DNA from: Clostridia bacterium | Lineage (GTDB): Bacteria; Bacillota; Clostridia; Christensenellales; CAG-138 | Assembly: GCA_017539215.1 (NCBI GenBank) | Contig: JAFYHI010000072.1 | Coordinates: forward strand, 1-59,527 | Direction: 5' to 3' | Length of the DNA: 59,527 bases | Shown: positions 1 through 59,527 of the stretch, in pieces | Layout of the letters: each line of letters opens with the position of its first letter | Numbering within the stretch: the first letter of the stretch is position 1 | Notes under the pieces: model-generated | What the model was told of the DNA's origin: nothing | The model's input: only the letters and a program-made list of their open reading frames with translations | The model's database searches: none | Translations under genes and position numbers: made by a program

Positions 1-1
1 A

Positions 2-88
2 GCCTTCGGCTATCGAAACTTCGGCAATCTACGCCAGCGCATCATGTTGACCGTGAACGCGCCGAAGCCTACGCCCTGCAGGGCGTAG
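2..88 (+). CDS. Transposase, C-terminal 28 residues (ISL3-like, partial)
   Basis: Frame 2 reads AFGYRNFGNLRQRIMLTVNA and a few more residues, then a TAG stop at 86-88. The pattern (A/G-x-G-Y/F-R-N-F...R-x-R-I) resembles the conserved C-terminus of ISL3-family DDE transposases. The rest of the protein, including the catalytic residues, lies outside the window, so activity cannot be judged. The stop codon falls inside the right arm of the perfect 32-bp palindrome. The family assignment rests on this short tail alone and is tentative. Confidence 0.45.
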   Translation, partial: AFGYRNFGNLRQRIMLTVNAPKPTPCRA

Positions 89-94
89 GCTTCG
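63..94. repeat. Perfect 32-bp palindrome at the IS end
   Basis: Positions 63-78 (CGAAGCCTACGCCCTG) are exactly the reverse complement of 79-94, with no spacer. In RNA this would form a very stable hairpin on either strand. It overlaps the transposase stop codon and could act as a transcription barrier at the IS boundary, although no T-tract follows on either strand. Confidence 0.75.
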
Positions 95-156
95 TGGGAA
101 TCTCGTTCTACTGACTCAACCCCAACTATTGACATTGAGCCCGAAAAACAAAAAAC

Positions 157-798
157 TCATTCGTTCATTGCTTTTATCATGCTGCGTGCCGCTTCCTCGA
201 TGGAGGCAAAATCGCAGCGCTGTATAGCGTTTTTATTGAAGAGCGTACTGCTTACGCCGAATGCAGCCGCCCCTGCTTTGGCAAACCCGCCTATGTTCTT
301 TGCCGTGATCCCGGCCACCGCCGCAAGCGGTATGTGAGGCACGGGAGCGCGCACGGCCTTGAAATACTCCACGCCGAGAATGCCTGCGGGAAAGAGCTTG
401 ACAATATCCGCGCCCTGCTCATAAGCCGCGATTATCTCCGTCGGGGTCATTGCGCCGGGTATGGAGACCATAGAAAGGCGCTTGGTCTGAGCTATGACGT
501 CGGCATTGGTGTTTGGGGAGATTATAAACGCTGCGCCCGCATCGTGCGCCGTGCGAACATCCTCCGCGCTCAACACCGTTCCGGCGCCGACTGCCGCGTC
601 CTTCGGAAGTGCGGCGGCAAGGGAAGCTATAGCCTCCGCCGTCTGCGACGAGGGCTTGTCGTGCTCGAACGTGACCTCAAACGCGCGAACGCCGCCGCGG
701 TAAAGCGCAAGCGCGGCGCTGATAAGCGGCTCGCCGTAACTCCCGCGCGAGATTGCAATAAGCTTATTCTCCTTTATTATCTCCAAAGTATCCGTCAT
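157..798 (-). CDS. eda: KDPG/KHG aldolase family protein (2-dehydro-3-deoxy-phosphogluconate aldolase)
   Basis: A 213-residue class I aldolase (TIM barrel, cytoplasmic) of the Eda family. The family cleaves KDPG to pyruvate and glyceraldehyde-3-phosphate, and often 4-hydroxy-2-oxoglutarate as well. Visible landmarks are EVTF at 41-44 (acid/base Glu41), GAGTV at 71-75, and the Schiff-base lysine Lys134 in DIVKLFPAG. The Arg that follows EVTL in the E. coli enzyme is Glu45 here, so the preferred substrate could differ. The start overlaps the trmL stop (ATGA), so it is probably translationally coupled and is the last gene of the long minus-strand run. No Entner-Doudoroff dehydratase or kinase is nearby. 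Confidence 0.88.
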   Translation of the reverse strand: MTDTLEIIKENKLIAISRGSYGEPLISAALALYRGGVRAFEVTFEHDKPSSQTAEAIASLAAALPKDAAVGAGTVLSAEDVRTAHDAGAAFIISPNTNADVIAQTKRLSMVSIPGAMTPTEIIAAYEQGADIVKLFPAGILGVEYFKAVRAPVPHIPLAAVAGITAKNIGGFAKAGAAAFGVSSTLFNKNAIQRCDFASIEEAARSMIKAMNE

Positions 799-1256
799 AT
801 CATACCTCTGAAACCGTTTTGCCTGAACGCCTCATACACGACTATTGCGACCGAGTTTGAAAGGTTGAGCGACCTTTCGTTGGGGCGCATCGGTATGCGC
901 GCGGTCATGGACGAGTGTGTGGAGAGCAGCCTCTCCCCCAGCCCCGCGGTCTCCTTCCCGAAAACCAGAAAGTCGCCCTCGCGGAACTCTATTTCGGCGT
1001 AATGCCTTGGCGCATGGGTGGAGAACAGGAAGAAGCGTGAGCCGGGATGCTTCTGCTCCACCTCTTCAAAGGAGTCGTAATAATAGATGGAAAGGTCCTT
1101 CCAATAGTCGAGACCGGCACGCTTTAACTGCCTGTCGTCCACCGAAAAACCAAGCGGACGCACCAGATGCAGGCTGCATCCGGTGACGGCGCAGGTCCTT
1201 GAAATGTTGCCGGTGTTCTGAGGTATCTCAGGCTCCACCAAAACAATATTGAACAT
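795..1256 (-). CDS. trmL: tRNA (cytidine/uridine-34-2'-O)-methyltransferase
   Basis: A 153-residue SPOUT-fold (trefoil-knot) methyltransferase that uses SAM to methylate the wobble ribose of certain tRNA-Leu species in the cytoplasm. Seen motifs are EPEIPQNTGNI near the N-terminus (motif 1), FGKETAGLGERLL in the middle (motif 2), and IPMRPNERSLNLSNSVAIVV near the end (motif 3, the knot). Length is typical of TrmL/CspR (about 150-160). It begins 7 nt after the stop of the SleB-like gene and overlaps eda by 4 nt, so all three are probably co-transcribed. It could act on other tRNAs, since the family is not always specific for tRNA-Leu. Confidence 0.93.
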   Translation of the reverse strand: MFNIVLVEPEIPQNTGNISRTCAVTGCSLHLVRPLGFSVDDRQLKRAGLDYWKDLSIYYYDSFEEVEQKHPGSRFFLFSTHAPRHYAEIEFREGDFLVFGKETAGLGERLLSTHSSMTARIPMRPNERSLNLSNSVAIVVYEAFRQNGFRGMI

Positions 1257-1263
1257 AGCTGCC

Positions 1264-2304
1264 TCAATAATATTTGATCGCCCTGAAGAAGCAATCGTCG
1301 TCTATCGTACAGTAGTAGACCATATAGTCGTACCAGACATGTCCGAGGCTCTTCGCCCGGTAGAAAAGCACCTTTTGCGGCAGGGTCGGGCCATGCTCCT
1401 GCAGGACGTAGCGGGCGTTCTGAATGGACTTATCCGTGGGGGTTACCCCCGAAAGCGTAGCCTCGCTTACGAACTGGTTATGCTGATAGATGACCCCGCT
1501 TACCGTATTCGGGAAATGATGAGTTTCGTTCATCACCCGGTTGGCAACGATGCTGCCGACCGCCCGCTGGCCCTTGTTTGTGGCATAGCGCGCCTCATAG
1601 GTTATGAGCTTTGCCAGCAGTATTACGTCGCTGTCGCTGAACTGCCCGGGCCTGATATGGAAATACGGCAGGGGCGTGGCAGTGGGTTTTGCCGTGGGCT
1701 TCGCCGTAGGCTTTGCCGTGGGTTTCGCCGTGGGTTTCGCCGTGGGCTTCGCCGTAGGCTTCGGAGTCGGCTTGGGCGTGGGCTTAGGCGTGGGCTTCGG
1801 AGTCGGCTTGGGAGTCGGCTTGGGAGTAGGCGTCGGCGTTGGAGTGGGCGTGGGAGTTGCCGTGGGCGTTGGCGTGGGCGGCGCGCCAAGCTCAACGAAC
1901 CGCTGAGCGACGTAACCGTGCCTGTCGCCCGATATGACCTCGTACCACTCGCCGCCCTTGCCGATGATCGTGAGCGCATCGCCGTCATAAAGCTTGGCGA
2001 GGCTTTCTTCATCCGTGGTTGGGCCCTGCCTGAGGTTTACGCCGTTTGCCGCGACGTAGGCGGGCTTGTAGTTGATAAATACGAATTCTTCGGCCCGCGT
2101 GGGTTCCGCCGCCTCCGGCGTGTCGATCGGGAGGACCGTGTTTGAAGGCGGCGCGGCCGATAGCGCGCATAAAGCCGCGGGTATTTCCACCCCGCCGTAC
2201 CCGGGAACCTCCGCAAGAATTGCGGAGCCGCCTTTATCGGCACAGCCGCAGAGCGTACCCAACAGCATTATGCACAGCAGTATTGCTGCCGGCAGTCTTC
2301 TCAT
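1264..2304 (-). CDS. SleB-like cell-wall hydrolase lipoprotein with SH3 and Pro/Thr repeat linker
   Basis: A 346-residue exported protein. Residues 1-21 form a lipoprotein signal with Cys21 in LCGC, so it is likely anchored on the outer face of the membrane. Residues about 80-138 are a bacterial SH3-type domain ([17 protein letters not shown]). Residues about 142-212 are a Pro/Thr/Ala/Lys tandem-repeat linker, and the C-terminal ~130 residues are a hydrolase_2 (SleB/CwlJ) domain with TYEAR carrying the presumed catalytic Glu. SleB relatives cleave peptidoglycan or spore cortex. A Lys-rich repeat linker is unusual for a germination enzyme, so a vegetative wall role is equally possible. It lies 31 nt after hslU, in the position codY often occupies in Bacilli. 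Confidence 0.85.
1676..1881 (-). repeat. In-frame tandem repeat coding for a Pro/Thr/Lys/Ala linker
   Basis: About 200 bp of near-identical 6- and 12-bp units (GGCTTCGCCGTG-type on the plus strand). On the minus strand they encode three blocks: TPTP, then KPTP repeated, then KPTA repeated. The 12-bp unit is a multiple of three, so slippage would change linker length without breaking the frame. The repetition also leaves several other frames free of stops; these are artefacts, not genes. Confidence 0.9.
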
Positions 2305-2335
2305 AGATCGGATATCCCCCCTTTTGCTATTCGGT

Positions 2336-3727
2336 CTATACTATGTATTTGGCAAGATCCTCAGTCGTTTTCGCGGTATTAAGATGCGAATCGACATAAG
2401 CTTTGTCAATGACGACGTCCGTCATGGGATGCTCGCCCGTTGCGTTGAAGGAGATGTCGTCAAGCAGGTTCTCGATAATGGTGTGCAGACGCCTTGCGCC
2501 GATGTTTTCGCTGGTCTCGTTGGCGGCGAATGCGGCCTCGGCAATGGCACGCTTGGCGCCTGCGTCAAAGCTGAGCCTGATGTTATCGGTCTCAAGCAGG
2601 GCCTCATACTGCTTTGTCACGGCGTTTTCGGGCTGAGTGAGGATATTCTCGTAATCCTCGACCGTGAGCGCGTTGAGCTTTACCCTGATGGGGAACCTGC
2701 CCTGCAGCTCCGGTATCAGGTCGGACACCTTGGCAACGTGGAACGCGCCCGCCGCGATAAAAAGCATATAATCCGTTTTAACCGGACCGTACTTGGTATT
2801 GACGGTGCTGCCCTCGACTATGGGGAGTATGTCCCTCTGCACTCCCTCGCGTGAGACGTCGGCGCCTATAACGCTGCCGGATGCGGCTATCTTGTCGATC
2901 TCGTCAATGAATATGATGCCGTCCTGCTCTGCCCGCTCTATCGCGCGGTCTGTGACCTCGTCCATGTCGATGAGCTTGTCGGACTCCTCGGCAACGATTA
3001 TGCGCCGGGCCTCGGACACGGGCACCTTGCGCTGCTTTTTCTTTTTGGGAAGCAGGCCGCCGAACATCTCATTAAGGTTCACGTCTATGCCCATCGCAAG
3101 CATTGCGTCGCTGCCGGAGCCGGACTCCGTGACCTCCACGGTGACGATCCTGTCCTCGAGTTTTCCCGCGCGCAGGTCTTCAAGCAGAGCGGCGCGCTTT
3201 TGACGGCGTGAAAGCTTTTCCTCCTCGGAGACCTGAGGCTCCTGTGGTTTCTCCTCACCGGACACGAGCATCTTAAGCCCGAAAAACTCCGCCGCGGTCG
3301 GCCTTTTATGCGGCTCTCCCTCGCCCGTCAGCAGGTCGACGAGCCTCTTTTCGGCGGCGGCCTCGGCCATCATTCGCACCTTCTCGTACGCCTCCTGTTT
3401 GCAAAGGCGTATGGACGCCTCCACAAGGTCGCGCACCATGGTCTCAACGTCCCGCCCGACGTAGCCGACCTCGGTGAACTTGGTGGCCTCGACCTTAACA
3501 AAGGGCGCCTCAACGAGCTTTGCAAGCCTTCTTGCTATCTCGGTCTTGCCCACGCCGGTCGGGCCCATCATTATAATGTTTTTGGGCGTTATCTCGTCGC
3601 GCATCTCCCGCGGGAGGCGGCTCCTGCGATACCTGTTGCGAAGCGCTATCGCAACGGAACGCTTTGCCTCGTTCTGACCGATTATGTAGCGGTCGAGCTG
3701 TTCTACTATCTGTTTTGGAGTAAGCAC
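2336..3727 (-). CDS. hslU: HslU/ClpY AAA+ unfoldase of the HslUV protease
   Basis: A 463-residue AAA+ ATPase that forms hexamers, unfolds substrates and feeds them to HslV in the cytoplasm. Walker A is GPTGVGKT (residues 55-62) and Walker B is [11 protein letters not shown]. Between them lies the family's inserted I-domain, here Lys/Glu-rich with KKKKQRK. The C-terminal tail EDLAKYIV is the part that docks into HslV. I chose the second of two nearby GTG codons (3727), because GGAGG sits 7 nt upstream of it and only 1 nt from the first; the protein then starts LTPKQIV as in the family. It starts 2 nt after the hslV stop; the first GTG would overlap that stop. Confidence 0.97.
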
Positions 3728-3729
3728 GG

Positions 3730-4266
3730 TCACACCTCCTCTACGGTTATGTTGGAGTTGGTATAGACGCAGATCTCGGATGCGATCTCAAGCGCCTTCC
3801 TTGCGACTTCGGCCGCGGGCAGTTCGGTATTCTGCCTGAGCGCACGGGCGGCGGCAAGAGCGTACATACCGCCGGAACCGATGGCGGCTATGCCGTCGTC
3901 GGGAAGTATCACCTCGCCCGTGCCGGAAACGATAAGAAGCTCATCCCTGTCGGCGCAGATGAGCAGCGCCTGAAGCTGGCGCATTACCTTGTCGCTGCGC
4001 CAATCCTGTGCCAGAGCAACTGCGGCACGGGTAAGCCCGCCGCCAAACTGCTCGAGCTTGGTCTCGAACCTGTCGCAAAGGGTGAACGCGTCGGCAACGG
4101 AGCCGGCAAAGCCCACTACGACGCTGCCGTTATAAATGCGGCGCACCTTTTTTGCGGAGTGTTTCATTATTGTGGTCTCGCCCAGAGTGACCTGGCCGTC
4201 GCCCGCAATGGCGCAGCCGGTATCGGACTTGACAGCAACGATAGTCGTACCCTTAAATTCTTCCAT
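3730..4266 (-). CDS. hslV: HslV/ClpQ peptidase subunit of the HslUV protease
   Basis: A 178-residue Ntn-hydrolase (proteasome beta-like) that assembles as two hexameric rings and degrades proteins delivered by HslU. The sequence begins [12 protein letters not shown]. By family knowledge the propeptide is removed so that the first Thr of TTI becomes the nucleophile, which would be Thr7 here. GDGQVTLG and [12 protein letters not shown] are conserved family segments. The start lies 4 nt after trmFO, with AAGGAG inside the trmFO end as ribosome-binding site. In Bacilli the order is trmFO-xerC-hslV-hslU-codY; here xerC is missing. Confidence 0.96.
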
Positions 4267-4270
4267 TATA

Positions 4271-5578
4271 TTAGTATTTCTCCTTTTCCAACATGGCGGC
4301 GATCGAACAAAGCGCCCTTTCGGCCATGGCCGCGCCGCGCTGACGCTTGCCCCGTGGGGGCTTTTGAAGAGGCTCCATTATGCCGAACGTCACGTTCATG
4401 GGCTGAAAATCGGAGCCGTTATAGCATGAAACGTAGTGCCCGAGCGAGCCTATCGCAGTCTCCTTCCCGAAGGGGACGGGCTCGCGCCCTTTGATCCTTG
4501 CGGCGGCGGATACGCCCGCGGTGAAGCCGGAGGCGGCGCTTTCGACGTAGCCCTCCACGCCCGTAAGCTGACCGGCAAAGAACGTGCCGGGACGTTCCTT
4601 AAGCTCAAAACAGCGGGTGAGCTTGCCCGGGGAATCCATATAGGAATTGCGGTGCATTACGCCGTATCGAATGAACTCCGCGTTTTCAAGCCCGGGGATA
4701 AGCCCGAACACGCGCCTTTGCTCCGGGAAGGTCAGGTTTGTTTGGAACCCGACCATGTTATAAAGCATGCCTCGGCTGTCGTCGCGCCTGAGCTGCACCA
4801 CGGCAAAGGGCTGTTTGCCCGTGCGCGGGTCTACAAGGCCGACCGGCTTCATAGGCCCGAAGGCGAGCGTCCTTTCGCCGCGCTTTGCCATGACCTCGAC
4901 CGGCATACAGCCTTCGAACACCTTGGGCGTCTCGAACTCGTGAAGCGGCACGGTCTGCGCCGCGACAAGCTCACGAACGAAGCGGAAGTACTCCTCTGCA
5001 TTCATTGGACAGTTGAGGTAATCGGAGCCGCGGTCATAGCGCGAGCTTTCGAAAACCTTTGACATATCCAGCGACTCGCGCGTGACGATGGGCGCGGCCG
5101 CGTCATGAAAATGCAGCGCGGCGCCCGTTATGCGCTCGATATCCCGAAGGAGGCTGCCGTCTGTAAGCGGGCCGGTCGCCACGATGCAGGGTGCGTCCGG
5201 TACGGATACGGCCTCGTCCTCGACTACGTTTATGAGCGGGTTCGAGCGGATCTTAAGGCTTACAAGCTCCGAAAAGCCCTGCCTGTCCACAGCGAGCGCG
5301 CCGCCCGCGGGAACGCGGGTCTCATCCGCGCAGAGCATTATGAGCGAGCCCAAACGCCTCAGCTCCTCCTTCAGGAGGCCGACCGCATTTTCAACGCTGT
5401 CGGAGCGGAGCGAATTGGAGCAAACGAGCTCGGCAAAAGTACTGAGCTTATGCGCGGGCGTAAACTTTTTGGGCTTCATCTCGTGAAGCTCGACCTTCAC
5501 TCCGCGCTTTGCCGCCTGCCACGCGGCCTCGCATCCGGCAAGGCCGGCCCCTATTATGATGAGGGGACGCGTTTCCAT
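4271..5578 (-). CDS. trmFO: Folate-dependent tRNA uracil-54 methyltransferase (FADH2-oxidising)
   Basis: A 435-residue flavoprotein that makes ribothymidine-54 in the T-loop of tRNA, using methylenetetrahydrofolate as carbon donor and FADH2 as reductant. It starts [19 protein letters not shown], a classic FAD Rossmann motif (GAGLAG at 10-15). Family motifs [11 protein letters not shown] and [17 protein letters not shown] follow, the latter with a conserved Cys. The chosen ATG overlaps the topA stop by one base (TGATG), so translation is coupled; a longer reading frame upstream lies inside topA and is unlikely to be used. The topA-trmFO-hslVU order is conserved in Firmicutes. Confidence 0.96.
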
Positions 5579-7680
5579 CAGCTTTCCTCTTCGGGCTTCT
5601 GCTTGGCAGAGCGCATTACATACCCGCATCCCTCAACGTCGGAGCACTGCTTATAACTGCCGTTCTTGCCCAGCTTCTGCACCATGTATTTGCCGCATTT
5701 GGGACAGTTGTCGCCCGTGGGCTTAAGCCACGAAACGAAATCGCATTCCGGATGCTTTTCGCACCCGTAGAAGGCGCGCCCCTTCTTGGTGTGCAGCTTT
5801 ATCAGATCGGCGCCGCACTTGGGACATTTTACACCTATCTTTTCGACGACGCGCTTTGTATTGCGGCATTTGGGGTAATTGGGGCAGGCAAGGAAGCGCC
5901 CGAACCTGCCGACCTTATAGACCATCATTGCGCCGCATTTGTCGCACACGACATCTGAAACCTCGTCGGGTATCGTGACATGCTCAACGTTTTTGAACGC
6001 CTCTTCCACCGAATGTTCAAACGGCGCGTAGAAATCGCCGATAACGGAGCGCCATTCCTTGCGGCCCGCCTCGACCTCGTCGAGCTTTTCCTCCATGCCG
6101 GCGGTGAACGCGACGTCGACTATGTCGCTGAAATTCTCTTTCATAAGCCCCGTCACGACAAAGCCAAGTTCGGTGGGAATGAGCTGTTTTTTCTCGCGGC
6201 TGACGTATCCGCGGTCGATAATAGTGGAAATGGTGGGCGAATACGTGCTGGGGCGGCCGATGCCCTTTTCCTCAAGCGTTTTTACAAGCGAAGCCTCGGT
6301 GTACCTTGCGGGCGGCTGTGTAAAATGCTTGGCGGGGACTATCTTTTCGGCCCTGAGCTCTGCTCCCTCGGCAAGCGGCGGCAGTGTGCCCTCCTTCTCC
6401 TGCGCGTCGTCGGTGGACTCGGTATAAAGCTTTGCATAGCCGTCGAACACGGTGCGGATGCCCGACGCCCTGTAAGTGCACTCGCCCGCCGCAAAGGAAA
6501 GCTGAGTGGACTCATAAACCGCGCTCGTCATCTGGCTTGCAAGGAACCTTTCGTAAATAAGCTTATAAAGCCTGTAAAGCCCGGAGCGAAGCTGGTCTTT
6601 GAGGGCCGCCGGCTCCATGAGCAGGTTTGTCGGACGGATGGCCTCATGCGCATCCTGCGCGTTGCTGCGGCCCTTATAGGTGTTGGGGCGCACGGGAACG
6701 TACTTTTCACCGAAGCGTTCTTTTATATAGTCGAGCGCCATGCCCTGCGCCTCGGCAGAGACCCTGACGGAATCCGTACGGATATAGGTGATGAGACCGA
6801 CGCTGTTTTTGCCCACCTCTACGCCCTCGTAAAGCTGCTGGGCAAGGCTCATCGTCATTTTGGGAGTGAGTCCAAGCTTGCGCGACGCCTCCTGCAGCAT
6901 CGAGCTTGTGGTGAACGGCGCGGGAGCGTGACGCACCTTTTCGGCCTTTTTGACGTCCGTAAGTACGAACGGCCTGCCGGAGCTGAGTTCAAGCACCCTG
7001 TTTGCCTCCTCCTCGCTGCCTACATCGGTCTTTTTGTCGTTAAAGCCGAAGAAGCGCGCCTCGATGGGCTTGCGCGCGCCGGGCGCGGAAAGGGTCGCGG
7101 TGACGGTCCAGTATTCGGTGGGGATAAAGTCCATTATCTCCTGCTCACGGTCGCAGATTATGCGGGTGGCAACGGACTGCACGCGGCCCGCAGAAAGGCC
7201 CTTGCGCACCTTGGCCCAGAGCAGAGGGCTTATCTTATAGCCGACGAGCCTGTCGAGCACGCGGCGCGCCTGCTGAGCGTCTACAAGGTTTTCGTCAATG
7301 GGACGGGCCTTTTTTATGGACGCCTGCAAAACGGACTTTGTTATTTCGTTAAACACGACGCGGCAGTTGGCGGAAGGGTCCATGTGCAGCGCGTGCGCAA
7401 GGTGCCAGCTTATCGCCTCACCCTCGCGGTCCGGGTCGGTTGCAAGGAGGACCTTGCCCGCAAGCTTGGCCTCCTTCTTTATCTTTTCAAGCACCTCTCC
7501 CCTGCCGCGCAGGGTAATGTACTTGGGCTCAAAGCCGTTTTCTATATCCACGCCGAGCTGGCTTTTGGGCAGGTCCCGAACGTGACCGTTCGACGCGATG
7601 ACCTTATACTTGGAGCCCAAATACTTCGCAATGGTCTTGGCCTTTGCGGGTGACTCAACGATAACGAGTGTCTCTGACAT
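5578..7680 (-). CDS. topA: DNA topoisomerase I (type IA)
   Basis: A 700-residue enzyme that relaxes negative supercoils by single-strand passage. An N-terminal Toprim domain has LVIVESPAKAKTIAKYLG and DPDREGE (82-88). The catalytic Tyr is residue 299 in LITYIRTDS. The C-terminus holds three four-Cys zinc ribbons (CDKCGAMM..., CPKCGADL..., CPKCGKYM...), which bind single-stranded DNA. I start it at ATG 7680, with a GGAAG-type ribosome-binding site just upstream; the frame is open for 53 further codons upstream but with no family similarity. It lies 53 nt after dprA. Confidence 0.97.
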   Translation of the reverse strand: MSETLVIVESPAKAKTIAKYLGSKYKVIASNGHVRDLPKSQLGVDIENGFEPKYITLRGRGEVLEKIKKEAKLAGKVLLATDPDREGEAISWHLAHALHMDPSANCRVVFNEITKSVLQASIKKARPIDENLVDAQQARRVLDRLVGYKISPLLWAKVRKGLSAGRVQSVATRIICDREQEIMDFIPTEYWTVTATLSAPGARKPIEARFFGFNDKKTDVGSEEEANRVLELSSGRPFVLTDVKKAEKVRHAPAPFTTSSMLQEASRKLGLTPKMTMSLAQQLYEGVEVGKNSVGLITYIRTDSVRVSAEAQGMALDYIKERFGEKYVPVRPNTYKGRSNAQDAHEAIRPTNLLMEPAALKDQLRSGLYRLYKLIYERFLASQMTSAVYESTQLSFAAGECTYRASGIRTVFDGYAKLYTESTDDAQEKEGTLPPLAEGAELRAEKIVPAKHFTQPPARYTEASLVKTLEEKGIGRPSTYSPTISTIIDRGYVSREKKQLIPTELGFVVTGLMKENFSDIVDVAFTAGMEEKLDEVEAGRKEWRSVIGDFYAPFEHSVEEAFKNVEHVTIPDEVSDVVCDKCGAMMVYKVGRFGRFLACPNYPKCRNTKRVVEKIGVKCPKCGADLIKLHTKKGRAFYGCEKHPECDFVSWLKPTGDNCPKCGKYMVQKLGKNGSYKQCSDVEGCGYVMRSAKQKPEEES

Positions 7681-7733
7681 TATTTGCTTCCTTTCAAGCG
7701 TACTTTTACCGCCCGAAAACGGGCGGCCGGGCG

Positions 7734-8846
7734 TTACAGCGAGTATTCGCCCTTTGGCAATTGCCTTATTATTCCCGATAATTCCATTTCTGTCAAGTAC
7801 ATATTTACGTCCGACGCGGAAAAACCGGACTGTTCGCATAACGTATCGGCCGTTTTTTCACCAAGCAGCAGCAGCTCATAAAGCTTCCTTTGCGGGGCGC
7901 TCAGCTTTGAGGTGTCGGCGCGGCGCACGGGCGGCGGCGAATCGACGGTGAAAAGGCCGTATTCATAAAGTATATCGTCAACACCGAAAACGGGCTTTGC
8001 CGCGCCCGATTTGATAAGGCCGTTCGTGCCGACGCTCATAAGGTCGGTGAGCCTGCCGGGAACGGCGAAAACGTCCCTGCCCTGCTCATGCGCAAAATCG
8101 ACCGTTATGCGGGTGCCGCTGGTGGCCCCCGCTTCGCAGACGAGCACTCCCTTGGACATACCGCTTATTATGCGGTTGCGCTGCGGGAACGTGCTCTTGC
8201 CGGGACGCGTACCGGGTTTTAGCTCCGACACGACGGAGCCGCGCTCGGCTATCGCCTCGTAAAGCGCCGAAGACGAGGCGGGATAGGCAATATCCACACC
8301 AGAGCCCAATACGGCGACAGTCGGATACGCGGCGCTTTTTGCGGTGAGCGCTCCGTTTGCGGCAGCGGAATCGCACCCGGCGGCAAGCCCCGACACCACG
8401 CATGCGCCGTGAGAGGCAAGCTCATGCCCGAAATACGCCGCCATCTGCCGCCCGTAATCGGAGCATTTGCGTGCGCCTATGACCGCGACGGGCAGGGGTA
8501 TCTGCTGCAGCGGTCTGCCCTTGACGAAGAGCAGGAGCGGCGGATCGTAGATCTCACGCAGGAGGCGGGGATAGCCCTCGCTGTCGCGCGTGACGCAGGC
8601 GACGCCCATCTTATCGTATGCCGAGATGAGCGAATCTATATAGCTTTGCGAAGCCTTGGCGATAAGGTCCGCACGCTGTTTGGGTTTAAGCTCGTCCGGA
8701 AAGCCGACCGGCCCGCGCTTTAACGCCGCATCAAACAGCGGCAAAAGCCCGTCGTTGCGGAAAATGAGCTTTTCCGCCGCGGTGACCGCTGCGCCGAGCG
8801 AGTCTGAAAGCCACAGCCACGCCCTTTCCTTTTGATCAAGCTCCAT
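7734..8846 (-). CDS. dprA: DNA-processing protein DprA (Smf)
   Basis: A 370-residue protein that binds incoming single-stranded DNA during transformation and loads RecA on it. The central Rossmann-like domain shows GARKCSDYGRQMA, VVSGLAAGCDSAAA, LGSGVDIAYPAS, FPQRNRIISGMS and ATSGTRITVDFA, all hallmark DprA segments. The N-terminus is a SAM/HhH-like extension. The C-terminal ~60 residues form a winged-helix domain (DTLCEQSGFSASDVNMYLTEMELSG). It starts 3 nt after comM with GAGGT as ribosome-binding site. Together with comM it suggests DNA uptake capacity, but no comE/comG genes are in the window. Confidence 0.95.
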   Translation of the reverse strand: MELDQKERAWLWLSDSLGAAVTAAEKLIFRNDGLLPLFDAALKRGPVGFPDELKPKQRADLIAKASQSYIDSLISAYDKMGVACVTRDSEGYPRLLREIYDPPLLLFVKGRPLQQIPLPVAVIGARKCSDYGRQMAAYFGHELASHGACVVSGLAAGCDSAAANGALTAKSAAYPTVAVLGSGVDIAYPASSSALYEAIAERGSVVSELKPGTRPGKSTFPQRNRIISGMSKGVLVCEAGATSGTRITVDFAHEQGRDVFAVPGRLTDLMSVGTNGLIKSGAAKPVFGVDDILYEYGLFTVDSPPPVRRADTSKLSAPQRKLYELLLLGEKTADTLCEQSGFSASDVNMYLTEMELSGIIRQLPKGEYSL

Positions 8847-8849
8847 AAG

Positions 8850-10382
8850 CTACCTCGAGCCCCAGTACTTTTGGTCGAGCCCGCGGAACCCCACGGCCTC
8901 AAGCACATGCTGTTTTTTGATCTGCGCGTCGCCCGCAAGGTCTGCAATGGTCCTTGCCACCTTGATAACGCGCGTATACGCCCTTGCCGAAAGCTTAAAC
9001 CTGTCGTATGCGGTGTGGAGCAATTCCTCTGCCTCCGGCTCCATACGACAGTACCTGCGCATGAGCGGCGTATTGAGCTGGGAATTGAAAAGGATCCCCT
9101 CGTCCTTATAACGCTCGGCCTGGACGCGCCTTGCGGCGCTGACGCGCGCGCGGATCGCCGCGGAGCTTTCGCCCTGCGTTTTTGACGTAAGCTCGCTGTA
9201 ATCGACCTCTACCATCTCGATATGGATATCGAGCCTGTCAAGCAGCGGAGAGCTGATGCGGTTGCGGTACTTTTCGATTTGAGCGGGGCTGCAGCGGCAC
9301 TCCTTTGTTTTGGAGCCGAAATTGCCGCATGGACATGGATTCATGGCGGCGACGAGCATAAACTCGGCGGGATACGTGGTTTTGGCGGACGCCCTTGTGA
9401 TGGTGACAACGCCGTCCTCGAGCGGCTGTCGGAGCGCCTCCAGGACCGGAGTCGGGAACTGCGGGAACTCGTCCATGAACAGTACGCCGTAATGGGCAAG
9501 GCTTATCTCTCCGGGGAGCGCACGGGATCCGCCTCCGACGAGCGCGGGTATGGACGCGGAGTGATGCGGCGCTCGGAACGGACGCTCACGCACTATGCCG
9601 CCCGTTCCGCGAAGCTCGCCCGCGACGGAATGGATCCTGGTTATCTCAAGCGATTCAGCCATTGAAAGCTCGGGCAGTATGGAGGGAATGCTGCGGGCAA
9701 GCATGGTCTTGCCGGAGCCCGGGCTGCCTATCATAAGCAGATTGTGATTGCCCGCAACGGCTATCTCCGCCGCGCGCTTGGCGTGCTGCTGGCCCTTTAT
9801 CTCGGCAAAATCATGCGAATAATGAACGGGCTGCTCTTCCCATTTAAGCTGGGGTATGGGCTCTATCGGGGTATAGCCCCTAAAATGGCCGACCGCCGCG
9901 TTCAGGTCGCTTACGGGATAGACCTTCATATCCGCAAAAAACGAAGCCTCCTCGGCGTTTTCGGCGGGCAGCATAACGTGACGGAAGCCGCGCTCATACG
10001 CGTTTATCACCATGGGCAGCACCCCTGTGACGGAGCGGACCGCGCCGTCCAAAGCAAGCTCGCCGATGATTATGTATTCGTCCGCGGCATGGAGCGGGAA
10101 CAAGCCCCTTGCCGCAAGTATACCAAGCGCGATAGGCAGGTCATAAACCGTGCCCTCCTTTTTGATATCGGCCGGGGCAAGGTTTACAAGCACCTTCATC
10201 TCGGGATAGGCGTAGCCGCTGTTGATTATGGCGGAGCGGACGCGCTCCTTTGACTCCTTAACGGCGTTGTCGGGCAGACCGACGGTATCGACCCTTTGCA
10301 TGCCCGACGAAAGGTCCACCTCCACCGTTATGGGGGCGCCCGTTATGCCTATCAATCCGTAGCTGTTGAGCTTGGCTAACAT
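8850..10382 (-). CDS. comM: ComM/YifB-type AAA+ ATPase (Mg-chelatase-like)
   Basis: A 510-residue hexameric helicase-like ATPase that promotes branch migration during natural transformation. The N-terminal half is a Lon-substrate-like domain (GLPDNAVKESKERVRSAI). Walker A is GSPGSGKTMLARS, Walker B is GVLFMDEFPQF, and MNPCPCGNFGSKTKECRC supplies a small Cys cluster typical of the family. The C-terminal Mg-chelatase domain follows (RAYTRVIKVARTIADL). The start overlaps the gtrA stop (TAATG). It is immediately followed by dprA, as in many bacteria. Confidence 0.95.
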   Translation of the reverse strand: MLAKLNSYGLIGITGAPITVEVDLSSGMQRVDTVGLPDNAVKESKERVRSAIINSGYAYPEMKVLVNLAPADIKKEGTVYDLPIALGILAARGLFPLHAADEYIIIGELALDGAVRSVTGVLPMVINAYERGFRHVMLPAENAEEASFFADMKVYPVSDLNAAVGHFRGYTPIEPIPQLKWEEQPVHYSHDFAEIKGQQHAKRAAEIAVAGNHNLLMIGSPGSGKTMLARSIPSILPELSMAESLEITRIHSVAGELRGTGGIVRERPFRAPHHSASIPALVGGGSRALPGEISLAHYGVLFMDEFPQFPTPVLEALRQPLEDGVVTITRASAKTTYPAEFMLVAAMNPCPCGNFGSKTKECRCSPAQIEKYRNRISSPLLDRLDIHIEMVEVDYSELTSKTQGESSAAIRARVSAARRVQAERYKDEGILFNSQLNTPLMRRYCRMEPEAEELLHTAYDRFKLSARAYTRVIKVARTIADLAGDAQIKKQHVLEAVGFRGLDQKYWGSR

Positions 10383-10897
10383 TAGCTTTCGGATACCTCC
10401 TGCTGTTTGGCTTTGAATACGAAGAGCTTGTTAAGCACGAAGTTGACCGGGATGCATATGCAGGTGGCAAGCAGCGAGCAGAACAGGTCGCCCGTAACTA
10501 TCTTGTGGATCAGCTCCGGAAGCCCAAGCCCCTCCCACCATTCGTTCAGGTGCAGTACGTTCTTGAAGAGGTAGATGAGCCCAAACGATATGAGCAGCAC
10601 CAGAAGGTTGACCGCGACGAAGCTGACCTTTTCGCGGACGGTCCTGCGGTGCTCCTCGCGGAAGGTCCAGCGGGAGTTCAAAACATAGCTGTTAAGTATG
10701 CCGCAGCCGTAGCCCACGGCCTTTGCGGCATAGACTATCCAGCTTCCCGAAAAAAACAGGTTCAGCACAAACGAAAGCCCTGTGTTCACCACCATGTCGA
10801 CTATGGTGTTGCTTGCGCCGACAAGCGCAAACTTTATAAGCTGGATAAGGCTTTTGCCCTTTTTGGGAGCGGATTGGTCCCGAAGGTTCTTTTCCAT
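10382..10897 (-). CDS. GtrA-family membrane protein
   Basis: A 171-residue protein with four predicted transmembrane helices: about 22-44 (FALVGASNTIVDMVVNTGLSF), 55-75, 91-111 and 130-155. The GtrA family takes part in moving polyprenyl-phosphate-linked sugars across the membrane or partners with GT-C glycosyltransferases. That fits its place directly after the PMT-family gene, 11 nt downstream with AAGGAG as ribosome-binding site. The charged N-terminus (residues 1-20) is cytoplasmic. The substrate cannot be told from sequence. Confidence 0.88.
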   Translation of the reverse strand: MEKNLRDQSAPKKGKSLIQLIKFALVGASNTIVDMVVNTGLSFVLNLFFSGSWIVYAAKAVGYGCGILNSYVLNSRWTFREEHRRTVREKVSFVAVNLLVLLISFGLIYLFKNVLHLNEWWEGLGLPELIHKIVTGDLFCSLLATCICIPVNFVLNKLFVFKAKQQEVSES

Positions 10898-10908
10898 TGG
10901 AATGCTCC

Positions 10909-13728
10909 TTACTTAATTATAATGGTGGTGGATGGGTTGGAAGGCTCGTAATCGAGGAACCTCCAGCCTATGCGGTAGGTCTTTAACACCTCGCCCGCCT
11001 CATTCTGGATCTGCCACTTGTGGAAGGGTACCCACTGCAGCGCCGCAACGTACCAGCGGGGTACCTCCATGCCCGAGATGACCGGGTAGAATATGATGAA
11101 GAACAGCAGCGCAAGGCCCATCCAGACGTACTTGAGCTTGGGTACGAAGCCGGGCTTTTGACCCGCCTTTGCCTTTTTATAAGCGTTGACGTCCTCCCAG
11201 TAGCCGATAAGATGGCCCGCGGCAAGGCAGATGAACGGCACCGACGCATAGAAGTGGTATGCGTAAGTGCTTCTGGGAACGAGCACCCACGGCAAGAACG
11301 ACGAGCCGAGGCACACGAATATGAACCAGGCTTCAAGCGGCAGGCGGCGCCTGCGGAACAGCAGCACGAACGCAAGTACAAGCGTTGCCGCCGTACAGCC
11401 CACCCATGTTGCCGGGTTGCCGAACGCCGAAATGGTGCCGACAAACCCGTGCGGGTTGCCGTAACCGCCGGCATAGAACCAAGTGGGTCTGAGATTACCC
11501 AGCCACATCCACCATGAGGAGGCGGCGCTGTGATCGGACTTTAACCCGCTGTGGTAGTTGAACATATCCTTTTGGTTCTTTATGACGCCCTTTACATATG
11601 TCTCGGCAGCCGTGCCGAGGCTGAGCTTTACGTCGGAGGCCGACTCGTAAGCATCGGGGCTTGCGGCGTAAATCTCCTGCTGTTTGGCGGGCTTCCACTG
11701 CGCGGTGTAGTAGCGGCAGTAGCTTGCGGCATAGATGACCGCCGGCACAGCCACGAAGAATATAACGCACCAGCAGCAGTACAGCACAGCGCGGCGCAGG
11801 AATTTGGACTTGAGGCCCTTATGCTCCGCGGTTTTGTCGAGGCGGAAGCTGCGCACGCCCATGACGATAAGCTTAACGAAGAACAGCACGGCAAGCGCGG
11901 CGCCGGTGTACATGCATATCCATTTGGAAGCACAGCCAAGTCCGAAGAACACACCCGAGAGCGCCAGCGCCTTGAGCGCGGGGCCGGTGGGATCCGCCAT
12001 ATCATACTCGATGAACCTGTACATGAAGTAGGTCATGAGCAGTATGAAGAACACCGCAAACGTGTCAACCGTGGCTATCCTTGCCATGGTAAAGTGCATA
12101 AAGTCGAACGTGAAGAGGAAAGTCGAGAAGAGCGCAAGCTCGGAACGCTTCAAAAGGCGCTTGCCGAAGCAGTACATTATCGGCACCATGGCGATGGCAA
12201 AGAGAGCGCCGGCGATCCTCCACCCGAAGGGCTTCATGCCGAAAACGAGTATGCCCAATGCAATGAACAGCTTGCCGAGCGGCGGATGGGTCCACTCGTA
12301 AACGGACTGGTTGTTTATGTGCTCCAGAGCCGTACGGCCATGGTACAGCTCGTCAAAATACATACCGTTGTAGCAGGAGGCGTACGCGGGCACGGTATCC
12401 TGCTCGTCAAAGAGGGCGGCCGCGGACTCGGGAACGCTGACCTCGAGCTTTTCGCCGTTCTCATCGAATATGACCAGCTCGTTCATAACGAGGTCCGGGT
12501 CGCTGCGCCTGCCGGAATCGCCGCCGATGACCTTTAACGTGAGGCCGGTGGTGGCCTGTGCGCCGGATACGCTGCCGGGGGACAGCTTTGCCCAGCGGAA
12601 CATATTGCCGTACTCGGTACGGTTCTTTTGGTCCATAGCTATCTCTTCGCCGGTATCGGTGACGAGAACGTAGTTGATATAGGAAATGCCGGAATTCTGC
12701 CAGACCTCGGAGATCTTGACCGACCTGCCGAACTCGATGCGCACGGAATCGCCCGTGTTGCCGCTCCACGCCTCAGTCGGGAAACGAAGCGTGCCGAGGC
12801 GTATGAGGCTGACCGCGGCGTAAACCGCCGTGAGCGCAACGACGAATATCCAATCGAGTTTTGAAAAGCGGAGCTTGCCGTCGACCTTTTCGGGCAGACC
12901 CATGCCCTTTACGCGGAAGAAGGACCTGCCGCGTATGGCGTCCATGCCGCTGAGCCCGCGCGAAGCGTCACGGGTATAGCTTTCGACCGAGGGAAGGGGC
13001 TTGGAGCCGTCGTTTTGCTCCGTCTTGCCGCGCTTGCCGCGCACGGCAAAGAACACGCCCGCGGCTACGGCAAGAGCGCCGAGTATTATTATAACCGGCA
13101 CGGCAGCGCCGCCGTTGACGGCCTTGGCTTCCCCGTCATCATCCTGAGTGCTGCCGTCGAAAAAGGGCACTATATTTCCGTCTGCGCTTTCGAGCTTTTC
13201 AACCGTGAAATCGTCGAACCACGCCTCGCCGTGCGAGACCATGCCATAACCGCCCAGCCTGCACGATACCACTAGATAGTCCTGCACGGGGCCCGTCCTG
13301 CCTACAAGCTCAACGCGGGTCCAGTCGGAATCTCCGTAAACGCCGTCGGAGGCGGCGACGATCTCCCGCAGGGCGACGTTTGCGCCGTTGCCGTTTTCAA
13401 CGCCCCTGGTCTTGACCATGCAGGAGATGCGATAGAAACTCGAGGGCTCCACCGCCACCTCGCGGTAAAGGGCGGCGTCGTCGTCCTCATTGACGGTTAT
13501 ATGCACGACGCTGCCGCGGCCCTCCTCCTCAACGACGGAAGCGGAGGCGTTGGCGTAGTTGTCCAAATACTCTGCCTCGTATGAGTGGAAGCTCCACCCC
13601 GCGGGAAGCCCGCCGACGACGTCATCGAACGAGTCGGAGAACACCGGCTTTTCGCCGTCGGCAACGGCGGGCAGGGCTGTTGTCACAAGCACCAGAAGCG
13701 CGGCTAAAACACATAAAAATCTCTTCAC
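10909..13728 (-). CDS. PMT-family (GT39) membrane glycosyltransferase with carbohydrate-binding and discoidin-like domains
   Basis: A 939-residue polytopic enzyme. Residues 1-23 are a signal peptide. About 28-178 is a jelly-roll, CBM4/9-like domain. About 210-230 is a membrane helix, followed by a cytoplasmic segment and a second helix near 293-312. About 315-440 is an exported beta-rich domain resembling F5/8 type C (discoidin). The remaining ~490 residues are the PMT catalytic membrane domain, with the conserved acidic pair in YFDELYHGRTAL and the WTHPPLGKLF motif. The family transfers a sugar from a polyprenyl-phosphate donor to Ser/Thr of exported proteins, or to lipids or polymers. It starts with GTG after GGGAGG (9-nt spacing). 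The extra N-terminal lectin-like domain is notable. Confidence 0.87.
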   Translation of the reverse strand: MKRFLCVLAALLVLVTTALPAVADGEKPVFSDSFDDVVGGLPAGWSFHSYEAEYLDNYANASASVVEEEGRGSVVHITVNEDDDAALYREVAVEPSSFYRISCMVKTRGVENGNGANVALREIVAASDGVYGDSDWTRVELVGRTGPVQDYLVVSCRLGGYGMVSHGEAWFDDFTVEKLESADGNIVPFFDGSTQDDDGEAKAVNGGAAVPVIIILGALAVAAGVFFAVRGKRGKTEQNDGSKPLPSVESYTRDASRGLSGMDAIRGRSFFRVKGMGLPEKVDGKLRFSKLDWIFVVALTAVYAAVSLIRLGTLRFPTEAWSGNTGDSVRIEFGRSVKISEVWQNSGISYINYVLVTDTGEEIAMDQKNRTEYGNMFRWAKLSPGSVSGAQATTGLTLKVIGGDSGRRSDPDLVMNELVIFDENGEKLEVSVPESAAALFDEQDTVPAYASCYNGMYFDELYHGRTALEHINNQSVYEWTHPPLGKLFIALGILVFGMKPFGWRIAGALFAIAMVPIMYCFGKRLLKRSELALFSTFLFTFDFMHFTMARIATVDTFAVFFILLMTYFMYRFIEYDMADPTGPALKALALSGVFFGLGCASKWICMYTGAALAVLFFVKLIVMGVRSFRLDKTAEHKGLKSKFLRRAVLYCCWCVIFFVAVPAVIYAASYCRYYTAQWKPAKQQEIYAASPDAYESASDVKLSLGTAAETYVKGVIKNQKDMFNYHSGLKSDHSAASSWWMWLGNLRPTWFYAGGYGNPHGFVGTISAFGNPATWVGCTAATLVLAFVLLFRRRRLPLEAWFIFVCLGSSFLPWVLVPRSTYAYHFYASVPFICLAAGHLIGYWEDVNAYKKAKAGQKPGFVPKLKYVWMGLALLFFIIFYPVISGMEVPRWYVAALQWVPFHKWQIQNEAGEVLKTYRIGWRFLDYEPSNPSTTIIIK

Positions 13729-13780
13729 GGTTAAAATCCTCCCGACCGAAAGGTCTTGCTGCGGATGCGCTCCGTCCGAC

Positions 13781-15268
13781 TCAGCCGTTAAAGGCCTTTA
13801 TCGGCTTATTGCGAAGCGCAAGGTCAAACACGACATAGGTAAACCATGCAAACAGCACGACGTTTGCAAGCGAACACCAGAATATGAGCCCCTCGTCCCA
13901 ATAGAGGCCGAACTCGAAGAGCTTGCTGTAATAGAAGGCCGCAATGCAGTTTACGAGCATGGTGGCGGCGTAGGCAAGGTAAGTTGCCAGCACGCGCCTG
14001 TCGTTGTAGAAAACATAGGCGAACATGAGCAGCATGAGCGCGGGGAAAACGTAGCGCTCGTGCATATAGTGACCGAACGTGAATATGCCCGCAAGCATAT
14101 ATGCCATGGTGAGCGGCAGCGCCCCGCGGCAGGACTTATGCCTGAGCACCGACGCGACGTAAAGGCCGATGGAGACCATTATGGAGAACGCCATGCCGAT
14201 AGTGCCCCATTTGCCGTAGGTCAGGCCCATGAAGGCGGTATCGACCTTTTTCCAATTGGCGCCGATGAGCGCCCAGAAATTATAGGCGTTGACCGTGGCG
14301 TACTCATAGGAAGTGGCGGTGCCGTAATACTTTTCGATCAGCCAGAAAGGGCCTTGCTCGCCCCTGAAGGGAGCGGCGATTATGAATATGACGGCAAACG
14401 CGCAGGCAACGGCGGCAAGCGTTTCAAGCAGGCGGCGGCCGACGGTGCTTTTTTTATTCTTCTGCACATAGGGGCAGTCGAATATGACGTACAGAACGTA
14501 CGCCGCGGCAAAGAGCGGCCCGCACATGAGCGCCTGCGGCTTCATTATAATGCCGAGGCCGTAAAAGAGGCCCGCCCAGACGGGATGCTTTTTATAAAGG
14601 AGCAGAATAGGTATAACAAGCGCGAGCGTGAGCGCCTGGTCTATCTGACCCCAGGCGGAGGACACGAACGCGATAACCGGCGTAAACACGGTGAGCGCCA
14701 GAAGCGCAAGCGCGGCGCTGCGGCGCATGGTCCTTTTGGCGTAACGGTAAACGAGATACCCGAAGGCAAGGTCGGCAATTATACAGGGGACCTTGACGAG
14801 CAGCGCGTTTACCTCCGCGCCGCCTCCGACGAGCTTATACACCCAGCTCATCGCACCGAGAACGAGCATATATCCCGGGGGATAATCGCACCAGTCATCG
14901 TAAAAATGCGCGGGGCCGTACTCGATCACGCGCCTGCCCCACACGACGAAGCAGTTTATATCGGTCTTGTGCCCGTAGAATATGAGCGAAAGCGCGACGC
15001 GCGCAGCAAGCCCGCAAAGGAGTATCAGCGCGACCCAGTACCAATCGGGGCTTTGCTGCTTCTGCACGTTGAAGGGCTTTTTGGCGCAGACGCGATGCCA
15101 CACGAATATGAGCACGGTGAGCAGCACGCCCAGCGCAGACCACAGCAGTATGCCGCGCGTGGGGAACTCGGTGGGGGCTTGGGCTGCGTTTTTCGCAAAG
15201 CCGGGTACCGCCGCAAGCGCGAGCAGGACCGCCGCAAATAAAATAAGGATACTTTTTTTGAGCTTCAT
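13781..15268 (-). CDS. GT-C fold membrane glycosyltransferase (GT39/GT87-like)
   Basis: A 495-residue protein with an N-terminal membrane/signal segment (about 5-25) and roughly ten or more further hydrophobic helices. The first external loop carries DINCFVVWG and the DYPPGYMLVLG motif, typical of lipid-phosphate-sugar dependent mannosyl- or arabinosyltransferases. LLYKKHPVWAGLFYGLGI and KPQALMCGPLF are typical of bacterial GT-C enzymes. I start at ATG 15268, 8 nt after GAGGT. It lies 52 nt upstream of the PMT-family gene and probably shares its transcript. The sugar and acceptor are unknown. Confidence 0.8.
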   Translation of the reverse strand: MKLKKSILILFAAVLLALAAVPGFAKNAAQAPTEFPTRGILLWSALGVLLTVLIFVWHRVCAKKPFNVQKQQSPDWYWVALILLCGLAARVALSLIFYGHKTDINCFVVWGRRVIEYGPAHFYDDWCDYPPGYMLVLGAMSWVYKLVGGGAEVNALLVKVPCIIADLAFGYLVYRYAKRTMRRSAALALLALTVFTPVIAFVSSAWGQIDQALTLALVIPILLLYKKHPVWAGLFYGLGIIMKPQALMCGPLFAAAYVLYVIFDCPYVQKNKKSTVGRRLLETLAAVACAFAVIFIIAAPFRGEQGPFWLIEKYYGTATSYEYATVNAYNFWALIGANWKKVDTAFMGLTYGKWGTIGMAFSIMVSIGLYVASVLRHKSCRGALPLTMAYMLAGIFTFGHYMHERYVFPALMLLMFAYVFYNDRRVLATYLAYAATMLVNCIAAFYYSKLFEFGLYWDEGLIFWCSLANVVLFAWFTYVVFDLALRNKPIKAFNG

Positions 15269-15298
15269 AAACAAGCACCTCAAATCAAAAGTAACCTT

Positions 15299-15307
15299 AT
15301 TATATCA
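15299..15307 (-). promoter_or_regulatory. Extended -10 promoter before the glycosylation genes
   Basis: On the minus strand the sequence TGATATAAT is a perfect extended -10 (TGnTATAAT), about 30 nt before the start of the GT-C gene. No good -35 is present at 16-18 bp. This may let the glycosylation block be transcribed independently of the upstream housekeeping operon. Confidence 0.5.
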
Positions 15308-15341
15308 TATTCTTTTGCCCAATAAAAGGGGGACTTTTCTT

Positions 15342-15695
15342 TTACACGGAAAAAGCCGCTTTTATGTAGTTTACGCCGTTTTCGGGCGTGACTTCGGCAA
15401 CGTCGAAGCGAACGACGCAGCCGGAGCAATCGTGCGAGCGCATATAGGCCAACGCCGCGCAAGTGACGTTTTTGCGCTTTTCGGCATTGACGGCGGCGGA
15501 AGGCGGCACGCGGGGGTCGGTCCTTGTCTTGACCTCGACAAAGGCCAAAACCCTGCCGCGCTTTGCGATGATGTCGACCTCCTTATGCCCGAAGGTATAA
15601 CCCCGCTCCAGAATGCGGTAGCCGCGCAGGATAAGGTATAGTACCGTGCGGCGCTCTCCCCTGTCGCCAAGCCTGCGTTTTTCGGTACGGCTCAA
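15342..15695 (-). CDS. YraN family protein (UPF0102, endonuclease-like fold)
   Basis: A 117-residue protein of the YraN family, which has a restriction-endonuclease-like core. Visible hallmarks are LGDRGERRTVLYLILRGYRIL, EVDIIAKRGRVLAFVEVKTR (the D-x(n)-E-V-K nuclease-type motif) and a C-terminal VRFDVAEV. The biochemical role is not settled. The best start is TTG at 15695, because GGAGG lies 7 nt upstream; a GTG two codons earlier is only 1 nt from GGAGG. It begins 2 nt after the rnhB stop; the rnhB-yraN pair is common in Firmicutes. Confidence 0.9.
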   Translation of the reverse strand: MSRTEKRRLGDRGERRTVLYLILRGYRILERGYTFGHKEVDIIAKRGRVLAFVEVKTRTDPRVPPSAAVNAEKRKNVTCAALAYMRSHDCSGCVVRFDVAEVTPENGVNYIKAAFSV

Positions 15696-15697
15696 TT

Positions 15698-16333
15698 TCA
15701 CCCCTCCCCTTTGACGAAATGGCCTATGAAGCTGCGCCTGTGGATCGGACACGGCCCAAGCGTTTTAAGAGCGGCGATATGCTCCGCCGTGCCGTAGCCC
15801 TTGTTTTTGGCAAAGCCGTAGCCGGGATAGACGGAATCGAACTCCTCCATCATGCGGTCGCGCGTGACCTTGGCCATGATGGAGGCGCAGGCGATCAGGT
15901 ACGAAAGCGCGTCGCCGTGTACGATCGAATGCCTGCGGCAGGGTATTTCAAGCCCCTGCACGGCGTCTATAAGCGCGGTATCGGCGGGAACGCCCATATT
16001 GAAGTAGGCCTCCTTAAAGGCGCGCTTTGTGGCGTTCAAAATGTTGACCTCGTCAATGACCTTTTCATCGCACACGCCGAAGCCTATTGCGCAGGCTGTC
16101 TGCGCTATCCTGTCATACAGGAGAGCGCGCTTTTTTTCGGAAAGTTTTTTTGAATCGTTAACGCCCTCGATAAGCGGCTCCGGCGGCATTATAAGGCAGC
16201 AGGTCACGACGGGACCCGCAAGCGGGCCGCGGCCCACCTCGTCCATACCGCAGACGGCCTCGCCCGCGGCCCAGAGCGGACGCTCGAACTCGGTGAGCTT
16301 CATAAGACGCTCGGCCTCGTTGACCTTAGGCAT
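15698..16333 (-). CDS. rnhB: Ribonuclease HII
   Basis: A 211-residue type 2 RNase H that cuts RNA in RNA/DNA hybrids and starts removal of misincorporated ribonucleotides. The first active-site acids are in CGMDEVGRGPLAGPV (Asp31, Glu32). DAVQGLEIPCRRHSIVHGDA and ASIMAKVTRDRMM supply the remaining acids and the conserved RDR. A C-terminal HRRSF motif completes the family profile. I use the ATG that overlaps the end of rbgA by 8 nt (MPKVNEAER); an upstream in-frame codon exists but has no support. It follows the rplS-rbgA-rnhB order of Bacillus. Confidence 0.95.
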   Translation of the reverse strand: MPKVNEAERLMKLTEFERPLWAAGEAVCGMDEVGRGPLAGPVVTCCLIMPPEPLIEGVNDSKKLSEKKRALLYDRIAQTACAIGFGVCDEKVIDEVNILNATKRAFKEAYFNMGVPADTALIDAVQGLEIPCRRHSIVHGDALSYLIACASIMAKVTRDRMMEEFDSVYPGYGFAKNKGYGTAEHIAALKTLGPCPIHRRSFIGHFVKGEG

Positions 16334-17201
16334 TTTCGGCCTCCGGCACGGAAGGCGACTCAAAGCAGACCTTTGCGATGCGCCCTGCGCGGAACTCGTC
16401 TAAAACGATCCTTGCGGCGCGCTCGGTATCGCAGACTCCGCCGGAGAGTATGAACCCGCGGCTTTTGGCGACGCCTTCGAGCATGGCCTCGGGAGCGGGC
16501 AGGCTTTCGGCGGAGGGCAGTTTTTTGTACCTTGCGCGAAGGTCGTCCGGGCATATGGAGTCAAGGTCGCAAAGAAGCAGGCCCGCAATCTCTTCAACGT
16601 TCATTATGTCGTCGCGGATGGAGCCGATATAGGCAAGATGCTTTGCAAGCTGCTGATCGTCGAGCTTGCCCCAGAGCAGGCCGGGAGTGTCCATAAGCTC
16701 AAGATATGGGCTGATCCTGACCCATTGCTTGCCGCGCGTAACGCCGGGCTTGTCGCCCGTTTTGGCGCGAACGACGCCCGCAAGCTTGTTTATAAAGGTG
16801 GACTTGCCCACGTTGGGCACGCCCACGACCATGGCGCGCAGGGTTTTTGAAACGCCCTTTTCACGGTATTTTTTCAGCACGGGCTCCCCCGCCTTTTCAA
16901 TGAAGGCGACGGCGTTTTTGCGCGCGGAAGAATTGACCGAAACGTACTCCATAACGGAAATGCCGGCTGCGGAAAAATAACGCGCCCACGCCTTGTTGGA
17001 GCTTTGCGGGGCAAGGTCGCTCTTGTTCAGCAGCATTACGCGGAGCTTACTGCGGAAGAGCTCCTCAAAATCGGGGTTGCGGCAGGCCAGAGGAGCGCGC
17101 GCATCGACTATCTCCACAACGACGTCGATAAGCTTTAAGTCCTCCTCAAGGCTGCGCCGGGCCTTTGTCATGTGGCCGGGGTACCAGTTGATGGTTTGCA
17201 T
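16326..17201 (-). CDS. rbgA: Ribosome biogenesis GTPase RbgA (YlqF)
   Basis: A 291-residue circularly permuted GTPase needed for late 50S subunit assembly. The G4 motif (NKSD, 59-62) comes before G1 (GVPNVGKST, 127-135) and G3 (DTPG, 171-174), as expected for the YlqF class. It starts INWYPGHMTKARR, the usual N-terminus, at ATG 17201 with AGGTG upstream. The C-terminal domain contacts 23S rRNA in known homologues. It lies 61 nt downstream of rplS, the usual neighbour. Confidence 0.96.
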   Translation of the reverse strand: MQTINWYPGHMTKARRSLEEDLKLIDVVVEIVDARAPLACRNPDFEELFRSKLRVMLLNKSDLAPQSSNKAWARYFSAAGISVMEYVSVNSSARKNAVAFIEKAGEPVLKKYREKGVSKTLRAMVVGVPNVGKSTFINKLAGVVRAKTGDKPGVTRGKQWVRISPYLELMDTPGLLWGKLDDQQLAKHLAYIGSIRDDIMNVEEIAGLLLCDLDSICPDDLRARYKKLPSAESLPAPEAMLEGVAKSRGFILSGGVCDTERAARIVLDEFRAGRIAKVCFESPSVPEAENA

Positions 17202-17262
17202 AAAACACCTCGGATTATAGAAATGCCCCGACGCCGTATGGGTCGGGGCATTGGGTGCAGGA

Positions 17263-17616
17263 TCACTTGGTAACAATGCGCTCCTTGATCTTGGCAGCCT
17301 TACCAACGCGGTCGCGGATGTAATAGAGCTTCGCGCGGCGTACAACACCGTGACGGACGACCTCTATACGGCCGATGGAGGGGCTGTGGTAGGGGAAGGT
17401 ACGCTCAACGCCGATGCCGTAGCTCATACGACGGACGGTGAAGGTCTTGCGGATACCGCCGCCCTGCATCTTGATGACGATGCCTTCGAAGTTCTGAAGG
17501 CGCTCGCGGGTGCCTTCAACGACCTTAACGTAAACACGGACGGTATCACCGATCTCGAGCTTGGGAAGGTCAGTGCGGAGCTGCTCTTTTTCGAGTTCCT
17601 GAATGATGTTTGCCAT
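17263..17616 (-). CDS. rplS: 50S ribosomal protein L19
   Basis: A 117-residue ribosomal protein located at the 30S-50S interface. It reads [18 protein letters not shown] at the start, then the SH3-like barrel ([21 protein letters not shown]) and the conserved [19 protein letters not shown] end. Length is normal. The start is ATG 17616, 6 nt after an AAAGGG-type site. It has its own strong promoter (17687-17715) and a leader of about 60 nt, so it can be expressed apart from trmD. Confidence 0.98.
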
Positions 17617-17686
17617 ATTATTGACCCTTTCTACAAGACGTTCATAAACCGACCCGCGGCCAGAGGACCGTCGCATTAACTGAATC

Positions 17687-17715
17687 AGTATAGCACGGGC
17701 GGAGGGAAAAATCAA
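17687..17715 (-). promoter_or_regulatory. Sigma-A promoter of rplS
   Basis: On the minus strand: -35 TTGATT (17710-17715), a 17-bp spacer, -10 TATACT (17687-17692). Transcription would start near 17680 and give a leader of about 64 nt before rplS. L19 leaders in Firmicutes can bind the protein for autoregulation; I see GC-rich pairing here but cannot confirm such a fold. Confidence 0.8.
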
Positions 17716-17745
17716 GTAAAACAGCGGCAAACTTCAAATATATTT

Positions 17746-17760
17746 GCAAACGACGTTTGC
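17746..17760. repeat. Short inverted repeat upstream of the rplS promoter
   Basis: GCAAACG, one central base, then CGTTTGC: 7-bp perfect arms. It lies 30 bp upstream of the rplS -35 and just after the small ORF ends. It could be an operator or a weak hairpin behind trmD; no T-tract follows directly. Confidence 0.5.
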
Positions 17761-17770
17761 CTGCGCATTA

Positions 17771-17956
17771 TCAGCAGTACAAGTCGAGCTTAAAAAACTT
17801 TCCTTCCTCCGCGTCGTCGCCGTTATATGTAAATACGGCGCAATTGTGAAAAATAAAAAGCCCGGCCCCGCAGTGCCCGCACAGGCGGACGCGGCCTGAA
17901 CCGCGGCGAATGGGGTACGAGATCGGTTTTGGGGAATTTGCGGAGGGTTCACTCAC
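17771..17956 (-). CDS. Small Cys-rich hypothetical protein between trmD and rplS
   Basis: A 61-residue frame with a GTG start that overlaps the trmD stop by 8 nt; GGGAG sits 4 nt upstream. The centre reads LCGHCGAGLFIFHNC, and the last residue is Cys (DLYC). The C-x2-C...C...C pattern could bind zinc. It fills the gap between trmD and the rplS promoter almost exactly, which is what a real gene would do. I do not recognise a family, and it may be a chance frame in GC-rich DNA. Confidence 0.35.
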   Translation of the reverse strand: MSEPSANSPKPISYPIRRGSGRVRLCGHCGAGLFIFHNCAVFTYNGDDAEEGKFFKLDLYC

Positions 17957-18683
17957 CCGGCTCCCAGCCGTGCCCGCTAAGGAACTCCAGGTCTTTTTTT
18001 GAAAGGTCTGCTCCGCTTAAAAGCTCGGGACGCATTTGAAGGGTCTTAAGCAGCGACTGCTGCCTGCGCCACTTGTTTATCTCGGCGTGGTTGCCGTTTA
18101 ACAGCACCTCCGGAACGAGGCGCCCGCGAAAGTCGGCGGGCCGTGTATATTGCGGGTATTCCAGCAGACCGTCGTTTGAAAAGCTTTCGTCCTCTGCGGA
18201 CTCGCTGCAGCCGAGCACGCCCGGGATGAACCGCGAAACGCAGTCTATCAGCACCATTGCGGGCAGCTCGCCGCCGGTCAGCACATAGTCGCCTATGGAG
18301 ACCTCGTCGTCTATAAGCTCGTTTATGCGCTCATCCAGCCCCTCATAATGGCCCGTCAGTATGACGAGACGATCCTCCTTTGCAAGCTCCCTTGCGTAGG
18401 ACGGCGTGAGCGTTTTGCCGCGAGGGGTCATTAAAATGCGCCTTGCGGGAGCGCCGCCCGTTACCGCCTCCATGCAGTCGAAAACAGGCTGAGGCATCAT
18501 TACCATGCCCGCCCCGCCGCCGAAAGCGTAATCGTCGGTATTATGGTGCTTGTTCAGCGACCAGTCGCGTATGTTGTGGACCCCGAACTCGAGTATGCCG
18601 TTTTTTTCGGCACGGCCGAGCATGCTCGTATGCAGGGGGCCGGAGAACATTTCGGGAAACAGCGTTAATACGTCAATCCTCAA
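17949..18683 (-). CDS. trmD: tRNA (guanine-37-N1)-methyltransferase
   Basis: A 244-residue SPOUT methyltransferase that makes m1G37 next to the anticodon and so prevents +1 frameshifting. The N-terminus is RIDVLTLFPEMF. Family segments DDYAFGGGAGMVMMPQP, LTGHYEGLDERI and DYVLTGGELPAMVLIDC (the knot) follow, and FSNDGLLEYPQYTRP lies in the hinge region. The start is a TTG at 18683 preceded by GGAGG, giving the usual N-terminus and an 11-nt overlap with rimM. The rpsP-khpA-rimM-trmD-rplS order is intact. Confidence 0.96.
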   Translation of the reverse strand: MRIDVLTLFPEMFSGPLHTSMLGRAEKNGILEFGVHNIRDWSLNKHHNTDDYAFGGGAGMVMMPQPVFDCMEAVTGGAPARRILMTPRGKTLTPSYARELAKEDRLVILTGHYEGLDERINELIDDEVSIGDYVLTGGELPAMVLIDCVSRFIPGVLGCSESAEDESFSNDGLLEYPQYTRPADFRGRLVPEVLLNGNHAEINKWRRQQSLLKTLQMRPELLSGADLSKKDLEFLSGHGWEPGE

Positions 18684-19188
18684 AATAGCCGACCTCCTCC
18701 AAAACGGCAGCGTCAAGCAGTATCTGCTTTGCCGCAACGTCCACGCCCGCAAGCAGCTTTTTAAGTGCGGGCACCATAAGCTTCCTTTGCCCCTCTATGA
18801 CGTAAACGTCGTTGGCGTTGGTCTCGAGCACGTCGGTAACGCGCCCAAGCTCCGCGCCCGCGGTGGAGCGCACCTCGCACCCGATTATGTCGGAGACGAA
18901 ATACGTGCCCGCCGGCAGCTTTACGGCGTGCGCGCGGTCAACGCAAATATAAAGCCCGCGAAGGAGTTCTGCCTGCTCGGGGCTTGTGACGCCTTCAAGG
19001 CCCAGCACCACGGCGCCTGCGGCGAACTTGGCGGAGGTCACCCCTATGGGCTCGTATTGCCCGCCGCGCTCCAAATAAGCCTCTTTAAGGCGCTTAAAGC
19101 GTGAAGGATCGTCGGTCAGGGGATAGACCTTGACCTCGCCCTTTATGCCGTGTGGGCGCAGTATCTGGGCAATACGAAAATGATCCAT
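18673..19188 (-). CDS. rimM: 16S rRNA processing protein RimM
   Basis: A 171-residue 30S-assembly factor that binds S19 and matures the 3' domain of 16S rRNA. The N-terminal beta-barrel starts HFRIAQILRPHGIKGEVKVY. The C-terminal PRC-barrel is visible in YFVSDIIGCEV and GRVTDVLETNANDVYVIE. I take ATG 19188, one base after the khpA stop; an in-frame TTG six codons earlier overlaps khpA and is less likely. Ribosome-binding signals here are weak, so coupling to khpA translation is probable. Confidence 0.95.
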   Translation of the reverse strand: MDHFRIAQILRPHGIKGEVKVYPLTDDPSRFKRLKEAYLERGGQYEPIGVTSAKFAAGAVVLGLEGVTSPEQAELLRGLYICVDRAHAVKLPAGTYFVSDIIGCEVRSTAGAELGRVTDVLETNANDVYVIEGQRKLMVPALKKLLAGVDVAAKQILLDAAVLEEVGYFED

Positions 19189-19189
19189 A

Positions 19190-19450
19190 TCAGACAATGT
19201 CGACAACGTACTTGGACTCGGACTTGACGGTAGCGGCGCGCACGACAGTCCTGATGGCCTTTGCTATACGGCCCTGCTTGCCTATGACCTTGCCCATGTC
19301 GTCCTTTGCAACGGTCAGCTCTATAACGGTCGAGCCGTCCTCGCCCTCCTTGGAGGTTACGCGCACCTCTTCGGGCACGTCAACAAGGTTCTTGGCGATA
19401 TACTCGACAAGAGCGACTACGTCGACTTCAGCAGCGGTTCTCTCTTCCAT
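19190..19450 (-). CDS. khpA: KH-domain RNA-binding protein KhpA
   Basis: An 86-residue single-KH protein (YlqC in Bacillus), cytoplasmic. In streptococci it works with KhpB in RNA control of cell division; that role is known from relatives, not shown here. The KH signature is in AKDDMGKVIGKQGRIAKAI (GxxG loop GKQG), and the N-terminus is VEYIAKNLVDVPEEV. It sits between rpsP and rimM, as in other Firmicutes. Confidence 0.94.
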   Translation of the reverse strand: MEERTAAEVDVVALVEYIAKNLVDVPEEVRVTSKEGEDGSTVIELTVAKDDMGKVIGKQGRIAKAIRTVVRAATVKSESKYVVDIV

Positions 19451-19465
19451 CTTTGGGACCTAAGC

Positions 19466-19708
19466 TCAGTCGATGGCGCCGGCCTTCTTAAGCAGCGACC
19501 TGACGGTGTCGGTGGGCTGAGCGCCGTTCTTCATCCACTCCTTGGCCCTGTCAACGTCTACGTTGATGACGGCAGGGTCCTTGATGGGGTTGTAGTAGCC
19601 GATCTCCTCAACGAAAGCGCCGTTGCGGGGAGCGCGGGAATCCGCGACTACGATACGGTAGAAGGGAGCCTTCTTGGCGCCCATGCGGCGAAGCCTGATC
19701 TTTAACAT
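19466..19708 (-). CDS. rpsP: 30S ribosomal protein S16
   Basis: An 80-residue ribosomal protein, starting [20 protein letters not shown] and containing [18 protein letters not shown] and [17 protein letters not shown], all standard for S16. The ATG at 19708 is preceded by CAGGAGG, a strong ribosome-binding site. It is 71 nt downstream of ffh, in the conserved ffh-rpsP-khpA-rimM-trmD order. Confidence 0.98.
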
Positions 19709-19779
19709 GATAGTTTCCTCCTGAAATAATAATCGAATAGTTATATCAACACGGCGCAATGCCGATGCCGTCCAACAAC

Positions 19780-21117
19780 TCAGAACCCGAACAGGCCGCG
19801 CCTGGGGCCCTTTTTCTTCATCCTGCCGCCCGTGAGCTTTTTCATCATCTGGCGGGTTTGGTCGAACTGGTTCAAAAGGCGGTTGACCTCCTGCACGGTG
19901 GTGCCGCTGCCCTTTGCCACGCGGCGCTTGCGGCTTGCGTTCAAAAGGTCGGGTTTTGCGCGCTCGGCCGGTGTCATTGAGCGGATTATCGCCTCGACAC
20001 GGCCGATGGCCTTTGGGTCTACCTGAGCGCCCTTGAGCTGGCCCGCGTTAAGGCCCGGGATCATGCCCACGAGCTCGTCAAGCGAACCCATGCTCTTTAC
20101 CTGCTGGAACTGCTCCAAAAAATCGTCCAGCGTGAATTCGTCGCGGCGAAGCTTGTTCGTAAGCTCCAGCGCCTTTTTCTCGTCAAAGGCCTGCTCCGCC
20201 TTTTCGATCAGCGAGAGCATATCGCCCATGCCGAGTATGCGCGACGCCATACGGTCGGGATGGAAGACCTCGAGATCGGTGAGCTTTTCACCCGTGCCGG
20301 AGAACTTGATGGGCTTGCCCGTGACCTCGCGCACGGAAAGCGCCGCGCCGCCCCTGGTGTCGCCGTCGAGCTTTGTGAGGATAACGCCCGTAAGCCCGAG
20401 CTTTTCGTGGAAGCTCTTTGCGACGTTGACGGCGTCCTGACCCGTCATGGCGTCGACCACAAGAAGTATCTCGGAGGGCGAAACGGCCCGGGAGATAGCC
20501 GCGATCTCATCCATCATGGCCTCGTCGATATGCAGGCGCCCGGCGGTGTCGATTATGACGACGTCGAGGAAGTTTTTCTCTGCGAACTCGACCGCGAGCC
20601 TGCTCGTTTCGACGGGGTCGGAGATGCCGCGGTCAAAGACCTTGACGCCCGCGCGCTCGCCAACGACACGGAGCTGCTCGATCGCCGCGGGACGGTAGAC
20701 GTCGCACCCGACAAGCAGCGCGTCCTTTGACTGATGCTTTTTGAGATAGGCGGCAAGCTTGCCCGCCATGGTGGTCTTGCCCGCGCCCTGAAGGCCGCAG
20801 AGCAGGAACACGGAGGGCTTTCTGGAGCCGTAGTCGAGCTTGGCGGCGGAACCGCCCATGAGCTTTGTAAGCTCCTCGTTGACGATCTTGATGACCTGCT
20901 GTGCGGGAGTCAGCGACTCCAGCACCTCGCTGCCGACGGCGCGCTCCGTCACCATGTTGACGAACTTTTTGACGACCGTGTAGTTTACGTCCGCCTCGAG
21001 CAGCGCAAGCCTGACCTCGCGCAGGGCCTCCTTGACCTCTTTTTCGGTCAGCTTGCCCTTGTTGCCGAGCTTTTTGAAGATATTCTGAAGCTTTGAAGCA
21101 AGTCCTTCAAATGCCAT
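19780..21117 (-). CDS. ffh: Signal recognition particle protein Ffh
   Basis: A 445-residue SRP54 homologue that binds the SRP RNA and signal sequences and docks with FtsY at the membrane. The NG GTPase domain shows G1 [15 protein letters not shown] (about 107-121), DTAGRL, and [10 protein letters not shown]. The Met-rich M domain is C-terminal ([17 protein letters not shown]), with the RNA-binding stretch around [19 protein letters not shown]. Length is standard. It follows ylxM by 26 nt. The SRP RNA gene is not in this window; the receptor ftsY is (27367-28287). Confidence 0.98.
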
Positions 21118-21143
21118 TTGCGGCCTCCATTAATAGGTAAGGT

Positions 21144-21482
21144 TCATTTTACGGCGGCGCGGAGCCCCGCAGCCGCGGCAGCCGCCGCACGCGTTATCTC
21201 AGCGGGATCGCCGCCGGACAAGGCGGCCTCAAGCCGATCCGCAAGAGCGCGAAGCTGCATATCGCGCGAGACGAGCCCAAGCCCCTGCTCAAACCCGTGA
21301 AGCTGAGCGGACGCCTTTTGAAGGCTGTCGCGCACGGCCTGGCGTGAAATCCCGACCTCCTGCGCGATCTCCGCCAAAGACATATCCTCGTCCGCGCTCA
21401 TTTCAAGCAGCTGACGCTGCCGTTCGGTCAAAAAACCACCGTAATAATCGAGCAGTAGCACAAGCTCGGCTTTGTCTGTCAT
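21144..21482 (-). CDS. ylxM: YlxM family HTH protein (SRP-associated)
   Basis: A 112-residue helix-turn-helix protein with sigma-70 region 4-like sequence (LTERQRQLLEMSADEDMSLAEIAQEVGISRQAVRDSL). Relatives are encoded next to ffh and in streptococci modulate SRP assembly. I start at ATG 21482 (TDKAELVLLLDYYG), the usual N-terminus; a longer frame upstream runs through the leader hairpin. The C-terminal third is Ala-rich. It is the first gene of the long minus-strand run and has a strong promoter and a 5' stem-loop. Confidence 0.93.
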   Translation of the reverse strand: MTDKAELVLLLDYYGGFLTERQRQLLEMSADEDMSLAEIAQEVGISRQAVRDSLQKASAQLHGFEQGLGLVSRDMQLRALADRLEAALSGGDPAEITRAAAAAAAGLRAAVK

Positions 21483-21520
21483 AAGCGGTACCCGTCCACT
21501 GAGTCTGCCGCACAAGCGGC

Positions 21521-21546
21521 GGTGTAAAGTAAAATGGCTTTACACC
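21521..21546 (-). promoter_or_regulatory. 5'-terminal stem-loop of the ylxM-ffh transcript
   Basis: GGTGTAAAG, 8-nt loop, CTTTACACC: a perfect 9-bp inverted repeat. The predicted transcription start (about 7 nt after the -10 at 21553-21558) coincides with its first base, so the mRNA would begin with this hairpin. Such 5' stem-loops can protect mRNA from 5'-end-dependent decay; alternatively it is an operator. Confidence 0.6.
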
Positions 21547-21552
21547 TATGCC

Positions 21553-21580
21553 ATTATACACCAACGCGCGGATTTGTCAA
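21553..21580 (-). promoter_or_regulatory. Sigma-A promoter of ylxM-ffh operon
   Basis: On the minus strand: -35 TTGACA (21575-21580), 16-bp spacer ending in TG, -10 TATAAT (21553-21558). Both hexamers are perfect consensus. It is likely the main promoter of the long minus-strand operon. Confidence 0.85.
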
Positions 21581-21598
21581 GCGCGGGCTGCGAATATA

Positions 21599-21627
21599 TT
21601 GTAAAATCGAAAAAACCGTTGTATAAT
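21599..21627 (+). promoter_or_regulatory. Sigma-A promoter of plsX
   Basis: -35 TTGTAA (21599-21604), 17-bp A-rich spacer, -10 TATAAT (21622-21627), 30 nt before the plsX ATG. The two divergent -35 boxes are only 18 bp apart. No FapR-like operator was recognised. Confidence 0.65.
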
Positions 21628-21656
21628 TCAGAAAAGCACAAGAGAGGAGCAGGTTT

Positions 21657-22676
21657 ATGAAGCTTGTTATTGACGCCTTCGGCGGCGACAACGCCCCGCA
21701 ATGCGTGGTGGACGCCGTTTGTGCAGCGCTGAAAAAAGATCCGGAGCTGCATTTTATACTGACCGGCCGAAAGGAGGCGCTTGAAAGCGCGTTTGCGTGT
21801 GAGGACATGAGCCGCGTTCAGATCGTTGACGCGCCCGACGTTATAACCTGCGACGAGCAGCCGACCGTGGCCGTAAAGCGCAAAAAGCAGTCTTCGCTGG
21901 TGGCGGCAATGGACGTGATGGCGCGGCATGAAGCGGATTGTCTGATATCCGCAGGCTCCACGGGGGCAGTGCTGACTGCGGCAACGCTCATCGTGCGCAG
22001 GATACCCGGCGTGAAAAGGCCTGCGCTCGCGCCCGTCATGCCCACCGCGGAAAAGCCGTTTCTGCTTTTGGACTGCGGCGCAAACGCCGACTGCAAACCC
22101 GAGTACCTGCAGCAGTTCGCCATTATGGGCTCCGCGTATATGCAGGGCGTTATGGGGATAAGCTCCCCCGCCGTAGGCCTTGTGAACAACGGTGAAGAGG
22201 CCGCCAAGGGCAGCGAGCTGTCAAAGGCCGCTTACGGGCTTTTATGCAATACCGACGTCGATTTCAAGGGCAACTGCGAGGGACGCGAGATATTCTCCGG
22301 CGAATACGACGTGATAGTCACCGACGGCTTTACGGGCAACGTCATATTAAAAGAAGCGGAAGGGCTGTCGGCCGCGCTGTTCAAGATGATAAAGAAGGGG
22401 CTGTACTCCTCATTCCGCACGAAGCTCGGCGCGCTCCTGGCAAAGCCCGCGTTCAGGTCAGTCAAAAAGACCATGGACTACACCGAGTACGGCGGGGCGC
22501 CTCTTTTGGGCATAAACGGCGGCATTATAAAGGCGCACGGTTCAAGCGACGCAAAGGCGATGCTCTCTGCGATAGAGCAGGCCAAAAAGTACGTTTCGGG
22601 CCGCGTTACCGAGAAGATCGCCGCGGGGATCGCTGCAGCCGAGGCTGAGGCGGAAACCGAAAAAACCAACGATTGA
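21657..22676 (+). CDS. plsX: Phosphate acyltransferase PlsX
   Basis: A 339-residue peripheral membrane enzyme that converts acyl-ACP to acyl-phosphate, the first step of the PlsX/PlsY route to phosphatidic acid. It begins KLVIDAFGGDNAPQCVVDA (family signature). ISAGSTGAVLTAA and VTDGFTGNVILKEAEG, with YTEYGGAPLLGINGG near the C-terminus, are conserved. AGAGGAG precedes the ATG. In Bacillus fabD and fabG sit between plsX and acpP; here acpP follows directly, so fatty-acid elongation genes must be elsewhere. Confidence 0.97.
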   Translation: MKLVIDAFGGDNAPQCVVDAVCAALKKDPELHFILTGRKEALESAFACEDMSRVQIVDAPDVITCDEQPTVAVKRKKQSSLVAAMDVMARHEADCLISAGSTGAVLTAATLIVRRIPGVKRPALAPVMPTAEKPFLLLDCGANADCKPEYLQQFAIMGSAYMQGVMGISSPAVGLVNNGEEAAKGSELSKAAYGLLCNTDVDFKGNCEGREIFSGEYDVIVTDGFTGNVILKEAEGLSAALFKMIKKGLYSSFRTKLGALLAKPAFRSVKKTMDYTEYGGAPLLGINGGIIKAHGSSDAKAMLSAIEQAKKYVSGRVTEKIAAGIAAAEAEAETEKTND

Positions 22677-22701
22677 CAACACAGCCCCAATGGAGTACAA
22701 T
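22673..22701 (+). promoter_or_regulatory. Sigma-A promoter of acpP with overlapping inverted repeat
   Basis: -35 TTGACA (22673-22678, overlapping the plsX stop codon), 17-bp spacer, -10 TACAAT (22696-22701). CCCAAT and ATTGGG form 6-bp inverted arms flanking the start of the -10 region. It gives acpP a strong promoter of its own, as expected for an abundant protein. Confidence 0.8.
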
Positions 22702-22733
22702 TGGGCGGAATATAAAGAAAGGTGGTATTCAAA

Positions 22734-22958
22734 ATGTTTGATGAGATCCGCAAGGCAATTGCCGAGCAGCTTAACGTCCCCATGGAGAACATTACTCCCG
22801 AGACCCGCTTTGTCGAGGACCTGAAGGCCGACTCGCTCGATCTTGTAGAACTGGTCATGGATCTTGAGGACCGCTACGGTGTGGAGATCCCCGACGAGCA
22901 GCTTTCCGAAGTGAAGACCGTTGGTCAGATCATCGAGATCGTCGAGAACAACAAGTGA
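22734..22958 (+). CDS. acpP: Acyl carrier protein
   Basis: A 74-residue acidic four-helix protein that carries fatty acyl chains on a phosphopantetheine arm. The attachment serine is Ser34 in KADSLDLVELVM. VPMENITPETRFVEDL and YGVEIPDEQLSEVKTVG are canonical helices I-II and III-IV. The ATG at 22734 follows AAAGGTGG. It is the plsX neighbour and substrate source, and rnc follows, as in many bacteria. Confidence 0.98.
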   Translation: MFDEIRKAIAEQLNVPMENITPETRFVEDLKADSLDLVELVMDLEDRYGVEIPDEQLSEVKTVGQIIEIVENNK

Positions 22959-22976
22959 CCCAATGCAAGCCAACCG

Positions 22977-22998
22977 CCTGCACGGCTTGCCGTGCAGG
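22977..22998 (+). promoter_or_regulatory. Perfect hairpin between acpP and rnc
   Basis: CCTGCACGGC, TT, GCCGTGCAGG: 10-bp perfect arms followed by a T-rich stretch (TCTTTGAGTTGTTTT). It could partially terminate acpP transcripts, or serve as an RNase III cleavage and autoregulation site in the rnc leader, as known for E. coli rnc. It begins 18 nt after the acpP stop. Confidence 0.65.
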
Positions 22999-23049
22999 TC
23001 TTTGAGTTGTTTTGGCAGGACAGTTACGGCGGGACGCGCCGCAAGCATT

Positions 23050-23784
23050 ATGATATTGAACGAAAAAAGAAATGCGGAGCTTACGCAGCTTCAAAAGGAG
23101 CTTGGGTATGGATTCCGCGACGTAAAGCTGCTTAACACAGCCCTGACACACACTTCATACGTCAAGGGCGAAAACCGCTCGGCCGGGCACAACGAAAGGC
23201 TCGAATTCCTGGGCGACGCGGTGCTTGAGCTGATCGTAAGCGAATACCTGTTTGTAAACAATCCCAATATGAACGAGGGGCTGATGACCCGTGTGCGTTC
23301 GCGCGCGGTCTACGAGAACGCTCTGTTTGACGCCGCGAAAAGCCTTGAATTGGGCAAGTACCTGCTTTTGAGCCACGGAGAGGAGCATACAGGCGGACGC
23401 GAAAAGCCGAGCATTCTCTCGGACGCGCTTGAAGCGGTGATAGGCGCAATGTACATAGACGGCGGCATAGAACCCGCAAAGAAGCTGATCCTGAGCTTTG
23501 CGGTGGACTTTATAAACAACGCCGTCAAGACCGTGACGGTGAAGGACCACAAGACTCTGCTGCAGGAGTTCATTCAGCAGGGGCATTTGGGTCAGCTTGA
23601 GTACGACGTAGTATCGGTGACGGGCCCCGACCACAAGCGCGTTTTTACCATGGAGGTCCGCATAAACGGCACGCCGTACGGCAGAGGCAGCGGCAGCTCT
23701 AAACAGGAGGCCGGACAGAACGCCGCAAAGGCCACGCTTGCGATGCTCGGAGCGGCCGACGGCGGCGCGGCGGAGGCGAGATGA
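23050..23784 (+). CDS. rnc: Ribonuclease III
   Basis: A 244-residue double-strand-specific endoribonuclease for rRNA and mRNA processing. The catalytic signature is NERLEFLGDAVLELIVSEYLF, and a second acidic cluster lies in SDALEAVIGAMYIDGG. The C-terminal ~75 residues are a dsRNA-binding domain (HKTLLQEFIQQ ... GSGSSKQEAGQNAAKATL). The start is uncertain: I use ATG 23050 (ILNEKRNAELTQLQ), but its ribosome-binding site is weak, and an ATG at 22963, before the hairpin, is in frame. The end overlaps smc by 4 nt. Confidence 0.95.
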   Translation: MILNEKRNAELTQLQKELGYGFRDVKLLNTALTHTSYVKGENRSAGHNERLEFLGDAVLELIVSEYLFVNNPNMNEGLMTRVRSRAVYENALFDAAKSLELGKYLLLSHGEEHTGGREKPSILSDALEAVIGAMYIDGGIEPAKKLILSFAVDFINNAVKTVTVKDHKTLLQEFIQQGHLGQLEYDVVSVTGPDHKRVFTMEVRINGTPYGRGSGSSKQEAGQNAAKATLAMLGAADGGAAEAR

Positions 23785-26700
23785 GACTTACCCGTATCGA
23801 GATAAACGGATTCAAATCCTTTGCAAAAAAGCAGGAGCTCTCCTTTCCCGGAGGGATAACCGCCATAATCGGCCCGAACGGGTGCGGCAAAAGCAATATC
23901 GCCGACGCCTTCCGCTTTGTGTTGGGCGAGCAGAGCGCAAGGGCCCTTCGCGGAAAAAAAGTAGAGGACTTCATATTCGGCGGCACTCAAAAGCGCAGGC
24001 CGCTTTCGTTCTGCGAGGTGTCGCTTCATTTTGACAACTCCGACGGAGAGCTTAAAACCCCTTACCGCGAGGTTTGCATTACCAGGCGCGCCTACCGCTC
24101 GGGCGAAAGCGAATACTACATAAACCGCGGCGCGTGCAGATTGAAGGACATTCACGAGCTTTTCCGCGACACGGGCGTTGGCAAGGACGGGTATTCGATA
24201 ATAGGTCAGGGCCGCGTTGCCGAGATAATCTCGGACAAGAGCGCCGATCGCCGCACCGCGTTCGAGGAGGCGGCGGGCGTTATGAAATACCGTGCCCGCA
24301 AGGAAGAGGCCGAACGCAAGCTTTTGAACACTCAAAAGAACCTTGTGCGCCTTGACGACATACTTCTTGAACTTGAAGGCAGGATAGAGCCTCTGCGCGA
24401 GCAGAGCGAAAAGGCGCTTGCATTTATAAAGCTGCGCGAAGAGCTTAAAGATATAGACGTTAACCTGTTCATCTATCAGTACGAAAAAAACAGCGAACGC
24501 ATCAGGCAGCTGCGCGGAACGGGCGAACAGCTTGCGGACGAGATACGCTCGGCGGAAGCCTCGGGCGAGGCGCTTGCGTCCGTGCTTTCCGAGGGCGAGG
24601 AGGCCGAACGCTCCATATCCGCCGCAATAAGCGACGTATCGCAGAAGCTGCTTGCGGCGACCGCGAACGTGGAGTCGCACTCCGGCGAAGAAAAGGTGCT
24701 GAGGGAACGCACGGCGGCGCTTGAAAAGGAGCGCGAAAGGCTGAACGGAGAGACCGCCTCCGCAAGGCTGGGCATAGAGGAACGCGAGGCGCAGAAGGCG
24801 GGCGTGCTCGGTACCATAGACGCTTGCTCCGCCCGTGCGGACGCCGCGGGGAAAAAGCTGGCCGCTGCCGAGGCCGAGGCCGCAAAATGTCAGGCGGCGC
24901 TTGAGGAAAAAGAAAACGAGCTTGAAGCGCACAAGCAGTCTATGATGGACAGGATGAACCGTCTGTCAGACGCAAAAAGCAGGCTTTCGAGGCTGGACGC
25001 CATGAAAAAGGCGCTCGTTTCGCGCACGGAGGCGATAGCCGGCGAAAAGGCCGCAGTCCTGCAGGAGGGAGAAAAGCTGAAAGGCGAGGAGGCCGAATGC
25101 CGCGCCGAGGACGAGAAAGCCGACCTTGAAATGCAGGGGCTGCGCACGGAACAGAACGGGGCCGCAGGCAGGCTGAACGAGATCAGCTTCGGCATTGGCA
25201 AGGCTGGCGAACGCACGCACGCGCTTGAAAACGAGCTTAAATCGCTTACGTCGCGCCGCAGGGTGTTGACCGAGATGAAGCGTGCGCACGAGGGGTATTA
25301 CTCCAGCGTGCGCGATCTGCTGCGCGACGCGCAGAGGGACGCCTCCCTCTCCCCCCTTATCGAGGGCGTCGTGGCGGAGCTTATACAGGTGCCGGCGGAG
25401 TACGAGACCGCGATAGAGATGGCGCTTGGTTCGTCGCTGCAAAACATAGTGGTGCCCTCCGAGCAGGAGGCGAAGCAGGTCATAGAATACCTGCGCCGCA
25501 AGCGTTACGGCAGGGCGACGTTCCTGCCCGTGTCGGCAATGCGTCCCCGCACGCTGACACAGGAAGAGCGCTCGTATATTAATATCGACGGGTGCTTCGG
25601 CGTGGCGTCGGAGCTTATAGGGTTTGCCCCCCGCTACCGCGGGATAGCCGAAAACCTTTTGGGCCGCACCGTGATAGTGCGCGACCTTGACGTGGGCATA
25701 CTGATAAACAAAAAGGCGCGCTCGTCGTTCCGCATTGCAACGCTTCAGGGCGACATTATGAACCCCGGCGGGTCTATGACGGGCGGAAGCGCGCAAAAGC
25801 GCGAATTCAGCCTGCTTGGGCGCGAACGCGAGCTTGACGGGCTTGAAAAGCGGATCCGGGAGACCGCGGCCAGCATAGACAGCGCGAAGGCCGAACGCGC
25901 CGCGCTGGAGGCGGAGCTTGTCCCCGCGAACGAGGCGCTGTCCGCCATTGCCGAGCGGATACGCAAGCTTGACATCAGGCGCGCGGGCTTACGTGAAAAG
26001 CACGAAATAGTGCTGCAATACGTTCAGAAAAACTCCGCTCAGCTTGAGAAGCTCGATAACGAGCTGGCTCAGATAGCGGACAATATCGAAGATATCGACT
26101 CGCAGACGAACGAGGCTGCAAGCCTTGAAAGCGGGCTGAATTCGGGAAACGAATCCACCGCCGAAGACATAAAGCGCGTACAGGCGGAGATCACCGTGCT
26201 GCGCGCCGAAAGGGACCGCGGGCAGGAGGAGCTGACCGCGATAAAGCTCGACCATATGGCGGCCGCAAAGGAGCATTCCGCCGCGGCGCAGGAGCTTGCA
26301 AGGCTCACGCGGGAGCTTGAGGGGCTTGCGGCGCAGGTCGCCGGCAACGCCGAAAAGGCCGGAAGCATCTCGCGGCAGCTTGACGAGTGCCGCAGAGACC
26401 TTGCTGAAATGGGGCGCGGCATAACCGCGGAGCGCACTGAGGTTGACGACCTGACCGACCAGATGCGGAAGCTCGAGGAAGAACGCGCCGAAAAGCTGCG
26501 CTACGTCGACGATCTGCGCGAAAGGCGCGAAAGGGCCGGCGCGGAGCTTGGCGAGCTGCACGAGCGCGCGCACAGGACGGAGCTAAACCTGAACCGTCTG
26601 CAGATGGAGCTTGAAAACATGACGTCGCGCATTTGGAACGACTATGAGCTGACGTACGAAAACGCCCTGCCCATGCGCCGTCAGATACAGGTGACGGCTT

Positions 26701-27353
26701 CGCATCAGCGGGCTGACGAGCTGAGGGCCGAAATACGGTCCCTGGGCGAAGTCAATACCGCTTCGGTTGAAGACTATCGCAACGTGGTGGAGCGGCACGC
26801 CGAGCTTGAAAAGCAGTGCAGCGACCTGAAACAGGCCGAACAGGACCTGACCGAGATTATAAAACGGCTGACCGGCACCATGGAAAAGGAATTTGCCGAA
26901 CAGTTCAGGCAGATACGCGAGAACTTCTCCGCAACGTTTACCGAGCTGTTCCACGGCGGAAGGGCGGAGCTGGTGCTGTCGGACGCCTCGGACATACTGA
27001 ACTGCGATATAGACATAATCGCGCAGCCTCCGGGAAAGAAGCTTCAGCTGCTGTCGCTGCTGTCGGGCGGCGAGCAGGCCCTGACCGCAATAGCTCTGCT
27101 GTTTGCGATACTGAAGCTCAAGCCGACGGCATTCTGCATACTGGACGAGATAGACACCTCGCTTGACGAGGCGAACGTTGACAACTACGCGGAGTATCTT
27201 AAAAACTACTCCGAGAACACGCAGTTCATCATCATAACCCACCGCAAGGGGGCAATGGCGGTCTGCGACTCGCTTTACGGCGTTTCCATGGAGGAAAAGG
27301 GCGTTTCCGGCCTTATCTCCGCAAGATTCAGCGGGAGCGAAGAAACCGCATAA
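23781..27353 (+). CDS. smc: Chromosome segregation ATPase SMC
   Basis: A 1190-residue condensin subunit. The N-terminal half-ATPase has Walker A GPNGCGKSNIADAFRF (about 33-48), followed by a long coiled coil. The hinge (about 515-660, with EGVVAELIQVPAEYETAIEM) is followed by a returning coiled coil. The C-terminal half-ATPase carries the ABC signature LSGGEQALTAIALLFAI and Walker B FCILDEIDTSLDEANVD. Two protomers join at the hinge and organise chromosomes with ScpA/ScpB, which are not in this window. It is translationally coupled to rnc (ATGA), and ftsY follows after 13 nt. Confidence 0.98.
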   Translation: MRLTRIEINGFKSFAKKQELSFPGGITAIIGPNGCGKSNIADAFRFVLGEQSARALRGKKVEDFIFGGTQKRRPLSFCEVSLHFDNSDGELKTPYREVCITRRAYRSGESEYYINRGACRLKDIHELFRDTGVGKDGYSIIGQGRVAEIISDKSADRRTAFEEAAGVMKYRARKEEAERKLLNTQKNLVRLDDILLELEGRIEPLREQSEKALAFIKLREELKDIDVNLFIYQYEKNSERIRQLRGTGEQLADEIRSAEASGEALASVLSEGEEAERSISAAISDVSQKLLAATANVESHSGEEKVLRERTAALEKERERLNGETASARLGIEEREAQKAGVLGTIDACSARADAAGKKLAAAEAEAAKCQAALEEKENELEAHKQSMMDRMNRLSDAKSRLSRLDAMKKALVSRTEAIAGEKAAVLQEGEKLKGEEAECRAEDEKADLEMQGLRTEQNGAAGRLNEISFGIGKAGERTHALENELKSLTSRRRVLTEMKRAHEGYYSSVRDLLRDAQRDASLSPLIEGVVAELIQVPAEYETAIEMALGSSLQNIVVPSEQEAKQVIEYLRRKRYGRATFLPVSAMRPRTLTQEERSYINIDGCFGVASELIGFAPRYRGIAENLLGRTVIVRDLDVGILINKKARSSFRIATLQGDIMNPGGSMTGGSAQKREFSLLGRERELDGLEKRIRETAASIDSAKAERAALEAELVPANEALSAIAERIRKLDIRRAGLREKHEIVLQYVQKNSAQLEKLDNELAQIADNIEDIDSQTNEAASLESGLNSGNESTAEDIKRVQAEITVLRAERDRGQEELTAIKLDHMAAAKEHSAAAQELARLTRELEGLAAQVAGNAEKAGSISRQLDECRRDLAEMGRGITAERTEVDDLTDQMRKLEEERAEKLRYVDDLRERRERAGAELGELHERAHRTELNLNRLQMELENMTSRIWNDYELTYENALPMRRQIQVTASHQRADELRAEIRSLGEVNTASVEDYRNVVERHAELEKQCSDLKQAEQDLTEIIKRLTGTMEKEFAEQFRQIRENFSATFTELFHGGRAELVLSDASDILNCDIDIIAQPPGKKLQLLSLLSGGEQALTAIALLFAILKLKPTAFCILDEIDTSLDEANVDNYAEYLKNYSENTQFIIITHRKGAMAVCDSLYGVSMEEKGVSGLISARFSGSEETA

Positions 27354-27366
27354 GAAAGGAAAGGAT

Positions 27367-28287
27367 ATGGAAAAGGCAAAGAAAGAGAAAAAGCCCGGCT
27401 TTTTCGCAAGACTCAAAGAGGGTCTGTCCAAAACCCGCGGCGGGCTTTTGGGCCTGATTTTCGGCAACTCGGACGAGAAGATAAACGACGAGTTCTATGA
27501 GGAGCTTGAGGACGCGCTTATCATGGCGGACTGCGGCTATGATACGACCGAGGAGATTCTGGATAAGCTGAAGGCCGCGGTGAAGGCGCAGAAGCTGCCC
27601 GACCGCGGCGCCGCGAAACAGGCGCTTATCTCGATACTGACCGAACAAATGACGGACGAATCGGACTTTTTGGCCGAAGGCGACAACGTACTGCTTATAG
27701 TGGGCGTGAACGGCGTGGGCAAAACCACGTCGATAGGCAAGCTGGCCTCCATGTACCGGGCCGAGGGCAGGCGCCCCCTGCTTGCGGCGGCGGACACCTT
27801 CCGCGCAGCGGCGGCGGAGCAGCTAACCGTTTGGGCCGAAAGGGCCGACGTTCCCATTATAAAGCACGGCGAGGGCGCCGACCCCGCTGCCGTGGTCTAC
27901 GACGCGATAGCCGCATACCGCTCCCGCAGGAACGATCTGCTTATCTGCGACACGGCGGGCAGGCTGCACAATAAGAAGAACCTTATGAACGAGCTGGCGA
28001 AGATCCGCCGCGTGATAGACCGCGAGCTGCCCGGCGCGCACGTTGAAGTGCTGCTGGTGCTTGACGCGACGACCGGACAGAACGCGATCGCTCAGGCAAA
28101 GGCGTTCGGAGAAAGCTGCGGCCTGACCGGCATTATACTGACCAAGCTGGACGGCACCGCAAAGGGCGGCGTGGTAGTCGCCGTCAAAAAGGAGCTCGGC
28201 CTGCCGATACGCTTTATAGGCGTGGGCGAGGGCATTGACGACCTGCAGCCCTTCGACCCCGCAAGCTTTGCGGAGGCTCTGCTGTAA
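27367..28287 (+). CDS. ftsY: SRP receptor FtsY
   Basis: A 306-residue GTPase that receives Ffh-ribosome complexes at the membrane. The N-terminus is short, lysine-rich and amphipathic (GFFARLKEGLSKTRGGL), lacking the long acidic A domain of E. coli, as is normal in Firmicutes. NG-domain motifs are GVNGVGKTTSIGKLA (G1), TFRAAAAEQL, DTAGRLHNKKNLMNEL (G3) and TKLDGTAKGG (G4). A strong ribosome-binding site (GAAAGGAAAGG) precedes ATG 27367. It is the last gene of the plsX-ftsY run; two terminators follow. Confidence 0.98.
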   Translation: MEKAKKEKKPGFFARLKEGLSKTRGGLLGLIFGNSDEKINDEFYEELEDALIMADCGYDTTEEILDKLKAAVKAQKLPDRGAAKQALISILTEQMTDESDFLAEGDNVLLIVGVNGVGKTTSIGKLASMYRAEGRRPLLAAADTFRAAAAEQLTVWAERADVPIIKHGEGADPAAVVYDAIAAYRSRRNDLLICDTAGRLHNKKNLMNELAKIRRVIDRELPGAHVEVLLVLDATTGQNAIAQAKAFGESCGLTGIILTKLDGTAKGGVVVAVKKELGLPIRFIGVGEGIDDLQPFDPASFAEALL

Positions 28288-28320
28288 GCCCTTGCCCGCC
28301 GCGCGGGCTTATGGGCTTTT
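28286..28320 (+). terminator. First terminator-like hairpin after ftsY
   Basis: Nested pairing of AAGCCC with GGGCTT and GCCCGC with GCGGGC, followed by TTTT. It starts on the ftsY stop codon. Confidence 0.6.
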
Positions 28321-28331
28321 GAACGGATCGA

Positions 28332-28361
28332 CCGGGCGCAATGCGCCCGGGTTTTTATTTT
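28332..28361 (+). terminator. Second terminator after ftsY
   Basis: CCGGGCGC, loop AAT, GCGCCCGG, then GTTTTTATTT. It is a textbook intrinsic terminator on the plus strand. Its T-tract reaches the stop codon of the convergent deacetylase gene. Confidence 0.85.
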
Positions 28362-29245
28362 GCACGCTGCCGGCCGTTGACGTCTATCAGCGTGGGGCCG
28401 GGCAGGAGCAGTTCGTCGACCGTGACGAACGTAAAGCCGTTTGCCTGCGCCGTTTCGATAAGCGTGGGAAGGTACTCCTCTATCTTGAACCCGTTGTTGT
28501 GACAGAGGATTATGGAGCCGTCCGCAAGCCTGGGCAGAACGGAATCCAGTATGGTTTGCGAGCTGCGCTCCTTCTTCCAGTCGACGGTGTCGATATCCCA
28601 TTGAATGGGCTCGTGGCCCAATGCGCGTACTGCAAGTATGACGCGGTCGTTGTATTCGCCGTACGGTGCGCGGAACAGCGTTGGGCGCGTGCCCGTAATG
28701 TTTTCGACAAGGTCGTCGAGCTTTTTTATCTCATCCGCTATCTCCGCGTCCGTAAGCTTTGACATGTGCGGATGGGTCATGCTGTGATTGCCTATGACGT
28801 GGCCCGCGTCGGCTATCTGCTTTACGGCCTCGGGATAAGCCTCCGCCCAAAACCCGCAGAGGAAGAACGTTGCTTTCACGTTGTAGCACGCGAGCGTTTC
28901 CAGTATAAACGGGGTCTTGTCGTCATCCCACGCGGCGTCGATCGTCAGCGCTATCTTGCCGTCGCTGCGGTCCACCGAGTAGACGGGCAGTTCCTTGCGA
29001 AAGCCCGCAAGCACCTCGACCTCATATTCGTCGTCGGCGGATAAGAGCGCCGTATGTTCCGCGGCTTTGTTCGCGCTCCCCGCGGGCGACGCCGTTTCCT
29101 TTGCGCCGGCGGACGCGGCGCGCGCATCGGACGGCGAATGCTTTTTGCCGCCTATCGCAACAAAAACGACCACCGCAGCTATGGCAAGCGCCAATACTGC
29201 GGCAGCGGTGAAAAGTGTCTTTTTGGTTATAACGAATATCTTCAT
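28355..29245 (-). CDS. Exported polysaccharide deacetylase (NodB/PdaB-like)
   Basis: A 296-residue protein with one N-terminal membrane anchor (about 10-32). An Ala/Ser-rich stretch follows, then a NodB deacetylase domain from about 100. Motif 1 is TIDAAWDDD, the variant of TFDDG seen in sporulation PdaB-like proteins. Motif 2 is GNHSMTHPHM (metal-binding His-x3-His), motif 3 is TLFRAPYGEYND, and DIDTVDWK follows. Such enzymes remove N-acetyl groups from peptidoglycan or other polymers; a sporulation role is possible given spoIVA in the window. It lies 55 nt after dnaI on the same strand. Confidence 0.88.
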   Translation of the reverse strand: MKIFVITKKTLFTAAAVLALAIAAVVVFVAIGGKKHSPSDARAASAGAKETASPAGSANKAAEHTALLSADDEYEVEVLAGFRKELPVYSVDRSDGKIALTIDAAWDDDKTPFILETLACYNVKATFFLCGFWAEAYPEAVKQIADAGHVIGNHSMTHPHMSKLTDAEIADEIKKLDDLVENITGTRPTLFRAPYGEYNDRVILAVRALGHEPIQWDIDTVDWKKERSSQTILDSVLPRLADGSIILCHNNGFKIEEYLPTLIETAQANGFTFVTVDELLLPGPTLIDVNGRQRAK

Positions 29246-29300
29246 ACGCGCCTCCGTTTTGTTTTTCGGCTAAATATATGCGCGGAGGCGGGGTTAAAGA

Positions 29301-30257
29301 CTATAATTTCATAACGCGGATGCTTGGAGTGGAGACCTTTATGACCCTGACCGACTGCGGCGAGATAAGACGCGAGAGTATGCGCTCGCCGTACTCGTCT
29401 GCAAGCGTCTCCGGGTCCTTGTTTGTGGCAATGAGCAGGTGCCTCCTTGAATCCTGCCTTTCGCTGATTATGGAGAGCAGGGACTCGATGGTGATATTGC
29501 CTATAAGCGGCTCGGTGCCGAGGTCGTCAATTATGAGCAGCTCGGGCAGGCTGAAATCCGGCACGGGCGCGGACGGGTCGTGTATGCTGTCCATAATGGA
29601 GGCGACGAGCTTGTTTGCGGTGACGCGAAGCACCGACCGCCCCTTTTGAAGCACCGCCGTGCCGATGGCGTTCAGCAGATAGGTTTTGCCCACGCCGGGA
29701 GCGCCGATGAGCAGCAGACCGGGAAGCTCGTTATTTGGAAAATCCTCCGCCCAACCGCGGCAGAACTCGAATATGCGCTCCGCAGCCTTGTGAGCGCGCG
29801 GCTCCTCTATAAGGTCGTGGCGATAGTTTTCGAAGGTCTGGAACGGATTGAGGCCGGAGCCGGAAAACATACCCTCGACCAACACCTGTTTTATACAGGA
29901 ACAGAGTCCTCCCCCGCTCCTGCCGGTATCGCGGCATACGGGGCAGGTATAGACGGGCTCGAGATAATCCGCCGGAAGACCGTGCAGCATCAATGCCCGG
30001 CGTATCTCGGCGTCCTTTTGGGCGGCAAGCTGAGTGCCGAGCGCGGCAAGCTCCGTCTGAGAGGCGGGCGACTCGATCATCTTTTGGGCAAAGTCAAGGC
30101 CCATCTCGCGCTTTTCACGCAAAAGCGCCGTAACATCGGGGCAGTTTTGCGCGATGAATGCGCGGCGTTCGCGCTCTATAGCGGCGCTGCGCGTGCGCCT
30201 GCGCGAAAGCTCGTTTTCGGCAAGGCGGTTATACGCGATGCTGTTAATTGCCGTCAT
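29301..30257 (-). CDS. dnaI: Helicase loader DnaI/DnaC-type ATPase
   Basis: A 318-residue AAA+ protein that loads replicative helicase at origins and restart sites. The N-terminal region has a zinc-binding CPVCRDTGRSGGGLCSC cluster (about 105-125), as in Bacillus DnaI. The ATPase core has Walker A GAPGVGKTYLLNAIG, Walker B LLIIDDLGTEP and a sensor segment HLLIATNKDPE. It overlaps the DnaD-domain gene by 14 nt, a common pair in Firmicutes. The first ~60 residues are helical and Arg-rich. Confidence 0.92.
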   Translation of the reverse strand: MTAINSIAYNRLAENELSRRRTRSAAIERERRAFIAQNCPDVTALLREKREMGLDFAQKMIESPASQTELAALGTQLAAQKDAEIRRALMLHGLPADYLEPVYTCPVCRDTGRSGGGLCSCIKQVLVEGMFSGSGLNPFQTFENYRHDLIEEPRAHKAAERIFEFCRGWAEDFPNNELPGLLLIGAPGVGKTYLLNAIGTAVLQKGRSVLRVTANKLVASIMDSIHDPSAPVPDFSLPELLIIDDLGTEPLIGNITIESLLSIISERQDSRRHLLIATNKDPETLADEYGERILSRLISPQSVRVIKVSTPSIRVMKL

Positions 30258-31455
30258 CTTCGTAGAACTCCTCTCCCATGCTTATTCCGAGCTTCTTAAG
30301 CTCGTCGTCCGTATATTTTGCGCCCCTTATATAGTTGAGGGCGCGCTTTACCTGCGGCTTAGAACCGCCGCGCTCATGCGACTGCTCGTATTTTGATGCG
30401 GCGCTGACCGAGGAAAGCCCGTTTTCGTGCCACTCGTTCAGCTTGCGTTTCATCGCGGCGTAGGGCCTGCCCGAAAGCGAGGCCAGATCCGCTGCGTAAA
30501 GGATGAGCTCCGCGCTCATGCACCAATCCTTGAACCACGTCTTGAACGCGCCGCGTTCTTCGGCGTTGGCGGTGCGCCGAATCCCCGCCCGCGCAAACGC
30601 CTGCCTTGCAAGCTCGGCCGCCGCGTCGTCCTCCTTGAGCATGGCGTCGATCTGTTCGCCCGAAACATTCCCGTCTTTATGCCATGCGGCAAGTATGGAA
30701 TCGAGATAGCCGAAGCTCGGCTTGTCGGCAGATACGAGCCTCGTGCAGGCGGCGTCAATGGCCTTTTCATCAAAGCCCCAGGCCTTGGTCCATTTTTCGT
30801 AAAGGGCAAGCTCGTCCTCGGTGGGAGCGCCCGGACGGTGCCAGCGCTTTCTCAGCCTGCCCGCGCCGCTCGAGATAAGCTCCGCATACTCAAAATGCTC
30901 CCTGACGGCGTTAAGCGTCAGCGCGCCCTCTGCGGCAATGGAGCGCGCGGCGGCGTCCATATAGGCAAAGCTCGTCTTTGCGCCCTTTTTATCGAGGCAA
31001 TGCCTGACTATCAAGAGCGCGGCGTCCTGTTCAAAGCCGAACACGTCAAGCCAGTCGTACACCTTGGCAAGCTCCGCGCCGGTCAGCACCCTTGTGCCGA
31101 GCACGCCCTGCAGGCGGCCTATGAAGTCGCCGTATTTTGCGCCGGAAACAGCCCCGCCGGACAACGCCTCGGAAGGGTCGCAGTAAACTATGCCGCAGGA
31201 CTCCCCCGCGTTTACGCGCACCAAGCCGAGCGACTCCCAATAGGAGAACGCCGCGGCGATATCCTCGTTTGTGCAGCCGAGCGCGGAGGCGATATCCCCG
31301 TCGAATTCGCCCGGGGCGTTGACCAACATAAGGCCGTAGATATACGCCTTTACGGCGATATCCGGCGCGGCAGCCATATAGCGCGTTATAAAAGTGTTGT
31401 CAAGGGGCGTTTCCCTTTTGGGGCGCCTGTCCTTTAAGAATAAAAAACCGTTCAT
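30244..31455 (-). CDS. DnaD/DnaB-domain replication initiation protein
   Basis: A 403-residue protein. An N-terminal winged-helix region (about 25-85: DIAVKAYIYGLMLVNAPGEF, then DIASALGCTNEDIAAAFSYWESLGL) is followed by two DnaD-like (DnaB_2) helical domains, around 130-200 and 205-270. In relatives these proteins help DnaA and DnaI remodel the origin. The ATG at 31455 follows GGAAGGAG. It has a consensus promoter 26 nt upstream. A third degenerate DnaD-like repeat near the C-terminus (YTDDELKKLGISMGEEFYED) includes the typical final Y-x(n)-F motif. Confidence 0.85.
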   Translation of the reverse strand: MNGFLFLKDRRPKRETPLDNTFITRYMAAAPDIAVKAYIYGLMLVNAPGEFDGDIASALGCTNEDIAAAFSYWESLGLVRVNAGESCGIVYCDPSEALSGGAVSGAKYGDFIGRLQGVLGTRVLTGAELAKVYDWLDVFGFEQDAALLIVRHCLDKKGAKTSFAYMDAAARSIAAEGALTLNAVREHFEYAELISSGAGRLRKRWHRPGAPTEDELALYEKWTKAWGFDEKAIDAACTRLVSADKPSFGYLDSILAAWHKDGNVSGEQIDAMLKEDDAAAELARQAFARAGIRRTANAEERGAFKTWFKDWCMSAELILYAADLASLSGRPYAAMKRKLNEWHENGLSSVSAASKYEQSHERGGSKPQVKRALNYIRGAKYTDDELKKLGISMGEEFYEDDGN

Positions 31456-31480
31456 TGGGGGCTCCTTCCAAAGCAAAGCC

Positions 31481-31509
31481 ATTATACCATAAGCAAAAAC
31501 CAGCGTCAA
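31481..31509 (-). promoter_or_regulatory. Sigma-A promoter of dnaD-like/dnaI operon
   Basis: On the minus strand: -35 TTGACG (31504-31509), 17-bp spacer, -10 TATAAT (31481-31486). Leader length is about 20 nt. Confidence 0.85.
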
Positions 31510-31839
31510 CGCCGACCGTGGGCGCGAAAGCCACACGGCAAGGTATGCAAACGGCATTGGACATGGAATTGTTTACCGAAAAAATATATTTTCAGAAAGA
31601 GCGTTAATTTTGAGTTTAGCGTACATATATATATGAGGGGGGTTAACTGCTCGTTAATATGTAGATTGTTTTTTCAAAGTATTTTAATAAAAATTCTTGA
31701 CGAGCAGAACATTTTGGCCTATAATTTATATAGGTGCTCCGAAATATCCAATTAGCATCCAAAAGAAGAATAGTTTTAACACAGGAAAGCAGACTGTTTT
31801 TCGATAAATAAAATTATAAACAAATAGGAGGTCGTATTC
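31510..31839. other. AT-rich intergenic region between divergent units
   Basis: About 330 bp without a gene. The part from 31565 to 31839 is strikingly AT-rich compared with the GC-rich surroundings. It contains the lipoprotein promoter (31697-31725), several GTTAA/GTTAAT copies (31604, 31640, 31653) and an alternating AT run (31624-31633). No RNA gene or reading frame with family similarity was seen. Confidence 0.7.
31697..31725 (+). promoter_or_regulatory. Sigma-A promoter of the propeller-like lipoprotein gene
   Basis: -35 TTGACG (31697-31702), 17-bp spacer, -10 TATAAT (31720-31725). The leader is about 108 nt and AT-rich, ending in the strong ribosome-binding site AGGAGG. Confidence 0.85.
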
Positions 31840-32925
31840 ATGAACAAGCTACTGAGACTCGCATCTTTCGTTCTTATTGCGGCAATGCTGTTTGCATTTG
31901 CCGCGTGCACCGAGGCGCCCAAGCCCGCGGCTGCCGACCCGACGCAGGAGGCTGCAGCCCCCGTCGGCACCGAAACAGCCGACGGCGACCCGACAGAGGC
32001 GACGGAGCCGACCGCCGCGCCTTCAGAGGACGGTTACGATCCGGACGGCGAAAACGAACCGCCCACCACGACGAACGATCCGAACGCCGCAGCCAAGTAT
32101 GAGGAAGAGTACCGCTTGCTGAAGGAGGCGTTTGCCGCAGTGCAGGCGACCGATTTTGAGACATGTGCGGAAAAGGTCATGTCGCTTGCGCCGAATTCCC
32201 CCGGCCCCGTATGCACGATCGAGGAGGGAAACGGGTACCGATATTTCACGTCCGCACCGTCGGTCCTTTTCGTAGACTCCGGCAAGATATACATAAGCGA
32301 TCTTGACCCGCAGGGCGGTCTGTTTGTGTATGATATGACAAGCGGAGCGGCTGCACGCGCAGCAAACGTTTCCAACCCCTTGGGCCGCCCGATGGCGGTT
32401 GTTGACGGCAAGCTTTATACGAGCCATTCCGTTGAGGATCTTTCCGGAGGCGTGATCGCCGAATTCGACCCATGCGTGTCCGAGGGCGCCGAAACGAACG
32501 GTTTCTGCTTTATGTCCGCATATGATGGTACCGTACGCATGTATATTTGGGAACCGCAAAGCGGGCCCGGCAGCTATACCTGCACGTTTGACGCCGCTCA
32601 AAACAAATGGTCGGATATGGAAGCGTTCGGCCCTCTCAGCGTCCCGTTCGGCCTCGAGTGGGTGCAGCTGCACGGCTTTGGGCCGGATGGCAGCTGCTGC
32701 CAGATAGTTTGGCCTGACGAAAACGGCGAGCCCAATGCAAACCCCTGCATAGTGCACACCGACGAAAGCGGGAAGCTGCTTTCGTACACACAGCTGCCTT
32801 ACACCGCGGCTGAACTGAACACGTCCGACTCTGGCCCCGGCATATGCTATGCGCCCGACGGCAGCATCTACCTTATGGTCTGTATGTTGGATGAAATAGC
32901 CGTTTGGCGGATAAACCTGGACTAA
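31840..32925 (+). CDS. Secreted lipoprotein with beta-propeller-like domain
   Basis: A 361-residue exported protein. Residues 1-22 are a signal peptide with lipobox FAAC (Cys23). About 24-85 is a Pro/Thr/Glu linker (PTEATEPTAAPSEDG). The rest consists of repeated short beta-motifs such as GKIYISDLDPQGGLFVYDMTSG, GKLYTSHSVEDL and GICYAPDGSIYLMV, reminiscent of a sensor-like beta-propeller. No catalytic motif is visible. The C-terminal half is clearly homologous to the partial gene at 58881-59527; both end in a near-identical AVWRINL segment. Function is unknown; it may bind a ligand at the cell surface. Confidence 0.8.
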   Translation: MNKLLRLASFVLIAAMLFAFAACTEAPKPAAADPTQEAAAPVGTETADGDPTEATEPTAAPSEDGYDPDGENEPPTTTNDPNAAAKYEEEYRLLKEAFAAVQATDFETCAEKVMSLAPNSPGPVCTIEEGNGYRYFTSAPSVLFVDSGKIYISDLDPQGGLFVYDMTSGAAARAANVSNPLGRPMAVVDGKLYTSHSVEDLSGGVIAEFDPCVSEGAETNGFCFMSAYDGTVRMYIWEPQSGPGSYTCTFDAAQNKWSDMEAFGPLSVPFGLEWVQLHGFGPDGSCCQIVWPDENGEPNANPCIVHTDESGKLLSYTQLPYTAAELNTSDSGPGICYAPDGSIYLMVCMLDEIAVWRINLD

Positions 32926-32948
32926 TGGGCAAAATGCCCAGCAAACGG

Positions 32949-32977
32949 AGGGCCGGGACGCTCCCGGCCCTTCATTT
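32949..32977 (+). terminator. Terminator after the lipoprotein gene
   Basis: AGGGCCGGGA, loop CGC, TCCCGGCCCT: a 10-bp perfect stem, followed by the weak T-tail TCATTT. It separates the lipoprotein from the next promoter at 33002. Confidence 0.65.
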
Positions 32978-33001
32978 ACTCTATGCCCGCGCAGAATATA
33001 C

Positions 33002-33030
33002 TTGAAATGCATATGGGTATGCTGTATAAT
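33002..33030 (+). promoter_or_regulatory. Sigma-A promoter of the CorC-family pair
   Basis: -35 TTGAAA (33002-33007), 17-bp spacer, -10 TATAAT (33025-33030), 36 nt before ATG 33067. Confidence 0.8.
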
Positions 33031-33066
33031 GTATAAGATTAAGCTTGAGAGGAGTTGGTCTCATCA

Positions 33067-34230
33067 ATGGATGATGGCAGTATATGGCGATGTATAGCAT
33101 CTGTTTTGCCATCTTCTGCTCCTGACGGAGCGGGTACCCATGCGGTATCGGGCGCTGCGGGCGCCGCATCCGCTGATTTAAGGGTCATAATAATTTACGC
33201 TGTTTTGTTGGTGCTTTTCCTTGTGATAAGCTCCTATTTTGCGTCTTGCGAGATCGCGCTGGCATCCGTTAACAAGGTAAGGATGAAGTCCTATGCCGAG
33301 GACGGCAACCGCCGCGCAAAGTACGTTATGTACATACTGAACAATTTCGACAAGGCGCTTACCACTCTGCTGATAGGCAACAACCTTATGCATATAGGGT
33401 GCTCCGCGCTGGCCGTGCTTATTACGAGGCAGCTCTTCAGAGGCACCCCCTACCTTGCCGCAGCCCTGACCGGAGCGACGGTCATCATTACGCTGCTGGT
33501 GTTCCTGTTTGGCGAAATGCTCCCCAAAGCCCATGCAAAGGCCTGCAACGAGAGCTATTCTTTGAGCATCGGGCATTCGCTGTACATTCTGATGAAGGCC
33601 TTAACGCCCCTTTCCGCCGTGTTTACCTGGATAGGCAAGGGCCTGGGCAAGCTGTTTATGAGGGGCGGTACGGCTCCCTCCGTTACGGAGAACGAGCTTG
33701 TGGACATTATCGAGACGTTTAAGGACGACCGCGAGGAGGACGGCGAGCAGGAGGACGCCACCGCGGAGCTGATGGTGAACGTGCTGCAGTATTCGAGCCG
33801 CACCGTGCGCGACTGCTACACCCCCTGGGATAAGGTCGAGAAGCTTGACGAAACGCTGGAGGTATCCGAGCAGTTCAGGCAGCTGTCGCAGACGAGCCAT
33901 TCAAGGCTGCCCGTCGTGAACTCCAAGGGCAACGTTATCGGCGTGGTGCTGATCCGTTCGTTCTTCCGCGAATACTTAAAGCTGCGCGATAAGCTGGACC
34001 TTGTCGACCTTTTGGACACGCCGTATTTTGTGCGGCCGGACATGCCCGTGGACGAGCTGCTTCTGGACCTTTCCAAGAGCCGCACGCATATAGCGATTGT
34101 AAGCGAACGCAGCGACATACTGGGCATTATAACCGTTGAGGACATACTTGAGGAGCTTGTGGGCGAGATATTCGACGAGTACGACTCCGAGGCGGCAGAA
34201 GGCGCCGCCGCAAAGGGGGCCAAAGCATGA
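33067..34230 (+). CDS. CNNM/CorC-family membrane protein, short form lacking the C-terminal CorC domain
   Basis: A 387-residue protein. An N-terminal DUF21 (CNNM) membrane domain of about four helices begins near residue 40 (VIIIYAVLLVLFLVISSYFASCEIALASVN). A pair of CBS domains follows (TPWDKVEKLDETLEVSEQF and RSDILGIITVEDILEELVGE). It ends soon after the second CBS domain with an acidic/Ala tail, so the CorC_HlyC domain normally present is missing. The family is linked to Mg2+ or other divalent cation export. I use ATG 33067, 12 nt after AGGAG; a TTG four codons upstream directly abuts that site. It overlaps the next gene by 4 nt. Confidence 0.87.
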   Translation: MDDGSIWRCIASVLPSSAPDGAGTHAVSGAAGAASADLRVIIIYAVLLVLFLVISSYFASCEIALASVNKVRMKSYAEDGNRRAKYVMYILNNFDKALTTLLIGNNLMHIGCSALAVLITRQLFRGTPYLAAALTGATVIITLLVFLFGEMLPKAHAKACNESYSLSIGHSLYILMKALTPLSAVFTWIGKGLGKLFMRGGTAPSVTENELVDIIETFKDDREEDGEQEDATAELMVNVLQYSSRTVRDCYTPWDKVEKLDETLEVSEQFRQLSQTSHSRLPVVNSKGNVIGVVLIRSFFREYLKLRDKLDLVDLLDTPYFVRPDMPVDELLLDLSKSRTHIAIVSERSDILGIITVEDILEELVGEIFDEYDSEAAEGAAAKGAKA

Positions 34231-35546
34231 TCATCGTTGCATACACAGCCGTGCTGATAGTGCTGATAGTTTTCTCCGCGATATTCTCGGGGTCGGAGAT
34301 AGCGTATTCTTCGCTTAACGAGAACCGTCTGCGCCATATGGCCGAGGAAGAAAACCGCCGCGAGGCAAAGACCGCGCTCTTCAATTACAGCCGCTACGAC
34401 AACCTGTTAAGCACCATACTCATAGGGAACAATTTTGTGAACCTTGCCGCGTCCACCATTTCAACACAGCTTTTCATACTGCTGCTTGTGGACACCGGGC
34501 TTGTTTCGGAGAACGTTGCCGCGGTCATCTCGACAGCCGTTCTGACCGTCGTGGTGCTTATATTCGGCGAGATAACCCCCAAAATGGTTGCCAACCGCGA
34601 CCCGGACGGTTTTGCGATGAAGCGGGCGTCGTTCCTGAAGATCCTGGGGTACGTTTTTTATCCGCTCGTTTGGGTGGTGTCAAAGATAGTCAAGCTGTTC
34701 TCCAAGCTTTGGGAGGACAAGGTGACGGACGAAACCAACGTGACCGAGGAGGAGCTTTCGGAGATAATCGACACAGTCGAGGAGGAGGGCGTCATAGACG
34801 AGCAAACGAGCGACCTTCTGCAGTCGGCGCTGGAGTTCCCGGACATATACGCATACGAGATAATCACCCCGCGAGTTGATATGGTGGCGGTGGACATAAA
34901 CGACGACCCCGACGAAATAATGGAAACGATACTGTCTTCGAACTTCTCGCGCATTCCGGTGTATGAGGACTCGATAGACAACATCATCGGCGTTATACAT
35001 CTCAACGAGGTATTGAAGGCGATAGCCGACGATACGAAGCTTGACATACGCGAGCATATGCTGCCCGTGTGCTATCTGCACAAGACGACCATACTCCCCC
35101 AGGCGCTGCGCGAACTGCGCGAAAGGAAGCTGCACCTTGCGATAGTCACCGACGAGTACGGCGGCACGATGGGTCTTTTGACTATGGAGGACATACTGGA
35201 GCAGCTTGTAGGCGATATCTGGGACGAATCGGACGAGATCGAGGACGAGCTTGTCAAGACGGGTGAGGACACCTACGAGTGCGACGGCGATATGCGTATC
35301 TACGACCTGCTTGACGCGTTTGACATCGACGACGACGACTTTGACGACGACAACGCGACCGTGGGCGGCTGGGCGATAGAGCAGCTCGGCGGGTACCCCG
35401 CAAAGGGCGAATCCTTCGACTTTGAGAACCTGACGGTGACGGTGAAGCAGATAAAGAACCTGCGCGTGACAAGGCTGTCCATAAAGGTGCATGAAAAACC
35501 GCCCGAGGAGGACGAGGACGACATAGACTGGGACGCGAAAAATTAA
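34227..35546 (+). CDS. CNNM/CorC-family membrane protein, full-length form
   Basis: A 439-residue protein. The DUF21 membrane domain (about 1-170) contains GSEIAYSSLNENRLRHMAEE and LIGNNFVNLAAS. Two CBS domains follow (ITPRVDMVAVDINDDPDEIM and IVTDEYGGTMGLLTMEDILE). A C-terminal CorC_HlyC domain begins near 335 (GDMRIYDLLDAFDI ... ATVGGWAIEQLGGYPAKGE). It is interrupted by a strongly acidic patch of nine Asp in 13 residues, a possible cation site or flexible loop. Start and stop overlap (ATGA) couple it to the short paralogue upstream, which suggests the two are made together and may form a mixed dimer. Confidence 0.9.
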   Translation: MIIVAYTAVLIVLIVFSAIFSGSEIAYSSLNENRLRHMAEEENRREAKTALFNYSRYDNLLSTILIGNNFVNLAASTISTQLFILLLVDTGLVSENVAAVISTAVLTVVVLIFGEITPKMVANRDPDGFAMKRASFLKILGYVFYPLVWVVSKIVKLFSKLWEDKVTDETNVTEEELSEIIDTVEEEGVIDEQTSDLLQSALEFPDIYAYEIITPRVDMVAVDINDDPDEIMETILSSNFSRIPVYEDSIDNIIGVIHLNEVLKAIADDTKLDIREHMLPVCYLHKTTILPQALRELRERKLHLAIVTDEYGGTMGLLTMEDILEQLVGDIWDESDEIEDELVKTGEDTYECDGDMRIYDLLDAFDIDDDDFDDDNATVGGWAIEQLGGYPAKGESFDFENLTVTVKQIKNLRVTRLSIKVHEKPPEEDEDDIDWDAKN

Positions 35547-35553
35547 AGCTTTC

Positions 35554-35580
35554 AGCTCCGGGCATTCCCGGAGCTTTTTA
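35554..35580 (+). terminator. Terminator after the CorC-family pair
   Basis: AGCTCCGGG, loop CATT, CCCGGAGCT, then TTTTTA: strong intrinsic terminator. Confidence 0.9.
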
Positions 35581-35631
35581 CTGGGTCCCGCTCCGTCTCA
35601 AAAGCATTAATAAATATATTTAATTTAGCTG

Positions 35632-35660
35632 TTGACTTTGCAGGTAAATACTGCCAAAAT
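35632..35660 (+). promoter_or_regulatory. Probable sigma-A promoter of glnA
   Basis: -35 TTGACT (35632-35637), 17-bp spacer, -10 CAAAAT (35655-35660), the latter weak. An AT-rich upstream element (35606-35628) could strengthen it. No GlnR-type operator was recognised. Confidence 0.55.
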
Positions 35661-35701
35661 GGTTTATGGGTCTAACCCGGATTACTTTATCGGAGGTTGC
35701 T

Positions 35702-37129
35702 ATGTTGTTCAAGACTATTGAGCAGGCAAAGGAATTCATCGTCGATAACGATATCGAAATGGTGGACTTTAAGATGACCGACATTGACGGTCGCTGGAGG
35801 CATATCACCATACCCGCGGAGCGCTTTAATGAGGATACCATGAAGTACGGTATAGGATTTGACGGCTCCAACTACGGCTATGCACCCGTTGAAAACAGCG
35901 ACATGGTCTTTATTCCCGACCTTTCCACCGCCGCTGTCGACCCGTTTGCGGAGGTTGCCACCCTTACCATGAGCGGCGACGCCATGATAATCGACCGTCC
36001 CGCAAACCGTCCGTTTGACCAGTATCCCCGCAACGTCATACGCGCCGCAGTCAACTATATGCGCAAGACCGGCATTGCGGACACCATGATAATCGGGCCG
36101 GAGTTCGAGTTTCACGTATTCGACCAGATACAGTTTGAATCCCGTCCCAACTGCGTAAGGTGCGAGATCGACACAGACGAGGCCGATTGGAACACCGGCC
36201 TGGGCACCAACGGCACCCAGATACCCCACAAGGGCGGTTATCATATCGGCGCCCCGCAGGACAAGTACTATAACCTGCGTTCGCGCATGTGCATGCTGAT
36301 GGAGGATTGGGGCGTTAAGGTCAAGTACCACCATCACGAGGTGGGCGGCCCCGGTCAGCTTGAGATAGAGGTTGAGCTTGCCGACGTTGAAAGCATGGCC
36401 GACAACACTATGGTCACCAAGTACGTTATAAAGAACGCCGCCGTTGAAGAGGGCTGCACCGCCACCTTTATGCCCAAGCCCATTTACGGCGAGGCCGGCA
36501 ACGGCATGCACGTTCACATGCTGCTGACCAAGGACGGCAAGCCTCTGTTCTATGATGAGAACGGTTATGCTCAGCTTTCCAAGCTGGCTCACTACTTTAT
36601 GGGCGGTCTGTTAAAGCACGCCAAGTCCCTGTGCGCCATAACAAACCCCTCGACCAACTCCTTCAAGAGGCTCGTTCCCGGTTTTGAAGCGCCCGTGACC
36701 ATCGGCTACGCCACCGCCAACCGCTCCGCCGTAATAAGGATCCCCGCTTACGCCAAGAGCCCCATGGCAAAGAGGTTTGAGCTGCGCAACCCCGACGGCA
36801 CCTGCAACCCCTATTACGCCTACGCCGCCATACTTATGGCGGGCCTTGACGGCATAGAGAACGAGATCGATCCTTCCGCCTGCGGCTGGGGTCCCTACGA
36901 CTTTAACCTGTTTGACCTGCCCGAGGAGGAGAAGGCCAAGATCGACGCGCTGCCCACCAGCCTTGAAGAGGCGCTGGACGCTCTGGAGGCCGATCACGAC
37001 TATCTGACCAAAGACGGCGTCTTCCCCGAGAGGCTGCTTAAGATCTGGATCGACCGCAAACGCAGGGAGGCCCGCAAGATCGAGAACATACCGCACCCCG
37101 CGGAGTTCGAGCATTATTTTGACCTGTAA
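35702..37129 (+). CDS. glnA: Glutamine synthetase, type I
   Basis: A 475-residue cytoplasmic enzyme that makes glutamine from glutamate, ammonia and ATP, as a dodecamer. Visible motifs are the beta-grasp start VDFKMTDIDGRWRHITIP, FDGSNYGYAPVENSDM, metal-site IIGPEFEFHVF, HHHEVGGPGQLEIEV, the ATP site FMPKPIYGEAGNGMHVHM, and the glutamate loop NPSTNSFKRLVPGFEAPV. The segment that holds the adenylylated Tyr in proteobacteria (NLYDLP) reads NLFDLP, so this enzyme should not be adenylylated. Length fits the longer GSI forms. The ATG at 35702 follows GGAGG (5-nt spacing). Confidence 0.97.
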   Translation: MLFKTIEQAKEFIVDNDIEMVDFKMTDIDGRWRHITIPAERFNEDTMKYGIGFDGSNYGYAPVENSDMVFIPDLSTAAVDPFAEVATLTMSGDAMIIDRPANRPFDQYPRNVIRAAVNYMRKTGIADTMIIGPEFEFHVFDQIQFESRPNCVRCEIDTDEADWNTGLGTNGTQIPHKGGYHIGAPQDKYYNLRSRMCMLMEDWGVKVKYHHHEVGGPGQLEIEVELADVESMADNTMVTKYVIKNAAVEEGCTATFMPKPIYGEAGNGMHVHMLLTKDGKPLFYDENGYAQLSKLAHYFMGGLLKHAKSLCAITNPSTNSFKRLVPGFEAPVTIGYATANRSAVIRIPAYAKSPMAKRFELRNPDGTCNPYYAYAAILMAGLDGIENEIDPSACGWGPYDFNLFDLPEEEKAKIDALPTSLEEALDALEADHDYLTKDGVFPERLLKIWIDRKRREARKIENIPHPAEFEHYFDL

Positions 37130-37148
37130 GATACATCACGCTCATTTG

Positions 37149-37178
37149 CGGCGGCCCCGGCGGGGCTGCCGTTTTTTT
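37149..37178 (+). terminator. Terminator of glnA
   Basis: CGGCGGCCCC, loop GGC, GGGGCTGCCG (one G-U pair), then TTTTTTT. Strong intrinsic terminator. Confidence 0.9.
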
Positions 37179-37180
37179 CT

Positions 37181-37207
37181 GAAAAAAGCCGTGCGTTACA
37201 GCACGGC
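37181..37207 (-). terminator. Terminator of the envelope operon and recombinase-like gene
   Basis: On the minus strand: GCCGTGC, loop TGTAAC, GCACGGC, then TTTTTTC. It is back to back with the glnA terminator. Confidence 0.88.
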
Positions 37208-37245
37208 AAGGATACGGCGGCGCGTTTCGCACGCGCTTTCGGGTT

Positions 37246-38559
37246 TTAATGCTTCAGCTCTATGTCGTGTTTGCAGAGGCAGTTGCGCTTTGGCGAAACG
37301 TAAACGACACGCATTACGTCGTTATAAAACGAAACGCGCAGCACGAATGCCGATACGATGAAAAGGCGCTCCTCCTCCGAGAGCTCTTCTATGCGCCTTG
37401 CACGGGAGAAAAAGTCCCGAACGTCGTCCGGAGAAAGCGACAGCAGGTCGATCTGGCTTTGGACGCGGCGCACGCGCATATTGAGCATCACCCGTTTATC
37501 GGAGAACTTCATAAGCTCCTTTGATCGCTCGGCATTCGGCTTGTTTTCCAAATAGCTGCCCAAGGCAAGGTTAAAGGCACGGTTCGCCTCCTCCGCCTCA
37601 CTTTGGGCACGCGGAAGCGCGGCCTGCGCCGCGTTGAGCGCCGGAGTCACGAAGGAGCCCAGCAGATGCTCGGCATTCTCCTGCGCGGCGAGCCTGCCGA
37701 CCATGCGATACAGCTCATTTTCGAGGGCGTCGGCGTCTGCCGCGCGGAGAGCATTTGAAGCGGGCCTTGCGCCCATGCGGAAAAACACGGGACGCTCGCC
37801 GCGAATAAGCGGCGCAAAGAAGGGCTCCGCATCAGGCGGTTTCGGATAATCGCGCTCAAAACGGGCGCGGGCGTCGAACCACGTGCGGGTGTCGACCAGC
37901 CCCGGCAGGCTGTACCCTTTTTTTGACCTGCGTCCCGTATAGCGGGCGTTTGACAGCATGGATTTGACCGTCATATGCGTAAAAGTGCCCTGCCGCGAGG
38001 AGGGCATTTCATTTGCCGCTCTGAATATGTCGTAAATGGAGCTGCCCTCCGCATAGGCGCGGAATATGGCGCGTACGACCTGTGCGTCCCGTTCGCATAT
38101 AACGGCCTTGCCCTGCTCCACCATATAGCCGAACGGGGGTTTGCGTGAGAATACTTGGCGGGTATCCCTGGCGGGGAATGCCGTGCCGTAGCCCCGCTGC
38201 CACTGTTCGGCGTACTGAGTCAAAGCTTTTGCCGAGCCTGCCACGCGAAGGCGCGCGTCAAGCGAATACGGCACGCGGCGCATACCGTGCATAAACAGCG
38301 GGCGCACGCCGTTGCGCACCAGAAACAGCAGGTTTTCAAGCGCGGTGTACTCGTCCTCGCCAAGCGTTTCCGGCGAGGGCATAAGCACCCTGCGGCAGGC
38401 GCCGAGCTTTATGAGGTTTTGCAGGTTTCGAAACGAGCCGTACTCGCCGCTGCGATCGCTGAGTACCCCGCGCAGGGCGATGCCGTTCACGCGCGCATAG
38501 GAACGGACGGCCTCCGCAGTAAGGCCGTCCTCCCTGAAATAGCAGTACGTTTCGCTCAT
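37246..38559 (-). CDS. Serine-recombinase homologue without catalytic residues
   Basis: A 437-residue intact protein. Residues about 3-90 match a resolvase-type N-terminal domain in pattern (YCYFRED ... ALRGVLSDRSGEYG ... VRNGVRPLF). The R-x-S catalytic motif is Arg9-Glu-Asp11, so the nucleophilic Ser is absent, and the D-R-L-x-R loop reads E-T-L-G-E (64-68). Residues about 135-240 match the Recombinase domain of large serine recombinases (PPFGYMVEQGKAVICERDAQ ... KSMLSNARYTGR). The expected Cys4 zinc ribbon (about 245-270) has no Cys. A coiled-coil-like region follows. It is coupled to the DUF885 gene upstream (ATGA overlap), and no integration signs flank it. It may be a DNA-binding regulator made from an old recombinase. 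Confidence 0.78.
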   Translation of the reverse strand: MSETYCYFREDGLTAEAVRSYARVNGIALRGVLSDRSGEYGSFRNLQNLIKLGACRRVLMPSPETLGEDEYTALENLLFLVRNGVRPLFMHGMRRVPYSLDARLRVAGSAKALTQYAEQWQRGYGTAFPARDTRQVFSRKPPFGYMVEQGKAVICERDAQVVRAIFRAYAEGSSIYDIFRAANEMPSSRQGTFTHMTVKSMLSNARYTGRRSKKGYSLPGLVDTRTWFDARARFERDYPKPPDAEPFFAPLIRGERPVFFRMGARPASNALRAADADALENELYRMVGRLAAQENAEHLLGSFVTPALNAAQAALPRAQSEAEEANRAFNLALGSYLENKPNAERSKELMKFSDKRVMLNMRVRRVQSQIDLLSLSPDDVRDFFSRARRIEELSEEERLFIVSAFVLRVSFYNDVMRVVYVSPKRNCLCKHDIELKH

Positions 38560-40418
38560 TTGCCCATGTATTCCGCCATTTGATCCATATAATTCGGCCC
38601 GAAGCTCAGATACTTCTCGAAGAAGGCGCGGTGCTGTTCGGGGGTTTGCGGAGAGGCGGACTCGTAGATGTCGGCCATGTATGCATAGCCTATAGCATAG
38701 CTCATTGCGTAGAAGGGCATGGTGACCGCGTACTCATAGAATATGTCGGCGGCGTCCTCCAGGCCGTATTCGGTAAGAAGCTCGGTCACCTGCTCCATGT
38801 CCCAGCCGTCGTAATTGACCTTTATGCTGACGTACGCGGGCATGAACACGTTGCAGAAAGTGCTTTCGCTGTTCATCATGGTGCAGTATTCGGAGCCTAT
38901 CTCGCCGCAGTTGGCGGCAACGAAGCTCTCGGTGAATACCGTCCAGCCCTCTGCATAGCCCGTGGGCTCAAGCGTTTGCTGTGACAGCGGCATACCCGGA
39001 GTGTTCCTTGTGATTAGGAACTGGAGCATATGCCCGGGAAGCGCCTCATGCGCGATCGTAAGCAGGTCTTCGGAGCCCTCGTCGGCGGGGTTTATCATCA
39101 TCGTATTATGGCGGTAATCGTCATAGGGCGGTTCAAGATAGGCTGCAGGGCTGAAATCGTCGGCAATATCGTCCGGAACGGAGACTTTATCCAGCTCATA
39201 CTCGGGCAGAGCGGGATAGTACTGCTCCGCAAAGGAACGGAGCCACTCAAGGTTGTTGTCGACCGAACCGAAGGTGATGGGCTCGCCGTAACGGTCGTAG
39301 ATATCCTCCGGGCCGAACACTATGGCGTTGTACATGGACATATAGGTGTTGTGGCCCATACGCTCAAGCCTGTTCTCGACAACGTTCATGGGCTCCATGG
39401 TCGCGCCCTCGTCGCGGGCGGCAAGGTCAAAATAGGCCTTTGCCTTATCCCCTCGCTTTGCCGCGCCCTCAAACGGGGTGCAGTAGGGACGCAGCGACTC
39501 AAGCGTGTCGGCAAGCGCGGAGTATGCGGGCAGAACGTGCTCCAGAACCGCGGTGCGGTTGCGCTCGGAGGCCGCGGCGATCTGCGAGCTGCCGACGCCG
39601 GCATTTGCGGCCTGCTCAGCAACACGGTCAAAACAGGTGATAAAGGCGCTTTCCCCGCCCGCTTCGGCATAGCCGCGGCAGGATTCGACGACCTGATCCA
39701 AGGCGGTCTCGCACATGAAAAGCCCCTCTGCGGCCTTTTCCTTTTCAAACTCGGCAACGGAGCCGATATAGCGCTCCAGGTCCTCGACGAGCAGGAGATA
39801 CGCTTCGAGATCGTCCGCCGTGCGCACCTTGAAGAGCATCAAATCGATCGGCAGCATGGTGTGGAGGCCGTTCAGCGGCGTGAGCGGCTCGTCATAATAA
39901 TAGTAATCCTCATACATAAGGGTGACTTCAAGATTGCGCATCAGCGCATCGTACCCTATGCGGTTGCGCTCGGAGAGCGCATCGCGGTCTATCTCTGCAA
40001 GTTCGGCCTGCATTTGGCGGCAGTCCGCCATGGAGGCCATATGCGCTTCAAGGCTGAACTCGCCCCAGCCGGACTCGACCTCGGCGGGGTCTATGCCGAA
40101 CCTTCCGGGGTCGCCGGAAACGGCCGCGTTATAGCTCAGGGCGTCCGCAGTAACAGCGGAGCGGAAGAATTCAAGGTCTATCGCCTCGAACTCAGCGTCT
40201 GCTTCTGTGGGCGTATGGGCATCCTCGGTGGGGGCCGCGGGCACGCCCGTGGGTCCGGCGGGCTCCGTCACGGGAGCATCCGTCACGGGAGCATCCGTCA
40301 CGCCCTCCTCATGTGCGGCAACACCGTTTATGACCTCGCGTATGTTATCGACAAGGCGGCAGCCGCCAAGCGAAAGGAGCATGACGGCGGCAAGCAGTAA
40401 ACAAAGCGTTTTCTTCAT
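38556..40418 (-). CDS. DUF885-family lipoprotein, putative metallopeptidase
   Basis: A 620-residue exported protein with lipobox LGGC (Cys20) and a Thr/Pro/Ala linker (about 40-75). The long alpha-helical DUF885 domain contains the family motif HEALPGH at about 457-463 inside LLTIAHEALPGHMLQFL, a zinc-binding-like HExxPGH. GYAEGWTVFTESFVA, downstream, supplies a further conserved Glu. Relatives are thought to be peptidases; substrates are unknown. It ends by overlapping the recombinase-like gene and starts 64 nt after the AlgX-like gene, with two small hairpins between. Confidence 0.82.
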   Translation of the reverse strand: MKKTLCLLLAAVMLLSLGGCRLVDNIREVINGVAAHEEGVTDAPVTDAPVTEPAGPTGVPAAPTEDAHTPTEADAEFEAIDLEFFRSAVTADALSYNAAVSGDPGRFGIDPAEVESGWGEFSLEAHMASMADCRQMQAELAEIDRDALSERNRIGYDALMRNLEVTLMYEDYYYYDEPLTPLNGLHTMLPIDLMLFKVRTADDLEAYLLLVEDLERYIGSVAEFEKEKAAEGLFMCETALDQVVESCRGYAEAGGESAFITCFDRVAEQAANAGVGSSQIAAASERNRTAVLEHVLPAYSALADTLESLRPYCTPFEGAAKRGDKAKAYFDLAARDEGATMEPMNVVENRLERMGHNTYMSMYNAIVFGPEDIYDRYGEPITFGSVDNNLEWLRSFAEQYYPALPEYELDKVSVPDDIADDFSPAAYLEPPYDDYRHNTMMINPADEGSEDLLTIAHEALPGHMLQFLITRNTPGMPLSQQTLEPTGYAEGWTVFTESFVAANCGEIGSEYCTMMNSESTFCNVFMPAYVSIKVNYDGWDMEQVTELLTEYGLEDAADIFYEYAVTMPFYAMSYAIGYAYMADIYESASPQTPEQHRAFFEKYLSFGPNYMDQMAEYMGK

Positions 40419-40482
40419 AGCTGATCCCGCCCCACAGCGGGGCGGCCTTTCCCGGGGACATGCCCCGTATTATATGCCCGCC

Positions 40483-41550
40483 TCAGTAACCGAGCGAGCT
40501 TGCGTGCTGATATAATAGATCGAGGTTGCGCTCGACAAGCTCGATCAAAACGGCGTCCGGCTCGACCTTATCAAGCACGGTAAGGTCGTACGGGAAATAG
40601 CTGTTCATATACAGCGTGCCGACGGACTGCGACAGTATGGGCTGCAGCGAACGCCCGAAGGAATCATGATAAACGGCCATGGTGCACGAAGCGTCTGCGC
40701 AGGAGGTCTCGACTATCTTGTCCCTGTCGAAGTTTATGGGCTTTTTGGAGGTATATGCGTGGAATTCGGGGTAAATGATGCGCTCCTCCGGATGCACCGT
40801 GGAGGGGTAAACAAAGTTGTGCAGGTCGCCCGTGCGGTCGAATTCGACCGTATAGGCGTCCGCGTCGTACTGCTCCAGCCCGAATTCGCGCGCGATATCG
40901 TTGTAGACGAGCATTGCGCCGTAGTTGTTCCAATGCGAATCGTGCTCATAATACACGGTGCGGGTATCCTTTGCGCGAAGGAGTATCGACTTGGCGTCTA
41001 TGACGGGCACTCCCTTTTGGCGAAGGGCCCCTGTGAGCAGGTCGATATTGCGGTCGGCGTCCGTGGGTGCAAGCCTCTTCGGCATATACTCGGGGTATAT
41101 CGTGGCCTTGTTGGGCGCCGTCATAAAGGCAAAATCAACGCCCTTTTCGGCAAACCCACGCCATAGGTCGGCAAGGTAGTTTGCTATGGACTGTATCTCG
41201 TCTTCCGTCAGCCCGTTTATGCCGAGGTAATCGTCCAGGGTCTCGGCATAGAAGATATGGTTTTTTTTGCCGATCACGGCGTTGGTGCCGTTGAAGTCGC
41301 CCAGCAGCGCGACGTCTGCTGCGTTGAACCCGGTAACGATGTATTCGCGCAGGGCAAAATTATCCTCGACGTATTTATCGAACTGAGAGGCGAAGTCGGA
41401 ATTCAGGCCGTCCTCTGTCACAAGCTTGGGCATTTTCGCAAGCACGCGGTTTTCACGGTTGGCGTTCTTGTAGCCGCAAAACATGAGCACCGACGGCACA
41501 AGGCACAGGGCAAGCACGACGGCGACGAATATGACGTGAAACTTTTTCAT
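40483..41550 (-). CDS. AlgX/DHHW-like SGNH-type protein, partner of MBOAT acyltransferase
   Basis: A 355-residue protein with one N-terminal membrane anchor (about 5-25); the rest is extracytoplasmic. The domain resembles AlgX/AlgJ/DHHW proteins: ENRVLAKMPKL near the start, NFALREYIV, HIFYAETLDDYLG, DSHWNNYGA (204-207 is DSHW), and YHDSFGRSLQPIL, which brings the Asp-Ser pair. Such proteins take acyl groups handed over by an MBOAT and attach them to a polysaccharide. The MBOAT gene lies 12 nt upstream, supporting this role. Confidence 0.85.
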   Translation of the reverse strand: MKKFHVIFVAVVLALCLVPSVLMFCGYKNANRENRVLAKMPKLVTEDGLNSDFASQFDKYVEDNFALREYIVTGFNAADVALLGDFNGTNAVIGKKNHIFYAETLDDYLGINGLTEDEIQSIANYLADLWRGFAEKGVDFAFMTAPNKATIYPEYMPKRLAPTDADRNIDLLTGALRQKGVPVIDAKSILLRAKDTRTVYYEHDSHWNNYGAMLVYNDIAREFGLEQYDADAYTVEFDRTGDLHNFVYPSTVHPEERIIYPEFHAYTSKKPINFDRDKIVETSCADASCTMAVYHDSFGRSLQPILSQSVGTLYMNSYFPYDLTVLDKVEPDAVLIELVERNLDLLYQHASSLGY

Positions 41551-41562
41551 GCGGATACCCCC

Positions 41563-42966
41563 TTAAAACTGAGTGTAGATGGAGGGGTTGTAATTGCCGG
41601 AAGCGATGAAGCAAACGCAGAGCGCAAACAAAATGAGCGCCGCGCCGTACTTCAGCGCAAAGGCAAGCTTGGGTTTGGCTTCAAGCCTCTCCCCCAGCCT
41701 TTCGGCGACGGGTGAAGCCGCGATGACGCCTACGGCGAAGGCTGCGAGAACGGTGGGCTTGAAGAGCGCGGAGAGCGCGGCGACGGTATCCGCCCCCACG
41801 CCGAAGCCGGCAAACATATTGCGTATCATTGCCCATGCGTACGCCATATTCGGCGAATTGAAAATGACGAACCCGACCGTGACCGCAAGCAGAGTATAAA
41901 TGCGGGTGATCAGCCTTGGCAGGCGGATGCGGGACTTTTTAACGTAATTCTCCGCCAAAAGGAACACGCCGTTGTATGCGCCCCACACGACGAAGGTCCA
42001 GTTTGCGCCGTGCCAGAGGCCCGTCAGCAGGAACACGATCACCTTATTGAGGCCGGTTCGGAAGGCGCCCTTGCGGTTGCCGCCCAGGGGGATATAGACG
42101 TAATCCCTGAACCAGCGCGACAGCGTGATATGCCACCTGCGCCAAAAGTCGGTCATGCTGTACGCGGCGTAGGGGTGGTCGAAGTTCTTGGGTATAGTGA
42201 AGCCGAACATGCGCCCGAGGCCAATCGCCATTTGCGAATACCCCGCGAAATCGAAGTAGATCTGCAGCAGGAAGCAGAGCGCCCCCGCCCAGGCGTAGGC
42301 GATATTGAGCGAACCCGGCTCTATCGCAAAGACGTACGACGTGACGCGCCCGAGGGTGTTTGCTATAACGAGCTTCATCGCAAGGCCGATTATAAAGAGG
42401 CGCAGACCCTCGGCAGCGCCCTCTGCCGTGACCCTGCGGGAGTCAAGCTCGCGCTCGATGCTGTTCCAGCGGATTATGGGCCCCTGTACGAGCTGAGCGA
42501 AGAAGCAGATATAGAGCAGGAACTTGCCCGGGTCCTTGGTGGGCCTGACCTCGCCCCTGTAAGAATCTATAACGTAGCTCAACGCCTGGAAGGTGAAGAA
42601 GCTGATGCCGAGCGGACTTAAAATGCCGAGCGGGCGTATGGACGAGCCGAACACCGAATTGACCGAAGCGATGGCAAAATCGGCATATTTCATAACGGCA
42701 AGCAGGCCGATGTTGAATACGACCGCGATTATGAGCGCCGCCTTTTTGGGGCGCTCCCCCGCCCTGCCGATCCACAGCGCAAGCAGATAGTTGACCGCTG
42801 CGGAAAGCAGCATTATGGGAACGAAAGAAAGCCGCCCCCAAGCGTAAAGCACAAGGCTTGCGGCTATCAGCAGCCAGTTGCGGACCTGCTTCCACGGGAG
42901 TACCGTGTGAAGCAGGAACACAGCGGGCAGGAATATAAACAAGAATACAGCCGATGCGAATTCCAA
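41563..42966 (-). CDS. MBOAT-family O-acyltransferase (AlgI/DltB-like)
   Basis: A 467-residue polytopic membrane protein. The conserved middle region FDFAGYSQMAIGLGRMFG is followed by PKNFDHPYAAYSMTDFWRRWHITLSRWFRDY and the catalytic His in GLWHGANWTFVVWGAY. It probably moves acetyl groups from cytoplasmic acetyl-CoA across the membrane for the AlgX-like partner downstream. It starts with TTG at 42966, 9 nt after GGAG. No dlt genes are nearby, so the acceptor is more likely a polysaccharide or wall polymer than D-alanylated teichoic acid. Confidence 0.92.
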   Translation of the reverse strand: MEFASAVFLFIFLPAVFLLHTVLPWKQVRNWLLIAASLVLYAWGRLSFVPIMLLSAAVNYLLALWIGRAGERPKKAALIIAVVFNIGLLAVMKYADFAIASVNSVFGSSIRPLGILSPLGISFFTFQALSYVIDSYRGEVRPTKDPGKFLLYICFFAQLVQGPIIRWNSIERELDSRRVTAEGAAEGLRLFIIGLAMKLVIANTLGRVTSYVFAIEPGSLNIAYAWAGALCFLLQIYFDFAGYSQMAIGLGRMFGFTIPKNFDHPYAAYSMTDFWRRWHITLSRWFRDYVYIPLGGNRKGAFRTGLNKVIVFLLTGLWHGANWTFVVWGAYNGVFLLAENYVKKSRIRLPRLITRIYTLLAVTVGFVIFNSPNMAYAWAMIRNMFAGFGVGADTVAALSALFKPTVLAAFAVGVIAASPVAERLGERLEAKPKLAFALKYGAALILFALCVCFIASGNYNPSIYTQF

Positions 42967-42983
42967 GGGCTTAGGCTCCTATC

Positions 42984-43571
42984 TTAATTGGAGTAGCTGG
43001 GAGAATAGATGTAGATCTCGGATACGGCGTCGTCTTCAAAGAGGAACTGTATCCTCATCTCGGAGATGTTTTCGATATCGGCGGACTCGGTATAGGTGAG
43101 GTAGCCGTCGTCAAAATAATTCTCGCCGTAAGCGGCGATGACCTCGTCACGGGTAGCGCCCACGGTTATGCCGCGGGTCGTGGTGTAGGCGGGACCTGTG
43201 ATGGTGAACATCTCGATGATATCCGCGCCGCCATCGGGAACGGTGCTGACGGTGATGCCGTCATAGGTGAAGGTCTTGTCATAGCCGTCGTAAACGCAGC
43301 TTACGGTTTCGCCGTAGGTGTAGCCGTCGCCGAGGACGGAGAGCACCTCCGCGCTGTCAACGCGCACGGGGTATGCCTTGCCGTTGATGACGACCGCCAT
43401 ATCGGCCTCGTTATCAAAGGGCTTGCCCTTCATGTCCTGAACCTCGGTGGGGTCTGCGGGCGCGGAGCCCTCGGAGCCTTCGGGGTCTGTGGAGGGTGCG
43501 GGAGAGTTGGTGCATGCCGCAAGCGCGAGCAGCATAACGAGTGCGGTCAAGATCGCGAGAAACTTTTTCAT
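42984..43571 (-). CDS. Small lipoprotein of unknown function
   Basis: A 195-residue exported protein with signal peptide and lipobox ALAAC (Cys20), then a short Ser/Pro/Glu linker. The mature part is acidic and beta-rich (GKPFDNEADMAVVINGKAYPV ... DEVIAAYGENYFDDGYLTYTE). The segment GITVGATRDEVIAAYG resembles the small repeat seen in many Firmicutes lipoproteins where G-x-T-x(2)-E-V is followed by a Gly. No catalytic motif is evident. The longer frame upstream is discarded because ATG 43571 begins a perfect signal peptide. It lies between the VanX-like and MBOAT genes. Confidence 0.78.
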   Translation of the reverse strand: MKKFLAILTALVMLLALAACTNSPAPSTDPEGSEGSAPADPTEVQDMKGKPFDNEADMAVVINGKAYPVRVDSAEVLSVLGDGYTYGETVSCVYDGYDKTFTYDGITVSTVPDGGADIIEMFTITGPAYTTTRGITVGATRDEVIAAYGENYFDDGYLTYTESADIENISEMRIQFLFEDDAVSEIYIYSPSYSN

Positions 43572-43651
43572 GTGATTTCCTGTGCCTGAAAGGCAGCCTT
43601 TCCCGGCCTTTAGGCCGAAGTGATATTTACCGCGTACCGCGCGGCGCGGGG

Positions 43652-44752
43652 TCAGGGCCTGTCGTAGCCCAACTGATAGGCGGTGTACATGGGTATGTCC
43701 GCCATGTCGATATCCATCACGATAAAGGACGGATAATCGGTGTCTGAAAAATGCCACCACTCCGTATTGATGAGCTTGAACCCGGAATCCAGCATGACGT
43801 TCGTCATATAGTCCACGTTGCGGCGCTGTTCGTCGGTCCACTCGGAGGCAGAGGAACGGTACACCTTTTTTGTGAACGTGTGCATGGGAGTGGGAAACTC
43901 AAGCTCTTTCCCGTTGCGGTCAAGCAGCGTTATGTCAACGGCGGCCGCCCTGTTATGGTTGGACGCGCTGTTGTAGGGGTTGGCGATATAGGCGGAGTTC
44001 TGCACTATATCGTAAAGAATGAACTGCACGGACTTGGGACGGTAGCTGTCGTAAAGCTTGATGGTGTAGCCGTCCCGTCTGAAGCGGTCCGCCGCGGCTG
44101 CGAGCTTTTTGGCGGTCGCGGTCTGCAAAACCGGCACCGGGCGCTTGTACAGCACGCGTCCCGTGAAGTTTTTGTCCGTGCCGAATATCTGATAGACCGT
44201 GATGTCGGGTATGACGAGGCGCAGGTCTATAAGCTCGGACTTGAGCGTGATGGGCGTCACGCCGTCGGACTCATACTCGATATTGCCGTGGCTGTCCTTT
44301 TTATACTCGTACATAGGGGCCAGGTAGCCGTACAGCTGCTCGGACGCAGGCACGACGAAGCGGTTTGCGCAGTAACACTCGGCGCCGTTATAAAGCACGC
44401 GAAGAAAGTCCTCGTTGGCGGCGTCTATGACCTCCACCGTTTCCTCAAAACCGATGGTCGCAACGACGGCGCTGTCGGTGTTGGGCTCCGCCCTGAGATT
44501 AAGCGCATTGACGCGGCTTTTGAAAAGCGAGGTCACAAGCGGGGTCGCGGTGGGCTCCGCCGTGGGTACGGACGTCGGCGCGGGAGTGGGCGCATCCGTG
44601 ACCTCGGGCGTGGGGATGAATGCTTCGGCGCTGTCCTCAGCCGCCGTCGGCAGAGCCGTGGGAGTTTGCGTGCCGATCGGCTCCGTGAAGTACCCGCAGC
44701 CCGAAGCGGCGAGTATGGCCGCCGCAAAAAACAAACACACAAGCTTTTTCAT
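43652..44752 (-). CDS. VanX/DdpX-like D-Ala-D-Ala dipeptidase lipoprotein with SH3 domain
   Basis: A 366-residue exported protein with a lipobox-like LAASGC (Cys19), a Pro/Thr/Ala linker (about 28-72) and a bacterial SH3 domain (about 80-135: VNALNLRAEPNTDSAVV). The peptidase M15D domain runs from about 175. Zinc and catalytic residues of VanX are all present: SNHNRAAAVD (His266, Asp273), EWWH (Glu331, His334) and the stabilising Arg in YDSYRP (238). VanX itself is cytoplasmic, whereas this form faces outside, so it may trim peptide stems or recycle dipeptide rather than give vancomycin resistance. It starts 1 nt after the L,D-transpeptidase gene. Confidence 0.9.
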   Translation of the reverse strand: MKKLVCLFFAAAILAASGCGYFTEPIGTQTPTALPTAAEDSAEAFIPTPEVTDAPTPAPTSVPTAEPTATPLVTSLFKSRVNALNLRAEPNTDSAVVATIGFEETVEVIDAANEDFLRVLYNGAECYCANRFVVPASEQLYGYLAPMYEYKKDSHGNIEYESDGVTPITLKSELIDLRLVIPDITVYQIFGTDKNFTGRVLYKRPVPVLQTATAKKLAAAADRFRRDGYTIKLYDSYRPKSVQFILYDIVQNSAYIANPYNSASNHNRAAAVDITLLDRNGKELEFPTPMHTFTKKVYRSSASEWTDEQRRNVDYMTNVMLDSGFKLINTEWWHFSDTDYPSFIVMDIDMADIPMYTAYQLGYDRP

Positions 44753-44753
44753 A

Positions 44754-45452
44754 TCAATTGCCTTTCAGCGCGTCAACGTCGGTGGGATCATAGCCCTTCT
44801 TCTCAATGGGGGGTACGTCGGCGCTTTGCGTGCCCTTGGGGCTGCCGTTTACGATCTCGAGCTTGGTGCCCTCGGGGCAATGCTCGTAGATGAACTTTGC
44901 CGCGCGTGTGACCATCCTCAGGCAGCCGCCCGTGCTGTCTGTGCCGATGCCCTTATCGCCGCTGTAATAGCTGGGCCAGATCCTTGAAGGATCCTGCGCG
45001 CCGTACATGGGCGAATGCACGAAAAGGTTGCCCCAATAGGGCGTGGCGTACTGGGCGCTGCCGCCAAGGGGAAAGTCGTGCCAGCGCTCACGGTCGCCGG
45101 AGAGCGTGAATATGCCGGTGGGCGTGCGGTTGCCGCCATGGGCCACCTTGTACCTGTCCACCACCACGGTGTATTCGAAATTCTCGTCCTTGGCATAAAT
45201 GGTAAGGGTGTGAGAGCCCTTTTCCACATAAAGGTAATAGGGATGCTCCGGGTCGGGATCGACCGGGTCGGTGGGCGCCGGAGTGTCGGTGGGGTCGGGG
45301 ACCTTTGTGGGAACGGCGGAAGGGCCCGCCGTAAGCTGAGGCCTTGCGGTGTTTAAGATGTCAACGGCTACTTCCCCGTCGCCGCGGCAGCCGTAAAGCG
45401 CGGCTGCGGAGAGAACGAGGATCATAATTGCAGCGAACTTTATATATTTCAT
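44754..45452 (-). CDS. L,D-transpeptidase (YkuD) lipoprotein
   Basis: A 232-residue exported protein: lipobox LYGC (Cys22), a Pro/Thr/Asp linker (about 45-70), then a YkuD domain. The catalytic region is HSPMYG (His146) and GTDSTGGCLRM (Cys177). Such enzymes make 3-3 cross-links in peptidoglycan or attach proteins, and resist most penicillins. Two adjacent ATGs exist; I use the second, which sits 6 nt after GGGAG. It is the first gene of the envelope operon and has a consensus promoter. Confidence 0.93.
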   Translation of the reverse strand: MKYIKFAAIMILVLSAAALYGCRGDGEVAVDILNTARPQLTAGPSAVPTKVPDPTDTPAPTDPVDPDPEHPYYLYVEKGSHTLTIYAKDENFEYTVVVDRYKVAHGGNRTPTGIFTLSGDRERWHDFPLGGSAQYATPYWGNLFVHSPMYGAQDPSRIWPSYYSGDKGIGTDSTGGCLRMVTRAAKFIYEHCPEGTKLEIVNGSPKGTQSADVPPIEKKGYDPTDVDALKGN

Positions 45453-45481
45453 CATTGTCTCCCATTTTATAGTCAATTTTC

Positions 45482-45510
45482 ATTATACCACGCCGGAACG
45501 AGGATTTCAA
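45482..45510 (-). promoter_or_regulatory. Sigma-A promoter of the envelope operon
   Basis: On the minus strand: -35 TTGAAA (45505-45510), 17-bp spacer, -10 TATAAT (45482-45487). The divergent promoter lies 32 bp away. Confidence 0.83.
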
Positions 45511-45542
45511 TCCAAAAAGGCATTTCCGTTTTATTTTTGCAA

Positions 45543-45571
45543 TTGAACGGAGCGCAAAGCCGTGTTATAAT
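45543..45571 (+). promoter_or_regulatory. Sigma-A promoter of the DUF512 radical-SAM/der unit
   Basis: -35 TTGAAC (45543-45548), 17-bp spacer, -10 TATAAT (45566-45571). A GCCCC/GGGGC hairpin (45599-45612) sits in the leader directly before the weak ribosome-binding region. Confidence 0.8.
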
Positions 45572-45623
45572 ACAGGATAGGATATTGTGAGAAAGGCCGC
45601 CCCTTCCGGGGCTTGGGACTTGC

Positions 45624-46973
45624 ATGAAGCATCTTGTAACGGCGGTGGACGCGGGGTCCATTGCCGACGGGCTTGGCGTGCGCGCCGGATGGAAGCTCGT
45701 TTCCGTAAACGGGAACAGCATCCGCGACGTTATCGACTACGAGCTGTTTACCAATGAAGAACGCATAACCGCCGCGTTTGAAAACGCGGACGGCGTCGAG
45801 GTCTGCTTTGATATCGACAAGGAGCCGTGGGAGCCGCTTGGGCTCAATTTCGAGACCGGTCTTATGAGCCCCGTGCGCCAATGCACCAACCACTGCGTTT
45901 TCTGCTTTATCGATCAAATGCCGCGCGGGCACCGCGATACCCTGTACTTCAAGGACGACGATTGGCGGCTTTCGCTGATAATGGGCAACTACGTTACGCT
46001 GACGAACGTGGGCGAACGCGAGTTTCGCCGCATTATTGACAGGCGCGTACAGCCGCTGTACATATCGGTGCATGCCACGGACGGCGCGGTGCGCAAGCAG
46101 ATGATGCGCTCCAAAAACGCCGACCTGATACTCGAAAGGCTCACCGCGCTGCACGAAAACGGCCTTAAATTCCACGCGCAGATAGTGCTCTGCCCCGAGC
46201 TTAACGGCGGAGCCGTGCTTGACAGGACTCTGCGCGACCTGTGGGCGCTCGCCCCCGAGGCGCAGTCGGTCGCTGTCGTGCCCGTGGGGCTGACCGAACA
46301 CCGCGAGGGGCTTTACCCGTTAAAGCCCTTGACGCGGGAGGACGCGAAGCGTGCGATAGTTCAGGTGGACGCGTTTGCAAAGGAATGCGGCGCAGAGGGC
46401 TTTGCGTTCTGCTCGGATGAGATGTATCTGCGCGCCGGGCTGCCCCTGCCGCCCTATGAGTTTTACGGCGGGTTCGACCAGATAGAAAACGGCGTCGGGC
46501 TGTTTCGCCTGTTCGAGGAAGGGTTCATGGCCGCGCTTGAAGAAACCGCGCCCCTCCCCCGCCCCGTTAAGTTCAGCTCCGTCTGCGGCGTTGCGATAGC
46601 CGGCAATATGCAGGAGCTGTTCGACAGGCTCATCCCCTACGGTATAAGCATTCAGGTGAAGGCTATACGCAACCGTTTCTTCGGAGAAAGCGTTACCGTT
46701 TCGGGGCTTGTTACGGCAGGGGACATAATCAGACAGGGACGCAGCCTGTTTACGGGCGACGCGCTGATTATGACCTCATCGATGCTGCGCGAGATGGACG
46801 ACGTGTTTTTGGACGGTATGCGCGTGCCGCAGCTTTCGGAGGCCGTCGGCCTGCCCGTTTACCCCATGCCCTCCGACGACGGAGAGGCGTTTATCGTCCG
46901 GCTGTTCGAGCTGGCGCAGAGTATGATAAGTAAGACGGATACCGCGCCGTTTTGTGCGGGATCGGAGGAATAA
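45624..46973 (+). CDS. DUF512 radical-SAM protein with N-terminal PDZ-like domain
   Basis: A 449-residue cytoplasmic protein of unknown reaction, widespread in Clostridia next to der. Residues 1-65 are PDZ-like (AGSIADGLGVRAGWKLVSVNG). The radical-SAM cluster is CTNHCVFCFIDQMP (about 87-100), binding a 4Fe-4S cluster and SAM. The following TIM-barrel portion includes DDWRLSLIMGNYVTLTN. The C-terminal DUF512 region ends with GDALIMTSSMLREMDDVFLDG. It abuts der with no gap. The ribosome-binding site is weak and lies behind a hairpin, hinting at low or controlled translation. Confidence 0.92.
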   Translation: MKHLVTAVDAGSIADGLGVRAGWKLVSVNGNSIRDVIDYELFTNEERITAAFENADGVEVCFDIDKEPWEPLGLNFETGLMSPVRQCTNHCVFCFIDQMPRGHRDTLYFKDDDWRLSLIMGNYVTLTNVGEREFRRIIDRRVQPLYISVHATDGAVRKQMMRSKNADLILERLTALHENGLKFHAQIVLCPELNGGAVLDRTLRDLWALAPEAQSVAVVPVGLTEHREGLYPLKPLTREDAKRAIVQVDAFAKECGAEGFAFCSDEMYLRAGLPLPPYEFYGGFDQIENGVGLFRLFEEGFMAALEETAPLPRPVKFSSVCGVAIAGNMQELFDRLIPYGISIQVKAIRNRFFGESVTVSGLVTAGDIIRQGRSLFTGDALIMTSSMLREMDDVFLDGMRVPQLSEAVGLPVYPMPSDDGEAFIVRLFELAQSMISKTDTAPFCAGSEE

Positions 46974-48302
46974 ATGAAACCCTTAGTTGCAATAGTGGGC
47001 CGCCCTAACGTGGGCAAATCGACCCTTTTCAACCGCGTTGTGGGCAAGCGCATAGCCATTATAGAGGACACGCCCGGCGTTACCCGCGACCGCATTTACG
47101 GCGACGCGGAATGGCTGACCCACAGCTTTACCGTGATCGACACGGGCGGTATAGAGCCCGACACCGAGGACATAATACTTTCGCAGATGCGCCGCCAGGC
47201 GGAGCTTGCGATAGAGACCTCGCACGTTATCATATTCGTAGTGGACGGGCGCGAGGGGCTGACCGCCGCCGACATGGAGGTGGCGGAGATGCTGCGCCGC
47301 TGCAAAAAGCCCATTGTACTGTGCGTGAACAAGGTGGATCACGTTAAGTACGAGGATACCGCTTACGATTTTTACTCGCTGGGCATAGGCGACCCCATAA
47401 CCGTTTCGGCTGAACAGGGGTTGGGCATTGGCGACCTTTTGGACGAGGTCTGCAAATACTTCCCCGCGATAGAGGCTGACGAGGGCGGCGAGGCCATACA
47501 GATAGCGGTGGTCGGCAAACCGAACGTGGGCAAATCGAGCCTTGTCAATATGCTGCTGGGGCAGGAGCGCACGATCGTTTCGAACATACCCGGCACCACG
47601 AGGGACGCGATAGACACGCCCTTCCGCTATAACGAAAAGGACTATGTGCTGATAGACACGGCGGGGATAAGGCGCAAGCGCGCCGTCGGAGACGAGAACG
47701 TGGAGCGATACTCCGTAATTCGCTCGCTTGCGGCTATACGCAGGTGCGACGTGGCGCTTGTCGTGGTGGACGCGGAGCAGGGCCTCTCCGAGCAGGACGT
47801 GAGGATAGCCGGCTATGTTCACGAGGAGGGCAAGGCAAGCGTGCTGATAGTCAACAAATGGGACCTTATCGAAAAGGACACTCATACCGTCGAGAAGTTC
47901 AAAAAGGATATGCTCACCGATCTTGCGTTTATGAGCTACGTTCCGATGCTGTTCATTTCCGCCAGGACGGGCCAGCGCGTGCCCCGCGTTATGGAGCAGG
48001 CCAACGCCGTTCTGGAGCAGGCGTCAACGCGCATCTCCACCGGCATACTGAACGACGTTATCGGCGAGGCCGTGACCATGTCAGAGCCGCCCTTTGTAAA
48101 GGGCAGGAAGCTGCGCATTTTCTACAGCACTCAGGTCAGCGTAAAGCCGCCGACCTTCGTAATATTCGTGAATGACGCTGAGCTGATGCACTTCTCTTAC
48201 AGGCGATATCTTGAGAATTACATTCGTAAATCGTTCCGTCTGGATTCCGTGCCGATAAGGCTCATTATAAGGAACAGGGCCGAGGAGCAGGACCGCGGCT
48301 GA
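46974..48302 (+). CDS. der: Ribosome assembly GTPase Der (EngA)
   Basis: A 442-residue essential GTPase with two tandem G domains, G1 [11 protein letters not shown] (about 8-18) and [11 protein letters not shown] (about 183-193). DTGGI and DTAGIRRK are the G3 motifs, and NKVD and NKWD are the G4 motifs. A C-terminal KH-like domain ([24 protein letters not shown]) binds rRNA. It functions in 50S maturation. In many Firmicutes plsY and/or gpsA sit between der and spoIVA; both are absent here. Confidence 0.98.
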
Positions 48303-48336
48303 CGCTCACAAAGTTAATGCGAACACAAACGGCAAA

Positions 48337-48366
48337 GCCTCCCGCAGTTTTGCGGGGGGCCTTTTT
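48337..48366 (+). terminator. Terminator after der
   Basis: GCCTCCCGCA, loop GTTT, TGCGGGGGGC (one G-U pair), then CTTTTT. It separates der from spoIVA, so spoIVA must have its own promoter. Confidence 0.88.
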
Positions 48367-48391
48367 GCGCGGGAAAATGCCGCCGTCTTCT

Positions 48392-48422
48392 GTCATTTAC
48401 GCGGGGGCAGCCTCATATTAAT
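48392..48422 (+). promoter_or_regulatory. Candidate sigma-E promoter of spoIVA
   Basis: GTCATTTA (48392-48399) and CATATTAAT (48414-48422) with 14 bp between resemble the mother-cell sigma-E boxes (GTCATATT / CATACAAT). This fits spoIVA, which is sigma-E controlled in Bacillus. No good sigma-A promoter is seen here. Confidence 0.45.
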
Positions 48423-48456
48423 TGTGTGAAAAACGATTAGCCGAAGGGAGATCATT

Positions 48457-49938
48457 ATGGACAGAGCTCAGCTTTACCGCGATATTGCGATGCGCACTCA
48501 GGGGGACATTTACATTGGCGTTGTCGGGCCGGTGCGCACGGGCAAATCGACCTTTATAAAGCGCTTTATGGATACGCTTGTAATACCCGGGATCGAAAAC
48601 GAGCACGTTCGGCAGAGGGTCATTGACGAACTGCCGCAGAGCGGCTCCGGCAGAACGGTTATGACGACCCAGCCCAAATTTGTGCCGAACGACGCCGTTT
48701 CGATACGCCTTGCGGACGACGCGGCGGAGCTTTCTGTGCGCATGATAGACTGTGTGGGATACATGGTGGAGGGCGCTTTGGGCGGCAGCGAGGAGGACGT
48801 GCCGCGCATGGTGCGCACGCCGTGGTTCGACCACGACATACCCTTTGACGAGGCGGCGGAGATAGGCACGCGCAAGGTCATAACCGAGCATTCAACGGTG
48901 GGGATCGCTGTGCTGACGGACGGGTCCATAACCGGGCTGCCCCGTGAAGCGTACCGCGAAGCGGAGGAAAAGGTATTTGCTGAGCTTAAACGCACGGGCC
49001 GCCCGTTTGCGGCGGTGCTGAACAGCACTCATCCAAACGACGCTGACGCCATCGCCGCCGCGGCAGAGGCCTCGAAGCGTTACGGCACGGAGGTGATACC
49101 CCTTGACGTTATGAATATGACCTCCTCGGACATAAACCGTCTGCTTGAAAGCATGCTGTACGATTTTCCGATGCGGACGCTGGCTGTGGAGCTGCCCCGA
49201 TGGGTGCGGCGGCTTGACGCCGAAAGCCCCATTCTCGCCTGCGTGACGGATGCGCTGAGGGGCTGTATGGGCGACGTGCGCAAAATGCGCGACCACGAGC
49301 GGGTGTGCGAGGCGCTGCGCGAAACGGAGTATTTTGAAGCGCCGCTGCTTTCAAAGCTTACGCTTGGCGACGGGTGCGCAAGGTACCGTCTGGAGCCTAA
49401 AGAGGGGCTGTTTTTCAGCGTGCTTAGCAGGGAATGCGGCGTGGAGGTAAAGGACGAATCCGACCTGATGCGGCTTATGCGCGAGTATTCGTCCGCAAAG
49501 AAGGAGTACGACCGCGTTGCCCCCGCGCTGAAGGCGGCAAGCGAGTTCGGTTACGGGCTTGTGCCGCCGGTGATAGACGAAATGGTTTTGGATAAGCCGG
49601 AGATAGTCAGACAGGGCACGCGGTTCGGTGTGCGGCTGAAGGCGCACGCGTCGGGTCTGCACGTTATAAGGGTGGACATAGAGAGCGAGGTAAACCCCTT
49701 GGTCGGCACCGCCGAACAGGGCGAGGAGCTTGCGGGCTGCCTAATGACCGCGTATGAGACCAAGCCCGACGAGATATGGTCGACGAACATATTCGGCAAG
49801 CCCATTTACGACCTTGTGCGCGACGGCATGGCGGGAAAGATAAACAACCTGCCGCCCGAGGTGCAGTTGAAGCTGAAGGAAACCCTTACGCGGATGGTGA
49901 ACGACGGCTGCAGCGGGCTCATATGCATACTGCTGTAA
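48457..49938 (+). CDS. spoIVA: Stage IV sporulation protein A
   Basis: A 493-residue ATPase that polymerises on the forespore surface and forms the base layer of the spore coat. It starts DRAQLYRDIAMRTQGDIYIG. Walker A is GPVRTGKSTFIKRFMD (about 24-39), IDCVGYMVEGA is the Walker B-like segment, and the C-terminus reads GCSGLICILL, the tail that anchors to SpoVM in Bacillus. Length matches Bacillus (492). It shows that the organism makes, or descended from makers of, endospores. A ribosome-binding site AGGGAG precedes the ATG. Confidence 0.98.
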   Translation: MDRAQLYRDIAMRTQGDIYIGVVGPVRTGKSTFIKRFMDTLVIPGIENEHVRQRVIDELPQSGSGRTVMTTQPKFVPNDAVSIRLADDAAELSVRMIDCVGYMVEGALGGSEEDVPRMVRTPWFDHDIPFDEAAEIGTRKVITEHSTVGIAVLTDGSITGLPREAYREAEEKVFAELKRTGRPFAAVLNSTHPNDADAIAAAAEASKRYGTEVIPLDVMNMTSSDINRLLESMLYDFPMRTLAVELPRWVRRLDAESPILACVTDALRGCMGDVRKMRDHERVCEALRETEYFEAPLLSKLTLGDGCARYRLEPKEGLFFSVLSRECGVEVKDESDLMRLMREYSSAKKEYDRVAPALKAASEFGYGLVPPVIDEMVLDKPEIVRQGTRFGVRLKAHASGLHVIRVDIESEVNPLVGTAEQGEELAGCLMTAYETKPDEIWSTNIFGKPIYDLVRDGMAGKINNLPPEVQLKLKETLTRMVNDGCSGLICILL

Positions 49939-49973
49939 CGCGGGGATGCTTCCACGGCAAAAGAGATGCAAAG

Positions 49974-50008
49974 GGGTCCGCGCGGTTTTGTGCGCGGACC
50001 CTCTTTTT
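49974..50008 (+). terminator. Terminator of spoIVA
   Basis: GGGTCCGCGC, 8-nt loop, GCGCGGACCC, then TCTTTTT. Strong intrinsic terminator, about 65 bp before the convergent pfkA stop. Confidence 0.9.
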
Positions 50009-50072
50009 ATGGTCTGTGACCGATAATTCGGCTATGCGGTCAGATACCCAACGCATGTTTGCGAGTCCTTCC

Positions 50073-51035
50073 TCAGAATTGCGCCATCATCTCGTTAAGC
50101 TCGTAAAGCTTCATATCAAACTCGTCCTTGACCTCAAGCGCGTCGGCCAATGCCGCGTCGTAGATCTTGTTCTTGCGTATTCCGACGGCGCGGCCCGCCT
50201 TGCCCTCGTCCAAAAGCTCCACGGCGCGCTGTCCCATCCTTGCGGCAAGCACGCGGTCGAACGCCGAAGGATTGCCGCCCCTTTGGATATAGCCGAGTAC
50301 GGTCGCCTTTATCTCGACGTCGGTATGTTCGCGCACATAGGCCACAAAATCCTCGGCGCGGCCCGCGCCCTCGGCTATCATTACGATGCTGGTGAGCTTG
50401 CCGCGCAGCTTGTTCTGTGCCAGGCGCTTTGCGGCCTCATCCCACGGCAGGTCGATCTCGGGCACCAGAATAAGGTCCGCCGCGCCGGCAATGCCCGCCC
50501 ACAGCGCGATATCTCCGCAGTTGCGGCCCATGACCTCTATAACGCCCACGCGGTCATGCGCGCGCATGGTGTCGCGTATCTTGTATATCTCGTTTGTTAC
50601 GTTGTTTACGGCGGTATCGAAGCCTATCGTAAAATCGGTATAGCCGAGGTCGTTGTCTATGGTGCCCGGTATGCCTATGGTGGGAACGCCGTTTTTTACA
50701 AGCTCCATGCAGCCGCGGAACGACCCGTCCCCGCCTATGACGACAAGCCCTTCTATGCCGTATGCGTGAAGTACGGACAGCGCCTTTTCAACGCCGCCCT
50801 CGGTGCGGAACTCCTCGCTCCTTGCGGTGCGCAGTACCGTGCCTCCCTTATGCATTTTGTTCTCCACCTGCTCATGGGTCAGGTAATCCACCCTGCCCTC
50901 TATAAGCCCCTTGTAGCCGTGATAGATGCCCATCACCTGCATGCCGTGCGCCACGCCCGTTTTGAACACGGAGCGAATGGCGGAGTTCATACCGGGGGTG
51001 TCCCCGCCGGAAGTCAATACGCCGATCCTTTTCAT
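50073..51035 (-). CDS. pfkA: ATP-dependent 6-phosphofructokinase
   Basis: A 320-residue tetrameric enzyme that phosphorylates fructose-6-phosphate, a control step of glycolysis. Motifs are GVLTSGGDTPGMNSAIR (ATP site), GGDGSFRGC, PGTIDNDLGYTDFTIGFDTA (catalytic Asp in TIDND), and VMGRNCGDIALWAG (substrate site). The Gly after GGDGS that favours ATP over pyrophosphate is not directly testable here, but length and sequence fit the ATP-type. It is 17 nt after dnaE, with GAGGTG as ribosome-binding site; dnaE-pfkA is a common Firmicutes pair. Confidence 0.96.
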   Translation of the reverse strand: MKRIGVLTSGGDTPGMNSAIRSVFKTGVAHGMQVMGIYHGYKGLIEGRVDYLTHEQVENKMHKGGTVLRTARSEEFRTEGGVEKALSVLHAYGIEGLVVIGGDGSFRGCMELVKNGVPTIGIPGTIDNDLGYTDFTIGFDTAVNNVTNEIYKIRDTMRAHDRVGVIEVMGRNCGDIALWAGIAGAADLILVPEIDLPWDEAAKRLAQNKLRGKLTSIVMIAEGAGRAEDFVAYVREHTDVEIKATVLGYIQRGGNPSAFDRVLAARMGQRAVELLDEGKAGRAVGIRKNKIYDAALADALEVKDEFDMKLYELNEMMAQF

Positions 51036-51052
51036 AATAACACCTCGAAAGA

Positions 51053-54000
51053 TTATTTAAGCTTAATGAATTTTACGTTGTCTTCGCCCATGAGATTGCC
51101 CAAAACCTCAATAAGCTGCGGCGAACCGTCCACGTTCATGGTCTCGGGAGCGAGCCTTTGAACGCGCGTCTGCTCGTCGAAAAACACCACGCCGTGTCTG
51201 CCGGGGTAGCGCCTTATCACCTCTGCCGCGCGCTCCGCCATGCCCCGGTTAGCTGCGTTGAGCCTTAAATACAGGCGGCAGCGCTCTGCCTTTTCAAGCG
51301 GGGCCAGCTCGTCGACCATTACGGTATTGGCCTTGTCCTCGCGCATTGAAAGGCGGCCCGTGACCTTGAGCGGGACGGCCTCTGCAAAAAGCTCCCTGCA
51401 CTTGGAGTAAACGGCGGGGAACGCAGCAAACTCCACCTGTCCCGTCATATCCTCTGCGACGCCGTACGCCATCATGCCCGTGCCGGATTTGACCTGACGC
51501 GTCCTGATGCCGCCGAGGATAGCCGCAAAGCTCACGCGCTCGTTATCACGAAGGCCTCCCCTGCCGTCGGCCTCCGCAAGCTCCTTGCAGGTAACGCCGA
51601 GCATACGCACGGTCTCCTGATACTCCATGAGCGGATGCCCGCTTATGTATATGCCGAGGGCGTCCTTTTCCATGGAGAGCAGATCCCTCAGCCCGTATTC
51701 CTCGCCGCCCTTGGGGACGCCCGGGGCCTCAACGGCGGGCTCGTCCCCGCCAAGCATATCGAAAAGCGAGATCTGGCCCGAATCGCGGCGCTTCTTTTCC
51801 GCCGCGGCGGCGGTCATCTCGTCCTCGAAGCTGCCCATAAGGCGCAGCCTCGTATAGCCCATTTCATCAAACGCTCCGGCCTTGATGAGCCCTTCGAGCA
51901 TACGCTTGTTAAGGCCGGCGGTCCTTGTGAGAAAGTCCGTAAAATCCTTGAACGGGCCGCCCCGTCTGCGCTCCTCGAGCATTGAGCGCATTGCGTCCTC
52001 GCCCACGTTGCGTATGGCGACGAGGCCGAAGCGTATCGCCCCGTCCTCAACGGTGAAATGCGGCTCCGAACGGTTTATGTCGGGCGGGAGTATGCGTATG
52101 CCGCGCTTGCGGCAGTAATAGATATAGTCGGCGATCTTGTCCGCGGAGCCGATGAACGAGTTGATAAGCGCGGTCATCATTTCCACGGGATAGTACGCTT
52201 TAAGCCACGCGGTGCGGTAAGCGACAACGGCGTAACAGGCGGCGTGCGCCTTGTTGAAAGCGTACGAGGCAAAGTCGGTCATCTCATCGAAAATGCGGTT
52301 GGCTACGGACTCGGGTATGCCGTTTCTGACCGCGCCGGGCACGATGACGACGCCGTCCTCCCCGACTATGCCGTTTATGAAATTGACGCGCTCCTTCTCC
52401 ATCACGTCGTGCTTTTTCTTGCTCATCGCGCGGCGGATAAGGTCGCTCCTGCCATAGGAATAGCCCGCAAGGTCGCGTACTATCTGCATGACCTGCTCCT
52501 GATAGACCATACAGCCGTAGGTAGTGGAGAGTATGGGACGGAGCTTCTCATGCTCATAATGCACGGTTGAAGGATCCTGCTTGCCGGCAAGGTAGCGCGG
52601 TATCTCGTCCATGGGGCCGGGTCGGAACAGGGCGATGCCCGCGATTATATCCTCGAAACAGCCGGGCTTCATCTGCATCATAAAGTTGGTCATGCCCGCG
52701 GACTCAAGCTGGAATATGCCGATGGTGTCGCCGGACTTTATAAGGTCGTACACCTTTTGGTCGTCAAAGCCCATCGAGGCAAAGTCGGGCGGTACGTCGC
52801 CGCGGGCCTTTATGAACTCGCAGCAGTCGTGTATGACCGTGAGCGTTCGAAGCCCCAGAAAATCCATTTTGAGCATACCCAGCGCCTCGAGCGTGCCCAT
52901 TGGGAACTGGGTGGTGACGGAATCCTCGTTCCTTTGCAGGGGGACGAGCTCCATGGTGGGCTTGGAGGAGATGACGACGCCCGCCGCGTGCGTGGATGCA
53001 TGGCGCGGAAGCCCTTCGAGCTTCATCGACAGGTCGATGAGTTTTTTGTAGGTGGGGTTTTCGTCGTACAGGCTCTTCAGCTCCGGCACCATTTTAAGCG
53101 CCTCGGCAAGGGTTATTTTAAGCACCTGCGGTATGAGCTTTGCTATCTTGTCGACCTCGTTGTACGGTATGCGAAGCACACGCCCCACGTCGCGCACGAC
53201 GGCCCTTGCCGCCATTGTGCCGAAGGTGATTATCTGGGCGACGTGATCCGCGCCGTATTTGCGTACGACGTAGTCGATGACCTCCTGACGCCGTTCATAG
53301 CAGAAATCGACGTCTATATCGGGCATCGTGATCCTTTCGGGGTTCAAAAACCGCTCGAAGAGCAGGTTGTATTTGAGCGGGTCGAGGTCGGTTATCTCAA
53401 GCGTGTAGGCGACGATGGACGCCGCGCCCGATCCGCGTCCGGGGCCGACGGGTATGCCGTGGGTCTTGGCGTAGTGGATGAAGTCCCAGACGATGAGGAA
53501 GTAATCCACGAACCCCATTTTGGCAATGACGCCTATTTCGTATTCGAGCCTTTCGACGTACTCGGGAGCGGGGTTTTTGCCGAAGCGCTTTTCCATACCC
53601 CTGGCGCAGAGGCTGCGAAGGTATTCCTCATGCCCCATGCCGTCGGGCGGAGTGAACTCGGGCAGGTGCCTGCCGCCCAGCTCTATCTCGAGCCCGCACT
53701 TTGACGCGACCTCCTCCGTATTGTAGACGGCCTCCTCATATCCCGCCATGCGCTCCAGCATTTCGGCCTCGGACTTTAAGTAGAACTCATCCGCCTCCAT
53801 GCGCATGCGGTCGGTCTCGTCCACGAAATGCCCCGTCTGGATGCACAAAAGCGCATCCTGCGCCTCGGCGTCCTCTTTGAGCACATAGTGGATATCGTTA
53901 GTTGCGACGGTTTTTATGCCCAGCTCCTTTGCAAGCGCATTAAGGCGCGGAAGCACGGCAAGCTGCTCCGGCAGACCGTGGTTTTGAAGCTCTATATAAA

Positions 54001-54499
54001 AATCGTCCCCGAAAATGCCCTTGAGCCTTGACGCGAGCGCGCGTGCGCTCTCGAAATCGCCGCGCAGCAGGTACTGCGGAATGTCGCCCGCAAGGCAGGC
54101 CGAAAGCACGATGAGCCCCTCGGAGTGCTTTTCGAGCAGGTCGTAGTCGATCCTGGGCTTATAGTAGAACCCATCGACGAACGCGATGGACGACAGCTTC
54201 ATAAGGTTTTTATAGCCCGTCTCGTTTTTGCACAGCAGTATGAGGTGCGCATGGTCACGCGCGGGGTTTTCGGCGTAGATGCTGCCCTTTGTGACATAGG
54301 CCTCCATGCCGATTATGGGCTTTATGCCCTGCTTGCGGCAGGCGTTGTAAAAGTCTATCACGCCGTACATTACGCCGTGGTCGGTAATGGCAAGGGAGGT
54401 AAAGCCAAGCTCTTTTGCCTTTGCAACAAGGTCGTTTATCCTTGCGGCGCCGTCGAGCAGGCTGTATTCGGTATGTACGTGAAGATGTGTAAAGCTCAT
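51053..54499 (-). CDS. dnaE: DNA polymerase III alpha subunit (DnaE)
   Basis: A 1148-residue replicative polymerase. The N-terminal PHP domain begins SFTHLHVHTEYSLLDGAARI. The catalytic aspartates are in PDIDVDFCYERR (about 390) and LKMDFLGLRTL (about 545). GPGRGSGAASIVAYTL and HASTHAAGVVIS belong to the palm and fingers, and a tandem helix-hairpin-helix region follows (AGLNKRMLEGLIKAGAFDEMG). An OB-fold lies near 1000. It is the DnaE type, not PolC, which Clostridia usually also carry. It overlaps whiA by 4 nt. Confidence 0.97.
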   Translation of the reverse strand: MSFTHLHVHTEYSLLDGAARINDLVAKAKELGFTSLAITDHGVMYGVIDFYNACRKQGIKPIIGMEAYVTKGSIYAENPARDHAHLILLCKNETGYKNLMKLSSIAFVDGFYYKPRIDYDLLEKHSEGLIVLSACLAGDIPQYLLRGDFESARALASRLKGIFGDDFYIELQNHGLPEQLAVLPRLNALAKELGIKTVATNDIHYVLKEDAEAQDALLCIQTGHFVDETDRMRMEADEFYLKSEAEMLERMAGYEEAVYNTEEVASKCGLEIELGGRHLPEFTPPDGMGHEEYLRSLCARGMEKRFGKNPAPEYVERLEYEIGVIAKMGFVDYFLIVWDFIHYAKTHGIPVGPGRGSGAASIVAYTLEITDLDPLKYNLLFERFLNPERITMPDIDVDFCYERRQEVIDYVVRKYGADHVAQIITFGTMAARAVVRDVGRVLRIPYNEVDKIAKLIPQVLKITLAEALKMVPELKSLYDENPTYKKLIDLSMKLEGLPRHASTHAAGVVISSKPTMELVPLQRNEDSVTTQFPMGTLEALGMLKMDFLGLRTLTVIHDCCEFIKARGDVPPDFASMGFDDQKVYDLIKSGDTIGIFQLESAGMTNFMMQMKPGCFEDIIAGIALFRPGPMDEIPRYLAGKQDPSTVHYEHEKLRPILSTTYGCMVYQEQVMQIVRDLAGYSYGRSDLIRRAMSKKKHDVMEKERVNFINGIVGEDGVVIVPGAVRNGIPESVANRIFDEMTDFASYAFNKAHAACYAVVAYRTAWLKAYYPVEMMTALINSFIGSADKIADYIYYCRKRGIRILPPDINRSEPHFTVEDGAIRFGLVAIRNVGEDAMRSMLEERRRGGPFKDFTDFLTRTAGLNKRMLEGLIKAGAFDEMGYTRLRLMGSFEDEMTAAAAEKKRRDSGQISLFDMLGGDEPAVEAPGVPKGGEEYGLRDLLSMEKDALGIYISGHPLMEYQETVRMLGVTCKELAEADGRGGLRDNERVSFAAILGGIRTRQVKSGTGMMAYGVAEDMTGQVEFAAFPAVYSKCRELFAEAVPLKVTGRLSMREDKANTVMVDELAPLEKAERCRLYLRLNAANRGMAERAAEVIRRYPGRHGVVFFDEQTRVQRLAPETMNVDGSPQLIEVLGNLMGEDNVKFIKLK

Positions 54500-55467
54500 T
54501 CCGTTTTTGCGGGGCGTGCGCCCTGTACCTCCCGTTCCCTTATTTCCGAAGCTATCGCCGCTATTTTCCTTAACCGATAATTGACCGCCGACCTGCCTAA
54601 GCCCAGCTTTTCGGCAAGCTGGGAAAGCGTCAGCTCCGGCTCCGCCATGCGGGCCTCGGCAACGGCGTACAGCTCCTCCGAAAGCGCGTCGGGGCCGACC
54701 TGCGACATGATGAGGGTTATATCCTCCACGCTCGACGCGGAGGCCCTTGCGGCCTTTTCCATGTTGGCGGAAAAGCAGTTCACCTCGCGGTTGGACATGT
54801 TTTTAAGCTCGCGCAGCATGCGGTGCTCGCGCACGCGGAGCATGGCCTCCCCCGCGCCCATGAAGGTCAAAAAATCCTCCACGGAATCGCCGTTTTTGAA
54901 GTAAAGCACGAAAAGGCTCCGGCGCTTTGCTATCTTCGGGGGTATGCCGCGCTCGCAAAGCAGCTTTGCCGTTTCGTGAGCGGCGGCCTCGTTTTTGAAA
55001 ACGAGCTCCGCCTGGCAGCCCTTTTCGGGGTCCGCCACCGTGCCGCAGGCAAGAAACAACCCGCGCACGAACGCCCGAAGGGAATGCTCTGCGTCGAGCC
55101 CCTTCGGCAGATGCGTTTCGTAACTGCGCTCGCCGTTTTTGTCGACCGAAATGAGGCCCGAGTCAAGCTCCAGCCGCTCGACCCCGGGGCCGTACAGGAA
55201 AAGCTCCGTATTCCTGGCGTTTAGCCGTTCATGCACGTTAAGCGATATTTCATGCTCCAGCTCGTAATTGCGGCAGGCAAGCTTGGCCGCAAAGCCTATC
55301 CCAGGCGAGTATTCGCTGACGTAATGCAGGCCCCAGGTCCTGTGGGCGCGGGAATATTTGAGCGCGGCTATCGCAAGCGTGTACCCCGAAACGAGCATTC
55401 GCCCGTCCTCGTTCCTGCGGAGCCGTACCTCCAAAAGCTCATCCTTGACCTCGTGCGAAAATGACAT
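54496..55467 (-). CDS. whiA: WhiA, sporulation/cell-division-linked DNA-binding protein
   Basis: A 323-residue protein. The N-terminal LAGLIDADG homing-endonuclease-like fold (about 90-240) has lost nuclease activity in the family. The C-terminal helix-turn-helix is LTLSQLAEKLGLGRSAVNYRLRKI. It begins SFSHEVKDELLEVRL. WhiA controls development in Streptomyces and influences division and chromosome segregation in Bacillus. It is coupled to rapZ (1-nt overlap) and dnaE (4-nt overlap). The usual yvcK gene between rapZ and whiA is absent here. Confidence 0.95.
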   Translation of the reverse strand: MSFSHEVKDELLEVRLRRNEDGRMLVSGYTLAIAALKYSRAHRTWGLHYVSEYSPGIGFAAKLACRNYELEHEISLNVHERLNARNTELFLYGPGVERLELDSGLISVDKNGERSYETHLPKGLDAEHSLRAFVRGLFLACGTVADPEKGCQAELVFKNEAAAHETAKLLCERGIPPKIAKRRSLFVLYFKNGDSVEDFLTFMGAGEAMLRVREHRMLRELKNMSNREVNCFSANMEKAARASASSVEDITLIMSQVGPDALSEELYAVAEARMAEPELTLSQLAEKLGLGRSAVNYRLRKIAAIASEIREREVQGARPAKTE

Positions 55468-56342
55468 CAGCCCTTAAACCTTTCGGATATCGATTCGGCC
55501 TCTATTAAAAGGTCCCTGTGTTCTATGGTGGTGTTGTACTTATCCTTCATGCGCTCGTACAGCGCCTCGGCCATTGCGACCGAACGGTGCCTGCCGCCCG
55601 TGCAGCCGAAGCTTATCATAAGGCGATGCTTGCCCTCGCGCCGATATGCGGGGATGAGGTCATTAAGCATCTGCGTTATGCGGTCGAGCTGGGCCGTGAC
55701 GACGGAATCGCTCATAACATAATCGCGCACGGGCTTGTCCCTGCCCGAAAGCGCCCGCAGCGACTCCTCGTAAAAGGGGTTGGCCGTGCAGCGCATATCC
55801 ATTATTATGTCGGCGTTCAGCGGTATGCCGCGCTTGTAGCCGAAGCTCGTTATGACAAGGCGGAAGGCGTTCTCGGTATTGGTGCCAATGAGCGACTCTA
55901 TCTTGCGCTGAAGCTCGCGCGGGTGCATATCGGTGGTGTCGATAATGTAGTCTGCGCGCTCCTTCAAGGGGGCCAGCAGCTCCCTTTCTATGAGTATGCC
56001 CGCCGATGCGTCGTCATGCATGGGGTGACGGCGGCGAGTTTCGTTGTAGCGCCTTTGAAGCACCTCGTTCGAGCAGTCCAGAAACAGCACTTCGTATGGG
56101 TCGTTCAGCATTTCGAGCGTTTGGAACATTCGCTCCGCGCTGAAGCGGAACACCGACGCGCGGCTGTCGATAACGAGCGCTACCCTTTCGATCGGCGGCT
56201 CGGTGGTGCGGCACAGCTCCAGAAAACTGCCCATGAGCCCCGCCGGAAGATTGTCGACGCAGATATAGCCGAAATCCTCAAGCACTCGAAGCGTTCCCGA
56301 TTTGCCCGCCCCGCTGAGGCCGGTAACTATCAGTATGTTCAT
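55467..56342 (-). CDS. rapZ: RapZ/YvcJ-type RNase adapter, nucleotide-binding protein
   Basis: A 291-residue P-loop protein. Walker A is GLSGAGKSG (8-16), LVIDSRA is the Walker B-like strand, and EVLFLDCSNEVLQRRYNETRRRHP is strongly conserved. The C-terminal domain has FGCTGGRHRSVAMAE, which binds GlcNAc-derived metabolites in E. coli. In E. coli it steers decay of GlmZ RNA and so cell-wall precursor supply; in Firmicutes the role is less clear. The murB neighbour upstream (4-nt overlap) supports a wall link. Confidence 0.95.
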   Translation of the reverse strand: MNILIVTGLSGAGKSGTLRVLEDFGYICVDNLPAGLMGSFLELCRTTEPPIERVALVIDSRASVFRFSAERMFQTLEMLNDPYEVLFLDCSNEVLQRRYNETRRRHPMHDDASAGILIERELLAPLKERADYIIDTTDMHPRELQRKIESLIGTNTENAFRLVITSFGYKRGIPLNADIIMDMRCTANPFYEESLRALSGRDKPVRDYVMSDSVVTAQLDRITQMLNDLIPAYRREGKHRLMISFGCTGGRHRSVAMAEALYERMKDKYNTTIEHRDLLIEAESISERFKG

Positions 56343-57250
56343 ATTGCCTCCGATCGGAGTATCCTGACTTCGGGTTCAAGCATTACGCCGAACTTTTTGT
56401 AAACCGTTTCGCGCACGGCCTCTATCACGGCAAGCACGTCCGCGGAAGTCGCCCCGCCGAGGTTAACGACGAAGCCCGCGTGCTTTTCGCTGACGGCGGC
56501 GCCGCCTATGCGGAAGCCCTTTAAGCCCGCGTCCTCTATGAGCTTGCCCGCAAAGTACCCCTCCGGACGCTTGAACGTGCTGCCCGCCGACGGGTAGTTG
56601 AGGGGCTGTTTTTCGCGGCGGCGTGCGGAAAAGCCGTCCATGCGCTCCTTTGCGCCGCCGTCGTCCTGCGCAAGGCCGAATACCGCGGAAAGCACCGTGC
56701 ATCCCGGAAACGAGAACTCGGACCTGCGATAGCCCATGGAACCCTCGGCAGGCGTTATCTCCTCCGCCGCGCCCCGGCGGAGCACGGTCAGCCTTTTCAA
56801 TACGTCCTTGACCTCGCCGCCGTATGCGCCCGCATTCATCGCCGTGGCTCCGCCCACGGTGCCGGGTATGCCGGCCGCCCATTCAAGGCCCATGAGCCCC
56901 TTTGCGACCGAGTGCTTTGCGGCGGCGGCAAACGATGCGCCGGCCCCCGCGATAAGCTCGTCCCCGCGCACTTCAAACGAGCAAAGCCCGCCCGCAAGGC
57001 GTATGAAAAGCATATCGAGCCCCTCGTCCGGCACGAGCAGATTCGACCCGTTTCCGATTATGAAATGGGGCATGCCCTCTTCTCGGGCAAAGCCCAAAAT
57101 CGCTGCGGCGGACTCCGCATCCCGGGGCTCGGCAAACAGCGCGATGCGTCCGCCCGTTCTGAAGGTGGTGCATTCTGCGCCCGTCATATCGGTACGCGCC
57201 GGTATCCCTTTCGCGTGCAAAAACTCCTCTGCGGCGTTGATCAGCTCCAT
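56339..57250 (-). CDS. murB: UDP-N-acetylenolpyruvoylglucosamine reductase
   Basis: A 303-residue FAD enzyme that makes UDP-MurNAc from UDP-GlcNAc-enolpyruvate. Motifs are HFIIGNGSNLLVPDEGL (FAD site), WAAGIPGTVGGATAMNAGAYGG, YRRSEF (substrate Tyr-Arg), NYPSAGSTFKRPEG (catalytic Ser) and EKHAGFVVN near the end; it is the Firmicutes type IIb-like length. It is the first gene of murB-rapZ-whiA-dnaE-pfkA and has a consensus promoter about 33 nt upstream. Confidence 0.97.
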   Translation of the reverse strand: MELINAAEEFLHAKGIPARTDMTGAECTTFRTGGRIALFAEPRDAESAAAILGFAREEGMPHFIIGNGSNLLVPDEGLDMLFIRLAGGLCSFEVRGDELIAGAGASFAAAAKHSVAKGLMGLEWAAGIPGTVGGATAMNAGAYGGEVKDVLKRLTVLRRGAAEEITPAEGSMGYRRSEFSFPGCTVLSAVFGLAQDDGGAKERMDGFSARRREKQPLNYPSAGSTFKRPEGYFAGKLIEDAGLKGFRIGGAAVSEKHAGFVVNLGGATSADVLAVIEAVRETVYKKFGVMLEPEVRILRSEAI

Positions 57251-57282
57251 ATCCGATGCCCTTTCTATAGTCTTCCATATTA

Positions 57283-57311
57283 ATTATACCGTTTTTTTGA
57301 GCGCAATACAA
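57283..57311 (-). promoter_or_regulatory. Sigma-A promoter of murB operon
   Basis: On the minus strand: -35 TTGTAT (57306-57311), 17-bp A-rich spacer, -10 TATAAT (57283-57288). It directly follows the hairpin at 57313-57337. Confidence 0.75.
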
Positions 57312-57312
57312 T

Positions 57313-57337
57313 AAGCCCGCAAAAAAAATGCGGGCTT
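57313..57337 (-). terminator. Hairpin between the lipoprotein gene and murB promoter
   Basis: On the minus strand: AAGCCCGCA, T-rich loop, TGCGGGCTT, followed by ATTGTATT rather than a pure T-tract. It probably ends the lipoprotein transcript, but read-through into murB is possible. Confidence 0.6.
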
Positions 57338-57361
57338 AAAAGGTATGCCGTTTGCGGCGCG

Positions 57362-58597
57362 TCAGTCGATGTAGTTAAGGTCGCCGAAGAGCGCTGTGGG
57401 CGCATAGCCGTTCACCTTGGTGACGCGGCCGTTCGAATCGACGGTTATGTCGAAGTAGCCGCGGGTGCCGGTATCCGTCACAAAGTCCATCCTCGACTCA
57501 AGGTCGGTCGAAACGGGGCGGAGCTTTTCGCCCGCGCCGAACCAGTTGGCGCTGTTGTCGCTGCCCGAAAGGTACACGGCGGCAACGAAATCCGTCGAGG
57601 AGGTGCACCACCTGTCCTCCTCCTGAGTAACTATCCAATCCGAGCCGGAGCGGACCAGCTCGAACTTATCGTACGAAACGGCGTATGACGCGGTGCAGTT
57701 CCACGTGCCGAGCAGGTCCAGCATGCGGGCTATCTGCATAGAGCTTCCGTTTACGGACTCAACAAGCCCCGCGCAGGAGCATTTGAGCAGGCCGGACGAG
57801 CTGCTGTTGAGGCGATAGGCATGCGTCACGTCGTCCCTCGTGCCGGAAGAAACGGAGAGCATTACCTCCACCCGGCGGTCGCCGGTGTTGAAGTTGTTTA
57901 TAAGCCCGTTCACAAAGCGGTCGCAGGTGACGGAATCCATAAGCACCTTGCCCGTTTTGCCGTTGGTGACTTTAAGCGAGATCAGTTTTTTGCCCCCGCT
58001 CTCGGTCTGGGTAAGCTCGACCTTTTCGGCCTTGCCGTCGAAGTCCATATCGCAGGAGACGGGCGTGTCGAGCTCAAGCCATGTGAGCGCGGTGACCGGG
58101 TCGGGCTTGGGCGTGTTGGTGGGCTTGGGCGTTGCCGTGGATATCGGCGCAGGCACGGGAGTGGGCCTTGTCGTGGGCTTGGGCGAGGCAGTGGGCTGAG
58201 CCGTACCCGGTGCGGGCGGATTCGTCGCCCCGCCCTGACCCGTGGGCTGCGCCGTGACGCCGGGCTGACCCGATACCGCGGGCTGAGCCGTTGCGCCGTC
58301 GGTCGCTCCGGGGTTTTCCGTGGGATAAGCGGAAGCGCCGGGATCCGCCGTCACCCCCGGGGGCAGCGCCGTGGGAGAAGCGCTTGCGGCCGCATCCGTG
58401 CCCGCGGGCTCGGAATAGCCGGGGCCGACGGAAGCGCCGGGCTCAAAAGACGCCCCAGCCGTTTCGGTAACGAGCGCGGAGGGCGAACCAGTATTCGCGG
58501 GCTCGGGAGAATCCCCGTGCCTGCAGCCGACAAAGCCGGCCGAAATAATTAAGGCAAGCGCGGCAGCAGCCGCAGTAAGCCTGACGCCAGTTCTCAT
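57362..58597 (-). CDS. Lipoprotein with long Pro/Thr/Ala/Gly linker and unknown C-terminal domain
   Basis: A 411-residue exported protein. Lipobox FVGC (Cys25). Residues about 30-165 are almost entirely Pro/Thr/Ala/Ser/Gly (for example PTPVPAPISTATPKPTNTPK). The C-terminal ~240 residues form a globular domain starting LTWLELDTPVSCDMDFDGKAEKVEL, which has an FG-GAP or dockerin-like DMDFDGKAEK calcium-loop pattern. The rest shows no known enzyme motif. The start has AAAGG upstream and a long structured leader. It may be a surface protein exposed by a glycosylated stalk. Confidence 0.8.
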   Translation of the reverse strand: MRTGVRLTAAAAALALIISAGFVGCRHGDSPEPANTGSPSALVTETAGASFEPGASVGPGYSEPAGTDAAASASPTALPPGVTADPGASAYPTENPGATDGATAQPAVSGQPGVTAQPTGQGGATNPPAPGTAQPTASPKPTTRPTPVPAPISTATPKPTNTPKPDPVTALTWLELDTPVSCDMDFDGKAEKVELTQTESGGKKLISLKVTNGKTGKVLMDSVTCDRFVNGLINNFNTGDRRVEVMLSVSSGTRDDVTHAYRLNSSSSGLLKCSCAGLVESVNGSSMQIARMLDLLGTWNCTASYAVSYDKFELVRSGSDWIVTQEEDRWCTSSTDFVAAVYLSGSDNSANWFGAGEKLRPVSTDLESRMDFVTDTGTRGYFDITVDSNGRVTKVNGYAPTALFGDLNYID

Positions 58598-58720
58598 TTA
58601 CAATAACCTTTCCCGGCCGGACGGACCGGCCGCTTTCGGGAGCCCCGCTCCAAAAAGCGGGAACGAAGCGCATAGGGGCCCGAAGGTATTTGCCCGGATA
58701 CGCATTTGTACTCTTTTATC
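58598..58720 (-). other. Structured 5' leader of the linker lipoprotein gene
   Basis: About 120 nt between promoter and start codon. Two hairpins are clear: CGGCCGG/CCGGCCG (58614-58632), directly before the ribosome-binding site, and CCCGC/GCGGG (58644-58661). No known riboswitch was recognised. Confidence 0.5.
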
Positions 58721-58749
58721 ATTATAAAGCATTCCGGGGCAAGCGTCAA
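58721..58749 (-). promoter_or_regulatory. Sigma-A promoter of the linker lipoprotein gene
   Basis: On the minus strand: -35 TTGACG (58744-58749), 17-bp spacer, -10 TATAAT (58721-58726). Confidence 0.85.
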
Positions 58750-58824
58750 GATAACAGGAAATATGTTTGACCGTTTTGCGCGGCGCCGAACTTGCGCACG
58801 GCTTCAAGCGCGGCAAGACGGTTG

Positions 58825-58847
58825 AAAAAAGGGGGCCTTTCGGCCCC
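58825..58847 (-). terminator. Terminator of the right-edge lipoprotein gene
   Basis: On the minus strand: GGGGCC, loop GAAA, GGCCCC, then CTTTTTTC. The GNRA-type loop and T-run make it a convincing intrinsic terminator, 34 nt after the stop codon. Confidence 0.88.
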
Positions 58848-58880
58848 GCGGTTTTGCAGTTAAGCGTTCGGTCCGTTACT

Positions 58881-59527
58881 TCAGCCGAGGTTTATCCTCC
58901 ATACGGCGACTTCATCCAAGCTGTAAACCATAAGGTAAATATTCCCGTCGGGCGCATAGCAGATACCGGGCTCGACATTTGCCGCGTAAAACTCATCAAT
59001 GGTATAGGGGAGCTTGGTATATGCCAGCAGGTTGCCGTCAACGTCGACACGCGCGATATAGGGAGTGCCGAACGAATCGTCGTTGGCTTCGGGCCAAGCC
59101 AGAACGCAGAAGCTGCCGTCCTGTCCGAAACCGACGGTGGCAGCCCAATCGTAATTGAAGGGAGCCTCCGGAGTTACGGCGCCCTGCTTGTTCGACCATT
59201 TGTTGGTCTGCATGTCCAAGGTGAAGCAGTAGCTGTTGCCGGACCAAGGCTGCTCCGCCTTGTCCATACCTTCAAACAGGCGTATGCTGCCGTGGTCTGA
59301 ATAAAGGATGCAGGTCCCGTAGATCTCCTGATCGTCATTGATACAGCCGGCAAACTCGGTGAGCTCGCCGGTCGCAAGATCCTCGACCGAATGGGTAGTG
59401 TACAGTTTGCCGTTCAGAACCGTCATCAGGTTGTACCCAAGCGTCTTCGTCAGGCAAGGTACCCGGGATGCGGTTTTGCTTACCATATCGTAAACAAAGA
59501 TGCTGTTCTCCCCTTCGGGGCACTCTA
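58881..59527 (-). CDS. Propeller-like lipoprotein paralogue, C-terminal part (partial)
   Basis: An open frame of about 214 codons that runs off the right edge, so the start and any signal peptide are not seen. It is a clear paralogue of the gene at 31840-32925. Shared segments include IFVYDMVS versus LFVYDMTS, GKLYTTHSVEDLATG versus GKLYTSHSVEDLSGG, and PGICYAPDGNIYLMV versus PGICYAPDGSIYLMV, with both ending in AVWRINL plus one residue. Repeated beta-motifs suggest a beta-propeller or similar extracellular binding fold. Function unknown. Confidence 0.82.
   Translation of the reverse strand, partial: ECPEGENSIFVYDMVSKTASRVPCLTKTLGYNLMTVLNGKLYTTHSVEDLATGELTEFAGCINDDQEIYGTCILYSDHGSIRLFEGMDKAEQPWSGNSYCFTLDMQTNKWSNKQGAVTPEAPFNYDWAATVGFGQDGSFCVLAWPEANDDSFGTPYIARVDVDGNLLAYTKLPYTIDEFYAANVEPGICYAPDGNIYLMVYSLDEVAVWRINLG

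Follow-up and report, generated by a model that had tools for sequence, protein, structure and literature searches.

A very probably catalytically dead and domesticated homologue of large serine recombinases in three genera of Clostridia

Locus organization

The window, that is, the whole stretch of 59,527 nucleotides of a Clostridia bacterium that was analysed, carries a 437-residue homologue of large serine recombinases as the last gene of a likely envelope operon. Read on the minus strand, this likely operon runs from YkuD through M15 peptidase, a small lipoprotein-like gene, MBOAT, AlgX-like and DUF885 to the dead recombinase and a terminator-like hairpin. Its features, from promoter to terminator, are as follows.

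45506-45547, no strand: inverted repeat TTCAAT-N30-ATTGAA joining two -35 boxes, candidate operator (divergent-promoter alignment)
45482-45510, minus strand: promoter-like site of the operon, 11 of 12 positions, extended -10 (boxes kept in 7/7 aligned genomes)
44754-45476, minus strand: YkuD L,D-transpeptidase (PF03734), first gene of the likely operon (Pfam)
43652-44752, minus strand: M15-type peptidase (PF01427) with SH3 domain, 366 residues, likely same operon (Pfam)
42984-43841: small operon gene, no Pfam match, likely start inside the called frame, lipoprotein-like signal
41563-42966, minus strand: MBOAT O-acyltransferase (PF03062), likely same operon (Pfam)
40483-41550, minus strand: AlgX-type SGNH protein (PF16822), likely same operon (Pfam)
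38556-40418, minus strand: DUF885 gene (PF05960), 620 residues, lipoprotein-type start (Pfam, sequence)
37246-38559, minus strand: dead large-serine-recombinase homologue, 437 residues (frame, Pfam, alignment, predicted model)
38257-38559, minus strand: residues 1-101, remnant catalytic domain (alignment and fold match to serine recombinase catalytic domains)
37846-38157, minus strand: residues 135-238, Recombinase (helix-turn-helix) DNA-binding domain, best conserved part (Pfam, fold match, conservation)
37684-37845, minus strand: residues 239-292, former zinc ribbon, no Cys, least conserved part (alignment, conservation)
37435-37683, minus strand: residues 293-375, predicted coiled-coil hairpin, helices 293-338 and 343-373 (predicted model)
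37188-37207, minus strand: intrinsic-terminator-like hairpin followed by six T, behind the gene (hairpin scan)

An earlier note on this DNA had described an unbroken 437-residue frame, a 4-nt overlap with the DUF885 gene and a clean terminator. The frame at 37246-38559 (minus strand) is intact and shares ATGA with the DUF885 gene at 38556-40418, and the terminator corresponds to the hairpin and six T at 37207-37188 (minus strand), found in a scan that gave 18 such sites in 9 kb versus 9.9 in shuffles. The promoter scan alone performed at chance level (4 sites versus 3.8 in shuffles), and the site at 45510-45482 is trusted because its boxes recur in all seven aligned genomes. DUF512, der (EngA) and spoIVA lie divergent from the envelope operon (45624-49938), and a pair of overlapping genes for CNNM/CBS-type membrane proteins (391 and 439 residues; 33055-35546), conserved in the genus, lies near glnA.

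Domain architecture and residue losses

Retention of the Recombinase domain, as previously claimed, is supported by a Pfam match of residues 158-229 to PF07508 (E 7.6e-10, 39.4 bits versus a cut-off of 21.1), and residues 134-215 match integrases in PHROGs (E 2.5e-15). The Pfam search of the window protein gave no match to the Resolvase family PF00239. Across 22 family members surveyed at E 0.01, PF07508 was detected in 20, with two members lacking a match, and PF00239 in none. The predicted structure of the 437-residue protein is confident (pLDDT 89) and resembles large serine integrases; the model, a prediction and not a solved structure, matches the fold of large serine recombinases including the coiled-coil arm, which answers the structural check proposed in the note. 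A sequence search of solved structures with the window protein returned one match, at chance level. Within the window genome (1.64 Mb, 86 contigs, ~70% complete), this gene provides the single PF07508 match, and PF00239 was not matched at all.

Active-site residues were read from an alignment of 22 family members with five canonical comparison rows, and named by gamma-delta numbering (Ser10, Arg8, Arg45, Gln19, Asp67, Arg68, Arg71). Comparison row L081 is truncated where its contig stops, and the frame read for L084 does not include the R-x-S stretch. Of the family rows, three are incomplete, G003 and G007 being cut at contig ends and P0003 lying on a 2.2-kb contig; P0001, 99% identical to the window, and P0004 stand outside the alignments. 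In the window protein, R-x-S reads Arg9-Glu10-Asp11, with Asp11 at the Ser10 position, and D-R-L-x-R reads Glu64-Thr65-Leu-Gly-Glu68, replacing Asp67 by the similar Glu64, Arg68 by Thr65 and Arg71 by Glu68. The alignment thus reproduces the Arg-Glu-Asp and E-T-L-G-E changes reported before, and likewise the Cys-free zinc-ribbon region, with no Cys at the four zinc positions. The broader statement that every catalytic residue had been replaced is accurate for Ser10, Arg68 and Arg71, but not for Arg8, which is kept as Arg9. Tyr7, at the Tyr6 place two before the R-x-S Arg, is retained as well, and both the Arg45 segment and the Gln19 position have been lost by deletion (gaps in the alignment).

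Most of these losses extend to the whole family. Arg68 and Arg71 each occur in 0/22 rows, Arg45 is gapped in 21/21 rows and Gln19 occurs in 0/20 rows that reach the respective position, and no row has more than one of the four zinc Cys. Arg8 is kept in 13/20 rows and Asp67 in 8/22. Conservation of the loss of Ser, which the note had suggested checking, is incomplete: the window has Asp11, and Ser10 is kept in 4 of the 20 rows reaching the position, all of them from genus g10 (G071, G073, G069 and G067). Because these four members hold Ser10 while every member lacks Arg68 and Arg71 and none exceeds one zinc Cys, the losses of Arg and zinc residues probably preceded that of Ser. R-C-S is found at the active site, without Arg68 and Arg71, in L074:7364-8743, L082:6284-7681 and P0004, and these members may possibly represent an intermediate stage of decay. 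Outside the dead family, a simple pattern detects R-x-S in 45 of the 49 recombinase frames also found by the profile, and C-x-x-C is retained in the remaining four.

Distribution and phylogeny

The spread of the family was measured by a family profile search across 103 genomes of the window's taxonomic family, with the best 16 or fewer candidates scored per genome, such that a member in G074 could be hidden. Members were detected in 20 of these genomes at E 1.3e-112 or better, one copy each, including 11/13 genomes of g1 (the window's genus), 8/11 of g10 and the one genome of g12 (G023), and in none of the other 23 genera. Non-carriers were G004 (61% complete) and G009 (53%) in g1, and G066 (82%), G070 (94%) and G074 (91%) in g10. 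Since 83 of the 103 genomes, including 3/11 in g10, have no member, the gene is dispensable in near relatives. Across the order, 396 genomes were searched, a subset of a larger group, with the best four or fewer candidates scored per genome; the top match outside the three genera had an E of 1.2e-37, and all 21 frames from the 20 best loci outside these genera retain catalytic or zinc motifs. Four clusters were obtained at E 1e-60 among the best 7,996 of 5.8 billion proteins, ranked by shared words, and an initial search of genome contigs that used the window protein alone revealed no relative. The gene is carried by 7 of 80 named glutamine synthetase loci, from Clostridia or Clostridiales MAGs, three of which are labelled rumen or abomasum; the next closest loci are labelled Christensenellaceae (L169, L171), Clostridia or Oscillospiraceae.

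A tree built from 22 dead and 31 canonical recombinases divides the two sets by a single branch (SH-aLRT 100), with the canonical rows chosen by Y-x-R-x-S (31 of 32 loci; L084 dropped), so that this label is not independent of the residues. Within the tree, g1 and g12 (SH-aLRT 99) stand apart from g10 (84), in a topology obtained by a "quick" method without bootstrap in which several long branches meet, limiting the details. Identity to five canonical recombinases is 16-20%, and within the genus the dead recombinase is 32-39% identical, compared to 89-95% for glnA.

Genomic neighbourhoods and mobility

Neighbouring gene calls are longest-frame guesses, and DUF885 was missed in G011 and G087 and recovered by another search. 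Coupling to DUF885, whose conservation the note had put forward for testing, is found in 13 of 19 readable loci, where the gene lies directly behind DUF885, and is absent from the other six. The 13 comprise ten g1 genomes (G000, G007, G006, G001, G005, G010, G002, G012, G008 and G011), G023, and two g10 genomes (G072 and G065); the neighbourhood in G003 is cut by a contig end. The DUF885 stop and the recombinase start overlap in 9/10 g1 loci (ATGA, TAATG or TGATG) and are 1 nt apart in G011. In five g10 genomes (G071, G073, G069, G068 and G067), the gene is instead located between an amidohydrolase gene and miaB-mutS, in the same direction, with mutL (4/5) and miaA (3/5) behind miaB-mutS and the rest cut by contig ends; the Pfam names for these loci come from G069 alone. 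The G021 copy lies at yet another place. The DUF885 place is probably the older location, because the two g10 genomes with this arrangement, G072 and G065, are separated in the tree from the remaining g10 members. No family member was called, again by longest-frame guesses, beside DUF885 at 16 other DUF885 loci (7 in g10, 9 in other genera). Homologues of DUF512, der/EngA and spoIVA are found directly downstream of the dead recombinase in G072 (L077), and upstream in 4/5 of the g10 amidohydrolase/miaB-mutS loci (L076:4788-15701, L074, L075, L080 and L082) lies a gene whose product has a C-terminal domain of the Spo0A type, as named by Pfam in L076 alone.

DUF885 begins with a lipoprotein-type signal and the dead recombinase has none, as read from the sequences, and the two proteins are therefore likely in different compartments. 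With this signal on DUF885 only, we infer that the dead recombinase is unlikely to be a partner of DUF885 itself.

No mobile-element context was seen at the loci, which occupy stable chromosomal places, in line with the reported lack of att-like or mobile-element features. The window contains no tRNA, and none of the five two-copy direct-repeat families at 35500-46000 has copies on both sides of the gene. Searches by tblastn yielded five weak matches among 50,697 phage records and one among 72,556 plasmid records, none covering more than 24% of the protein, and of 51 stretches matched when viral contigs were scanned with one usable peptide pattern, none was a relative. PADLOC defence models gave no match. 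Resolvase-type genes are common in the taxonomic family: PF00239 was matched in 88/103 genomes, and 18/20 carriers have 1 to 11 matches, the richest being G065 (11), G023 (9), G008 (8) and G071 (8). The two carriers without a match are G000 (70% complete) and G006 (91%), and for these no partner of an active recombinase type was found in the same genome, making the "structural partner" role raised in the note unlikely as a general one.

Selection and domain conservation

The note had proposed dN/dS as a check, with values near 1 expected for a decaying pseudogene. The values obtained (Nei-Gojobori) are 0.145-0.21 in three pairs: 0.145 for G073/G069 (dS 0.073; neighbours amidohydrolase 0.24, MiaB 0.07, MutS 0.035), 0.18 for G002/G012 (dS 1.46; MBOAT 0.16, DUF885 0.10, AlgX-like 0.08, glnA 0.009) and 0.21 for G006/G003 (dS 2.2). 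No internal stop was detected in 20 copies, two of which end at contig ends.

Likeness across the 14 g1 and g12 rows is highest in the Recombinase domain (0.45), followed by the catalytic remnant (0.40) and, least, the former zinc ribbon (0.22). Because the remnant is nearly as conserved as the Recombinase domain in the genus, a role resting on the catalytic remnant is possible. By domain pN/pS, for which pS is near saturation, the Recombinase domain has the lowest value in all three pairs, shared in two of them with the short helix segment 102-134. The recognition-helix region reads HMTVKS in the window and mostly NMTVKT in the genus; MTVK[ST] is found in 11 of the 14 g1 and g12 rows, and differs in P0003, G011, G023 and 8/8 g10 rows. 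Two of the eight g10 rows have Recombinase domains with net charges of 0 and -1.

A candidate operator

In the divergent promoter region, conservation is concentrated in the promoter boxes, and across the genus the -35 boxes make up the inverted repeat TTCAAT-N30-32-ATTGAA. This repeat occurs in 8/8 g1 genomes with a reading of the YkuD/DUF512 promoter. Its interior is not conserved in sequence but is nearly constant in length, and the repeat is the sole site of its kind in six genomes (G000, G011, G008, G006, G001 and G007; reversed control 0). Tested as an operator across genomes, it gave a mostly negative result. The repeat is absent at the operon start in G010, G012 and G023, all three of which carry the gene, and G002, also a carrier, has no site of the TTCAAT-N30-32-ATTGAA type in its genome (the operon start itself lies outside the reading). 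In G010 and G012, which share the same recognition helix, the M15 gene apparently comes first in the operon, behind one single promoter that lacks the repeat, and these single promoters also use TTGAA-type -35 boxes; G010 has two chance sites elsewhere in the genome (control 2). Given its absence from G010, G012 and G023 and the lack of any such site in G002, we read the repeat as most likely two -35 boxes. The suggestion that the protein regulates the envelope operon was not confirmed: the DUF885 coupling is old but not universal (13/19), and the sole candidate operator is missing from carrier genomes. Regulation of its own operon by the protein now looks improbable.

Interpretation

The central proposal of the earlier note, a domesticated, non-catalytic recombinase descendant with a DNA-binding domain, stands on its conservation in three genera, its single branch, purifying selection and the lack of mobile-element context seen. 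We consider it very probable that the protein is catalytically dead and domesticated. The losses of active residues, together with a Recombinase domain that is the best conserved part, point to a likely non-catalytic DNA-binding protein. Its predicted fold is like that of large serine recombinases, it has lost the cutting serine, Arg68/Arg71 and the zinc cysteines, and it would bind DNA sequence-specifically. On balance, we favour a sequence-specific DNA-binding regulator. Domestication likely took place in the common ancestor of the three genera; the protein may still dimerise via the old catalytic domain, would contact DNA mainly via the helix-turn-helix domain and may be co-expressed with the genes in front. 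Its most probable role would be that of a transcriptional regulator, with the neighbouring operon as the first candidate target. It is less probable, if conceivable, that the family is one branch of a novel class of host regulators in which the entire large-serine-integrase scaffold is reused. Such a dead integrase would read long symmetric sites via the Recombinase domain and bridge them with coiled-coil arms, not recombining them, and would count the divergent envelope/spoIVA promoter among its targets.

Several other explanations can be set against this regulator. A local autoregulator, binding the divergent promoter (45482-45571) across the two -35 boxes and coupling the operon to DUF512-der-spoIVA, would fit the repeat in 8/8 genus promoters read, its uniqueness in six genomes and its symmetric length of 42-44 bp, which is within the size range of serine integrase dimer sites, going by an attP half-site of 25 bp (PMC3783163). 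However, two -35 boxes alone account for the arms, TTGAA-type boxes being also used by the single promoters of G010 and G012; these two genomes and G023 lack the repeat, the only sites in G010 are at control level and G002 has none, and we consider this reading unlikely. A trans-acting brake on mobile elements, which would occupy attachment sites or form inactive mixed dimers and thereby block incoming serine recombinases, is consistent with the shared predicted fold, the retained Recombinase domain and the abundance of Resolvase-type recombinases in the taxonomic family. Most carriers nevertheless still have such recombinases, no defence model was matched and identity to the five canonical recombinases is low, and a brake seems a little more doubtful still.

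Continued recombination, whether by a different nucleophile or together with an active partner in a complex, could be suggested by the retained Tyr7 and Arg9 and by the four g10 members with Ser, but Arg68 and Arg71 are missing from all 22 rows, the Arg45 segment from all 21 rows reaching it, and G000 (70% complete) and G006 (91%) have no Resolvase match, which leaves it very improbable. A decaying relic, an inactive recombinase gene on its way to loss, would explain the fast change within the genus relative to glnA; it is already contradicted by the unbroken copies in three genera, by dN/dS of 0.15-0.21 and by the DUF885 overlap kept in nine of ten genus loci, and we give it hardly any weight. 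The preferred reading remains a non-catalytic DNA-binding regulator.

Serine integrases are studied as DNA cutters, and the dead family would show what their scaffold can do once freed from recombination. Its members offer naturally occurring variants with which to ask which domain is responsible for site recognition. They also serve as a warning for annotation, as a protein with PF07508 only may be no recombinase.

Comparison with known systems

The open-access literature searched yielded no paper on a naturally dead large serine recombinase. The dead protein resembles large serine integrases (Listeria LI integrase, PhiC31, Bxb1, TP901-1) in its order of catalytic domain, Recombinase domain, zinc-ribbon place and predicted coiled coil, in the fold matches of its predicted model and in PF07508. 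It differs from them in lacking a PF00239 match, Arg68/Arg71 and zinc Cys, as well as Ser in the window protein, and its gene occupies stable chromosomal places with no attachment sites seen. Canonical recombinases of the same order with YARYS, DRFSR and CGYC-type motifs (e.g. L079, L145) are among the best-scoring relatives outside the dead branch in profile searches, but have the catalytic and zinc residues and are scattered, often several per genome. In being a mobile-element gene recruited by its host and kept by selection, the family is comparable to the domesticated mobile-element enzymes of prokaryotes described in PMC8987985. Recruited serine recombinases named there still recombine DNA, by inversion or excision, whereas the dead protein is without the residues for recombination.
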